Source: Vulcanimicrobiota bacterium (GTDB taxonomy: Bacteria; Vulcanimicrobiota; Vulcanimicrobiia; Vulcanimicrobiales; Vulcanimicrobiaceae). From it: 38,262 bases of DNA. A program made the position numbers and the translations under genes. Where the stretch lies: positions 1-38,262 of the forward strand of contig PLED01000009.1 in NCBI GenBank assembly GCA_003136355.1, written 5' to 3'. How positions within the stretch are numbered: position 1 is the first letter of the stretch; each line of letters opens with the position of its first letter. Positions 1 through 38,262 of this stretch are shown in pieces. A model generated the notes under the pieces. That model did not search any database. It was given only the letters and a program-made list of their open reading frames with translations, and was not told where the DNA came from.

Positions 1-1448
1 TCCATGAACTGCGAGAGTTGCGACGACCCAAAGAACTCTTTGATCGCAGCGACCACCGGACGAATGTTGATCAGCGCCTGTGGCGTGACCGTTTCGATAT
101 CCTGGACCGTCATACGCTCGCGCACGACGCGTTCCAAGCGAAGCAGCCCAACGCGGAACTGATTCTGCAGCAGTTCGCCGACCGACCGGATACGGCGGTT
201 GCCCAAATGGTCGATATCATCTTTGCCGATCTGGCCTGTCGCGACTTTGATGAGGCGGCGGATAACCGCGATCATGTCTTCACGCGTCAAACTGCGTTTT
301 TCAATCGGCGGCATCTTCAGCCCGGCGTCTTTGTATTCGTCGACATAGACGCTCGGCTTCTCGCCGCGCATCTCCGGATCGGGATTGTCTATCCGGTATT
401 GAAACTTGCCGTTGAGCTTGTAGCGGCCAACGCCGGCCAAATCGTAGCGCTTGTCGTCAAAGAACAGCGACTCGAGCAGCTTCTCGGCGTTGTCCGCGTT
501 CTCGGGCTCCCCGGGACGCAACTTCTTGTAAATTTCCTTGAGCGCGTCCTCACGCGTCTTGACGTCCTTGTCCTTTTCGATCGAGTTGCGGACCAGCGGC
601 GAATCGTCGAACAGCTTGACGATCGCTTCGTCGCTCTCCCAATCGAAACCGAGGTCGGGGCGCGAAAGCGCGCGCACGAACGTCGAGACGTAAATCTTGC
701 GGTTCTTGTCGATGCGGACGCCGATGGTACCTTCGGTTTCGTCGTTCTTGGTGCCGTTGTCGGTTTCGAATTCGATCCAGGCGCCGCGGTTGGGAATAAT
801 GGTTGCGTTGTACGTCGGACGCGCGTTGGTATCGACGTCCTGGTTGTAGTACACGCCGGGCGAACGCACGAGTTGGCTCACAATCACGCGCTCCGCGCCG
901 TTGATCATGAACGTTCCCTTGTTGGTCATGAGCGGAAAATCGCCCATGAAAATTTCTTGGTCGGGTATGCCTTTGATTTCGCCGGACTCGGCCGTGATCA
1001 AGCGCACGCGCACGCGCAGAGGCGCGCTGTAGGTCATGTCGCGCTCGCGGCACTCTTCAACCGAATACTTCGGCTCGCCCAAACTGTGCTCGCCGAACTC
1101 CAGAACGAGGTTGCCCGTGAAGTCCTTAATCGGCGAAATCGAAGCGAATGCTTCGGCCAGACCTTCGGTCTTGAACCACTCGAAGCTGGCCATCTGCAGC
1201 TCGATGAGGTTGGGCACTTCCAAAACGTGCGGAATCTTGGCGAAGCTGATGCGTTCGCGCTTGGGGCCCGAATCTGCAGGCTGCTCAACGGTGAAGGCGC
1301 CGGTCGGCATCGGGAAGGTGCTGGGCTGCACGGTTCCGGGAGCGCCGTCGATCTGCCCGGCCGTGCGCCGCGATCTCCCTTGCGCAGTCTCGGTACCACG
1401 GCTGCGCCGCGGCTTCGGCTGGGATTTGGGAGCCGTCGCTTTCGCCAT
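1..1448 (-). CDS. rpoB: RNA polymerase beta subunit, N-terminal part (runs off the left edge)
   Basis: This is the beginning of the beta subunit of RNA polymerase, the catalytic partner of beta-prime. About 482 codons are visible, and the frame stays open to the window edge. The conserved start of the protein reads [15 protein letters not shown] (residues 71-85), followed by the MGDFPLMT block, [20 protein letters not shown] and a TNARPTY stretch, all typical of the RpoB protrusion and lobe. The ATG at 1448 lies behind a purine-rich AGAGAGAAA. It gives a basic, proline-rich tail of about 65 residues before the conserved core, longer than usual; an internal Met at residue 47 is an alternative start. 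No rplL or rplJ lies upstream, so rpoB begins a transcription unit here. Confidence 0.97.
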
Positions 1449-1513
1449 TACAATTTCTCTCTCTTCGGTGGTATATAAGGAAGGAAGCGGATCGTGGCCG
1501 CCGCGAGCACACG

Positions 1514-1564
1514 AAAAAGAACGACGCCGACCACCCCGCTCGTGGTGACTCGTTCTTTCTTTTT
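1514..1564 (-). terminator. Terminator-like hairpin in the rpoB leader (possible attenuator)
   Basis: On the minus strand a 9-bp outer stem AAAGAACGA/TCGTTCTTT encloses a second stem ACCAC/GTGGT, and the 3' arm runs straight into a T run. It lies inside the roughly 140-nt leader between the proposed rpoB promoter and its ATG. It therefore cannot end an upstream gene and looks like an attenuator. The plus strand also has a T-rich tract after the stem, so it could work in both directions. Confidence 0.55.
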
Positions 1565-1594
1565 ATATGCCTAGCGGCCAGGGCACAGGCGAAT

Positions 1595-1623
1595 AGTATA
1601 TCACCCGTCCAAAATCACTACAA
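1595..1623 (-). promoter_or_regulatory. Predicted sigma-70-type promoter of rpoB
   Basis: On the minus strand TTGTAG (1623-1618) and TATACT (1600-1595) are separated by exactly 17 bp. The predicted start near 1588 gives a leader of about 140 nt that includes the hairpin at 1514-1564. This is a motif match only. Confidence 0.5.
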
Positions 1624-1674
1624 GGGCAGAGAGGAATGTCCCCAGGGAGCCCTGGGTTACTTGCCTTGCCGGAC

Positions 1675-1839
1675 CTACTCGGCCGGTTGGCTCAGGAGCG
1701 CGCGGCCAGAGCGGCGGCCACGGTGAAGGCGGTCGAAGATTTTGTGTCCGAAAAGCAGCGCAAACAGCCAAGCGATTGGCAACAAAGCTGTGAAAAAGAA
1801 AATCTCTTCAACCACAAAGGGTTGGTGATGTCGGGACAT
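1675..1839 (-). CDS. Possible small membrane protein (54 aa)
   Basis: A short open frame starts at ATG 1839. It has one strongly hydrophobic segment (residues about 12-32, containing FFFTALLPIAWLFALLF) followed by a basic, Arg-rich tail, the layout of a small inner-membrane protein. The family is not recognised. No convincing ribosome-binding site is seen, and the frame remains open upstream to 1968. It lies in the 458-bp gap between rpoB and the first plus-strand gene, and its stop is about 50 bp before the rpoB promoter. It could be chance. Confidence 0.3.
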   Translation of the reverse strand: MSRHHQPFVVEEIFFFTALLPIAWLFALLFGHKIFDRLHRGRRSGRALLSQPAE

Positions 1840-1906
1840 GTTACGGGGGAGTCTATCACACGCTTGCCCCGCGTGGCAAGTCCGGGATCGTGGAAGAACA
1901 TAATGA

Positions 1907-2341
1907 ATGAATTGGTCGATCGACTCCGCCGACGCGTTCTCGGTCGCGCGCGTGCGCCGCAGCGCCATTGACGAGGTACGCGGGCTCGCCGCGGATCCCG
2001 GCGCAGACCTGTTCGCGCTCGAGCTGGTACTCGGTGAGTTGCTTGCAGCTGAAACTGAGCGCGGGCATTGGGCGCTGGCCGTGTCGGTGGAAAGCGAGCT
2101 GGCGGGTCCGACGATTCATTTGTACGCGCAGGGCCCGCCCGCAATCGGTGTTGGTCGCAACGAATACCGCCGAGCGATTTTGCTGGGAACGCGAATTCCG
2201 CTCACGGTCGAGGCTAGCGCGCAGGGCACGCATATGGTTTTGCGCATGCCGTCCGAAGCTTCGGGAGAAGCCATGTTCCGTTCGCGCGCTGAGGAGACGT
2301 ATCAGCGCGCGCAGGAGATCAGCCGCCGCTACACCTCCTAG
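1907..2341 (+). CDS. Degenerate RsbW/HATPase-like regulator (putative anti-sigma-type protein)
   Basis: This 144-aa protein has the pattern of the GHKL ATPase fold of the RsbW/SpoIIAB type. The segment ELVLGELLAAETERGHW (about residues 39-55) lines up with the N-box, normally ELVLGELLxNxxxHG, and a late THMVLRMP resembles the closing strand of the domain. The N-box asparagine that holds Mg-ATP is replaced by Ala-Glu, so ATP binding is doubtful. The C-terminal tail is helical and charged. A GGAAG lies 11 nt before ATG 1907. A perfect 6-bp inverted repeat, CTTGCC/GGCAAG (1863-1880), sits just upstream and could be an operator or chance. Role as an anti-sigma factor is inference from fold only. 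Confidence 0.6.
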   Translation: MNWSIDSADAFSVARVRRSAIDEVRGLAADPGADLFALELVLGELLAAETERGHWALAVSVESELAGPTIHLYAQGPPAIGVGRNEYRRAILLGTRIPLTVEASAQGTHMVLRMPSEASGEAMFRSRAEETYQRAQEISRRYTS

Positions 2342-2363
2342 CCTCGCGTGATGAGGCGCTAGC

Positions 2364-3059
2364 ATGCTGTCGGGCGCAATCCTCGCCGCGGCCCTTACCC
2401 CGTTGCAAATCTTCTTTCATGCCGAAGATGCGTGGGAAGCTCGCGCGCTTCCGGCTTACGTCGCCTTTGACACGGTGATTACGCACCGGGACGCAGCCGG
2501 CATCGTCACCCGCGGAAACGAGCACGTAGTCCTGCGCACGTTCGATCATTGGTGCGCGACCGTCGAGATCGACCAAGGATTGGCGCAGCCGAAAACGAGC
2601 CGCGGACCCAACTGCGAAGGGCCGGCCTATTCTCCGCTCGGCTTCAACATTTCGTCGGTCTATCCGGGCAGCACGCAGCCCGATCCATTCGCACCCTCCA
2701 AACTTCCGGTGATCGCGCAGGTACGCGCCGCGCATTACGACGTAACGCTCGTTGGCGAAGAGCGACTCGATGAGGCGGACGTTTATCACCTGCTCTTGCG
2801 TCCATTGAACGCTCCCAACCAGTATCCGCTGCGCGCGCTCTGGGTCGATCGCGCCACGTTCCAGGTGCGCAAGCTGACGTATGCGGAAAACCCCGGCGGC
2901 TGGAGCGCCGCGATCGATTATTCTTTCAAACCGTACGGCTCGCAAGCAGTTTGGTGGATATCCGAGATCGACGCGAATTGGCAGCCCGCGCCCAATTCAA
3001 GAGACCGCGCCTTTTCGAGCACGCTCGTCGTGCAGAACGTGAGCTTTCCATCGCTCTAG
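2364..3059 (+). CDS. Putative exported protein of unknown function
   Basis: A 231-aa protein starting at ATG 2364 behind GAGG, 22 bp after the previous gene, so probably co-transcribed with it. The N-terminus (MLSGAILAAALTPLQIFF) resembles a short signal sequence. The rest is rich in beta strands and aromatic residues, with two Cys (in HWCATVE and GPNCEGP) that could pair outside the cytoplasm. The pattern LRALWVDRATFQVRKLTY resembles the half-barrel outer-membrane lipoprotein-sorting (LolA/LolB-like) folds, in which similar strands follow one another, but I cannot assign it. Its stop overlaps the stop of the convergent reductase gene by 4 bp. Confidence 0.7.
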   Translation: MLSGAILAAALTPLQIFFHAEDAWEARALPAYVAFDTVITHRDAAGIVTRGNEHVVLRTFDHWCATVEIDQGLAQPKTSRGPNCEGPAYSPLGFNISSVYPGSTQPDPFAPSKLPVIAQVRAAHYDVTLVGEERLDEADVYHLLLRPLNAPNQYPLRALWVDRATFQVRKLTYAENPGGWSAAIDYSFKPYGSQAVWWISEIDANWQPAPNSRDRAFSSTLVVQNVSFPSL

Positions 3060-3985
3060 CCTGCTAGGTAAGTCTCCCGGCCGGGCGGCGTCAGGAGATC
3101 GAGAGTTGGCCCTATCGGAACGATCCGCGTCGGGTTAATCTCTTCATGGGTCATGTAATAGTGGCGCTTGATGTGGTCGAAGTTTACCGTTCCGGCGATG
3201 CCGTCGATCTGGTACAGATCGCGCAGATAGCCCCACAGGTTTGGGTAGTCGGCGATACGGCGCACGTTGCATTTGAAATGCCCGAAGTAGACCGCGTCAA
3301 AGCGGATCAGCGTCACGAACAGTTTCCAGTCGGTCTCCACCGGATGCCCGGCGATCAGGTAGCGGCGGTGCGCTAGGCGTTCTTCCAAGCGATCGAGGGT
3401 TTCGAAGACGCGGTATGCCGCCTTCTCGTAGGCTTCTTGCGACGTCGCGAATCCCGCGCGGTACACGCCGTTATTGACGGTTTCGTAGATGAGCTCGTTG
3501 AGCGCGTCGATCTCGTCGCGGTGCGCGGCCGGATACAGATCGACGTGGTTTTTTGCAACCGTTTCGAACTTCGTCTCGAACGCGCGCATGATGTCGTCGT
3601 CGGAGTTGTTGACGATCCGCCCGGCATGCTTGTCCCAAAGCGCCGGCACGGTCACGCGTCCACGGTAATCCGGATCGCCGGCCGCATAAGCCTCACTCAA
3701 GAACGCGAAGCCGTTGATCGGGTCGCGCGAATATCCGGGCCCGTCCCGGAACGCCCACCCGCGGTCGTCGCGGATCGGATCGACGGCGCTCATGCTTATC
3801 GCATCTTCGAGGCCCTTCAGCTTGCGCGCGATGATCGCGCGCGAGGCCCACGGACACGCCCACGACACGTACAGATGATAGCGCCCGGCTTCCCCCGCAA
3901 TGGGCTCGCGAAACGCGTCGTCCTGGCGCTGAAAGTCTCCGCCGCTTTGCTCGTCGGGGAACTGCGCCCGCACCGTTTCCGGCAC
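3056..3985 (-). CDS. Glutathionyl-hydroquinone reductase (GST Xi class, YqjG/ECM4 family)
   Basis: The 309-aa protein matches S-glutathionyl-(chloro)hydroquinone reductases, which remove glutathione from glutathionyl-hydroquinones with release of GSSG. The signature VSWACPWASRA carries the catalytic Cys44, unlike the Ser/Tyr of ordinary GSTs. Further family features are DPINGFAFLSEAY, VPALWDK, IVNNSDDDIMRAF and the helical C-terminal domain with IYETVNNGVYRAGFATSQEAYE. The start is GTG 3985, one base after the TGA of the multicopper oxidase-ZIP gene, so translation is probably coupled. Oxidases of the neighbour's family can make quinones from phenols and this enzyme repairs glutathione-quinone adducts, so a shared pathway is plausible but unproven. 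Confidence 0.9.
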   Translation of the reverse strand: MPETVRAQFPDEQSGGDFQRQDDAFREPIAGEAGRYHLYVSWACPWASRAIIARKLKGLEDAISMSAVDPIRDDRGWAFRDGPGYSRDPINGFAFLSEAYAAGDPDYRGRVTVPALWDKHAGRIVNNSDDDIMRAFETKFETVAKNHVDLYPAAHRDEIDALNELIYETVNNGVYRAGFATSQEAYEKAAYRVFETLDRLEERLAHRRYLIAGHPVETDWKLFVTLIRFDAVYFGHFKCNVRRIADYPNLWGYLRDLYQIDGIAGTVNFDHIKRHYYMTHEEINPTRIVPIGPTLDLLTPPGRETYLAG

Positions 3986-3986
3986 G

Positions 3987-5882
3987 TCAGCCGCTTAAGT
4001 CCAAGACCAGCTCCGTTGTAAGCGCGATCAAAAATCCGCAAGCGAGCATCGAAGTCACCAGCGGCGTGATACCCAGGTTCCGCCGAAGCACGGCCCAGAT
4101 TTCGCCGATCACGAAGACGAGCGCGCCGATCGCGGTCGCCAAAAACAACACCGAGAGAACCGGCGATTGGAACGTATAGCCGACCACCGTACCGAGAAAC
4201 GTCGGACCGCCGGCCACGATACCGGCCAAGCCGAGTTGCGGCCAAGTCGGAATGACGCGCCCCGAAAGCGGAGCGGCAATGCCGAAGCCTTCGGTGGCGT
4301 TGTGCAGCGCAAAGCCGACGATCAGACCGATGGCGATCGCGGTTGCGCCGCTTGCGGCCGAAGCGCCGATAGCGAGCCCTTCCGCGAAATTATGCGCGCC
4401 GATCCCGATCGCAATGACTGCGGCCAGCACCAGCGGCTGGTGAAGCGACGAGGCGGCGCGGCTGCTCAGCTTATTCGCGACGAAGCCCAATCCGACCAGT
4501 CCCGCGAACAGTCCGCCGACGTAGGCAATCGCAAGCGAAATGACTCCCGACGGTGCGCCGCCGCCGTGCCAGAATCGCGCCGCCTGCGCCAGCGGCGCGG
4601 TTGCGCTTGCCGCAATCTCGACGACCAAGTACACGAGGATTCCGATCGCGAGCGCGTTTAATGCGGCCATGACCGAAGGCGACACGTTGCGCATGCGCGC
4701 CACCGGCAATCCGAGAAATATCGTGAGTCCGGCGATCGCGCCCAAAAACACGGTCATCCCGAACGACAATCCACCCTTCGAGCGACCGAACGACGGCAGC
4801 ATCGCGCGCATTGCCGTGTTCATCGCCGCACCCGTGTACGGGGTGCCCTGGTAGTGAATGGTGGTGACTAAGCCGTCGGGCATTCCCGAAGCATCCTCGG
4901 TATGGTCGATCACGTGACAGTGCACGAGCCACGTCCCGGGTATTTGGTTCGCTTGGATGACGACGTCCACACGCTGTCCGGGTCCCAAGAAAACCGTGTC
5001 TTCGATATCCCGGTACGTCACCGGCTGCGCGTCGCGCGCGACGATACGCTGATAATGCCCGTGCGTGTGCATCGTGTGCATGCTTTCGCCCGAGATGTTG
5101 ATCCAGCGAAGGCGAACGCGTTGACCTTTGCGCACCTCTATGGGCGCCGTGTACGGATACTCTCTTCCGTTGATCGTGAAATGATTTTCGCTCAGACTTT
5201 GAATCGCCCACGACGACAGTACCTCGACGTAGTCGCGATCGGATCGTTCCGCCGCAGATGCGTGCGTAGGCAAGACGACAATTGCGCCATATAAGCCGCT
5301 GTTGACCATCTCTTCGTTGTCGTGCGAATGATAGATGAACGTTCCGGGCGTGCCGGCGGTGAAAACGTAGCGATACGACTGGCCTTGCATGACGAGCGCC
5401 TGCGAAATGCCCGCAACGCCGTCCATGCTTACCGGAATTTCGTGAATGCCGTGCAGATGCAGCGTGTCGGGAGTGCTCTGCTCGTTGCGGTAATCGATCA
5501 CGACGCGATCGCCCTGATGCACGACCAGCGTCGGGCCGGGGACGACGCCGTTATAGGTCTTGGCCATCACCGTCAGTCCGGGCTGGAGCGTCCAGGGAGC
5601 GTCGCGCTCCACCAGATGAAAAGTTCGCGTGCGTCCGCTGGACTGCGCGACCGCTCCAAAGGTTCCGTCTTCGCGCCGTGTCAGCCGGGACTCGCCCGGG
5701 TAAGGGGTCGCGGTGGGAATGGCTCCGCGAAGCGGCTGCATACCGATCGCCGCAGGATTAACCCCGGCCGTCGTCTCGTCCGTGTCCGCCCATGCCGGGC
5801 CTGCGCTGAGGACGCCTAGGAGCAAGGCAAAAACGAGTAAGCCTCGCCTGACGATCGAATTTGGCACGCCTAATTTCTTCAT
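3987..5882 (-). CDS. Multicopper oxidase fused to a ZIP-family metal transporter
   Basis: A 631-aa fusion. Residues 1-32 form a signal peptide with a twin arginine (SIVRRGLLVFALLLG). Residues about 85-345 are a two-cupredoxin multicopper oxidase with all four copper motifs: HLHG 142-145, HSH 185-187, HTMHTHGH 269-276 and HCHVIDH 321-327, plus a late Met334. Residues about 372-631 are hydrophobic, with about eight helices, and carry the paired ZIP motifs HNFAEG (497-502) and HNATEG (527-532) of the metal site. The oxidase should face outward and the ZIP part sits in the membrane. ATG 5882 is chosen because the signal peptide begins there; the frame stays open upstream to 6188 without domain content. 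The reductase gene follows one base after the stop. The metal (Fe, Mn, Zn or Cu) cannot be told from sequence. Confidence 0.93.
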   Translation of the reverse strand: MKKLGVPNSIVRRGLLVFALLLGVLSAGPAWADTDETTAGVNPAAIGMQPLRGAIPTATPYPGESRLTRREDGTFGAVAQSSGRTRTFHLVERDAPWTLQPGLTVMAKTYNGVVPGPTLVVHQGDRVVIDYRNEQSTPDTLHLHGIHEIPVSMDGVAGISQALVMQGQSYRYVFTAGTPGTFIYHSHDNEEMVNSGLYGAIVVLPTHASAAERSDRDYVEVLSSWAIQSLSENHFTINGREYPYTAPIEVRKGQRVRLRWINISGESMHTMHTHGHYQRIVARDAQPVTYRDIEDTVFLGPGQRVDVVIQANQIPGTWLVHCHVIDHTEDASGMPDGLVTTIHYQGTPYTGAAMNTAMRAMLPSFGRSKGGLSFGMTVFLGAIAGLTIFLGLPVARMRNVSPSVMAALNALAIGILVYLVVEIAASATAPLAQAARFWHGGGAPSGVISLAIAYVGGLFAGLVGLGFVANKLSSRAASSLHQPLVLAAVIAIGIGAHNFAEGLAIGASAASGATAIAIGLIVGFALHNATEGFGIAAPLSGRVIPTWPQLGLAGIVAGGPTFLGTVVGYTFQSPVLSVLFLATAIGALVFVIGEIWAVLRRNLGITPLVTSMLACGFLIALTTELVLDLSG

Positions 5883-6041
5883 GAGCTCGACGGATTTGCC
5901 CCCTATTATTTCGGAGACTCGACGATCGGGGAACCGGCGAACAGCCTCACTCGGCGAGCGGTGGAGGATTGTGACTTTCCCCCTTATGCGGGTAGGACTA
6001 TCCCGACTGCTTCTATAGCAGAAAGATGCCCTGTTGTATTT

Positions 6042-6266
6042 ATGATGATGAACCCGACGTTCACGCTCTGGGACGAGATGAAGGCATATGCGAAGACCTA
6101 TGCAGCCTCGGATCGTCCGATGCCCTTTGACACCGAGTGCAAGCGATTGCTCCAGGAAATGATCGGAAGGAACTTGCCCGAAGCTCACTTTCGGGATAAG
6201 GCTTTCGAGTTTTACGCGGTAGAGATGTGCAGGATGATCTCTGACCTGCGACAGCCGCTTACCTAG
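6042..6266 (+). CDS. Hypothetical small protein (74 aa)
   Basis: A small charged, helical protein, start ATG 6042 (two further in-frame ATGs follow at once, so the exact start is uncertain; the frame is open back to 5961). It contains FTLWDEMKAYAKTYAA and ends with AVEMCRMISDLRQPLT; no motif or transmembrane segment is recognised. It is divergent from the multicopper oxidase gene, with 159 bp between the two starts. That gap holds G-rich and C-rich stretches but no riboswitch I can identify. Confidence 0.5.
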   Translation: MMMNPTFTLWDEMKAYAKTYAASDRPMPFDTECKRLLQEMIGRNLPEAHFRDKAFEFYAVEMCRMISDLRQPLT

Positions 6267-6360
6267 TTACCAGAGGCTGCCTCCACCCACGAGGATGTAG
6301 AGAATCGGCCCGATTCCCCAGATGAATTTCTGCGCCGTCGGTAATGTCGCTACTCACGCT

Positions 6361-6401
6361 GTCATCCTGAGCAGTGTGCCGCAGGCGCACGAGTCGAAGG
6401 G
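6361..6401 (+). repeat. Palindromic interspersed repeat, intergenic copy
   Basis: GTCATCCTGAGC (6361-6372) and GAGTCGAAGGG (6391-6401) flank a hairpin, GTGTGCC/GGCGCAC with a 3-nt loop. The same CCTGAGC...AGTCGAAGG frame around a variable hairpin recurs inside imuB (33168-33228) and, worn, inside dnaE2 (31023-31055). It lies in the 216-bp gap before the exporter gene, where I see no other feature. Confidence 0.75.
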
Positions 6402-6482
6402 CGGGTGCAGGATTATCGCGATTAAGATCGCGAGCAGCAACTTCATGCAGGCAGTATATGCGATCCGGCGGCCGCGGCCCTA

Positions 6483-7979
6483 GTGTCTAATCCTTTCCGC
6501 GCGCGTGCGAACGCCCCGGTCGCGCTGATCACAATCACCGTTATGCTCGGTCTGATCATGGCGATCATCGACGCCACAATCGTGAACGTCGCGCTGAACG
6601 ACATCGCCGGAAATTTGGGCGCGTCGATCGACGAGGTCGCGTGGGTGGCGACGGGCTACATTCTGGCAAGCGTCGTCGTCATGCCGCTCAACGGCTGGCT
6701 GACCGCTTATCTCGGGCGCAAGAATTTCTATGCCGGCTGCTTGGCGATCTTCACGATCGCATCGCTGCTGTGCGGCACCGCGCACAGCATTTGGCAGCTG
6801 GTTTTTTACCGCGTGATTCAAGGATTCGGCGGCGGCGCGCTTCAGCCGACCGCGCAAGCAATCTTGTTCGAGACCTATCCGCCGGCAAAACGCGGCGCGG
6901 CGATGGCAATTTTCGGGCTGGGCGCGATGGTCGGGCCGGCGGTTGGTCCCACGCTCGGCGGATACATTATCGACAACTACACGTGGCCGCTGATCTTTTA
7001 CATCAACATTCCAATCGGCATCGCGGCCTTCTTGATGACGCTGAAGTTCATTCCGAACCCGGCTTTCTTGGAAAAACCGAAAGGCGGCGTGGATTGGACA
7101 GGCCTTGGCTTGCTGACGGCGGGCCTTGCGTCGCTGCAGTATGTATTGGAGCGCGGCCAGCACGACGACTGGTTCCAATCGAGCACGATTTGGCTGCTCT
7201 CGATCGTTGCAATCGTCGCGTTGACGTGGTTTATCTATAAAACGATACGCGACCGGTATCCGCTTGTGGACATCCGCGTCTTTCGCTTTCGAACATTTAC
7301 AATCGGGAATATCATCGGCGTCGTCTTGGGATTCGGTTTGTTCGGAACGAGCTTGATCTTGCCGCTCTTCTTTCAAACCGTGCTCGGGTTCACCGCTTTT
7401 GACACCGGCATGGCGCTTCTGCCCGGCGCGATCGCCACGGCAATCAGCATGCTCATCGTCGGCCGCATGATGAACATGCTCGATTCGCGCATGCTCGTCA
7501 TTTTCGGCATGCTGCTTTTCGGGCTCTCGACGTGGTGGATGGGAGGCCTGACGCAAGATGCCGGATATTGGGATGTGTTTTGGCCGCGGGTCTGGCAAGG
7601 ACTCGCGCTCGGTTTTATGTTCGTGCCGCTGACGACGGTTACGCTCGGCGCCGTTCCCAAGGAAGAACTCGCCGGCGCGACCGGAGTCTCGGCGCTGATC
7701 CGCCAGCTCGGCGGCAGTTTCGGTATCGCCATTCTGACTACGCTGCTTGCCCGGCAGACCGCTGTCGCGTGGAGCGAGCTCGCTTCAGGCGTTACCAACG
7801 CGCACGGCTATTCGATTCCGCTCCTCACCAGTTTGGTCGCCCAGCAGTCTGCGGTGAACGCCTACGATTATCTGTTCAGGCTCTCCGCGATCATCTTCTT
7901 CGTCTGCGCGCCGCTGGTGATTTTCATGCGGCCTTCGCGGCGGGCCGCCGCGGCGGCAGCGGCGATGGCGGCCGAATAG
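6483..7979 (+). CDS. Drug:H+ antiporter, DHA2 (EmrB/QacA) family of the major facilitator superfamily
   Basis: The 498-aa protein has the 14-helix layout of EmrB/QacA exporters that expel drugs and lipophilic compounds using the proton gradient. Seen: the helix-1 motif MAIIDATIVNVALNDIA, the motif-A loop LGRKNFYAG, motif B RVIQGFGGGALQPTAQ, and antiporter motif C, GPAVGPTLGG. The C-terminal half has EELAGATGVSALIRQLGGSFGIAI, usual for EmrB. It starts with GTG 6483, for which no clear ribosome-binding site is visible; a TATATG about 35 bp upstream could be a -10 box. No membrane-fusion (EmrA) partner is next to it. The substrate is not predictable. Confidence 0.92.
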   Translation: MSNPFRARANAPVALITITVMLGLIMAIIDATIVNVALNDIAGNLGASIDEVAWVATGYILASVVVMPLNGWLTAYLGRKNFYAGCLAIFTIASLLCGTAHSIWQLVFYRVIQGFGGGALQPTAQAILFETYPPAKRGAAMAIFGLGAMVGPAVGPTLGGYIIDNYTWPLIFYINIPIGIAAFLMTLKFIPNPAFLEKPKGGVDWTGLGLLTAGLASLQYVLERGQHDDWFQSSTIWLLSIVAIVALTWFIYKTIRDRYPLVDIRVFRFRTFTIGNIIGVVLGFGLFGTSLILPLFFQTVLGFTAFDTGMALLPGAIATAISMLIVGRMMNMLDSRMLVIFGMLLFGLSTWWMGGLTQDAGYWDVFWPRVWQGLALGFMFVPLTTVTLGAVPKEELAGATGVSALIRQLGGSFGIAILTTLLARQTAVAWSELASGVTNAHGYSIPLLTSLVAQQSAVNAYDYLFRLSAIIFFVCAPLVIFMRPSRRAAAAAAAMAAE

Positions 7980-8048
7980 TCGACGAGAGGCCACCGAGGT
8001 CCGCCCAACAAAAGGCTCTTACAACACCGATCCAAACGAGGCGAGCTC

Positions 8049-9815
8049 ATGAGAATCGTCGTTATTTTTCTTGCGATTGCCGCTATTGGACTTGGCTGCT
8101 ACGATATTGCGAACCCGTATCGCGTCGGCATGTTCGGCTTTGACAGCACGACGGCAAACAACGGTGATCAAGTCTTAACGAGCATCTATCCAGACTCACC
8201 GGCGGAACGGGCCGGCCTTCGCCCGGGCGATGTTTGGCTCCTGAACATGCCGCCCCGCGCCACCCTCGATGCGAATTTCAAACGCGCGGGCCAAACCGTG
8301 GTGCTTCCGATTCTTCAGCACGGATCGCTCACACAAGTAAAACTCGTTTCGGCCGAATACAAGAGCCTAAAGCCGCTCGAAGAAGGGCCGCTGACCTTGT
8401 TTATGCTGATCGTTTTCGCTTTTGCCGGCGTATTGGTCGCCATTCGCGGAGCCCGGCGCGGCGACGTCGCGCTGCTCGCGCTCTTTTTCTCGGGTTACAG
8501 CTTGAGCATGGCCCTCCTGTGGTTTACCGACGTTGCTCCTTTATCGAGCGTCGCCTTCGCCGGCACCGTCCTGCTTCAACTTGCCAGCCTATGTGTCAAC
8601 TACTTTCTGCTTTTATTTATCGCACATTTTCCGCCCGTCGTCTCCCGCTTGCGAACCTGGATCAAACGGATCGCGCTGCCGCTGATCGTGCTGGTGGGCT
8701 TAACGAACGCCTGGACGGACCTGACATCCTTTGCGGCCCGGGACCAGCTCTTCCAAATTGCAGGCTCGGTCGCGCCGGCTTGGTTCGCCAATCTCGCCTG
8801 GGCTCTGGTTTCGGTTATCCTCTTGGCGGGAGCGATCGAAGGCCTACTTCGCGTCGGCGAGGAGCATCGCGCCCAAGCACGCTGGGTGGGCGGCGCGGTG
8901 ATGCTTTCACAGGCCGCCTGGCTGGTGACGAATTTTACGCTGCTGGCGAATCCCAATCCGCAGGCCTGGTCATCGTGGATGTCGCTCTTCCAAGATGTCC
9001 CGCTGCTCGCAATCGCTTACGCGATCTTGCGCCACCGCCTTGTCGACGTAAGCATCGTCTTCAGCCGCGCCGCGGTTTTCGGCTTCGTATCGATTACGCT
9101 CGTGGCGCTCTTCGTAGCCGGCGAATGGGTAGCGGCTCAAATCCTGGAGCGAGGGCTCGGAACGACGGCGGCAAACGGCTGGCTCGGGAAAGCGGTGCCC
9201 CTGGCGGTCGCGCTGCTGGTCGGCCTTTCGGCGAGATCGATTCACGCAACCGTAGACCGTCAGCTCAATGCCGTATTTTTCGGAAAACGCGCGCAGGCGC
9301 TTGCCGCTTTACGCAGGTTGGCGCTCGAAGCCGATGTCGTCACAGATACCAACTCGTTAATGACGCTCACGTTTGAGTCCGTGCGCGAAAACATCGAAGG
9401 CAAGTACACAGCCGTCTATATCGCGGATAACGGCTCGTACGGTTGCGTTCGATCGTCGCACGAAACGCTTCCTGGCCGTCTAGAGCAGAACGACGCCGCC
9501 CTCGTCCGGCTGCGGCGCTGGAACGAACCCTTCGAGATGGAATTTGGGGCTCATCCGCTGAGCGAAGCGTTGCTTCTGCCGATGAGCATTCGCGGCTCCC
9601 TTCTCGGTTTGCTCGTTTGCGGCCCGAAACGGGAGCGCACCCACTATTTAACCGAGGAAATTGACGCGCTGGCGCTGGTCGCTCACCGGGTCGGCACGGC
9701 CTACGAACTTCTTTCTCGTGAAAAACCTGCTGCCATCGGCGGGGACGTGGATATCTCGTTGCTACGCGAACTCATTCGCGCCGAACTGCAATCGCTGGAC
9801 CCGCAGCCTACCTAA
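8049..9815 (+). CDS. PDZ, multi-pass membrane and GAF domain protein (receptor-like, no output domain)
   Basis: A 588-aa protein. A short N-terminal membrane anchor (1-18) is followed by a PDZ-like domain (about 35-105) with the core SPAERAGLRPGDVW, then about eight hydrophobic segments (about 113-400), and a cytoplasmic GAF-like domain (about 405-560) including HYLTEEIDALALVAHRVG, the usual end of GAF domains in sensor proteins. The stretch LLAIAYAILRHRLVDVSIVFSRA is common in 7TM-GAF histidine kinases, but no kinase, GGDEF or HTH domain follows. It begins with ATG 8049 behind GAGGCGAGCTC. It is two bases upstream of the threonine aldolase start, so the two are probably co-transcribed. The signal it senses is unknown. 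Confidence 0.75.
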   Translation: MRIVVIFLAIAAIGLGCYDIANPYRVGMFGFDSTTANNGDQVLTSIYPDSPAERAGLRPGDVWLLNMPPRATLDANFKRAGQTVVLPILQHGSLTQVKLVSAEYKSLKPLEEGPLTLFMLIVFAFAGVLVAIRGARRGDVALLALFFSGYSLSMALLWFTDVAPLSSVAFAGTVLLQLASLCVNYFLLLFIAHFPPVVSRLRTWIKRIALPLIVLVGLTNAWTDLTSFAARDQLFQIAGSVAPAWFANLAWALVSVILLAGAIEGLLRVGEEHRAQARWVGGAVMLSQAAWLVTNFTLLANPNPQAWSSWMSLFQDVPLLAIAYAILRHRLVDVSIVFSRAAVFGFVSITLVALFVAGEWVAAQILERGLGTTAANGWLGKAVPLAVALLVGLSARSIHATVDRQLNAVFFGKRAQALAALRRLALEADVVTDTNSLMTLTFESVRENIEGKYTAVYIADNGSYGCVRSSHETLPGRLEQNDAALVRLRRWNEPFEMEFGAHPLSEALLLPMSIRGSLLGLLVCGPKRERTHYLTEEIDALALVAHRVGTAYELLSREKPAAIGGDVDISLLRELIRAELQSLDPQPT

Positions 9816-9817
9816 TC

Positions 9818-10846
9818 GTGCGCACGTTTGCCAGCGACAACAACGCGCCAATCGCCGCGGAAATTCTGCAAGCGATTGTGCAGGCCAACGACGGCGACGC
9901 CGTCGGTTACGGCCACGATCCGTGCACCGAGCGCGCGAAGACGGCGTTCCAAGAGATCTTCGGACCCAAAAGCGACGTCTATTTCACGTTCAACGGCACC
10001 GGGGCAAACGTCGTCGCCTTGAGCTGCTTGACGCAGCCGTACGAGGCCGTCATCTGTCCCGCCACCGCGCATCTGCAAACAGACGAATGCGGCGCCTTCG
10101 AACGGTTTGCCGGCTGCAAACTGCTGGCGGTTGAATGCGAAGACGGAAAACTGACGCTCGAGCATCTGAAAACTTTCGCGCATCCGTCGCGCGAGGAGCA
10201 TCACGTTCAGCCGCGCGTTGTCTCGATCTCGCAATCGACGGAATTCGGCACGCTGTACGAACCGGCGGAGCTGCGCGAGCTCTGCGAATACGCGCACGCG
10301 CAAGGCTGGTACGTCCACATGGACGGAGCCCGCATTTCGAATGCGGCGGCGGCGCTCGGATTGGGGCTGCGCGAAGCTTCGCGCGACCTCGGGATCGACG
10401 TCTTGAGTTTCGGCGGAACGAAAAACGGGCTCATGGGAGGCGAAGCGGTCGTCTTTTTCGACGGCAGCCTGCACCGCGGCGCCGCGCCGTTCGCGCGCAA
10501 ACAGGGAATGCAGCTCGCTTCAAAGATGCGGTTCATCGCGGCGCAATTTTCCGCGCTGCTGCAGGAGGAGCGCTGGCGCAAATATGCCGATCATGCCAAC
10601 GCCATGGCCAAGAAATTGGAAAGCGCTCTCGGCAGTATAGCCGGCGTGCGCATCACGCGGCCCGTGCGCTGCAACGCCGTCTTCGCAACGCTCGACCGCA
10701 GCGCCATAGAACGAATTCAAAAGCGCTTCTTCTTTTACGTTTTCAACGAAGCGCTCCCCGAAGTGCGCTGGATGACGCACCACGCCACGCGCGCTGAAGA
10801 CGTCGACGCCTTCTGCAAAGCGATCGCGCAAAGCTTAGCGCAGTAA
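9818..10846 (+). CDS. Low-specificity L-threonine aldolase (PLP enzyme)
   Basis: A 342-aa fold-type I PLP enzyme that cleaves L-threonine or L-allo-threonine to glycine and acetaldehyde. Seen: FASDNNAPIAAEIL at the N-terminus, the FNGTGANVVAL loop, HMDGAR (Asp169, contacts the pyridine nitrogen) and SFGGTKNGLMGGE with the Schiff-base Lys202. Length and motif order fit the LtaE/GLY1 family. The start is GTG 9818, two bases after the preceding stop. The 3' end overlaps the end of the convergent glycosyltransferase gene by 12 bp. Related PLP beta-eliminating lyases cannot be fully excluded. Confidence 0.9.
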   Translation: MRTFASDNNAPIAAEILQAIVQANDGDAVGYGHDPCTERAKTAFQEIFGPKSDVYFTFNGTGANVVALSCLTQPYEAVICPATAHLQTDECGAFERFAGCKLLAVECEDGKLTLEHLKTFAHPSREEHHVQPRVVSISQSTEFGTLYEPAELRELCEYAHAQGWYVHMDGARISNAAAALGLGLREASRDLGIDVLSFGGTKNGLMGGEAVVFFDGSLHRGAAPFARKQGMQLASKMRFIAAQFSALLQEERWRKYADHANAMAKKLESALGSIAGVRITRPVRCNAVFATLDRSAIERIQKRFFFYVFNEALPEVRWMTHHATRAEDVDAFCKAIAQSLAQ

Positions 10847-11722
10847 GCGCCGGGCCAGAGGGTTGGCGAAGCGCGAACGCCAGCGCTGCTCGTAATTGAG
10901 TTTGAGCGCTATGTTGCGCGCGCGCACCAACGGCGGCTGCGCCGCCCCGGCAAGATCCGCCGCGCGCGCTTGCTCGCGCGCACATTCTTGCCTGAGTTCC
11001 GCGACTACCGCTCGTACTGCCGGCGGATGCTGCCCCGTAAATCGCAGCACGGTCGGCCAAATGCTGCGGAAATAGACGGCCGGATCGATCGCGTCGAGGC
11101 TTTCCTCCGGAACGACTTCACCGATCTGCCCGAGCCCCGCGTACTGCCGTCCCTTTTCAGCATGCCGGCGCGGCGGCAGCACGTGACCGTAGTGCGCGTA
11201 TACGTACGGCAACGCCAGGCGCCGGCCGTCGAGTCCGCGCAGTTGTTCGTGAACCGGCCCCTCCCAGCGCGCACCGGGCTTGACGCGAAAAAATGCCATC
11301 CGCCGCTCGATCGACGTGTAGAGATCGAACGACGCAAAGAAATGCCACGTATAGGCATCTACAAAATCGTAAGACTCCGGTACCGCATCCAAGTTGCGCG
11401 CGATACGCCCAAACGCTTCGCCATGCACTTCGTCGGCATCGACGAAAGCGGCCCACGGGCCGCCGCCGATGCGCGCATGCAGATCTAAGCACCGGTTGCG
11501 GGCCGTGGAAAAATCTGCGAACGGCGACCGGTCGACAAAGAGCCGCCCGGTGCGTCCGAACCAGCTCGCGCGCAGCGTCTCTTCGTGCGGCGAGGGACCG
11601 TCGGAATTGTCGTTGACGATGAGCGCGTCCACAGCTCCACTCATCGATTCAAGTAAAGGCGCCAAGAACGGCTCGTCGCGCGATCCGACGATCAAATGCG
11701 CAGCCGAACGCATCGCGCTCAC
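10835..11722 (-). CDS. Glycosyltransferase, family 2-like (GT-A fold)
   Basis: About 295 aa. The N-terminal half has the GT-A pattern: IVGSRDEPFLAPLLESM, VDALIVNDNSDG, then NRCLDL and WAAFVDADEVHGEAF with the metal-binding Asp-x-Asp. Later VKPGARWEGPVHEQLRG and the Arg/His-rich HYGHVLPPRRHAEKGRQY are typical of TPR-less family-2 enzymes that modify surface glycans. The chosen start is GTG 11722, which overlaps the TGA of the upstream glycosyltransferase by 4 bp (GTGA); ATG 11713 is an alternative. Cytoplasmic, acting on a nucleotide sugar; donor and acceptor are not predictable. It forms an operon with the gene upstream. Confidence 0.82.
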   Translation of the reverse strand: MSAMRSAAHLIVGSRDEPFLAPLLESMSGAVDALIVNDNSDGPSPHEETLRASWFGRTGRLFVDRSPFADFSTARNRCLDLHARIGGGPWAAFVDADEVHGEAFGRIARNLDAVPESYDFVDAYTWHFFASFDLYTSIERRMAFFRVKPGARWEGPVHEQLRGLDGRRLALPYVYAHYGHVLPPRRHAEKGRQYAGLGQIGEVVPEESLDAIDPAVYFRSIWPTVLRFTGQHPPAVRAVVAELRQECAREQARAADLAGAAQPPLVRARNIALKLNYEQRWRSRFANPLARRLLR

Positions 11723-12732
11723 GCGCCGGCCTCCGCAAGCACGTCGAGCGTTGCGCGTGCGGTTTTTTCCCACGAAAACTTTGCCGCTTGTTCCAGGCCG
11801 CGTCGCGAAAGATCCGCGCGCAGCTCATCCGAAGACGCGATCTCCAGGAGCGCCGACTCCCATGCAGAGACGCTGCGCGGTTCGTCGACGTACCGGGCGG
11901 CGCCGCCACAAACCTCCGGCAGAGATGCCACGCGTGAGACCGCGGCGGGCGTGCCGCACGCCATCGCCTCGAGCGCCGGCAGTCCGAAGCCTTCATACAG
12001 GGTGGGAAATGCCAGACACAGCGCGCCGCGGTAGACGTCGCGGAACCGTTCGGGGACGAGATCGCGCAGCGCGACCACGCCATCGGGAAGTGTGTCTCCG
12101 CTCACGGCTGCAAGCGCGATGCCTTGCGGCGCCAAAGCGTTGCGCCACGCGGCAACCAGCGTAGCGACGTTCTTGCGCTCTTCGAGCGTTCCGACGTACA
12201 GGATGTATTTCCGATCCCGTAACGCGGCGGGAAGTTCTTCCGCCTTTCCGGGCGTGAAGCGTTCGTCCGCAGCCAGCGGCACGACGACGATTCGTCCCGG
12301 CTCGACGCCCAAGCACTTTTCGATACCGCTTTTCGAAAAGTGCGAATCGGCGATGATACGGTCGGCGGTGCGGGCGGACAATTCAAACGGCGCCTGCTGC
12401 GATCGCCGTTTTTTTGGATCGGCGGCCGGATACACAAACGGAGCGACGTCGTGCATTGTCACGACGTTGCGGCGCCCGCCGCGAAAGAACGTTCCGTTCC
12501 ACGGATGCCACGCCACGCTGGCATCGCGTGGAATGCGCGATGCGACTGCGAAATCCGCCGAACCGAGCTCTTCGGCGAGCTCGCGCTTGTTTATACGGGG
12601 CAGCGGGTGCCGCACGAGCAACGTTATCCTGCACTCACCGCTTGCGAGAATGCGGCGCAGGACGGCGCGTACATAGACGCCGATGCCGCGGCGGTCCGTC
12701 AGCAGATTATGAGCATCGACCGCGACGTGCAC
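11719..12732 (-). CDS. Glycosyltransferase family 4 (GT-B fold)
   Basis: A 337-aa GT-B enzyme. It has the family N-terminus VAVDAHNLLTDRRGIGVYVR, TMHDVAPFVYP, the linker ADSHFSKSGIEK, the start of the donor domain ILYVGTLEERKNVATLV, and the donor-binding EX7E-type motif EGFGLPALEAMACGTP. It starts with GTG 12732, which faces the start of a paralogous glycosyltransferase on the other strand 55 bp away. The product probably adds a sugar to a lipid-linked or surface polysaccharide precursor at the cytoplasmic face of the membrane; the specific linkage is unknown. Confidence 0.9.
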   Translation of the reverse strand: MHVAVDAHNLLTDRRGIGVYVRAVLRRILASGECRITLLVRHPLPRINKRELAEELGSADFAVASRIPRDASVAWHPWNGTFFRGGRRNVVTMHDVAPFVYPAADPKKRRSQQAPFELSARTADRIIADSHFSKSGIEKCLGVEPGRIVVVPLAADERFTPGKAEELPAALRDRKYILYVGTLEERKNVATLVAAWRNALAPQGIALAAVSGDTLPDGVVALRDLVPERFRDVYRGALCLAFPTLYEGFGLPALEAMACGTPAAVSRVASLPEVCGGAARYVDEPRSVSAWESALLEIASSDELRADLSRRGLEQAAKFSWEKTARATLDVLAEAGA

Positions 12733-12787
12733 GGAGTTGGAGTATGCCCAATGAGCCCCGCCGCCCTGTACCGAACGCGCCTTCGGA

Positions 12788-13828
12788 ATGATTGCGGTGG
12801 GCGTCGACGCTTGGAACCTGATGGGCGATCACCGGGGAATCGGCAGATACGTGCGCGCGGTCCTTACCGAGTGGCGGACCGGTTTTGCCAATCGCGTGGG
12901 CGTCACGCTTATCGTGCCGGAGTGGCATACGTGGACCGTCGCAGGCCGCTACCGTACCGAAGCGGGCGGCGAGTACCCGGTTCGTTCGCGTCACCTTCAC
13001 GGGCGTTGCGATCTCGACGTGCTGTGGTTTCCGTTCAATGGCCCCAGCTGGGACGGGTTCTCAGTTCCGTCGGTTGCGACATTGCACGACGCTTCCACGT
13101 TCGTGCGACCTGAATATACCGAGTCAGATCGCGCAACGTTCCGGCGGGCGGCGCGGCGCTGCGGCACGATCGTCACCGATTCGGAGTTTTCAAAAACGGA
13201 GCTGGTGCGCGAACTGCACCTCGATCCGGCGCGGGTTGAGGCGATTCCGCTGGGCATAGGCGCGCCGCTTCCCGTGCAGCCGGTGGCGCTCGACGTTGCC
13301 GCATTTGGCCGGTTCGCGCTTTTCGTCGGCGAAAACGATCCGCGCAAGGGGCTGGATACTTTGATCGAAGCGCTGACACGTTTGCAAGGCGCCGGCATCA
13401 GCATACCGCTGGTGGTTGCCGGGGCGTCGACGCTGCGTTCACGCGCGCTAATCGAGCGCGCGCGCTGCCGCCTTCACGCGCTCGGACACGTTGACGATCC
13501 CACGCTTGCGGCGCTCTATCGCGCGTGCGCGGTATCCGTGTACCCATCGCACTATGAAGGCTTCGGTTTGCCGGTCCTGGAGGCCATGAATTACGGCGCC
13601 CCCGTGATCGCATCGGCGGCGGCGGGCATTCCGGAAGCGGGCGGTGACGCACCGGTCTACGTTCCGGCAAACGACGCACCGGCTTTGGCTCAAGCGGTGA
13701 GGCGCGTGACCGGGGACGAAACGCTCGCACAAGCGATGCGCGAACGCGGGTTCGCCCGCGTGCGCGAAATGCCGTGGCGCAAGACCGCTGAACGAACGCT
13801 AGCCGTCCTTGAGGCCGCCGCGCGATGA
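12788..13828 (+). CDS. Glycosyltransferase family 4 (GT-B fold), divergent paralogue
   Basis: A 346-aa GT-B enzyme with the same block order as its divergent neighbour: VGVDAWNLMGDHRGIGRYVR, TLHDASTFVRPEY, TDSEFSKTELVRE, FVGENDPRKGLDTLIEAL and the donor site HYEGFGLPVLEAMNYGAPV. Shared wording in the first 25 residues and at the donor site points to an old duplication followed by inversion. It starts with ATG 12788 and overlaps the Nudix gene start by 4 bp (ATGA), so both are on one transcript. Donor and acceptor are unknown. Confidence 0.9.
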   Translation: MIAVGVDAWNLMGDHRGIGRYVRAVLTEWRTGFANRVGVTLIVPEWHTWTVAGRYRTEAGGEYPVRSRHLHGRCDLDVLWFPFNGPSWDGFSVPSVATLHDASTFVRPEYTESDRATFRRAARRCGTIVTDSEFSKTELVRELHLDPARVEAIPLGIGAPLPVQPVALDVAAFGRFALFVGENDPRKGLDTLIEALTRLQGAGISIPLVVAGASTLRSRALIERARCRLHALGHVDDPTLAALYRACAVSVYPSHYEGFGLPVLEAMNYGAPVIASAAAGIPEAGGDAPVYVPANDAPALAQAVRRVTGDETLAQAMRERGFARVREMPWRKTAERTLAVLEAAAR

Positions 13829-14277
13829 TCCGGATTCACCTGGCGACTGCACTCGCGCGCCGCGGCAGCGACATCTTGCTGGTCGCGTCGAGATATCCGA
13901 ATCATGCGCAGCCGTTGTGGAACCTGCCCGGAGGGAGGCAGATGCCCGGCGAGCTGCTCACCGAAACGGCGCTGCGCGAACTGCGCGAAGAAACCGGGCT
14001 GCACGGCAGCGTACGGGAGCTGTGCTACGTGAGCGAGTCCTACGACGGAAAGACACAGATCACCAACGTCACGTTTGCTGTAGACGCTGCCGGCACGCCG
14101 GCCGCGCCGACCGAGGGCCGCGATCACGTCGTATCGGCAGAATGGGTGCCCGTGGCCGAACTTTCGAACCGGCTCGCCATCGCCGTAGTCCGCGAACCGC
14201 TCCTGGCCTATCTTCATGACGGCACCCGCTACGCGGGTTATGCCGAAGCGGGCGTCTCGATCGTTTTTTCCGACTGA
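13825..14277 (+). CDS. Nudix hydrolase
   Basis: A 150-aa protein with a perfect Nudix box at residues 37-59: Gly37, Glu43, then RELREETGL, where the acidic residues hold Mg2+ for cleavage of nucleoside diphosphates linked to another group. The preceding WNLPGG is also typical. It begins within the stop of the GT4 gene (ATGA), which suggests a link to nucleotide-sugar metabolism, but Nudix substrates are not readable from sequence. Its last 40 bp overlap the end of the convergent acetyltransferase gene. Confidence 0.92.
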   Translation: MIRIHLATALARRGSDILLVASRYPNHAQPLWNLPGGRQMPGELLTETALRELREETGLHGSVRELCYVSESYDGKTQITNVTFAVDAAGTPAAPTEGRDHVVSAEWVPVAELSNRLAIAVVREPLLAYLHDGTRYAGYAEAGVSIVFSD

Positions 14278-14810
14278 GCCCAAACGTCGCGCTCCAATTT
14301 GTGCACCAGCACGTCGACGGGGCGCCCGCTAATGGTAGCGCCGTGCGGCAGCATGCCGTCGGCGTGAAAATTCAAGCGCTTGAGTAAGCGCCGCGACGGT
14401 TCATTCGCCGGAACGCAAAACGCTTGGAGGCGCGCGACGCCGGCGATATCAAACGCTTGCGTGAGAAGCGCGCCCACGGCCTCAGTCGCCACGCCCTTTC
14501 CACGATATTCGCGCAAGATGCTGTAACCGATCTCGCCGGCAGTTTCTTTTCGATCGGAGATGCGCAGCGAGACCCAACCCAATGAGGCGGAGGAGTTGGC
14601 GAACTGCACGAGCCATTCGAAGCGCCCCGTGGATCCCGCGGTGAGCTGGGTCGGGCGGGCCGCCACCATTTGGCCGAACGCTTTACGCCCGGCCGCCGGC
14701 AGATCTTGGTATGTCCGCAGATCGGGCTGTTGGAGCAGCTCCCACAGCGTGCCCGCGTTCCGGGGAGTCACCGGAACCAGCCGCAGGCGGGGAGTTTCGA
14801 TCGTGTGCAT
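14238..14810 (-). CDS. GNAT family N-acetyltransferase (RimJ/RimL-like)
   Basis: A 190-aa acetyl-CoA-dependent transferase. It opens with IETPRLRLVPVTPRNA, the standard start of the RimJ/RimL group, and has the acetyl-CoA loop in EIGYSILREYRGKGVATEA (motif A, RGKGVA), then VARLQAFCVPANEPSRRLLKRLNF (Asn-x-x-Ser helix typical of the family). The substrate, a ribosomal protein N-terminus, an amino acid or a small amine, cannot be told. It starts at ATG 14810; a TAAAAT lies 12 bp upstream on the minus strand and may be its -10 box, giving a very short leader. Convergent with the Nudix gene. Confidence 0.88.
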   Translation of the reverse strand: MHTIETPRLRLVPVTPRNAGTLWELLQQPDLRTYQDLPAAGRKAFGQMVAARPTQLTAGSTGRFEWLVQFANSSASLGWVSLRISDRKETAGEIGYSILREYRGKGVATEAVGALLTQAFDIAGVARLQAFCVPANEPSRRLLKRLNFHADGMLPHGATISGRPVDVLVHKLERDVWAQSEKTIETPASA

Positions 14811-14893
14811 TTCTTCTTGAAGATTTTACCAGTTTCGGCCGGGCTCATGTTGTCTAAGCATGCGCTCGTCGTGATGGAGAGGGCGGAGGACCT

Positions 14894-15223
14894 ATGGACC
14901 TATACTCCGCTTACGCCGCCGCCGCACCCGCCGAAGTCAGTTTCTCCGGCACGGTCACCAGTGCCGCGCGGTTCTTTTTCGGGTCGCGCACGAGATGCGA
15001 GCACGAGACCTTCGGCGTCAGGACGCCCGCCGGCCCGGTGCAAATCATCGACAACGTCGCCATCGCTCCGCGAGTTCCGGTCCAGCCCGGCGACCGCATC
15101 GACGTGCGCGGCGAAATGGTGCACGATCCCGGACGCATCCCGATCGTGCACTGGACGCATCACGATCCGCAAGGGAGACACACCGGCGGGTTTATCGAGC
15201 TGCGCGGGCGCTTTTATGCGTAG
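14894..15223 (+). CDS. DUF3465 family protein
   Basis: A 109-aa protein with the features of DUF3465: GSRTRCEHETFGVRTPAG, then VPVQPGDRIDVRGEM (an OB-like strand pattern) and the signature IVHWTHHDPQGRHTGG with ELRGRFY at the end. The His-rich HWTHHDP may bind a metal. Function is unknown. A strong ribosome site (GGAGG, 4 nt spacer) precedes ATG 14894. Unlike many relatives it has no obvious signal peptide from this start. Its 3' end overlaps the convergent deacetylase by 32 bp, and it stands alone on the plus strand between two minus-strand genes. Confidence 0.8.
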   Translation: MDLYSAYAAAAPAEVSFSGTVTSAARFFFGSRTRCEHETFGVRTPAGPVQIIDNVAIAPRVPVQPGDRIDVRGEMVHDPGRIPIVHWTHHDPQGRHTGGFIELRGRFYA

Positions 15224-15968
15224 ATTGCCCCGAGATTAACTCCGGGATCGTCACGAAGCGATAGCCCCGCTTCTTCAGCTCCTCAATCACGATGCGCGTG
15301 GCGGCGATGTCGGCGCTCCGGTCGCAGACGTGCGGATTCAAATGGCGCTGCGCGCAGAGCTCCCCGCGATTGCCGTCGTGCAGCACGATGATCGAGCCGT
15401 CGCCGGCCACGCGTAAGACGCGCTGCGCGATCTGTGCAGGCGACGGATACTCCCAATCGCGAGGCAGCGGACCCGACCACATGACCACCGTGTAGCCCAG
15501 CAGCTGCGCCGCCCGCATCACGATCCAATCGCGCGCTCCAAAGGGCGGCCGAAAGAGCCGCGTATGGATTCCGGCAGCCGCTTGAATTGCCGCATCGGTT
15601 CGCTGGATCGACCTCGCCACGGCGGAGGGCAGGTAGACGATCAGGTGGCTGTGATCCCAACTATGGTTGCCGATCGCGTCGCCGTCGCGAACTTCGCGCC
15701 GCACCACTTCCGGATACGCCTGCACCGCGCGCCCAACCAAAAAAAACGTCGCATGCACGCGCTCCCGCTCGAGCACGTCGAGAATGCGGCCGGTATACGG
15801 CGGATTGGGTCCGTCGTCGTAAGTCAGGGCGATGACGCGTTCGTTCGAAGGGCCGCGCGTTAGCGTGCGGCCGAACAATTGGTTGGCCGGCTGCTCGAAG
15901 TGCTCGTAAGCCAGAAAGGCCACAGCCGCAAGCACGGCCGCGACGACGGCGATTCGAAGCGCGATCAA
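15192..15968 (-). CDS. Polysaccharide deacetylase (NodB domain), membrane-anchored
   Basis: A 258-aa carbohydrate esterase family 4 enzyme that removes N-acetyl groups from cell-wall or other glycans outside the membrane. Residues 5-21 are a signal anchor. NodB motifs: TYDDGP with Asp51 (base) and Asp52 (metal), NHSWDH with metal ligands His102 and His106, RPPFGA 140-145 and IVLHDG with His197. All catalytic residues are present. The start overlaps the stop of the upstream membrane protein by 4 bp, so the two are likely one operon with the RNase HI-like gene before them. Confidence 0.93.
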   Translation of the reverse strand: MIALRIAVVAAVLAAVAFLAYEHFEQPANQLFGRTLTRGPSNERVIALTYDDGPNPPYTGRILDVLERERVHATFFLVGRAVQAYPEVVRREVRDGDAIGNHSWDHSHLIVYLPSAVARSIQRTDAAIQAAAGIHTRLFRPPFGARDWIVMRAAQLLGYTVVMWSGPLPRDWEYPSPAQIAQRVLRVAGDGSIIVLHDGNRGELCAQRHLNPHVCDRSADIAATRIVIEELKKRGYRFVTIPELISGQSTHKSARAAR

Positions 15969-16612
15969 TGCGAGTTGCTGACCAGCCGTCGCGCTTGGAG
16001 AATTTTCTGACGAAAAGAGGGTGAGCCGAACGCCTGGAACGCGCGCACGATTTTCTCGAAGCGCGGATCCGCCACGGCCGTACTCTTCAGCTTGAGCAAG
16101 TCCGGAGTCGGACTGTTGGGACTCAAGTGGATTTCGAATTGGCGTCCGGCCGTAACCGCCCAGTAGTGGGGGTCGGTGAACGTTACCGTGCGCGAGCCTT
16201 GCTTGCGGTTGACCATCTCGTGAACGTACAGCGTGTAGCGAACGTCCGTGTTCCCGCGCGGGGGCCGGTTCGTCAGCTGCCAGATTCCGTCCTGAACGAC
16301 ATCATCAAAGAAAAAGGTCATGTCGTAGCGCTTGGCAGGCGGGATCGTGATGGTGACGACCTTCCCAGCGTAGCCCGATATCTTGTACTGCGCGGTTGAG
16401 AGGCCGTTGTCGTTCCGGATGAGGTACTGCTCCTGGTAGATGGGCGGCTTGTCGTAGGCGATCGTCAGCCGCAACTCCAGCAACGTGGGCGCCTGCAGCA
16501 CTTTTGCAACTTGCGGTTTGTTCTGGAAATCGGGCCACTTGATCAAAAACCCGGCCAGCAGGAATACGATCGCGAAAACGAAGAGTGCGGCAGGCAGCCA
16601 AGGTCGGCGCAT
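15965..16612 (-). CDS. Membrane-anchored protein of unknown function
   Basis: A 215-aa protein with one N-terminal transmembrane segment (residues about 8-25), then a predicted outward-facing beta-rich region with many aromatic and charged residues (PPIYQEQYLIRNDNGLST, PAKRYDMTFFFDDVVQDG, TVTFTDPHYWAVTAGRQFEI). No family is recognised. It ends in a basic helix (SFRQKILQARRLV). It lies 8 bp after the RNase HI-like gene and overlaps the deacetylase by 4 bp. Co-expression with the deacetylase suggests a role at the envelope, which is inference only. Confidence 0.75.
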   Translation of the reverse strand: MRRPWLPAALFVFAIVFLLAGFLIKWPDFQNKPQVAKVLQAPTLLELRLTIAYDKPPIYQEQYLIRNDNGLSTAQYKISGYAGKVVTITIPPAKRYDMTFFFDDVVQDGIWQLTNRPPRGNTDVRYTLYVHEMVNRKQGSRTVTFTDPHYWAVTAGRQFEIHLSPNSPTPDLLKLKSTAVADPRFEKIVRAFQAFGSPSFRQKILQARRLVSNSH

Positions 16613-16620
16613 GTGCCGAG

Positions 16621-17067
16621 TTACGGACCGCCTTGCGACGCCTCCTGGTCGAGCACGCGGTTGACGACGGCGTCGGCGAGTTTGTTGTCGTTACGCCGCA
16701 CGTGAGCGATGTCGACGTGCGCAAATTTTCGCAGCAGGCCTTTGACGCGACTGTGAAGCGGCTGAAGGTCCGGATGCTTGACGCGGTACTCGCCGGAGAG
16801 CTGCCGCACGACGAGCTCGCTGTCCATGCGTACCGATAGGCTGCTCACGCCGTGTTCGAGCGCGGCCTCTAAGCCGATTTGGACCGCGGTCCACTCCGCG
16901 ACGTTGTTGGTGGCCACGCCCAAAAAGTGTCCCACCTCGTGCAATATCTGTCCGTCGAGGCCCACCAGCACTGCGCCCGAGGCCGCCGGGCCGGGATTGC
17001 CGCGCGAACCGCCGTCGGTAAAAAGCGTGGCCTCAACCGGCGGCGGCGTGAACAGATTTTCCATCAC
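16621..17067 (-). CDS. RNase HI-like protein
   Basis: A 148-aa RNase H fold protein of the prokaryotic RNase HI-like group. Carboxylates are in place: Asp18 in LFTDGGSRGNPGPA, Glu58 in NNVAEWTAV, Asp82 in VRMDSELVV and Asp132 in NDNKLADAV. The substrate-handle region of E. coli RNase HI is absent, as in the short reverse-transcriptase-like family. It would cut RNA in RNA-DNA hybrids, but many members have other or unknown roles. ATG 17067 lies only 6 nt after the 3' end of the tRNA-Pro gene, so tRNA and mRNA may be processed from one transcript. Confidence 0.88.
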   Translation of the reverse strand: MMENLFTPPPVEATLFTDGGSRGNPGPAASGAVLVGLDGQILHEVGHFLGVATNNVAEWTAVQIGLEAALEHGVSSLSVRMDSELVVRQLSGEYRVKHPDLQPLHSRVKGLLRKFAHVDIAHVRRNDNKLADAVVNRVLDQEASQGGP

Positions 17068-17073
17068 GGAATT

Positions 17074-17148
17074 TCGGGCTGACTGGATTCGAACCAGCGA
17101 TCTCCTGACCCCCAGTCAGGCGCGATAACCAAGCTTCGCTACAGCCCG
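17074..17148 (-). tRNA. tRNA-Pro (anticodon GGG)
   Basis: The minus strand folds as a full cloverleaf. The acceptor stem is CGGGCTG/CAGCCCG with C1-G72, the identity pair of bacterial tRNA-Pro. The anticodon stem CCTGA/TCAGG encloses loop CTGGGGG (anticodon GGG), and the T arm holds GGTTCGAATCC. The discriminator base is A73 and CCA is not encoded. It lies 6 nt before the RNase HI-like start codon. Confidence 0.95.
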
Positions 17149-17167
17149 ATGGCCGGGGCCAAACGGA

Positions 17168-17184
17168 CTCCGCAGGGGGCGGAG
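17168..17184 (-). terminator. Hairpin after the HU gene (weak terminator or processing site)
   Basis: A 6-bp G+C stem CTCCGC/GCGGAG with a 5-nt loop lies just after the HU stop and 20 bp before the tRNA. No T run follows on the minus strand, so a Rho-independent stop is unlikely to be efficient. Confidence 0.35.
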
Positions 17185-17188
17185 ATGT

Positions 17189-17512
17189 CTAGCGCCTGCG
17201 TTTTTTCTTCGCTGCTGTCTTTTTCGAACCGCCGCGCCCGCCGGCGACGGCATCTTTTAGCGCCTTGCCGGCAACGAACGCCGGCACTTTGCGCGCCGGA
17301 ATCTTAATCTTTGCGCCCGTCTTGGGGTTGCGCCCTTCGCGCGCTTTCCGGGCACGCACCTTGAATCTTCCGAACGGCGTGAGAGCGACTTCATCACCCT
17401 TTTGCAGCGCCGACGTGATCTCTGCGATGATCAAGTCGACTATTTCCGTCGCTTGGCGTTTCGAGAGTTCGGACTCGCTGGCAACGGAATCTACGATTTC
17501 GGCTTTCGTCAA
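17189..17512 (-). CDS. hup: HU-family DNA-binding protein with basic C-terminal tail
   Basis: A 107-aa nucleoid protein that bends and wraps DNA as a dimer. The HU body spans residues 1-90: TKAEIVDSVA, the TPFGRFKVRARKAREGRNPKTG segment with the flexible DNA-binding arm, and IPARKVPAFVAGKALKDAV. After it comes a tail of about 17 residues, GGRGGSKKTAAKKKRRR, rich in Lys/Arg as in actinobacterial HupB, which adds DNA affinity. The start is TTG 17512, with AAGGAG about 10 nt upstream; no ATG or GTG fits. The 105 bp to aroQ should hold its promoter. Confidence 0.95.
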   Translation of the reverse strand: MTKAEIVDSVASESELSKRQATEIVDLIIAEITSALQKGDEVALTPFGRFKVRARKAREGRNPKTGAKIKIPARKVPAFVAGKALKDAVAGGRGGSKKTAAKKKRRR

Positions 17513-17617
17513 GTTCTCAAGTCTCCTTATGCGGCGCTAGTGCGATAATGGGCCCGCCGCATGGATTGTTATACGGAGGGAGTCGGTGGCCTCCTTCTCG
17601 CGCATGCAGCAAAAACC

Positions 17618-18046
17618 TCATATTTTATCGGCCGCGGCGCGCAGCGCCAGCAGATAGGAATCAACGCCGAAACCACCGATCGTGCCCGTGCAGACGGGCG
17701 CTACGACGCTCTTGCGGCGGAACTCTTCGCGCGCGAAAATGTTCGACACGTGCACCTCGATGACGGGAATGCCGATCGCCGAAACCGCATCGGCAATCGC
17801 GTACGCGTAATGCGTGTACGCGCCGGAATTCAGGATGATGTAATCGTACACGCCGCGCGCCGCGTGCAGCTCGTCGACGATCGCGCCCTCCGAATTGTGC
17901 TGCACGCTGCGCACGTCGAGCTGTAACTCTTTGGCGAGCTGCGCGATGCGCGCGTCAATTTGCGCAAGCGTCTGCGTACCGTAGACGGCGGGCTCGCGCT
18001 CGCCGAGCAGATTCAGATTCGGCCCGTGGATAACCAGGACTCGCAT
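17618..18046 (-). CDS. aroQ: 3-dehydroquinate dehydratase, type II
   Basis: A 142-aa enzyme of the shikimate pathway that converts 3-dehydroquinate to 3-dehydroshikimate, as a dodecamer. Seen: HGPNLNLLGERE, the catalytic Tyr in VYG, the flexible lid, HNSEGAIVDEL, NSGAYTHYAYAIADA with the catalytic His, and EVHVSNIFAREEFR. The length is normal. It is divergent from hslO with 57 bp between starts; that gap has a perfect 7-bp inverted repeat CGCTTTC/GAAAGCG (18053-18076) that could be an operator shared by the two genes. Confidence 0.97.
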   Translation of the reverse strand: MRVLVIHGPNLNLLGEREPAVYGTQTLAQIDARIAQLAKELQLDVRSVQHNSEGAIVDELHAARGVYDYIILNSGAYTHYAYAIADAVSAIGIPVIEVHVSNIFAREEFRRKSVVAPVCTGTIGGFGVDSYLLALRAAADKI

Positions 18047-18103
18047 TGGCGGCGCTTTCGGGAAGGAAAGAAAGCGAACCTCGGGGCAAGTGCGGCCCGG
18101 ATC

Positions 18104-18994
18104 ATGCGCGATGCAATTGTCACCGCCTCAGTGCCCGAAGCCGGCTTTGCGATCACTGCCGCGGTCACCACCGGCCTTGTCCGCGAAACCCAGCGCCGCC
18201 ACGGCTTGAGTCCGACTGCCACGGCGGCCGCCGGGCGCCTGATCACGGGGGCGGCGCTGCTCGGCGCCGGACTGAAAGATACGCTGCGCATCTCACTGCA
18301 GGCTGCGGGCGACGGTCCGCTCCAGCGCGTCGCCGCCGAGGCGTGGCTGACCGCATCCGGCCGGATCGGAGCGCGCGCTTACGTCAAGGCGCCGCGCGCG
18401 GATCTTCCACTCAATGCCGCCGGGAAGTTCGATGTCGCCGGCGCGATCGGATCGGGAACGCTGCACGTCACCAAAGCTTACGAAGAGGGGCAGCCGTACT
18501 CGGGAGTGGTTCCGCTGCAAAGCGGAGAGATCGCCGAAGATCTCGCGTTCTATCTTTTGACGTCGGAGCAGATTCCGAGCGCCGTTGCGCTCGGCGTGCT
18601 CGCCGATCCCTCAGGCGTCGTCGCAGCCGGCGGCGTTATCGCCCAAGTCTTGCCGGACGCCGACGAGAAAGCGATTGCGATGCTCGAACGCCGCGCGCTG
18701 GAGCTGCCGCCAATCACGACGCTGATTTCAAACGGTGCCGACGCGCACGAGCTGATAAAGTATTTTGCGGGCGAGGCGGACGTGCGATCCGAGCGCGTCA
18801 TCGAAGTCGGGTTCGCCTGCCTGTGCACGCGCGAGCGAGTTGAGACCGCTTTGGCGGGACTGGGCGCGGACGAACTTCTCAAGATGTCGCGGGAGCGCCC
18901 CCGAACCGATGCGACGTGCGAATTCTGTAAAAACGTTTACGTTTTCAGTTCGGCCGAGCTCGCCGAGCTCGTTACCCTTTTGAAAAAAGCGTAG
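18104..18994 (+). CDS. hslO: Redox-regulated chaperone Hsp33
   Basis: A 296-aa cytoplasmic holdase switched on by oxidation. The start is ATG 18104 (MRDAIVTASVPEAGF), which matches the family N-terminus; the frame is open upstream to 17960 without homology. The four zinc-binding Cys that form the redox switch are Cys239 and Cys241 (FACLCTRERV) and Cys272 and Cys275 (TCEFC), giving the CxC-CxxC layout. The core stretch YLLTSEQIPSAVALGV is typical. The last 23 bp overlap the small zinc-ribbon gene on the other strand. Confidence 0.95.
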   Translation: MRDAIVTASVPEAGFAITAAVTTGLVRETQRRHGLSPTATAAAGRLITGAALLGAGLKDTLRISLQAAGDGPLQRVAAEAWLTASGRIGARAYVKAPRADLPLNAAGKFDVAGAIGSGTLHVTKAYEEGQPYSGVVPLQSGEIAEDLAFYLLTSEQIPSAVALGVLADPSGVVAAGGVIAQVLPDADEKAIAMLERRALELPPITTLISNGADAHELIKYFAGEADVRSERVIEVGFACLCTRERVETALAGLGADELLKMSRERPRTDATCEFCKNVYVFSSAELAELVTLLKKA

Positions 18995-19154
18995 GCGGCG
19001 GGTCGCGGTACGGATCGATCCGTTCCCAGAACGCCTCACGGATTTTCCCGCGCACGTTTTCGTACCACCAGCCGCATTCGCACTTGATCGGCGGGCTGCC
19101 GGGCTGGGGGTAGGCGTACTCGCGCTTGCAGCGCTTACAGACAAATTGTTTCAT
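18972..19154 (-). CDS. Small zinc-ribbon protein (60 aa)
   Basis: A 60-aa protein with a CKRCKREY...IKCECGWWYEN pattern: CxxC and CxC pairs about 15 residues apart, enough for one zinc ribbon. Its function is unknown; such mini-ribbons often join transcription or translation complexes. ATG 19154 lies one base after the tyrS stop (TGATATG), so it is probably translated from the tyrS transcript. Convergent with hslO, overlapping 23 bp. Confidence 0.75.
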   Translation of the reverse strand: MKQFVCKRCKREYAYPQPGSPPIKCECGWWYENVRGKIREAFWERIDPYRDPPPTLFSKG

Positions 19155-19155
19155 A

Positions 19156-20343
19156 TCAGTTGGGCAATACTCTTACAAATTTTCGCGCGCCGACCGAGAG
19201 CGTCACCGGCCCGCCCGCGGGCCACGGCGCCTTCGGGTCTTCGACGAGTATACCATCGATGCGTACACCCTTACCCGCGACCAAACGCTCTGCAGCGCGC
19301 CGGCTTTCCGCCAGCCCCGACGCAACCAGGACGTCCGCGACGCGCCGCGCTCCGCCCAGCTTGATCTCGGGCACGTCTCCGGCGGGCAATTCGCGCTGCT
19401 GAACGGTCCGTTCGAAATACTCCCGGGCTGCGTTCGCGGCCGCCGCGCCATGATAGAGCGCGACCACTTCTTGGGCGATCCGTTTCTTCTCTTGCATCGG
19501 ATGCGCTTTGCCGCCCGCGAGCGATTGTGAAAGACGGTCGCATTCTTCTTGCGAACGAAATGCCGCCAGGCGCGCATAACGCGGGATCGATTCATCCGGA
19601 ATCCGCATCAATTTTCCGAACTGCTGTTCCGCGGGCTCGGTCAAACCTACATAATTGCCGGCCGATTTAGACATCTTCTTGGAGCCGTCCAGACCTTCGA
19701 GCAGCGGGACGGTCATGCACACCTGTTCGCGCTGCCCGGCCGCGCGCTGATATTGGCGCCCCATGAGCAGGTTAAAGAGCTGATCGTTACCGCCGAGCTC
19801 GACGTCGGCGTGCAGCGCGATGCTGTCGTATGCCTGCGCAATCGGATAAAGGAACTCATGCAGCGCGATCGGCGTCCCGGCTTTGTAGCGTTCGTGAAAA
19901 TCTTCGCGCTCGATCATTTGCGCGACGGTGACTTGAGAGAGCAGCCGCAGTAAATCGGCCGACGTCAGACGGTCGAGCCACGTGGAATTGTATTCCAGAC
20001 GCACGCGATCCATATCGAGCACTTTGCCGGCTTGTTCCGCATACGTTTTCATGTTTGCCGTTATCTCGGCGGTCGTGAGCGGAGGGCGCAGTTCGTTGCG
20101 TCCCGACGGATCGCCGATGCGGGCGGTAAACGAGCCGATGACCAAGACGACTTTGTGTCCGGCGTCGACAAACGCCTGAAGTTTACGCAAGACGACCGCG
20201 TGTCCCAAATGCAGATCGGGAGCCGTGGGATCCAGTCCGAGCTTGACGGTGAGCGGTTCGGGGCCGGCTAGCCGTTCCTCGAGCTCGCGCTGCGTTTCGA
20301 CGTGGTCGAACCCGTCGAGCAGTTCCTCAATCGCTTTGGACAT
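19156..20343 (-). CDS. tyrS: Tyrosyl-tRNA synthetase
   Basis: A 395-aa class I aminoacyl-tRNA synthetase that charges tRNA-Tyr. Seen: the HIGH-type motif HLGH (residues 45-48), SFTARIGDPSGR, EFLYPIAQAYDSIAL, DVELGGNDQLFNLLMGR and KMSKS (223-227). A C-terminal S4 RNA-binding domain follows (about 335-395, VADVLVASGLAESRRAAERLV). The HLGH form and length place it in the TyrS2/TyrZ-like group rather than the E. coli TyrS group. ATG 20343 lies 2 bp after the mutS2 stop. Confidence 0.96.
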   Translation of the reverse strand: MSKAIEELLDGFDHVETQRELEERLAGPEPLTVKLGLDPTAPDLHLGHAVVLRKLQAFVDAGHKVVLVIGSFTARIGDPSGRNELRPPLTTAEITANMKTYAEQAGKVLDMDRVRLEYNSTWLDRLTSADLLRLLSQVTVAQMIEREDFHERYKAGTPIALHEFLYPIAQAYDSIALHADVELGGNDQLFNLLMGRQYQRAAGQREQVCMTVPLLEGLDGSKKMSKSAGNYVGLTEPAEQQFGKLMRIPDESIPRYARLAAFRSQEECDRLSQSLAGGKAHPMQEKKRIAQEVVALYHGAAAANAAREYFERTVQQRELPAGDVPEIKLGGARRVADVLVASGLAESRRAAERLVAGKGVRIDGILVEDPKAPWPAGGPVTLSVGARKFVRVLPN

Positions 20344-20345
20344 CG

Positions 20346-22601
20346 TCAGCGCAGTTCAAAAATCGTTACGCCGCCGCCTCCCTCGTCTTCGCCGCCATAG
20401 CGAACGCCGGTCACCTGCGGATGCGCGCGCAAATATTCTTGCAGTCCGCGCCCGAGCATGCCGGTGCCTTTTCCATGAATGAGCCGCAGCGGAGTATTTC
20501 CCGCCAGCACGGCTTCGTCGATCCAGCGATCGACCAACGGTTCCGCTTCGACGTACCGTTTGCCGCGCACGTCCAACTCCGCCGTGGTTCTGCCGGCGGC
20601 TTCGAGTCGAGCTTGCCCCGCAGAGGGTTCCGAACGTTTGGCACCCATCGCGATCGGACGAAGGTCGTTCTTGCTGACCATCGTCTTCATGGGACCGACC
20701 GCGACGAGGACGTTCTCACCGTTATCGGCGATCACGGAGCCGTCTTGTGAAAGCGAGAGGACGCGTACCGGATCACCTTGCGCGAAGGCGCGCGGCGGCG
20801 CCGTGCCTCCCGCCGGTTCGTCCGAAGACATCCCCAGATCGCGGTGCAGATCGTCGAGGGTTCGCGCTAAGAGCTCCGCCTGACCGCGCGTCACCTTCGG
20901 CGCCACCCGTTGCGCGTTGTGAGCCGCGAGATTTGCCGCGAAGTCGCGCAGCGTTTCGCGCAGCCGCCTCTCGGCGTCTTGCGCGAACGAACGGCGCTCG
21001 CGCTCGAGCGTTTCGGCCCGCGAACGCAAATTTTCTTGCAGCGTGCCGACGTGGTTCCGATCGCGCTGGAGCGCCTCGCGTTCCCGCTGCAGGTTCGCGT
21101 TGAGCCCGGCGAGTTGGCTCAGCGCCCGCTCGTAATCGCGATCGCGCGACGTCAACAGGGCCTCGGCGTTGGCAATCAGGTCGCGATCGATGCCGATCGA
21201 TCGCGCGAGCGCAAAAGCCAGCGACTGTCCCGGGGTTCCGACGTCCAAATGAAACGTCGGCGCGAACGTCTGCGGATCGAACCGCACGCTCGCGTTCGTC
21301 ACCTTGCCGGCTTCGTGGGCAAAGAGCTTGAGCTCCGTGCTATGCGTGGTGACGATGCCGCACGCGCCGACGGCGAGCAGCCGTCCGAGCATCGCGACTG
21401 CGAGCGCCGCGCCGCTTCCCGGCTCGGTGCCGCCGCCGATCTCGTCGACGAGCACGAGCGAACGCGGACCGGCACGCGCCAGAATGTCGCGCATCCGCGC
21501 GAGATGCGCCGAAAACGTTGATGTGTTGGCGGCGATGGACTGCTCGTCACCGATGTCGGCAAAGACGCAGTCGAACCGCCCGATGCGGGTTCCGTCGGCC
21601 GCCGGCACTTGCATTCCGGCATACGTCATCAGCACGAACAAGCCGACCATTTTGAGCGCGACCGTTTTCCCGCCCATGTTCGGACCGCTGATAACTAGGA
21701 CGCGCGTGTTTTCGTCCAGTGTGAGCGATTGGGGAACGGCGCGATCGCCGAGCAGCGGATGGCGTCCCGACGCAACGCTCACTTCCGACTCTTGCGTGAG
21801 GTCGGGCGCGCGCGCGTCCATCGCTTGCGCGACGTTTGCTTTGGCCGCCAGTACGTCGAGCTCCGCGAGCATCTCGGTGTTGGCTTCGATCTGTGGAGAT
21901 TGCGCGCCGGCTTCGCGTGAAAGCTGCGCAAGGATTCGCGCGACTTCGCGCTCTTCGTCAATCTGGAGCGTGCGAACGCGATTGTTGGTTTCCAGCGCCG
22001 CGAGCGGCTCGACGAACACGGTCTGTCCGCTCGAGCTCGTGTCGTGCACGATGCCAGGCACGTCCCCGCTGAACTCCGTTTTCACCGGAACCACGAACCG
22101 GCCGTCGCGGATCTTCACGACCGAATCTTGGATCGCGCGGGCGTACTTCGGCGATCGCAGCAGCGCGCTGACGCGATCGCGGGCTTCGCGCTGCGCGTTC
22201 TGCAGGTTCTTGCGGATGCGGCCGAGCGCCGGCGAGGCGCGGTCGAGCACGACGCCGCGCTCGTCGATTGCATCGGTCAGCGCGCGCTGCAACTCTTTGA
22301 GGGGACGGTATGGTGCGGTTACTTCGGCAAGGGCGTCGCCGGCGTATTCGCGAGTTTTATTGAAGGCCGCCGCAGCCGCGCCGATCGCCTCGGCGAGCGA
22401 TCGCAAATCAAGCGCCGAGAGCGCGGTGCCGATCGCGGCGCGCGTCGTGAGATCCGCCGTTTCGACGGCGGGCAGAACGTGGAAGTCGGCGGAAGCGACG
22501 AGATCGCGCACGGCCGCAGTTTTGGCCTGCTCGAGAACCGCGCGGTCGAAATCGGGCGACGGTTGCAGCGCTTCGGCGCGAACGCGTCCGCGTTCCGTCA
22601 C
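20346..22601 (-). CDS. mutS2: Endonuclease/recombination suppressor MutS2
   Basis: A 751-aa protein from GTG 22601. Walker A GPNMGGKT (306-313), a Walker B region SLVLVDEIGGGTEPGSG, a long coiled coil (about 485-590) and a C-terminal Smr nuclease domain with LDVRGKR and HGKGTG. There is no mismatch-recognition domain. MutS2 acts on branched DNA and in ribosome collision rescue. MutS2-like sequence continues about 20 residues upstream of this GTG (LETLDFAALRARVAG) in the same frame as far as the gatB stop, without any ATG, GTG or TTG. The true start is therefore unclear: it may use a rare start codon, be truncated, or carry a base error. Confidence 0.9.
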   Translation of the reverse strand: MTERGRVRAEALQPSPDFDRAVLEQAKTAAVRDLVASADFHVLPAVETADLTTRAAIGTALSALDLRSLAEAIGAAAAAFNKTREYAGDALAEVTAPYRPLKELQRALTDAIDERGVVLDRASPALGRIRKNLQNAQREARDRVSALLRSPKYARAIQDSVVKIRDGRFVVPVKTEFSGDVPGIVHDTSSSGQTVFVEPLAALETNNRVRTLQIDEEREVARILAQLSREAGAQSPQIEANTEMLAELDVLAAKANVAQAMDARAPDLTQESEVSVASGRHPLLGDRAVPQSLTLDENTRVLVISGPNMGGKTVALKMVGLFVLMTYAGMQVPAADGTRIGRFDCVFADIGDEQSIAANTSTFSAHLARMRDILARAGPRSLVLVDEIGGGTEPGSGAALAVAMLGRLLAVGACGIVTTHSTELKLFAHEAGKVTNASVRFDPQTFAPTFHLDVGTPGQSLAFALARSIGIDRDLIANAEALLTSRDRDYERALSQLAGLNANLQREREALQRDRNHVGTLQENLRSRAETLERERRSFAQDAERRLRETLRDFAANLAAHNAQRVAPKVTRGQAELLARTLDDLHRDLGMSSDEPAGGTAPPRAFAQGDPVRVLSLSQDGSVIADNGENVLVAVGPMKTMVSKNDLRPIAMGAKRSEPSAGQARLEAAGRTTAELDVRGKRYVEAEPLVDRWIDEAVLAGNTPLRLIHGKGTGMLGRGLQEYLRAHPQVTGVRYGGEDEGGGGVTIFELR

Positions 22602-22691
22602 GCACCGGCCCGCAACGCGCGCGCGCAGCGCCGCGAAATCGAGGGTCTCGAGGGTGCGGTCGTCGGCGAGCGCTACGTTTTCCGCTTGTGG

Positions 22692-24152
22692 TTACTCCAA
22701 TTTCTTGCGCAGCAGCTCGTTGACGAGTGCAGGATTGGCTTTCCCGCGCGACGCCTTCATGACCGCTCCGGTGAGAAAGCCCAGGATGTTCGTTTTGCCG
22801 GCTTTGTAGTCGGTTGCCGCCTTTTCGTTCGCGGCCAAAATATCGTCGATCAGCTTTTCGATTTCGCCGGTGTCGCTGGTTTGCGTGAGGCCTTCTTTCT
22901 CGACGATCGCTTTCGGCGATCCTTCGCCCGCCCACATCCGCTCGAGGAGTTCTTTGGCGATCTTTGAGTTGATCGTTTTGCCTTCGACAAGCGTCACGAG
23001 CTCGGCCAACGCAGCCGGCGTGACCACCGACTCGCTCGCGGCGATGCCGGTTTCATTCGCGAGCCGGGAAAGATCGCCCAGAACGAAATTCATGCTCGCT
23101 TGAGCATTGGCGCCGGCCGCGACGGACGCGTCGTAGTAGTCGGCAAGGGCCGAGTTGTCGACGAGCTGCGTGGCCTGCTTGGCGTCCATTCCGTACTCGC
23201 GGTACTTTGCAAAGCGTTGGGGCGGAAGCACCGGAATCGTCTTGCGCAGTTCCTCGATGAGCGCGGCGCCGATTTCGATCGGTACCAGATCGGGATCGGG
23301 GAAGTAGCGGTAATCGTGCGCTTCTTCTTTGCTGCGCATCGAGTGCGTCTCGCCTTGCCCTTCGTCCCAGCCGCGCGTCTCCTGGACAATGCGGCCGCCT
23401 GATTCCATAATCGCCGTCTGCCGTTCGATTTCGCTTTCGATGGCGCGCAGCACCGACCGGAACGAATTCATGTTCTTGATCTCGGTCTTCGTCCCCAATT
23501 CCGAACTGCCCGCGGGACGAATGGAAACGTTGGCATCGCAGCGCAGCGAGCCTTCCTCCATCTTTACGTCGCTCACGCCCAACTGCACGAACGTGCGTTT
23601 GAGCGATTCCAAATAGCCGACCGCTTCTTGCGCGCTGCGCAGATCGGGTTCGCTGACGCACTCCATCAGCGGCACACCGGCGCGGTTGAAATCGATCAGC
23701 GAGAACGAGCTGCCCGCAATCCGTCCGTCCCCACCGCCGCCGTGCATCGATTTGCCCGTATCTTCTTCTAAATGGATGCGCGTGAGCTTACACTCTTTGA
23801 GCGTCCCGTCTTCGAGCCAGTAGCGCACGGTGCCGCCCAGCGTTAACGGCATGTCGTATTGCGAGATCTGATAATCCTTGGGCATGTCGGGATAGAAGTA
23901 GTTCTTGCGATCGAACTTCGAAAACGCCGGAATCGACGCACCGAACGCGAGGCCGGCACGAATCATGTGCCGGATCGCTTCGGCGTTGGCAACCGGCAGC
24001 GAGCCCGGCAACGCGAGGCAAACCGGACAGACCTTTGTGTTGGGCTCGCCGCCGAACTCGTTGGCGCATGCGCAAAACATTTTGCTGCGCGTCTTCAACT
24101 CGACGTGACACTCGATTCCGATAACGGCTTCGTACTGGGTCTTCACCGTCAC
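22692..24152 (-). CDS. gatB: Asp/Glu-tRNA(Asn/Gln) amidotransferase subunit B
   Basis: A 486-aa subunit that binds mischarged Glu-tRNA(Gln) or Asp-tRNA(Asn) and phosphorylates the amino acid before amidation. Seen: YEAVIGIECHVELKT, the zinc cysteines in FCACANEFGG and KVCPVCLALPGSLPVAN, KNYFYPDMPKDYQISQYD, IDFNRAGVPLMECVSEPD and the C-terminal tRNA-binding GatB/YqeY helical domain ending in LLRKKLE. It starts with GTG 24152, which overlaps the gatA stop by 4 bp (GTGA). Confidence 0.97.
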   Translation of the reverse strand: MTVKTQYEAVIGIECHVELKTRSKMFCACANEFGGEPNTKVCPVCLALPGSLPVANAEAIRHMIRAGLAFGASIPAFSKFDRKNYFYPDMPKDYQISQYDMPLTLGGTVRYWLEDGTLKECKLTRIHLEEDTGKSMHGGGGDGRIAGSSFSLIDFNRAGVPLMECVSEPDLRSAQEAVGYLESLKRTFVQLGVSDVKMEEGSLRCDANVSIRPAGSSELGTKTEIKNMNSFRSVLRAIESEIERQTAIMESGGRIVQETRGWDEGQGETHSMRSKEEAHDYRYFPDPDLVPIEIGAALIEELRKTIPVLPPQRFAKYREYGMDAKQATQLVDNSALADYYDASVAAGANAQASMNFVLGDLSRLANETGIAASESVVTPAALAELVTLVEGKTINSKIAKELLERMWAGEGSPKAIVEKEGLTQTSDTGEIEKLIDDILAANEKAATDYKAGKTNILGFLTGAVMKASRGKANPALVNELLRKKLE

Positions 24153-25609
24153 ACCGCGACCGTACCCTTAGCGGCGTGAGCGGTCGCACGTTCGTACGCA
24201 TGTGCGGCACCGAGCAGCTTCGCTTCTTCGAAGAGCGGCGCGGCCAGCTGCAATCCCATTGGAAGCGCCGGTGTGCCGGCGTACCCGCACGGAACCGAGA
24301 GCGCGGGCAAACCGGCCAGCGACATCGGTATCGTGTAGTAATCCATCATGTACATGCTGTACGGATCGCTCTTGGAGTCGAATTCAAACGCGGGGCTGCT
24401 TGCAGCGGGCGCCGCGATCAGATCGCAGCGTTCGAACGCCTTCCGGAAATCTTGGGCGAACATCGTGCGCGCCTTCTGAGCTTTGACGTAATAGGCGTCA
24501 TAGTATCCGCTCGAAAGCGCGTATGTGCCGATCAGAATACGGCGCTTCACTTCGGCGCCAAAACCGGCCGCGCGAGTCTGCTCGTACATCTGTCCGACAT
24601 CGGCGCCGTCGACGCGTAATCCATAGCGGACTCCGTCGAACCTCGCCAAATTGCTGCTGCATTCGGCCGGCGCGATTAAATAATAGGTCGCCAGCCCGTA
24701 ATCCGCGGTCGGCAGTGCGACTTCAACGAGTTCCGCTCCGAGCCCGGCGAGTTCTTCATACGCCCGTTTGTAGAGCGCGTCGATTTCCGGGCCGAGCTTA
24801 GCGGTCTCAAACTCCTTGACGATGCCGATCCGCAGGCCTTTGAGATCGTCGCGCAGCGAAGATGCGGCCGGCTCGACCGGGCGATCGATGCTCGTGGAAT
24901 CCATGGGATCGTGCCCGGCCATGGCGTCGTAGGCCAGCGCCGCATCTTCAACGGTGCGCGTCAGCGGACCGATCTGGTCCAAACTCGACGCAAACGCGAT
25001 CAGGCCATAGCGCGATACGCGTCCGTACGTCGGCTTGAAACCGACGACGTTGCAGAACGCGCCAGGTTCGCGAATCGATCCGCCGGTATCGCTTCCCAAT
25101 CCGATCGCCGCCTCGAAAGCCGCGACGGCCGCGGCCGAGCCGCCCGAGCTGCCGCCCGGCACGCGTTTGAGGTCGTACGGATTGCGCGTCACGCCGAGCG
25201 CGCTGTTTTCGCACGAACTGCCCATCGCGAACTCGTCGAGATTCGACTTTCCAATCGGAATCGCGCCCGCGTCGAGCATGCGCTGAACGGCGGTCGCCGT
25301 GTAGGGTGCTATCCAGTTCTCTAAGATCTTGGACGCGGCGGTTGTCCGCGTCCCGGCCAAACACATGTTGTCTTTGACCGCGAGCGGGACGCCTGCAAGC
25401 GGCAACCTTTCACCCGCTGCCACGCGCTCGTCAACATGCTGCGCCTGTTGGCGCGCGCGATCGTGCAGCCGCGTGAGATAACATCCCAGCCGGTCGTCGA
25501 CTTCATCGACCCGGGCCAGCACCGCCTCGGTCACATCGCGTGCGGAAATGCGCTTGGCGCTCACGTCGCGCACGATATCGGCCGCCGATCGTTTGACGAT
25601 GTCGTTCAC
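24149..25609 (-). CDS. gatA: Asp/Glu-tRNA(Asn/Gln) amidotransferase subunit A (glutaminase)
   Basis: A 486-aa amidase-signature enzyme that frees ammonia from glutamine for GatB. The Ser-cisSer-Lys triad is complete: Lys79 (AVKDN), Ser154 (PGGSSGGSAAAVAA) and Ser178 (SDTGGSIREPG). GTG 25609 is chosen because it overlaps the gatC stop by 4 bp (GTGA) and fits the family N-terminus; the frame is open further upstream to 25693 but that part overlaps gatC. Confidence 0.97.
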   Translation of the reverse strand: MNDIVKRSAADIVRDVSAKRISARDVTEAVLARVDEVDDRLGCYLTRLHDRARQQAQHVDERVAAGERLPLAGVPLAVKDNMCLAGTRTTAASKILENWIAPYTATAVQRMLDAGAIPIGKSNLDEFAMGSSCENSALGVTRNPYDLKRVPGGSSGGSAAAVAAFEAAIGLGSDTGGSIREPGAFCNVVGFKPTYGRVSRYGLIAFASSLDQIGPLTRTVEDAALAYDAMAGHDPMDSTSIDRPVEPAASSLRDDLKGLRIGIVKEFETAKLGPEIDALYKRAYEELAGLGAELVEVALPTADYGLATYYLIAPAECSSNLARFDGVRYGLRVDGADVGQMYEQTRAAGFGAEVKRRILIGTYALSSGYYDAYYVKAQKARTMFAQDFRKAFERCDLIAAPAASSPAFEFDSKSDPYSMYMMDYYTIPMSLAGLPALSVPCGYAGTPALPMGLQLAAPLFEEAKLLGAAHAYERATAHAAKGTVAV

Positions 25610-25899
25610 GGTTCGGCGATGATCTTTGGAACGCGGAAAAACGCGCCTTGGCGCTGCGGTGCCATCGACAACACCGTTTCGCGGTCCAAGCACGGTCCGG
25701 CTTCGTCGGAACGCTCGACGTTTGTGGATTCGACGACTTGCGCGGTCGCCGGCACGGCGGACGTTTCCAATTCGGAGAGCACGTTGACGTGCTCGAGCAG
25801 ATCGCCCAACTGCTTACCGAAGCGTTCGACTTCGTCTTGCGTGAGCGCGATCCGCGCGAGTTTTGCAACGTACCGGACGTCTATTTTATCAGATGCCAC
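25606..25899 (-). CDS. gatC: Asp/Glu-tRNA(Asn/Gln) amidotransferase subunit C
   Basis: A 97-aa belt protein that stabilises the GatA-GatB contact. Typical sequence: VRYVAKLARIALTQDEVERF, LGDLLEHVNVLSELET and the closing FFRVPKII. It starts with GTG 25899 behind GAGG and lies 7 bp after the methyltransferase gene. The order gatC-gatA-gatB with 4-bp overlaps is the common bacterial layout. Confidence 0.95.
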   Translation of the reverse strand: MASDKIDVRYVAKLARIALTQDEVERFGKQLGDLLEHVNVLSELETSAVPATAQVVESTNVERSDEAGPCLDRETVLSMAPQRQGAFFRVPKIIAEP

Positions 25900-25906
25900 G
25901 CCTACC

Positions 25907-27250
25907 TCAGGAAAGGGCGAGCAGCGCCAGCGTCTCGACGTGTCCCGTTTGCGGAAACATGTCGAACGGCTGCACCTCGCCGGGGCCGTATCCTTTGGCG
26001 GCCAGAAACTTCAAATCCCGGGCGAGCGTGGCCGGATCGCACGACAGGTACCAAATCGCGGGGATTCGCCGGGCGGCGATTGCGGCGAGCGCGCGTTGCT
26101 CGCAGCCCTTGCGCGGCGGATCCAAAAACACCGCCTCGGTTCCGGCGACGTCCTTCGCCATGGCCGGGTGGGTGAGCGCGTGCTCTACCGTGCTCGTGTG
26201 AAAGCGCGCCTTAGCGGCAAGCCCGTTGAGCGCCGCATTTTCGCGAGCCTCGGCAACGGCGAGCGCGTTCTCCTCGATCCCCAAAACCGTCGAGCCGCGC
26301 TTCGCGAAATACAGCGCAAACGCACCCGCGCCGCAGTACAGATCGAGGATGCGCAGCGGCCGTTTCAGCAGCGGATCGAGCCGTTCCAAAATACGCTCGA
26401 GGATCTCGACATTGACCTGAAAGAACGAGCCCGACGACACCCGGTAGCGCAAGCCGCCCATCGATTCTTCGATTGTGGCAGAACCTGTAAGCGTACGCTG
26501 CCTGCGCCCGAGAATTGCATTCGAACCGGAGAGATCGTAGGAGTTCGTGAGGCCCGAAATCTTCTCGAGTTTGGCTGAAATTTGCGGCGCTTTCGCCTTT
26601 AACGTCTCATCGGGTCGATCGGTCGTGAACGTCACGACGACCTCACCCGTAGCCTGCGCGGTTCGCGCGACGACGTGGCGCGCGCGCTCGAAGGCATCGG
26701 CGGTTTCCGGTTCCGCCTTCGCTGCGTTCAGCCGCGATATTTGCGCGTCCAGTCTCGGTAACACGATTGGACAGCCATCGATTTGGACCACATCGTGCGA
26801 CCGCTGCTTGTAGAAACCCACGCGTTCGCACGACCGGTCCACAACCAGCGACATCTTGTTACGGTACGCGCGCGGGTTCCGCATGCCGGTGGTTTCCGCG
26901 ACGGCAATATCAGCGAAGCCGCCGATGCGAACGAGCGCGTTGCGAACGACGTCACGTTTCCAGGCCAGCTGCGCCGGATAGACGAGGTGCTGCAGCTGAC
27001 AACCGCCGCACTCGCCAAAGACCGGACAGAACGGCGCGACCCGGTCGCTCGACGTTTCGAGAATCGTCAGCAGTTGCGCGACGGCATATTTCGGCTTGAC
27101 CGACGTGATGCGTACGCGCGCGCGCTCTTTCGGCAGCGGGCCGAAGCAGAAAAGGACGATGCCGCCGGCGCGCCCGACCGCTTGGCCGTTGGCGAGGACG
27201 TCGGTGAACGCGAGTTCGAGTTCGGAGCCGGGGCTAACGCTGATCGTCAA
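25907..27250 (-). CDS. 23S rRNA/tRNA (uracil-C5)-methyltransferase, RumA/TrmA family
   Basis: A 447-aa SAM-dependent enzyme that makes 5-methyluridine in RNA. An N-terminal TRAM-like domain (about 8-60) is followed by four Cys for a 4Fe-4S cluster: Cys75, Cys81, Cys84 (FCPVFGECGGCQLQH) and Cys160 (DGCP). The catalytic domain has FFQVN, DLYCGAGAFAL (SAM site), FLDPPRKGC, the nucleophile region YLSCDPATLARDL and DMFPQTGHVETLALL at the end. The Fe-S cluster favours the rRNA (RlmD or RlmCD-like) over the TrmA role, but the exact uridine is not predictable. The start is TTG 27250, overlapping the end of the small gene upstream by 17 bp. Confidence 0.92.
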   Translation of the reverse strand: MTISVSPGSELELAFTDVLANGQAVGRAGGIVLFCFGPLPKERARVRITSVKPKYAVAQLLTILETSSDRVAPFCPVFGECGGCQLQHLVYPAQLAWKRDVVRNALVRIGGFADIAVAETTGMRNPRAYRNKMSLVVDRSCERVGFYKQRSHDVVQIDGCPIVLPRLDAQISRLNAAKAEPETADAFERARHVVARTAQATGEVVVTFTTDRPDETLKAKAPQISAKLEKISGLTNSYDLSGSNAILGRRQRTLTGSATIEESMGGLRYRVSSGSFFQVNVEILERILERLDPLLKRPLRILDLYCGAGAFALYFAKRGSTVLGIEENALAVAEARENAALNGLAAKARFHTSTVEHALTHPAMAKDVAGTEAVFLDPPRKGCEQRALAAIAARRIPAIWYLSCDPATLARDLKFLAAKGYGPGEVQPFDMFPQTGHVETLALLALS

Positions 27251-27440
27251 GCGTTTTGAGAAGTTGGTTTGCCTCGTCGATCAGTTGTTGAATGCGCCGG
27301 CTCGTGGGATCGGCCGGCCGCCGCGAAATCGCGGCGCGTATCAGCGCGAATGCAAGCGCGGCCGACAGCCCCGCAACGCCGACCCAAACGAGCGTGCGCG
27401 TCATGCTGCCGTCACGTTTTCCGTGCGATCCGTCGTTCAT
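27234..27440 (-). CDS. Small single-pass membrane protein (68 aa)
   Basis: A short protein from ATG 27440. It has a polar start, one transmembrane helix (about 14-35, LVWVGVAGLSAALAFALIRA), then a basic stop-transfer stretch (RRPADPTSRR) and a helical tail (IQQLIDEANQLLKTLDDQR). No family is recognised. It overlaps the start of the uracil-methyltransferase gene by 17 bp and so could be the first gene of the run leading into gatCAB. An upstream ATG at 27470 is possible. Confidence 0.55.
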   Translation of the reverse strand: MNDGSHGKRDGSMTRTLVWVGVAGLSAALAFALIRAAISRRPADPTSRRIQQLIDEANQLLKTLDDQR

Positions 27441-27548
27441 ATCGATCTCGTCTATTGGCTGCGCGTGCATCGAGTCGGCTGTGCTCCCTTGGCTTGCTCT
27501 TCGTCACCGTTATGAGGAATGTCTTTTCGCGCCACGGAAGTCGCCTAG

Positions 27549-28361
27549 ATGAAGTTGGCAGCATTGCTGCTTGCCGCGGCCGTTACGTTGATACCCACTT
27601 CGGGGCCCGTAGTTTCGGTGGCCTACGCCGCGTCACTGGTGGCCGTGATGGAGGGATCGGTCGCGCGAACTTTCGACTCGCGCACCGGGCTGCGCTTCGC
27701 GGGCGAAGCCAAAGGAAGCCGCGTGCTCGCGAACTTGATTCGCGCGGGTTTACGCGATCCGGATATTTTCATCAGCGCCGACCCGGCGCTCTTCAAAGGC
27801 CTCGTTCGATCGTATACCGTCTTCGGATAGGCTCGAATGGTCGTGGCTTACTCTACACAGTCCGCGCGCGCGCAACTTTTTGCCGGCGCCGCGAAGGGCA
27901 AAATCTCTCTTTTGGATGCGCAGATCACGCCCGGGGTGCGCGTGGGTCGCACCGACCCCGCCATCGATCCGAAGGGCGCCCGCACGGTGCGCGTCATTCA
28001 GCTGCTCGGACAGCGCTTCCACCGAGCGGATCTCGCCCGGAGGCTTCTGGAAAACGCGCGCGAGTTTCCCGAGGAAGACCTTGCCGTGCGCGTCCAGACC
28101 GGCGAGCTCGACGCGGGCTTCTTCTACTCGACCGAGACGGCGCCGATGGGTTTACGGACCATCGAGCTGCCCGCCGGGACGAATCTCGCGAACGATATCG
28201 CGTTTGGGATTGCCGTCTTGGAGCACGCTCCGCACCCTCAAAACGCACAGACTTTCTTGAGCTTCATCCTGTACGGTCAAGGCAAGCATATCTTGGAGTC
28301 CGCGGGACTGCACTTCTTCAAATCATTGCGGGTCGTCGCCATGCCGGCGGCTTCCCAGTAA
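27549..28361 (+). pseudogene. Molybdate/tungstate ABC transporter substrate-binding protein, split by one in-frame TAG
   Basis: Two pieces in the same reading frame, 27549-27830 and 27837-28361, together about 270 residues, make one ModA/WtpA-type periplasmic oxyanion-binding protein. The first has a signal peptide (about 1-27), VMEGSVARTF and PDIFISADPAL. The second has ARMVVAYSTQSARAQL, VGRTDPAIDPKGART and the hinge GELDAGFFYSTE. The only interruption is TAG at 27828, between VFG and ARMVVAYS, where one residue would be expected; TCG to TAG would do it. It may be a nonsense mutation, a base error, or, less likely, read through. No ModB/ModC genes lie nearby. Confidence 0.8.
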
Positions 28362-28382
28362 AGGAACAGCTCGAACCTGAAA

Positions 28383-29189
28383 TTGAGACCACGGCGCGAC
28401 CGCGCACAGCGGTTCTTATTTTGGGCCTTTCTTTTCTCGATCGCTTTCCATCTCATCGCAGGTCCGCTCCTGACATGGCTCTTGCGCGCGCGTTTCGTCG
28501 CCGGCGCGCAGCAGCTTCAGCCGGTCGAAACGATCTCGGTAACGTCGAGCGCGATTCGCATGGAGCGCCGCCCGAAAGCGCAGCACCCTTCGGTCCGGCC
28601 GCCCGCGGCACAGCCGGCGCCTCGCGCCATCGCCCGGGCTCAGCCCGCGCAGGCCCCGCACCGGGAACTCGCGCGAATAACGCCACGCGCCATCATCAGC
28701 GTGCCGCGCGTAAGCGCCCGGAACGAAACGCAAACGCCGAGCTTCAGTCAACAGTTAGCAAAACAGCAAGTTGCCTTTACTCAAACGATCGCGCGGCTGC
28801 GAGAAGAAAATAATCCCGTTGCCGGCGCGGCACAACCCGTTACCGTTTCTCCGGCGAAACGCTACACGAACAACTTTTCGGGCAGTATCGGCTCACCGGA
28901 CATCGGAGAAGGCATTCTTTATCCGACACAATCGTGGCAAGTAGGGCCGTGGGATTATTACTATGTGCGTTATTGGGTGCTCTATCCGGATGGAACCAGC
29001 GAAACGGGAACCGTGCCGTGGCCCGTTCGCTTTCCGCGATCGCTGGATCCGATCAAACTCGGATGGCGCAGCATGCCGCTTCCCGGCCCGGAACCGGGTT
29101 ACGTTTTGCCGCCCGATGCGAACCCGCATCCGCTCGTGGCTTTTTGTTACGCGCATCGCTTCTCGTCGTGCCCCGTCGCCCACGAATAG
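28383..29189 (+). CDS. TonB-like protein: one membrane anchor, proline-rich linker, novel C-terminal domain
   Basis: A 268-aa protein starting at TTG 28383, 21 bp after the binding-protein frame. Basic N-terminus, one helix (about 11-33, FLFWAFLFSIAFHLIAGPLLTW), then a Pro/Ala/Gln/Arg-rich stretch (about 60-115) like the periplasm-spanning linker of TonB, then a coiled segment and an aromatic-rich C-terminal region (PWDYYYVRYWVLYPDG) with two Cys. The C-terminal part is not recognisably the TonB_C domain, so function in outer-membrane uptake is only suggested by layout and by the neighbouring oxyanion-binding protein. Its stop is flush with the dnaE2 stop on the other strand. Confidence 0.65.
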   Translation: MRPRRDRAQRFLFWAFLFSIAFHLIAGPLLTWLLRARFVAGAQQLQPVETISVTSSAIRMERRPKAQHPSVRPPAAQPAPRAIARAQPAQAPHRELARITPRAIISVPRVSARNETQTPSFSQQLAKQQVAFTQTIARLREENNPVAGAAQPVTVSPAKRYTNNFSGSIGSPDIGEGILYPTQSWQVGPWDYYYVRYWVLYPDGTSETGTVPWPVRFPRSLDPIKLGWRSMPLPGPEPGYVLPPDANPHPLVAFCYAHRFSSCPVAHE

Positions 29190-32100
29190 CTACTGAAAGT
29201 TTCGCGACCGCACTCCGCTCACGACGTCGCTCGCATCGAAACTCCAGACTTTGCGCGCGAGCACGTCGATGCAGCCGCCCTGCTTCTGCAGCTTGCCTTC
29301 GACGATAACGGTCATCGATTGACGGATCGTGCGCCGGTAGCGTTCGTAGACGTCGGGCCGGACGATGACGTTCACCAAACCCGTTTCGTCCTCGAGCGTT
29401 AAGAAAACAAAACCCTTCGCAGTGCCCGGACGCTGTCGCGTGATCACCAGGCCGCCGACTTTACAGACGCGGTTGTCGGGCATCTCCGCCAAGCGGGCGG
29501 CGGGAATAACGTGCTCCTTTTCGAGCTCGGCGCGCATGTGCGCGATCGGTTGAACGTTCGCCGAGATGCCGGTCGACCAGAGGTCGAACGCCGTCTCTTG
29601 CCGCGCCGAGATTGCTGCGAAGCGCGCCGCCGGTTCGTCGATGTCCATCAGGCGGCCGAGTTCGCCGCGCGTCTCGCGTTCGTCCAATCCGCGTAACGCC
29701 CACATCGCCTCACGGCGCGAGGCAAACCACGGATCGAAAGCGCCCGCGACCGCCAGGTTTTCGATCGCTTCTTTTTCGAGCTGCGTGCGCAGCGCGAGAT
29801 CGCGCAGGTCCGCAAACGGCCCTTGGACCAGCGCACCTTGCAAACGCTCGCGCTGCGCTTCACCCAAGCCGCGAATCACGTGGAAGCCTAGCCGCAGCGC
29901 ACCCTGCGGATCCACAAAACTCCAAAACTCGCTGGCATTCACCGCGACGGGCTTTACCGCGACGCCATGGCGGCGCGCGTCGTTGACGAGCACTTCGGTG
30001 GAATAAAAACCCATCGGCTGGACGTTAAGGATCGCCGCGGCAAATACGGCCGGGTGATGACATTTGAGGTACGCCGACTCATAAGCGAGCAGCGCGAAAC
30101 TGGCCGCGTGCGATTCGGGGAAACCGTAGTCGGCAAACCCTTCGAGCATGTGGAAGAGCTGCTCGGCGGCGGCGCGATCGATGCCGTTCTCGACCATGCC
30201 TTCGACGAGCTTTGGATAGAGTTCGCGCATGCGCTCGTGCGAGCGTTTATGTCCCATCGCGCGGCGCAAACGGTCCGCTTCGGCCGGAGAAAAGCCCGCC
30301 GCTTCGACCGCCATGCGCATGCCCTGTTCTTGAAAGAGTGGGACGCCCAGCGTGCGCTCGAGCACGGGTTTGAGTTTAGGATGCGGATACGTCACCGCTT
30401 CCGCGCCGGAACGCCGCCGCAAAAACGGATGGATCATCTGCCCCTGGATGGGACCGGGCCGGATGATCGCGACCTGCATGACGATATCGTAAAAACAGGC
30501 CGGTTTCATGCGCGGCAGCATCGACTGCTGCGCGCGCGACTCGATTTGAAAGACGCCGATCGTATCGGCCTTTTGGATCATCGCATATGTCGCGCGATCG
30601 TCTTGCGGGATCGTATGCAGTTTGAGGCGCTCGCCGCTCACCCGTTCGTGAATCGCAAACGCTTCGCGCAAGAGTGACAGCATGCCCAATCCGAGCAAGT
30701 CGATCTTGATCAGCCCCAAGTCTTGCAGATCGTCTTTATCCCACTGCACGATGGTGCGGTCGCGCATGGTGGCCCATTCCACCGGGGCCACGCGCACGAG
30801 CGGATCGCGCGTGATCACCATGCCGCCCGAATGGATTCCCATGTGGCGCGGAAAGCCGTCGATGCGGCGGCACAACGCAAAAAGACGTTCGCCCAGCTCT
30901 CCCTCGAGGGGCGCTTTCAGATGCGGGTCGGGATTGTCGCCGTAATCGCGATCGGCAAAGCCGTGATAGTCGTGCGCGTGCCCGAGCTCAGGTTTTGCGG
31001 CGACGCCTCTTGGCGGGGGAACCTTTCGACTACCCCCTTCGGACGGCTCAGGATTATCTACACCCGTGGCGCCGGCCAGCGATTCGCGCGCATCGTACTC
31101 GCGCGCGACGGCGTCGACTTGCGCGAGCGTCAGGCCGATCGCTTTCCCGACGTCTCGAATGGCCGAACGCGTATGGTAGGTAACCACCTCTGCCGCCATC
31201 GCGGCGTGCGTGCGTCCGTAACGCTTGTAGACGTATTGAAGGACTTTCTCGCGATCTTGATGCGCGAAATCGACGTCGATATCGGGAATCTCTTGCCGCC
31301 CTTCCGACATGAAGCGCTCAAAGAGCAGGTTCATGCCGATCGGATCGACCGCGGTGATGCCGAGTGCGTAACAGACTGCAGAATTGGCCGCCGAACCGCG
31401 CCCCTGGCAGAGCACGCCCAGTTCGCCGGCGGCGCGCACGATGTCCCAGACGATCAAAAAGTATCCGGCAAGATCGGCTTTGGCGATCATCCCCAGTTCG
31501 TATTCGAGTTGGCGTTCGACGGTCGAATCGAACGGCGTTGTGTATCGCTCAGCCGCGCCGCGATAGACGAGTTCGCGCAAATAGCTTTGCCGCGTGTAGC
31601 ATTGCGCGACCGGGAAGATCGGAAATTGACCCGTCAGGCGTTCGAGCCGGAAGGCGCAGCGTTCCGCAATCGCGAGCGTATTGTCGAGCGCCTGCGGGTA
31701 GCCTTCGAATATCTGCGCCATCATCCGTGGCGCCTTCACGTAATGTTCGGCGTTTGGGCGAAGCACCGCGTCTTCGCGCGCCTGTGCGAGCGTCGTTTTC
31801 GCTTTAACGCAAAAGAGGACGTCGGCCAAGCGCGCGCCTTCTTTGGTTGCGTAAAAGACCCCGTTGGTTGCGACGCACGGAATATCAAAGTGGCGCGACA
31901 GCTCGAGCGTCTCCCGGCAAGCGCGTGCGTCGGCGGCGTGCAGGTGATGCTGCATCTCCAGAAAGAACGCCGGGCCGAAGCGCTCGCGCAAGACGGCAGC
32001 TTTTCGAGCGGCGGCATCACCACCGGCAAGGATCACCAAGCCGCCGGTACGGTTATCGAAATCCTCCAGCTGCAAGCGCGGATCGCCTTTGCTTCCGCGC

Positions 32101-32393
32101 AGTTGGGCGAGCGAGATCAGTTCGCAGAGATTGGCATATCCAAGGGCGTTTTCAACCAGCGCGACGATTCGATCGCCGTCGCCGAATGTGAGTTCGCTGC
32201 CGATAATTCCCGGAAGTTTGCGATCGGTCGCGGCTTTGCTGAAGCGCACCGCACCGTAGAGCCCATCGCGGTCGGTAAGCGCCAGCGCCGCCAGGCCGAG
32301 CGCGGCGGCGGCCTCGACCAGCTCTTCAGGATGCGACGACCCTTCGAGAAACGTGAAGTTGCTGTGCGCGTGCAGTTCGGCATAGCCGCGCAT
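29190..32393 (-). CDS. dnaE2: Error-prone DNA polymerase DnaE2 (translesion synthesis)
   Basis: A 1067-aa C-family polymerase that copies damaged DNA together with ImuA and ImuB. It begins with the PHP domain (YAELHAHSNFTFLEGSS, 4-20). The active-site aspartates are in PDIDVDF (370-376), with the third Asp in IKIDLLGLGML. QGRGSAANSAVCYALG, GVPLFQEQGMRMA and a C-terminal OB fold (about 965-1050) follow. Length is normal for DnaE2, which lacks the clamp tail of DnaE1. Residues about 446-463 are encoded by a palindromic repeat inserted in frame. The start ATG 32393 lies 3 bp after the preceding gene's stop. It is the last gene of the LexA-controlled operon. Confidence 0.96.
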   Translation of the reverse strand: MRGYAELHAHSNFTFLEGSSHPEELVEAAAALGLAALALTDRDGLYGAVRFSKAATDRKLPGIIGSELTFGDGDRIVALVENALGYANLCELISLAQLRGSKGDPRLQLEDFDNRTGGLVILAGGDAAARKAAVLRERFGPAFFLEMQHHLHAADARACRETLELSRHFDIPCVATNGVFYATKEGARLADVLFCVKAKTTLAQAREDAVLRPNAEHYVKAPRMMAQIFEGYPQALDNTLAIAERCAFRLERLTGQFPIFPVAQCYTRQSYLRELVYRGAAERYTTPFDSTVERQLEYELGMIAKADLAGYFLIVWDIVRAAGELGVLCQGRGSAANSAVCYALGITAVDPIGMNLLFERFMSEGRQEIPDIDVDFAHQDREKVLQYVYKRYGRTHAAMAAEVVTYHTRSAIRDVGKAIGLTLAQVDAVAREYDARESLAGATGVDNPEPSEGGSRKVPPPRGVAAKPELGHAHDYHGFADRDYGDNPDPHLKAPLEGELGERLFALCRRIDGFPRHMGIHSGGMVITRDPLVRVAPVEWATMRDRTIVQWDKDDLQDLGLIKIDLLGLGMLSLLREAFAIHERVSGERLKLHTIPQDDRATYAMIQKADTIGVFQIESRAQQSMLPRMKPACFYDIVMQVAIIRPGPIQGQMIHPFLRRRSGAEAVTYPHPKLKPVLERTLGVPLFQEQGMRMAVEAAGFSPAEADRLRRAMGHKRSHERMRELYPKLVEGMVENGIDRAAAEQLFHMLEGFADYGFPESHAASFALLAYESAYLKCHHPAVFAAAILNVQPMGFYSTEVLVNDARRHGVAVKPVAVNASEFWSFVDPQGALRLGFHVIRGLGEAQRERLQGALVQGPFADLRDLALRTQLEKEAIENLAVAGAFDPWFASRREAMWALRGLDERETRGELGRLMDIDEPAARFAAISARQETAFDLWSTGISANVQPIAHMRAELEKEHVIPAARLAEMPDNRVCKVGGLVITRQRPGTAKGFVFLTLEDETGLVNVIVRPDVYERYRRTIRQSMTVIVEGKLQKQGGCIDVLARKVWSFDASDVVSGVRSRNFQ
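31023..31055 (-). repeat. Palindromic interspersed repeat read in frame inside dnaE2 (worn copy)
   Basis: On the minus strand ATCCTGAGCC (31054-31045) is followed after about 13 nt by AGTCGAAAGG (31031-31022), the same frame as the intergenic repeat at 6361-6401 but with a changed centre. It encodes DNPEPSEGGSRK within a Pro/Gly-rich insert, next to the conserved segment GFPRHMGIHSGG. Confidence 0.55.
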
Positions 32394-32396
32394 CGG

Positions 32397-32891
32397 CTAG
32401 CGCGCGAGCCACGCGCTCAACATCGCGAGGTCCAGCCGCGCAAGCAACTGCGGACAGGCTTGGGAACAGACATGAATCTCGCGCAGCTGCGAGCGCATTT
32501 GCTCGCGCGAACTGCGGAAATACTCGTCGATGATCGGATGGGCCAAAAACAGTTCGTTCTTGACCCGCAAACTTTTGAAACGCCGGTGGGCAAACCGCTC
32601 GGCCGGCGGGTCTCCCACAAAACAGGCGCGCAGCTTCAGCCTTCCTTTATAAGCGGGCTGCAATTCCCGGATCCGCCGCATCGGATGCTCCGAGTAGCCA
32701 ATTTTCGTGAGAAAATTGGCCCCCACGAGACGAACGGGCGTAGGATCTCCCATGATCTCGAGCAGGTAGATGAACCCGTAGTTGAAGCCGGCTAATTCTT
32801 CGAGCAGCGAAAGCATGTGCGACGTGCGCGTGATCTCGCCGCTGCGCAGCCATTCCCACGCCACGCTTTGAAAGCGTAGACAGTCAGTCAT
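32397..32891 (-). CDS. GIY-YIG-related (T5orf172/Mug113-like) protein in the mutasome operon
   Basis: A 164-aa protein whose middle matches the T5orf172/Mug113 branch of the GIY-YIG nuclease fold: GFIYLLE (39-45) in place of GIY, KIGYSEHPMRRIRELQ (63-78) in place of YIG plus the catalytic-type Arg, then AERFAHRRF (97-105) with Glu98 and His102, and KNELF (111-115). The first 35 residues are helical, with no known domain. ATG 32891 is chosen: it overlaps the imuB stop by 8 bp (ATGACTGA). The dnaE2 start is 3 bp after this gene's stop, so it is translated with the mutasome genes. DNA cleavage or structure binding is inferred from the fold; no known imu operon partner matches it. Confidence 0.75.
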   Translation of the reverse strand: MTDCLRFQSVAWEWLRSGEITRTSHMLSLLEELAGFNYGFIYLLEIMGDPTPVRLVGANFLTKIGYSEHPMRRIRELQPAYKGRLKLRACFVGDPPAERFAHRRFKSLRVKNELFLAHPIIDEYFRSSREQMRSQLREIHVCSQACPQLLARLDLAMLSAWLAR

Positions 32892-34377
32892 AGGCGCCGC
32901 GCAAAAACCACTTTTCACCCTGTTTATAGACGCGCCAGAGCATGCCGCCCTCGAGCAGCACGTCGTATTCGTCGCGCGCGATATGCCCGCTGTCGAACCA
33001 GCCGTCGTCCACGCGCCAGGGTCCCGCGCAATTCACGACGGGCCGCGCATCCACACTGGCCGGCGCATTGCCGCGCAGCCTCACGGCCACTTCGCGCACG
33101 GGCAGCATACGAAGCTGCGTAGATGCGCGTCCTTCGATGACGTGCGCCAATGGCGCACTACTCAGTGGTTCCCTTCGACTGGCGTTTCCGGGGAAACGCT
33201 GCTCAGGACAGGCTCGCTCACCATGACAAACAAAATGAGACAACGTAAAACGTGATTCCAAAAGATGAGCCGGACGCACGTGCGCCTGATGCGTCTGGAT
33301 ATCTCCAACCGCCTGCAAGCGTTCCAACGCAATCGCCAGGGTCTGCGGATCGGGCTGCGTTCCCGAAAAAAGCGTGGTGAAAGTGCCGCACTCTTCCAGA
33401 CGGAGCGCCTGCAGCCGCAGCCCCGTCACCGGCGCATCGAAGATGAGGCCTTCGAGTTTGGCCCGCAAAATATCGAGCACGACGCGCGGATCGGCGGTCG
33501 CCTGCGCGAAGCCGGCGTCCAACTCGCGCAAGTCGCCGTTCTCGCACTCGAACGTCGTGCGCAAAAGCGCCGCGGCTTTTCCGGCGCGGCTCAAATCGCT
33601 GCAGATGCGCTCGGCCAAAACGCGCAGCGCGAAATAGACTTGCTCTTCTTGTGCCGCGCTGCCCTCACCGAACGCAGCGGCTTCGATCTGCAGCGCGTAG
33701 GGACGCGGACGAAAAGGCGCGGGATCGATCCCCCGTGCGCAATCGTGCCAGCGCATGGCTCGCGCGCCAAAACGGCGGACAAACGGGCCGTGCGGCAAGC
33801 GCGCCAGTTCGCCGAGCGTCGCAATGCCGAGTAAGTGCAGCCGTTCGACGATGGCCGGTTCCACGTCGAGCACTTCGAGTTGCAGCGGCGCGAGTAACTG
33901 CGCTGCTTCTTCCGGCGCGCAGATGCAGCCGTCGCGCACGTAGGTTGCCGCGCGCGCCGCGAACTTGTTGGGGCCGGCCGCAGCGCGCACCGGCAGATCG
34001 AAACGCGTCAAGACAGCATGCGCGCGCGCGATCCAGTCGGCCGCCGTGCCGTCACAGCCGCGCATCTCGACGTAAGCGGTACCTTCGGCCGTATCGTCCA
34101 CCAGCGGCGAAAGCGCGTCGAGATCGTCGAGCATGTCTTCCCATACGGTATGCGCGTACGGAGCATCGTGCACGAGCACGCGCGCTCCGCCGGCGGCCGC
34201 GCATGCCTGCAAGACCGTCTGTCCGCGACGCGCGCCCAGAGTGTGCGCGCGATCGTCGACCTCGAGCACGCGCCCGCGATCGGCTTTGTCGGCCAGAATG
34301 ATGACATCGCCGGAGCTATCGATGCCTCGCCGGGCCACTGCCAGCCGGAACGCGGGAACGTGCACGCATAACAGCAT
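32884..34377 (-). CDS. imuB: ImuB, catalytically inactive Y-family polymerase-like mutasome protein
   Basis: A 497-aa protein of the ImuB family, the hub that links DnaE2 and ImuA to the sliding clamp. It has the Y-family layout, but the acidic residues are missing: the start reads CVHVPAFRLAVARR in place of the DxDxFFAS motif, and the second acidic motif reads YVEMRGCDG. Helix-hairpin-helix region LHLLGIATLGELARLP; the C-terminus GPWRVDDGWFDSGHIARDEY and WFLRGAYD is the standard ImuB ending. Residues about 383-403 come from a palindromic repeat. The start overlaps the imuA stop by one base (TGATG). Confidence 0.93.
   Translation of the reverse strand: MLLCVHVPAFRLAVARRGIDSSGDVIILADKADRGRVLEVDDRAHTLGARRGQTVLQACAAAGGARVLVHDAPYAHTVWEDMLDDLDALSPLVDDTAEGTAYVEMRGCDGTAADWIARAHAVLTRFDLPVRAAAGPNKFAARAATYVRDGCICAPEEAAQLLAPLQLEVLDVEPAIVERLHLLGIATLGELARLPHGPFVRRFGARAMRWHDCARGIDPAPFRPRPYALQIEAAAFGEGSAAQEEQVYFALRVLAERICSDLSRAGKAAALLRTTFECENGDLRELDAGFAQATADPRVVLDILRAKLEGLIFDAPVTGLRLQALRLEECGTFTTLFSGTQPDPQTLAIALERLQAVGDIQTHQAHVRPAHLLESRFTLSHFVCHGERACPEQRFPGNASRREPLSSAPLAHVIEGRASTQLRMLPVREVAVRLRGNAPASVDARPVVNCAGPWRVDDGWFDSGHIARDEYDVLLEGGMLWRVYKQGEKWFLRGAYD
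33168..33228 (-). repeat. Palindromic interspersed repeat read in frame inside imuB
   Basis: On the minus strand TGTCATGGTGAGCGAGCC, TCCTGAGCA, a perfect 8-bp hairpin GCGTTTCC/GGAAACGC with a 2-nt loop (33182-33199), then AGTCGAAGGG (33180-33171). It shares CCTGAGC and AGTCGAAGG with the copies at 6361 and 31023. Its translation (CHGERACPEQRFPGNASRRE) interrupts the ImuB sequence without breaking the frame. Confidence 0.8.
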
Positions 34378-35039
34378 CAGGCGATTCGCAAACGCGCGAC
34401 CGCGCCGGGAGCGCTGCGGCGGTGTTTGAAGACCTGCGTGCAGACTTCATAGCCGGCCAGTTCGCGCAGCACTCCGCTGCCTTCAGTCCAAAAGATGCGA
34501 TCGATCGCGCACCGCACGCGCGTCGACGCAAAATATCCCAACTCCGTGCTCGCCTGTCCTAACGCTAACAGCAGCGCGTCCGATTTTTTCGCAAGCGCGC
34601 CGAGCCGGGACCAGACGGTGCCGCGCACGTTCACGGCGGGAAGCGTCACCAGTGAAAAAGCGCGCGAGCGCAGCAAGATATCCGCGCAGCGCGCGGACGC
34701 GAGCGGAGAGTGTGCGCATACGAGCAGCAGCCGCTCGAGAACGACCCCCGCGCGTTCCAGATCGGGAGGATAGAGCGTGCCGTCGTGAATCGCGGCCGCC
34801 AAACCGCAGCGGGTCGCACTCGCCAGCGCCGCGGCTACTATCGCGGTCCCCCCCGAGCCGGTGCCCCCCTCGAGGGGCGCGATACTCCCCCGAATGAATC
34901 CGCCGGCTAGCACGCGATCCAGTTCCGCAAAGCCGCTCGAGACGGGCTTCCCGCCGGGCTCCACGATGCGTCCCGCGGCGCGCGCATCTAAGCCGGCTTT
35001 TAGGCTCGCGAACGTATCGGCAACCGCGGCAGAGACCAT
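34377..35039 (-). CDS. imuA: ImuA, RecA-like mutasome protein
   Basis: A 220-aa RecA-fold protein, first gene of the SOS mutasome operon. Matches to the family: SSGFAELDRVLAGGFIRGSI and LEGGTGSGGTAIVAAAL at the P-loop (about 57-73). The Walker A lysine is replaced (GGTGSGGT), so nucleotide binding may be weak. The rest (YPPDLERAGVVLERLLLV, DALLLALGQASTELGY) follows the RecA-like core. ImuA is needed with ImuB and DnaE2 for damage-induced mutagenesis. ATG 35039 lies 8 bp after a predicted -10 box, so the mRNA is probably leaderless or nearly so. Confidence 0.87.
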   Translation of the reverse strand: MVSAAVADTFASLKAGLDARAAGRIVEPGGKPVSSGFAELDRVLAGGFIRGSIAPLEGGTGSGGTAIVAAALASATRCGLAAAIHDGTLYPPDLERAGVVLERLLLVCAHSPLASARCADILLRSRAFSLVTLPAVNVRGTVWSRLGALAKKSDALLLALGQASTELGYFASTRVRCAIDRIFWTEGSGVLRELAGYEVCTQVFKHRRSAPGAVARLRIA

Positions 35040-35047
35040 GGACCCTG

Positions 35048-35076
35048 ATCCTAATCGAACATATGTTCGATGTCAA
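35048..35076 (-). promoter_or_regulatory. SOS promoter of imuA: TTGACA-17-TAGGAT with LexA box as spacer
   Basis: On the minus strand TTGACA (35076-35071) and TAGGAT (35053-35048) are exactly 17 bp apart, and that spacer is the LexA box. Transcription would begin about 7 bp after the -10 box, essentially at the imuA ATG (35039). Repressor bound here would cover the polymerase site. Confidence 0.8.
35054..35071. promoter_or_regulatory. LexA-binding site (SOS box, Gram-positive type)
   Basis: A perfect 18-bp palindrome, ATCGAACATATGTTCGAT, contains CGAACATATGTTCG, which fits the CGAACRNRYGTTCG box of Bacillus and actinobacteria. It lies 15 bp before imuA and 64 bp before the divergent secreted-protein gene at 35135, which it might also affect. 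Confidence 0.88.
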
Positions 35077-35134
35077 CAGGTCCTTCGGCCCTATTTCGGG
35101 GTACTTTCCGGCCGAAAGTGGGGACGACAAACGC

Positions 35135-35654
35135 ATGAACATAACGCGTTTCGTTTTCAGCGCCTGCATCGCCGGGCTCGTCACTTCGAGCGCCGCCGGT
35201 GCGGCGGAGCCCCCGGCCAAACTCCATTGCCGGCACGACCAAATTTTCTAAGGAAGGCACCGCGTACTGCGCGCCCGACGTTCCCTACGTGAACTGGTAC
35301 GCCGATCAGCTGAACAGCCCGCGGCGCCCCGCATATCTGCTCAGCCGCTATACGCGCACGTCCGCAATCGGCAAAGACGGCACGTTCAGCTGCACCAATC
35401 TGGCACGCGGGCGCTACGTCGTTTGGATTGAGGGCGACCGCCGCGTCGGCGGAGATTTTTCCGGCCAGCCTGTCAGCAGCGAAACCAATGCATCCGGCCA
35501 AGTCGTCGGACCAGGCGAAATGGGGCCCGACAAGAGCACGAGCAACCTCAACAAGAACGCTTATGGCTCGGATTCCGCTTCCAATACGGCGCGGTTCTTT
35601 GCCGGGCCGCAGCACGTCGTCGTTCGCGGCCGGAACACGAAAGTGGTATTCTAA
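35135..35654 (+). pseudogene. Secreted tandem-family protein, copy 1, frameshifted in a C5 run
   Basis: ATG 35135 opens a signal peptide (MNITRFVFSACIAGLVTSSA) that continues to AAEPP and then stops at 35251. The family body (NSIAGTTKFSKEGTAYCAPD, YVNWYADQ, DGTFSCTNLARGRYVVWIEG, GPQHVVVRGRNTKVVF) is open in another frame up to 35654. Taking one C out of the CCCCC run near 35210-35214 joins the two into one protein of about 170 residues. It is thus a one-base event in a homopolymer: decay, base error or slippage. Copies 3 and 4 downstream are intact. Divergent from imuA; 64 bp separates it from the LexA box. Confidence 0.7.
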
Positions 35655-35658
35655 CGGT

Positions 35659-35988
35659 GTGAATCGCCTCGCACTTCTGTGCGTTTTGATCGCGTGCGCC
35701 GCCCCGGCTTCTGCCGCTCCAAGTGCGGCGCCGCCGATCGATCTTACGACGCTGCAAACCTACGGACGGGCAGCGGCTCGATCTCAGGCCGCACCGCGTT
35801 TCCCGGTCAGGCGGCCTGTGCACCGGATGTTCCTTACGTCAACTGGTTCCGATGACGGACCGGCTCACTATCAAGCCGGCTACTCAGGTTCACTACCGGC
35901 AATGACCGAGCGCGTGAAGATAAGGCGCTTGCGCGTTCTTCCACAGCACGTGTTCCTCGAGACAACTCTTACGCGAGTGTATTTTTGA
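35659..35988 (+). pseudogene. Secreted tandem-family protein, copy 2, decayed
   Basis: GTG 35659 starts a good signal peptide (LALLCVLIACAAPASAAPS) and the family block PPIDLTTLQTYGR. There the frame is lost; with one extra G the sequence would go on as GSGSISGRTAF, then CAPDVPYVNWF, and hit a TGA. Later only fragments remain, ending with PQHVFLETTLTRVYF, which matches the family's last strand. At 330 bp it is about 200 bp shorter than its intact relatives, so it is truly degenerate rather than a single base error. Its last codon overlaps the start of copy 3 (TTGA). Confidence 0.7.
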
Positions 35989-36515
35989 AACGATCGCTCT
36001 TCCTATTCCTCATCGCGATCACGTGCGCCGCGCCGGCATTTGCCGGAAACACACCGCCGCCGATCGATGCGGCGGCGCTGACGGCATACGCGCACGGGAA
36101 CGGCACGATTTCGGGGTCCACAGATTTCGGGGGCGCAGTACAAGCATTTTGCGCGCCCGATATTCCGTACGTTGCTTGGTATGTTGAAAGAAGAAAGCTG
36201 AGTCCGAACGGCGACTTCGATTCGCGTTTGACCCCGTACGTGCACCGTGCCCGGCTCGCGAAAGATCGCACGTTTACTTGTGAAGGCTTGGCTTCGGGGC
36301 GCTATTTGGTTTGGGTGGAAGGCTACACACCGGACTTCCGCATCCCGCCCAGTTCCTCTAGCCGTCAACGGGAGGATCCAATATCGGGGCAAGTGGACCC
36401 GTACTACTCCACGGTGACCTGGACCGGGAATAGCCAGCGTGGCCCCGATCTGCTCTTGGTCGGACCCGAACATGTGGTCGTTACCGGAACCGGAGCGACG
36501 AACGTTACTCTGTAA
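35985..36515 (+). CDS. Secreted tandem-family protein, copy 3 (intact)
   Basis: A 176-aa protein from TTG 35985, which overlaps the end of copy 2 by 4 bp. Signal peptide 1-20 (SLFLFLIAITCAAPAFA), then PPIDAAALTAYAHGNGTISG, CAPDIPYVAWYVE, DSRLTPYVHRARLAKDRTFTCEGLASGRYLVWVEG and a last strand GPEHVVVTGTGATNVTL. The two Cys before and after the middle strand are conserved in copies 1, 3 and 4 and may form a disulphide. The 'DGTFxCxxLxxGRYxVW' pattern resembles carboxypeptidase regulatory-like (transthyretin-type) beta sandwiches, but I know no named family. Confidence 0.75.
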   Translation: MKRSLFLFLIAITCAAPAFAGNTPPPIDAAALTAYAHGNGTISGSTDFGGAVQAFCAPDIPYVAWYVERRKLSPNGDFDSRLTPYVHRARLAKDRTFTCEGLASGRYLVWVEGYTPDFRIPPSSSSRQREDPISGQVDPYYSTVTWTGNSQRGPDLLLVGPEHVVVTGTGATNVTL

Positions 36516-36530
36516 AGAGGCGGACACATC

Positions 36531-37133
36531 ATGAAAAAAGCTTTACTGTTCGTTGCGGTCCTGCTTTGCTGCACACTTGCCGCACAAGCTTCAACGGCGC
36601 CCGCACCGCCGATCGATACGGCCGCGCTGGCGGGATTCAGCTACGGAAACCTCACGATCGCGGGAACGGCAAAAGGGTATCGCGGCGGCACCGTTGCTTG
36701 CGCGCCCGACATCGCCTACGTTGAATGGTACATCCTTACCTCAGCGCGGCCGCAGGATTATGATTCGCGGCTCGCTCCTTATACGAAGGTGGTTTGGATA
36801 CATGATGATGGAAGCTTTGCATGCACGGACCTAGGCCCGGGACGTTATATCGTGTGGGCGGCCTGGCAACGCAACGGCCATCGGCAGTTCTCGGATTCAG
36901 CGGAACCGACTTCAATCGACGAGCGCGTCAATGCTGCCGGCCGCCCGCCGGCGGTAGATAATTCTTCGGGCGAAACGCTTCCGGCCGCACCGCTGTCGTT
37001 TCCACCGGCGCCTTGGTGGACGCAACTGCGCGGACGCGGCGCGAACGTTCACGAGGTCACGGTTCAAAGTTTGGTGCATAGCGCGCCCGTGCATATCGTG
37101 CTGACCTCAAAGCCGGCCACGGTCAATTTTTAG
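36531..37133 (+). CDS. Secreted tandem-family protein, copy 4 (intact, with insertion)
   Basis: A 200-aa protein from ATG 36531 behind AGAGG, 15 bp after copy 3. Signal peptide 1-20 (KALLFVAVLLCCTLAAQAS). Family blocks PPIDTAALAGFSYGNLTIAG, CAPDIAYVEWYIL, DSRLAPYTKVVWIHDDGSFACTDLGPGRYIVWA are followed by a longer Pro-rich segment (about 135-165, including LPAAPLSFPPAPWW) not present in copy 3. It ends with PVHIVLTSKPATVNF. Probably periplasmic or extracellular. Function unknown. Confidence 0.75.
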   Translation: MKKALLFVAVLLCCTLAAQASTAPAPPIDTAALAGFSYGNLTIAGTAKGYRGGTVACAPDIAYVEWYILTSARPQDYDSRLAPYTKVVWIHDDGSFACTDLGPGRYIVWAAWQRNGHRQFSDSAEPTSIDERVNAAGRPPAVDNSSGETLPAAPLSFPPAPWWTQLRGRGANVHEVTVQSLVHSAPVHIVLTSKPATVNF

Positions 37134-37169
37134 CTAGGTAACCGCATTCGAAACGGGCAAGGCTCCGCC

Positions 37170-38262
37170 GTGGAACATGGGCGGCGCCTGCGCCTAGGGA
37201 TCGACGTCGGCGGCACGTTTACGGATTTGGCCGCCGTCGACGTTGTCACAGGCGAACGGATTTCGCTGAAAGTGAGCTCGACGCCGCAGGCGCCCGAGCT
37301 GGGCGTCATCTCCGCCCTGCGCTCCATCATTGCCATGTTTCCGGTGCCCCCGAGCTTCGAACACATCGCGCACTCGACGACGATCGCGACCAACGCGCTG
37401 CTCGGACAGATCCATCTCGAACTGCCGCGCGTCGTCTTCTTGACAACCGCCGGCTTCCGCGACGTCATCGAAATCGGACGGCAAAACCGCAGTGAAGTTT
37501 ACAACCTCTTTGTCACGCGACCGAAACCGCTGGTCGCGCGCGAAGACCGCATTGCCGTGCGCGAGCGCATGGATTATCGCGGCGGCGTGCTCGTTGCGCT
37601 CGACCAGGACGAGATAGACCGCGCGATCGCAGCCGCACGCGAACGCAATCCCGCATCGATTGCCGTGGGGTTCTTGCATTCGTACGTCAACGGCGATCAC
37701 GAGCGCGAACTCGGAGCGGCGCTGGCGCGCGCATTCCCCGGAATTCCCGTCACGCTGTCGTGCGAGATCGATCCCGAATACCGCGAGTACGAACGATTTT
37801 CGACGGCCGTCGTCAACGCCGCGCTGACGCCAATCGTCCGCGGCTACATCGAACGCCTGGCTGCAGCTCTCAAAGATCTGCAGATCGACGCGCCGCTCTA
37901 CGTCATGCAGAGCAACGGCGGACTCGCCGACGCCCAGCGCATCGCCGCTACGCCCGCGGCCATCATCGAAAGCGGACCGGCGAGCGGAGCGATCGCCGCC
38001 GCGTATCTCGCACGCGTATCCGGAATCGATCGCGCGATTTCATTCGACATGGGCGGCACCAGCGCCAAAGCCGGAACGATTGCCGGCGGCGCCGTGCAGA
38101 TTGCGTCCGAATTTGAAGCCGCCGGCTCGACGCACAGCGGACGCGGCGTTAAGGGCAGCGGCTACCCGGTCCGCTTTCCGTTCGTGGATTTGGCCGAGAT
38201 CAGCGCCGGCGGCGGAACCATCGCGTACGTCGACGAGGCCGGCGCGCTGCGCGTCGGTCCGC
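37170..38262 (+). CDS. Hydantoinase A / 5-oxoprolinase family ATPase, N-terminal part (runs off the right edge)
   Basis: 364 codons of an HyuA/OPLAH-type protein that opens cyclic amides (hydantoins, 5-oxoproline) with ATP. The ASKHA ATPase phosphate motifs are seen: GIDVGGTFTDLAAVD at the N-terminus and SFDMGGTSAKAGTI later; also HSTTIATNALL, DPEYREYERFSTAVVNAALTP and YVMQSNGGLADA, all typical. The start is GTG 37170; no other start codon lies between it and the stop of the frame upstream. The gene is 36 bp after the tandem secreted genes. A HyuB partner, if present, would lie beyond the window. Confidence 0.92.
   Translation, partial: MEHGRRLRLGIDVGGTFTDLAAVDVVTGERISLKVSSTPQAPELGVISALRSIIAMFPVPPSFEHIAHSTTIATNALLGQIHLELPRVVFLTTAGFRDVIEIGRQNRSEVYNLFVTRPKPLVAREDRIAVRERMDYRGGVLVALDQDEIDRAIAAARERNPASIAVGFLHSYVNGDHERELGAALARAFPGIPVTLSCEIDPEYREYERFSTAVVNAALTPIVRGYIERLAAALKDLQIDAPLYVMQSNGGLADAQRIAATPAAIIESGPASGAIAAAYLARVSGIDRAISFDMGGTSAKAGTIAGGAVQIASEFEAAGSTHSGRGVKGSGYPVRFPFVDLAEISAGGGTIAYVDEAGALRVGP

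What the first reader, a model, noticed from the sequence alone, without database searches (positions are those of the whole stretch)
3987..5882. Natural fusion of a multicopper oxidase to a ZIP metal transporter
One continuous 631-codon frame joins a secreted oxidase with all four copper motifs to a ZIP membrane domain with both HNxxEG metal motifs. ZIP carriers move divalent metals inward and multicopper oxidases can oxidise Fe(II), Mn(II) or Cu(I). The fusion could couple metal oxidation to transport at the cell surface, a bacterial single-chain version of the Fet3/Ftr1 idea with a different carrier. I know of no characterised protein with this layout.
Basis: partly seen in the sequence, partly recalled or inferred. 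Interest (0 to 1): 0.72.

Follow-up and report, generated by a model that had tools for sequence, protein, structure and literature searches.

The report
Copper oxidase fused to metal importer
A single bacterial protein joins an enzyme that oxidises substrates with copper to a membrane importer for metal ions; it is conserved across a whole class of almost entirely uncultured bacteria and carries the DNA switch of iron- or manganese-sensing repressors, so it looks like a one-piece metal-scavenging machine nobody has yet studied.

Summary
The fusion is real but lies on the minus strand (5882..3987). It joins an exported two-domain multicopper oxidase (MCO), with all copper ligands, to an eight-helix ZIP carrier (BbZIP fold, Z about 20). 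It is not an assembly artefact: one frame spans more than 500 residues of it in 67 of 149 genomes of the phylum (Candidatus Eremiobacterota), all in one class. Copper ligands and ZIP transport-site residues are invariant but for one His in one of 52 orthologs.

Pairing an MCO with a ZIP is not itself new. The two lie as adjacent genes in ammonia-oxidising archaea (published), and here in Bacillales, Deinococcus, Rubrobacter and haloarchaea. Those pairs use a different MCO subtype (type-1 copper in domain 1, not domain 2). One Deinococcus plasmid has the reverse order, ZIP-MCO.

New here: a DtxR/IdeR-type half-box (TTAGG-N4-SCTAA) sits at the promoter in 36 of 38 non-redundant orthologs. In twelve genomes a DtxR-family regulator lies beside the gene, eleven of them directly upstream. 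FeoB is absent from the class and FTR1 from the phylum. I favour a repressor-controlled iron (or manganese) acquisition protein. That the MCO hands oxidised metal to the carrier is unproven, and ZIPs normally carry divalent ions.

The parts
3987..5867 (-). MCO-ZIP fusion gene, probable CDS (GTG start at 5867, stop 3989-3987; the open frame continues upstream through ATG 5882)
   Evidence: start inferred from the congeners' alignment
5787..5867 (-). Signal peptide region (VPNSIVRRGLLVFALLLGVLSAGPAWA), predicted by eye
   Evidence: Sequence; helix 9-26 in the model. No signal-peptide program was run.
4836..5633 (-). Two-domain multicopper oxidase, residues 84-349
   Evidence: Pfam, PDB profile, fold match Z 32
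5442..5459 (-). Copper motif HLHGIH (residues 142-147), domain 1
   Evidence: H142 and H144 in 52/52
5322..5330 (-). Copper motif HSH (185-187), domain 1; no Cys, so no type-1 copper in domain 1
   Evidence: H185, H187 in 52/52; alignment with type-1-in-domain-1 MCOs
5061..5078 (-). Copper motif HTMHTH (269-274), domain 2
4902..4922 (-). Copper motif HCHVIDH (321-327) with type-1 Cys322, domain 2
4764..4847 (-). Linker between MCO and first ZIP helix (346-373), Met-containing, variable in length (33-47 residues from Y344 to L380 among orthologs)
   Evidence: Low pLDDT at 365-368; lengths
3993..4763 (-). ZIP carrier, residues 374-630, eight transmembrane helices
   Evidence: AF2 of the half alone, pLDDT 88.8, pTM 0.83; BbZIP Z 16.7-22.4
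4377..4394 (-). TM4 motif HNFAEG (497-502); H497/E501 correspond to BbZIP H177/E181
   Evidence: 52/52; correspondence from sequence motif and structural offset
4287..4304 (-). TM5 motif HNATEG (527-532); E531 corresponds to BbZIP E211, N528 to D208
   Evidence: 52/52
4200..4211 (-). TM6 GGPT (558-561), where canonical ZIPs have the M2-site Glu (BbZIP E240)
   Evidence: alignments
5860..5873 (-). DtxR/IdeR-type operator half-box TTAGGCGTGCCAAA (9/10 to TTAGG-N4-SCTAA), with the probable GTG start inside it
3056..3985 (-). Glutathione-S-transferase-like gene starting 1 nt after the fusion's stop; adjacent in congeners; possibly co-transcribed

Best explanation
The gene encodes a single-chain metal-acquisition protein of the cytoplasmic membrane. 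SHOWN by sequence and models: a signal-like N-terminus, a complete two-domain MCO with its type-1 copper in domain 2, a linker, and an eight-helix ZIP carrier keeping the residues of the BbZIP M1 transport site but not of the auxiliary M2 site; a DtxR/IdeR-type half-box at the promoter in nearly all orthologs; a DtxR-family regulator directly upstream in one family. INFERRED: when cytosolic Fe(II) (or, less likely, Mn(II)) is ample, the repressor closes the promoter; when it falls, the protein is made; the MCO, held at the outer face of the carrier, uses O2 and its four coppers to oxidise either the metal itself or a ligand holding it, and the ZIP half brings metal into the cell. Two-domain MCOs are normally trimers whose trinuclear clusters form between subunits (general knowledge), so the active unit should be a trimeric oxidase cap over several ZIP carriers. 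Which substrate is oxidised, and whether the oxidised product is what is transported, is not shown.
For: Fusion conserved and under purifying selection in both halves. Half-box TTAGG-N4-SCTAA at 10/10 in 26 and 9/10 in 10 of 38 representatives below 80% identity; in 7,600 dinucleotide shuffles no 10/10 and 0.8% at 9/10. About 21 of 22 perfect TTAGG-N4-CCTAA sites in 245 kb of ortholog loci lie at this gene or its regulator operon (my count); in four whole genomes it is the only such site. The published IdeR box is TTAGGTTAGSCTAACCTAA and overlaps the promoter of repressed genes (PMC10317159). Regulator (Fe_dep_repress, Fe_dep_repr_C, FeoA) adjacent in 12 loci, in 11 of them upstream and overlapping or within about 11 nt; all 12 carry Met and Cys at the positions of IdeR Met10 and Cys102, the ligands said to favour Fe(II) over Mn(II). 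DtxR-family regulators also stand by unfused MCO-ZIP pairs in Deinococcus, Rubrobacter and two haloarchaea, and Deinococcus QL22 has two perfect sites between the genes. FeoB: 0 of 117 genomes of the class, 26 of 32 others; FTR1: 0 of 149.
Against: ZIP carriers move divalent ions, so Fe(III) made by a ferroxidase would be an odd substrate. Nramp is present in 133 of 149 genomes, two copies in the window genome, so Fe/Mn uptake does not depend on this protein. The FeoB contrast is one class against the rest, a single evolutionary event. The window genome's own operator has one mismatch, and its only DtxR-family gene is elsewhere (C3) with Glu in place of Met10. NCBIfam scores the Eremiobacterota regulator slightly better with an MntR model than with a DtxR model, both far below cut-off. 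The cultured Vulcanimicrobium alpinus keeps the MCO without the ZIP.
Confidence: 0.5

Rival explanations
1. Copper handling: the MCO oxidises Cu(I) to Cu(II) and the ZIP half imports Cu(II), as proposed for the archaeal MCO1 and its neighbouring ZIP permease.
For: Published proposal, with upregulation of MCO1 and its permease under copper limitation in N. viennensis (PMC7785015). The nearest MCO relatives are fused to or beside DUF4396 next to copC/copD. The Deinococcus KNUC1210 ZIP-MCO lies among copper P-type ATPases and a copper-binding protein. Haloarchaeal pairs are followed by a plastocyanin-like gene.
Against: The operator and adjacent regulator of the Eremiobacterota fusion are of the DtxR family (Fe/Mn), not a copper sensor. 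The archaeal MCO1 belongs to a different, fully supported clade with its type-1 copper in domain 1. A DUF4396+MCO pair exists separately in at least one genome that also has the fusion (G036), so the copper role may be taken.
Confidence: 0.2
2. Manganese acquisition: an Mn(II)-importing ZIP under an MntR-like repressor, with the MCO serving another purpose (for example oxidising Fe(II) or Cu(I) that would compete for the carrier).
For: Regulators beside unfused pairs have Asp/Glu at the two diagnostic positions, as in MntR. NCBIfam gives the Eremiobacterota regulator 120.7 bits with an MntR model against 104.6 with a DtxR model.
Against: All 12 regulators beside the Eremiobacterota fusion have Met and Cys at those positions, as in IdeR. 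The half-box is that of iron sensors. Nramp carriers are already present.
Confidence: 0.17
3. Ligand oxidation: the MCO works as a laccase on phenolic or catecholate ligands, releasing bound iron which the ZIP then imports; in the window genus a GST-like gene directly downstream would deal with the quinones formed.
For: Two-domain type-B MCOs include laccases; MCOs can oxidise siderophores and phenols (cited in PMC7785015). A GST gene begins 1 nt after the stop in the window and lies beside the gene in congeners.
Against: The GST neighbour is limited to the window genus (6 loci) and matched no curated NCBIfam family. No substrate evidence.
Confidence: 0.2
4. The ZIP half is mainly a membrane anchor and no longer transports.
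For: The M2-site residues and both motif prolines are replaced. V. alpinus has a simple one-helix anchor in place of the ZIP.
Against: All M1-site residues are invariant in 52 orthologs and the half is under purifying selection similar to that on the MCO. BbZIP loses little activity without M2 (PMC11549095).
Confidence: 0.08

Closest known systems
MCO1 + ZIP permease gene pair of ammonia-oxidising archaea (Kerou et al. 2016, as cited in PMC5817080, PMC5767755, PMC7785015, PMC7819960)
   Same: A two-domain MCO genetically tied to a ZIP-family permease; a Fet3-permease-like role has been suggested.
   Different: Two genes, not one protein; the MCO has its type-1 copper in domain 1 and falls in another clade (100/100 support); studied under copper limitation. 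The archaeal ZIP could not be fetched, so its kinship to this ZIP half is untested.
MCO-ZIP gene pairs of Bacillales, Deinococcus QL22/D7000, Rubrobacter and haloarchaea (found here)
   Same: ZIP of the same wider subfamily (31-35% identity; HNxxEG/HNxTEG, no TM6 Glu), often with a DtxR-family regulator and in one case the same operator.
   Different: Separate genes; the ZIP has an extra N-terminal extension; MCO of the other subtype; regulators with MntR-like ligands where examined.
Deinococcus sp. KNUC1210 plasmid protein WP_239052023.1 (L076)
   Same: Single chain of the same two kinds of halves (ZIP 41%, MCO 38% identity; type-1 copper in domain 2).
   Different: Reverse order, ZIP then MCO; copper-resistance surroundings; one trinuclear His replaced by Gln. 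Annotated only as a multicopper oxidase domain protein.
DUF4396-MCO proteins (Rhodopseudomonas, Leifsonia, Deinococcus wulumuqiensis)
   Same: The same broad MCO clade fused to a membrane domain.
   Different: Membrane partner is DUF4396, not ZIP; the Rhodopseudomonas one sits beside copC/copD.
Fet3/Ftr1 ferroxidase-permease
   Same: The general idea of an MCO coupled to a metal carrier.
   Different: Carrier is ZIP, not Ftr1; FTR1 was not found in any of the 149 genomes.
BbZIP (5tsa, 8j1m, 8ght)
   Same: Fold and M1-site residues.
   Different: About 20% identity; M2 residues D208 and E240 replaced by Asn and Gly; fused MCO.

Membership tests
ZIP (SLC39-like) transporters | Eight-helix BbZIP fold | tested here: met
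   Model of the half alone, pTM 0.83; Z 16.7-22.4 to BbZIP chains, next best 8.7
ZIP (SLC39-like) transporters | M1 transport-site residues in TM4/TM5 (HNxxEG twice) | tested here: met
   H497, N498, E501, H527, E531 in 52/52
ZIP (SLC39-like) transporters | M2 residues (Asp in TM5, Glu in TM6); present in most ZIPs, not essential (PMC11549095) | tested here: not met
   N528 and Gly at the TM6 place in 52/52; an auxiliary, not a defining, feature
ZIP (SLC39-like) transporters | Pfam PF02535 gathering score | tested here: inconclusive
   33.6 bits against 35.1; E 3e-8
ZIP (SLC39-like) transporters | Transport of divalent metal | not testable with these tools
   Needs an uptake assay
Two-domain multicopper oxidases with type-1 copper in domain 2 (type B) | Two cupredoxin domains with the full set of type-2/3 His and one type-1 site, in domain 2 | tested here: met
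   Motifs and alignment; fold
Two-domain multicopper oxidases with type-1 copper in domain 2 (type B) | Homotrimer with intersubunit trinuclear cluster | not testable with these tools
   Single-chain prediction only
Two-domain multicopper oxidases with type-1 copper in domain 2 (type B) | Oxidase activity | not testable with these tools
   Needs an enzyme assay
Archaeal MCO1 + ZIP pair | MCO of the MCO1 lineage (type-1 copper in domain 1) | tested here: not met
   The N. viennensis MCO (L084) and the unfused-pair MCOs form one clade, 100/100, apart from the fusion MCOs; identification of L084 as MCO1 is itself an inference
Fet3/Ftr1 system | Ftr1 permease | tested here: not met
   Carrier is a ZIP; PF03239 in 0 of 149 genomes
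DtxR/IdeR-family regulon | CCTAA-repeat operator at the promoter | tested here: met
   36 of 38 representatives at 9/10 or better; window site 9/10
DtxR/IdeR-family regulon | Regulator with iron-type ligands (Met10, Cys102) | tested here: met
   12 of 12 adjacent regulators; in the window genome the only DtxR-family gene is not adjacent and has Glu for Met10
DtxR/IdeR-family regulon | Binding and metal-dependent repression | not testable with these tools
   Needs a DNA-binding assay

The most novel reading that the evidence does not exclude
A single-chain oxidase-carrier in which a trimeric copper oxidase oxidises iron at the mouth of ZIP carriers and passes it through, so that a ZIP subfamily lacking the M2 site handles iron in step with its oxidation; this would be the class's replacement for FeoB, under a repressor whose operator in the window genus contains the start codon.
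Probability: 0.2. Interest if true: 0.88.

Novelty: new variant of a known kind. Interest (0 to 1): 0.62.

Why it matters
MCO and ZIP genes have been seen side by side in ammonia-oxidising archaea for years, with a role in copper uptake or hydroxylamine oxidation only guessed at. A protein in which the two are one chain, conserved across a bacterial class and joined in the opposite order elsewhere, is strong evidence that they act together, and gives a single polypeptide on which oxidation and transport can be measured. The DtxR/IdeR-type operator suggests that the metal is iron or manganese, which bears on how to read the archaeal pair too.

Tried and rejected
Assembly artefact: rejected, since the joint recurs in 67 genomes. 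Chance frame: rejected, since it is selected and conserved. Direct descent from the archaeal MCO1-ZIP pair: rejected for the MCO half (different clade and type-1 copper position); for the ZIP half the archaeal sequence could not be obtained, because the N. viennensis flank in the phage record ends before it. A window-genome regulon of the perfect half-box: no perfect site genome-wide; the only second imperfect site (C51) showed no obvious iron gene nearby. Searching other phyla for the ZIP subfamily with the genome search failed, as the centre must be a G handle, so the spread outside the phylum rests on plasmid and phage records and one genome-contig scan. Tree placement of the Deinococcus KNUC1210 fusion is unsure (long branch), so whether the two fusion orders are independent is likely but not proven. 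The structure tools return no coordinates, so the angle between the halves and the distance from type-1 copper to the ZIP entrance could not be measured; pTM of the whole chain is only 0.61. A Fet3-like acidic Fe(II) site was not tested. Literature: eight searches on the MCO, the ZIP, their pairing or its regulators found no description of the fusion; the library holds open-licence papers only, so this is not proof of absence.

Full report
WHAT IS THERE. The interval 3987-5882 holds a minus-strand frame of 631 codons. Pfam finds an MCO in residues 98-330 and, weakly, a ZIP in 477-589. Modelled with 51 orthologs, the whole chain has mean pLDDT 85.7 but pTM only 0.61, so the two halves are well folded and their mutual angle is uncertain. 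The MCO half matches two-domain MCOs (3g5w Z 32.4, 2zwn Z 32.2, 3gdc Z 30.8). The ZIP half modelled alone (pLDDT 88.8, pTM 0.83) matches eight BbZIP chains at Z 16.7-22.4 against 8.7 for the next fold.

LIGANDS. All copper-ligand positions are kept in 52 orthologs, with one His-to-Gln in a single ortholog. Domain 1 has HSH where type-1-in-domain-1 MCOs have HCH, and domain 2 has HCH, so the type-1 copper is in domain 2. [quoted passage not shown] the M2 residues D208 and E240 are Asn and Gly here, and M2 loss is reported to reduce BbZIP transport only modestly (PMC11549095). The motif prolines of canonical HNxPEG are also absent.

SPREAD. One frame covers more than 500 residues of the protein in 67 of 149 genomes of the phylum (my count), all in families f1, f2 and f3 of the window's class. 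Titles of loci in genome contigs give Candidatus Eremiobacterota. Strong ZIP-profile matches in the class fall in the long fused frame or in frames cut by contig ends or frame breaks; no intact stand-alone ZIP of this subfamily was seen there. One complete genome, G118, keeps the MCO with a single C-terminal helix and no ZIP.

THE HALVES ELSEWHERE. Plasmid records hold MCO and ZIP as adjacent genes in Deinococcus, Bacillales, Rubrobacter and haloarchaea. Of 25 plasmid records matching the ZIP half, three that I opened have no MCO beside the ZIP (Mycolicibacterium twice, Natronorubrum); the other 22 show an MCO in the list or in regions that I opened. One plasmid carries a ZIP-MCO chain in reverse order. 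The MCOs of the gene pairs, with the N. viennensis one, form a clade with 100/100 support apart from the fusion MCOs, which lie with DUF4396-linked MCOs. The ZIP halves of all these belong to one wider subfamily (31-42% identity to the window; the canonical Rubrobacter ZIP only 20%), in which the fused ZIPs stand nearer to stand-alone Mycolicibacterium ZIPs than to the pair ZIPs. So one ZIP subfamily has been linked with two MCO subtypes, which argues for a shared function.

CONTROL. In 11 of the 12 loci where one is seen, a DtxR-family regulator lies directly upstream on the same strand, overlapping or within about 11 nt; in the twelfth (L047) it is downstream. Its Pfam make-up is Fe_dep_repress, Fe_dep_repr_C, FeoA. 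All 12 carry Met and Cys at the IdeR Met10 and Cys102 positions, which favour Fe(II) over Mn(II) (PMC10317159). The regulators examined beside unfused pairs carry Asp or Glu there, as MntR does. The half-box TTAGG-N4-SCTAA occurs at 9/10 or better in 36 of 38 orthologs below 80% identity, 26 of them perfect; 7,600 shuffles of the same regions gave no perfect site and 0.8% at 9/10. One further representative, L054, scored 7 in that scan only because its perfect site lies just outside the region. About 21 of 22 perfect TTAGG-N4-CCTAA sites in 245 kb of ortholog loci are at this gene or its operon. In four whole genomes it is the sole perfect site, so the control looks dedicated. The window's own site, 5860-5873, has one mismatch. 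In congeners the start codon GTG (ATG in L013) lies inside the box.

METAL. FeoB_C is absent from the 117 genomes of the class and present in 26 of 32 others; FTR1 is absent from all 149; Nramp is in 133. This fits an iron role but is confounded by ancestry, and Nramp offers another route.

MECHANISM AND LIMITS. I favour Fe (or Mn) acquisition under a DtxR-family repressor, with the MCO acting on the metal or its ligand at the carrier's outer face. Confidence is about 0.5 for this reading as a whole and lower for direct handover of oxidised iron. Copper uptake, manganese uptake, ligand oxidation and a mere anchor role remain as rivals. No activity was or could be measured here.

NOVELTY. The archaeal MCO1-ZIP pair and its Fet3-like hypothesis are published. 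I found no paper describing the fused protein, its operator or the reverse-order fusion. I file it as a new variant of a known kind.

Noticed in passing
window 3056-3985 (-): A GST-like gene starts 1 nt after the fusion's stop and lies beside the fusion in congeners (six loci); it matched Pfam GST_N_2 and GST_C_2 but no NCBIfam family.
   Followed up: partly
window 5860-5873; L027-L030, L012, L013: In the window genus the probable start codon lies inside the repressor half-box (TTAGGC-GTG-CCRAA), suggesting a leaderless or start-site-occluding arrangement.
   Followed up: partly
L068:2932-4149 (G118): A complete genome whose length equals that of Vulcanimicrobium alpinus WC8-2 keeps the MCO with a one-helix anchor instead of the ZIP; its only perfect half-box lies elsewhere in the genome.
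   Followed up: partly
L085, L087, L099, L070: MCOs of the same broad clade are fused to, or adjacent to, the uncharacterised membrane domain DUF4396; the Rhodopseudomonas one sits beside copC and copD.
   Followed up: partly
L076:7944-9755: A Deinococcus plasmid encodes the reverse-order ZIP-MCO fusion with one trinuclear His replaced by Gln.
   Followed up: partly
class-wide: FeoB_C is absent from all 117 genomes of the class but present in 26 of the other 32 genomes of the phylum.
   Followed up: no
L053, L059, L060, L061; L077: A TlpA-like thioredoxin gene follows the MCO-ZIP gene in several Eremiobacterota and the MCO-ZIP pair in Deinococcus QL22.
   Followed up: no
L078, L080, L081: In Bacillales a TatA-like gene follows the MCO-ZIP pair, and the MCOs have twin-arginine-like N-termini.
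   Followed up: no
window 17073-17149 (-); 19156-32393 (-): The rest of the window looks ordinary: tRNA-Pro, a class I (W/Y-type) tRNA synthetase, a MutS2-like protein, GatB, an amidase (GatA-like), DNA polymerase III alpha, glycosyltransferases.
   Followed up: no

Follow-up and report, generated by a model that had tools for sequence, protein, structure and literature searches.

Many bacteria mutate in response to DNA damage by way of the ImuA-ImuB-DnaE2 mutasome, and the origin of the ssDNA gap that it uses as a substrate is unsettled. In non-replicating cells of Caulobacter, NER incision has been implicated as the source of gaps, which are then filled by DnaE2 (PMC8102061). The main texts of three surveys (PMC3765255, PMC6511836, PMC12926913) mention no GIY-YIG partner of imu operons. 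Here, we describe an imu operon from a family of uncultured soil bacteria of the Eremiobacterota (Vulcanimicrobiota). Judged by its sequence, it is an operon of the known mutasome type with an extra gene, denoted X, for which we propose a nuclease or DNA-gripping role.

Results

Operon layout and promoter

The window, that is, the whole stretch of 38,262 nt that was analyzed, contains all four ORFs of the operon imuA-imuB-X-dnaE2 that the original prediction had proposed, all on the minus strand (Table 1). The spacing predicted for X also agrees with the ORF coordinates: X and imuB have an 8-bp overlap, and the stop codon of X lies 3 bp from the ATG of dnaE2. The ends of imuA and imuB have 1 base in common, and imuA, imuB and dnaE2 belong to one unidirectional gene cluster, as expected for an SOS mutasome operon. 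DnaE2 is clearly assigned, with 1237 bits against the NCBIfam model of the error-prone polymerase (cut-off 939).

Table 1. Features of the imu operon in the window and of the protein encoded by gene X.
Feature	Position	Strand	Description
imuA promoter	35048-35076	minus	TTGACA-17 bp-TAGGAT, LexA-type box as spacer
LexA-type box	35055-35070		TCGAACATATGTTCGA, perfect palindrome between -35 and -10
imuA	34377-35039	minus	220 aa, RecA-like accessory factor; NF033429 (ImuA) 1.9e-11, below curated cut-off; operon position
imuB	32884-34377	minus	497 aa, inactive Y-family polymerase-like; best Y-family model 2e-13, below cut-off
gene X	32397-32891	minus	164 aa, GIY-YIG-related (MUG113/T5orf172)
dnaE2	29190-32393	minus	1067 aa, error-prone C-family polymerase; PRK05672
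X, N-terminal flank	residues 1-38		conserved
X, core	residues 39-138		GFIY 39-42, KIGYS 63-67, R73, E98, H102, NELF 112-115
X, C-terminal flank	after the core		conserved; H140-x-C142-x3-C146-x-Q148 and LDLxMLxxWLxR

The -10 element of the imuA promoter ends only 8 bp upstream of the imuA ATG, so that the transcript is likely to be leaderless or nearly leaderless. In the relatives examined, imuA is preceded by the identical box in the same layout, and the palindrome is conserved at this position across the class. A lexA gene is present in the genome, preceded by the same palindrome. The LexA box of the imuA promoter, a perfect palindrome, and the presence of lexA support the predicted SOS control of X along with the mutasome. 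At the level of sequence, gene order and promoter together show that X is a member of a conserved operon under predicted SOS control.

The position of X immediately before dnaE2, combined with the translational overlap, could set the dose of DnaE2, and T5orf172 domains are also found in phage regulatory proteins. X might be a DNA- or RNA-binding regulator that controls either the operon or the change from the replicative to the error-prone polymerase and back, rather than a subunit acting at lesions. However, the control by LexA at the promoter is already complete, and in relatives lacking X, imuB and dnaE2 are still directly coupled. We consider a regulatory role improbable.

Sequence conservation of X

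X scores above the curated cut-offs of two Pfam families, MUG113 (3.5e-8, 34.3 bits, cut-off 22.3) and T5orf172 (1.2e-4, 23.0 bits, cut-off 20), and both families were matched by all 15 members of the X family. Pairwise dN/dS values of 0.03-0.13 within close groups indicate that X is a real gene under strong purifying selection. No match was found among the PADLOC defence families. A similarity to HIV-1 protease chains was dismissed as a chance match, as it covers only residues 46-67, an insert confined to the genus of the window genome.

The GIY-YIG-related residues named in the original prediction are all present, and the putative catalytic set is complete. Twelve positions are invariant in the 15 sequences (G39, F40, Y42, K63, G65, S67, R73, E98, H102, N112, E113 and F115), eight of which (Y42, K63, G65, R73, E98, H102, E113 and F115) recur in MUG113 proteins encoded on Streptomyces and Brevibacillus plasmids and by a Rhizobium phage. 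The N- and C-terminal flanks of X are absent from these proteins. When the GIY-YIG catalytic set is placed on X by motif mapping rather than from a solved structure, it comprises the invariant Y42, R73, E98 and N112, with K63 in place of the YIG tyrosine.

GIY-YIG folds can be non-catalytic. X might be an adaptor whose fold grips DNA or bridges ImuB and DnaE2, with the core residues holding the fold or binding phosphate. The family-specific flanks (the N-terminal 38 aa, H-x-C-x3-C and LDLxMLxxWLxR) are among the most conserved parts of X, as would be expected of docking surfaces, and the replacement of the YIG tyrosine by lysine points in the same direction. Moreover, ImuB itself is described as an enzyme that has lost its activity and now serves as a scaffold (PMC6511836, PMC12926913), so that dead folds would be normal in the mutasome system. 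However, no residue of the full putative catalytic set varies among proteins that are about 50-60% divergent, and the set is common to distant MUG113 proteins. Lysine likewise occupies the position of the YIG tyrosine in the restriction endonuclease R.Hpy188I (PMC2630997), and one T5orf172 protein, Odn, is a proven nuclease, the activity of which is abolished by mutation of the matching glutamate (PMC8263062). We consider an adaptor without catalytic activity less likely than a nuclease.

Predicted structure of X

According to the original prediction, a fold without the GIY-YIG sheet would speak against it. The predicted secondary-structure elements of X do follow the GIY-YIG order, and the best VIA-align match of the model was Slx1 (Z 4.9, rmsd 4.1, 92 residues; the Z is below the clear range of the tool), with UPF0213 also among the top matches (Z under 5). 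Support for the sheet itself is weak: one of five models reached a pLDDT of 73, and a Foldseek search with the model gave no match below E 1. A second prediction, headed by L007, a shorter homologue, yielded a poor model (pLDDT 53). In hhalign comparisons of X with three other GIY-YIG proteins encoded in its genome, GFIY, KIG and R lined up, but the alignments were very shallow and the probability of 6.7% was uninformative. Taken together, family matches, motifs and model suggest a core of the GIY-YIG/T5orf172 type.

Distribution and descent of X

X was detected in 15 of the 99 genomes of the family, representing 8 of its 38 genera. It is directly preceded by imuB in all 15 genomes and directly followed by dnaE2 in 14 of them; in the exception, G050, about 1.7 kb separate X from dnaE2. 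When about 85,000 GTDB species were scanned with peptide patterns for close relatives of X (remote MUG113 genes beside imu elsewhere could be missed), none came to light outside the imu loci of this family, and an IMG/VR search likewise revealed no close relative. The free-standing MUG113/T5orf172 relatives that were seen are located on plasmids and in one phage. That X recurs beside imu across 8 genera, whereas the scan revealed close relatives nowhere else, speaks against a gene that neighbors imu in this genome only and is scattered elsewhere. By sequence, X is the fourth, strongly conserved gene of the imuA-imuB-dnaE2 operon, predicted to be damage-induced, in one family of the Eremiobacterota.

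Nevertheless, most imu operons of the family lack X, including that of G048, which belongs to the same genus as the window genome and has undergone a clean loss, with an empty imuB-dnaE2 junction (TGATG). X is therefore dispensable, and, as it is not universal even in its own family, it is an accessory part. The 487-bp gap between imuB and dnaE2 in G115 was searched and contained no recognizable remnant of X. In two genus mates, G133 and G026, matches to the X profile (E 3e-8 and 4e-7, respectively) turned out to be stop-bearing frames and not orthologues of X; the remote match in G133 lies away from imu.

The patchy presence of X and the clean empty site in G048 would also be expected if X were a homing-type nuclease, selfish now or in the past, that had inserted between imuB and dnaE2 as a hitchhiker without a role in mutagenesis, all the more so as phages commonly carry mobile T5orf172/GIY-YIG nuclease genes (PMC10448857). 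However, homing endonucleases are characterized by mobile, scattered copies and erratic descent, whereas each genome with X has a single copy at one locus and gives no second strong match, and the main groups of the X tree agree with those of the ImuB tree. X has descended vertically alongside ImuB and was lost several times. The strong purifying selection, the lack of close copies in the viruses and plasmids searched, and the stop and start codons of X, which stay near both neighbors across genera, also argue against a hitchhiker, and the two stop-bearing matches in genus mates differ from X. We regard a selfish origin of this kind as quite unlikely.

The N-terminal region of ImuB

The ImuB of the window is the full-length form with an N-terminal palm/fingers region (residues ~6-76). 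This region is kept in every X-bearing ImuB, 14 of which were read fully; for the 15th, from G116, residues 1-90 are located on another contig. It is deleted in most contiguous operons that lack X. Strict tracking of the ImuB N-terminus by X was weakened in the wider survey: G048, G115, G058 and G097 lack X yet keep the region, as do many X-less genomes in which imuAB is split from dnaE2, and the co-loss amounts to about five independent contrasts, for which the phylogenetic contrast is not significant. The link between the presence of X and a kept fingers region is thus suggestive, but not significant.

Discussion

The explanation that we favor, and to which we give roughly even chances, is that X acts as an accessory subunit of the mutasome, docking on it and nicking or trimming DNA at gaps. 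LexA would repress the imuA promoter, at which its box is observed, and DNA damage would induce a single imuA-imuB-X-dnaE2 transcript. The overlapping or nearly touching reading frames would couple the translation of X to that of ImuB and DnaE2. X would then probably dock on ImuB and/or DnaE2 via its lineage-specific N- and C-terminal flanks and would most likely nick or trim DNA with a GIY-YIG active site formed by Y42, K63, R73, E98 and N112 or E113. By analogy with UvrC incision and Slx1, this cutting could make or tidy the gap that is filled by DnaE2.

In a more specific version, which we put forward tentatively and which may well prove wrong, X is a dedicated structure-selective nickase docked on the fingers/palm of ImuB that makes or trims the gap for DnaE2, so that a single SOS-induced complex would carry out both the incision and the error-prone synthesis; in lineages that lose X, the ImuB fingers would then tend to be lost as well. 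The kept or discarded fingers region provides a testable docking site, and the window genome and G048 offer matched natural controls, that is, sister operons with and without X in one genus. The results suggest that the mutation machinery of this lineage has acquired a component that cuts or grips DNA. With a gene of predicted nuclease fold within the operon, it can be asked directly whether one machine is able to perform both incision and error-prone filling.

Several known systems resemble parts of this arrangement. The N-terminal GIY-YIG domain of UvrC, incision by which can supply gaps for DnaE2 (PMC8102061), has its motifs arranged as in X (GIY, YIG, R, E), whereas X lacks the remaining parts of UvrC. 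The genome also encodes a UvrC-like GIY-YIG protein (686-aa frame), so that X is not a replacement for UvrC. In the structure-selective endonuclease Slx1-Slx4, the nuclease subunit, Slx1, acts on a non-catalytic partner and has a GIY-YIG-type core that is the best structural neighbor of X; however, Slx1 is eukaryotic, is only ~10% identical to X and has a canonical YIG, whereas for X we infer both the partner and the activity. The MUG113/T5orf172 proteins (PF13455, PF10544) have similar core motifs (GxxY, KIG, R, E..H..F and xExF), but X differs from them by its own N- and C-terminal flanks, its attachment to an operon and its vertical inheritance. The closest counterpart of the operon as a whole is the LexA-regulated imuA-imuB-dnaE2 cassette of Caulobacter, Mycobacterium and Pseudomonas, with the same gene order, a LexA box in the promoter and identifiable ImuA, ImuB and DnaE2, from which the operon described here differs in that imuB and dnaE2 flank a fourth gene, X.

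Operon organization and predicted SOS control

The gene order imuA-imuB-X-dnaE2 and the coordinates given in the original prediction were borne out, with all four genes on the minus strand. imuA and imuB overlap by 1 base, imuB and X (the 164-aa GIY-YIG-related gene) overlap by 8 bases, and a 3-base gap separates X from dnaE2. The identity of DnaE2 is unambiguous (PRK05672, 1237 bits versus a cut-off of 939), whereas the own-family matches of ImuA and ImuB score under the curated cut-offs, as expected because the phylum is remote. The genome comprises 2.5 Mb, and its nearest named relatives with X are Candidatus Eremiobacterota (Vulcanimicrobiota) MAGs.

Coordinates of the imu operon and of flanking or comparable features
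Feature	Sequence	Position	Strand
imuA	window	34377-35039	minus
imuB	window	32884-34377	minus
X	window	32397-32891	minus
dnaE2	window	29190-32393	minus
imuA upstream region, with the −10 element	window	35040-35076	
Tandem paralogues, small proteins	window	35199-37133	plus
Paralogue closest to imuA (ORF)	window	35199-35654	plus
Complete paralogue	window	35985-36515	plus
Complete paralogue	window	36531-37133	plus
Interval between X and dnaE2	G050, locus L083	6551-8283	
Interval between imuB and dnaE2	G115, locus L190	1796-2283	

Upstream of imuA, TTGACA is followed by the palindrome TCGAACATATGTTCGA, then a single T and TAGGAT; this is a predicted sigma-70-type promoter whose spacer is a LexA box of the GAAC-N4-GTTC kind. 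A search of the window allowing one mismatch, for which 0.27 matches were expected by chance, returned a single, perfect match, located inside this promoter. Across the family, imuA is preceded by this arrangement, which also occurs in relatives belonging to the same order and class. Furthermore, the genome contains one match to lexA, and the palindrome CGAAC-N4-GTTCG is also found upstream of that gene. Taken together, the box, its recurrence, the presence of lexA and the palindrome preceding it lend good sequence support to the proposed SOS control of the operon. The palindrome also lies upstream of a long frame that, read by eye, looks like an adenosylcobalamin-type (class II) ribonucleotide reductase, and of another frame that by eye resembles a DEAD/H-type helicase; it also overlaps the beginning of an ORF whose 204-aa product looks HNH-like. 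Together with lexA, these loci (L115, L116, L118 and L126, on contigs C6, C32, C53 and C94) form a candidate SOS regulon.

Only 8 bases separate the −10 element from the imuA ATG, and therefore the imuA transcript is probably leaderless. The −10 element is equally near the ATG in several relatives, so leaderless transcription of LexA-controlled imuA may be a feature of this group. Divergently from imuA, tandem paralogues of small proteins are encoded. The two complete copies have signal-peptide-like starts; the copy closest to imuA seems to lack an in-frame signal-bearing start and may be frameshifted.

Distribution and conservation of X

X was found in 15 of the 99 family genomes, spread over 8 of 38 genera; none of the other genomes in the 148-genome phylum sample has it. 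The genomes with X are without exception MAGs or single assemblies, all from uncultured bacteria. A GTDB-wide scan for X in 84,980 species, limited in its reach to close relatives, yielded 13 loci, every one of them in an Eremiobacterota-type MAG (one is labelled just 'bacterium') and on contigs already among the 15 genomes. Thus, X is neither confined to the imu locus of a single genome nor scattered elsewhere within the reach of the scan: it directly follows imuB in all 15 genomes and immediately precedes dnaE2 in 14. The exception is G050, in which about 1.7 kb, containing a 307-codon reverse-strand frame that is pirin-like by eye, breaks the operon between X and dnaE2, with X still adjoining imuB.

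The dN/dS of X in close pairs is 0.03–0.13, and in pairs with genomes G118 and G026 it is below that of ImuB (0.14–0.20). The main groups of the X and ImuB trees agree. X is a real, conserved gene, and these data on descent and selection make it unlikely that X is a selfish homing nuclease.

No GIY-YIG partner of imu is mentioned in the main-text passages searched of three surveys of imu neighbourhoods (PMC3765255, 11,123 genomes; PMC6511836; PMC12926913, over 3000 species), and the GIY-YIG protein in a paper that also covers imuB and dnaE2 is a different one, from Bacteroidetes (PMC8565304). Hence, the operon type itself is known, and what is new here is the presence of X within it.

Proposed gain and loss of X and the ImuB N-terminus

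A tree of 78 ImuBs places all those with X within one supported clade of 49 rows, chiefly contiguous imuA-imuB-dnaE2 operons. The simplest reading is a single gain near the base of this clade followed by several losses, gain and loss not being separable by the tree. Within the window's own genus, the sequence of G048 points to loss: TGATG links imuB to dnaE2 there, and no remnant of X is seen. In G115, 487 bp, near the length of X, separate imuB from dnaE2 without a recognisable X.

ImuB residues ~6–76, a stretch that in Y-family polymerases comprises the fingers together with the first strand of the palm, are kept in all X-bearing ImuBs (14 fully read; in the 15th, from G116, residues 1–90 lie at the end of another contig). 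Among the 35 X-less clade rows, 31 show a deletion of this segment, the four that retain it being G048, G115, G058 and G097; outside the clade, it is deleted in two genomes (G061 and G069). In an independent-pairs test, about two of five contrasts had the same direction and none the opposite, too few for a significant p value. The association is best regarded as a pointer to a docking site rather than proof of one. ImuB deletions as such are already known (PMC12926913). In the X-less contiguous operons (L057–L074 and L137–L152), the deletion is repeated and leaves the palm immediately behind an MLLC-type start. In another branch of the family (L157–L183; also L192), imuB lies kilobases from dnaE2 (~4–19 kb in G036, G117, G008 and G067, at L169, L192, L157 and L158, respectively) and the ImuB N-terminus is kept; this split operon is possibly ancestral.

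X itself carries flanks that the three outside relatives in the alignment (Streptomyces plasmid, Brevibacillus plasmid and Rhizobium phage proteins) lack. Near-invariant within the family are both the N-terminal 38 residues (C4, F7, Q8, W14, L15, S17, G18, T23, L27, S28, L30, E31, E32) and a C-terminal H-x-C-x3-C-x-Q ... LDLxMLxxWLxR. These flanks are natural candidates for docking surfaces, and H140, C142 and C146, perhaps with C4, are possible metal ligands.

Fold and proposed action of X

X scores above Pfam's thresholds for both MUG113 and T5orf172, two families that every one of the 15 members matches. Invariant among them are Y38, G39, F40, Y42, K63, G65, R72, R73, E98, H102, N112, E113 and F115; Y42, K63, G65, R73, E98, H102, E113 and F115 are also common to the three outside relatives. 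The AlphaFold model (pLDDT 73 overall, ~87 in the core, residues 61–130) places strand 40–46, strand 61–67, helix 70–81, strand 85–92, helix 95–104, two short strands and helix 119–138 in what is, as modelled, the GIY-YIG order. VIA-align ranked four Slx1 entries on top with low Z scores (4.9 to 3.8) and, further down, the GIY-YIG protein BH0048 (Z 3.4, likewise low), Foldseek returned no match below E 1, and a second structure model was poor. The GIY-YIG-related motif set noted for X is present; the fold is supported by sequence family and order of elements but not proven.

Upon DNA damage, X would be made together with the mutasome, dock on ImuB/DnaE2 and act there on DNA. In the preferred reading it cuts, which would leave a nick or gap for DnaE2. 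In Caulobacter, gaps made by NER are filled by DnaE2 (PMC8102061). Because the genome also encodes a UvrC-like GIY-YIG protein (686-aa frame), X would supplement NER, not take its place. The chief alternative is that X is a non-cutting adaptor built on the same fold. Cutting is preferred because X retains the whole putative catalytic set and because both neighbouring families include proteins that cut DNA. Like R.Hpy188I, in which Lys replaces the YIG Tyr (PMC2630997), X has a Lys (K63) at this position. Odn of phage ICP1 is, like X, a T5orf172 protein; it is a proven nuclease, and the Glu whose mutation inactivates it (PMC8263062) matches the conserved Glu of X.
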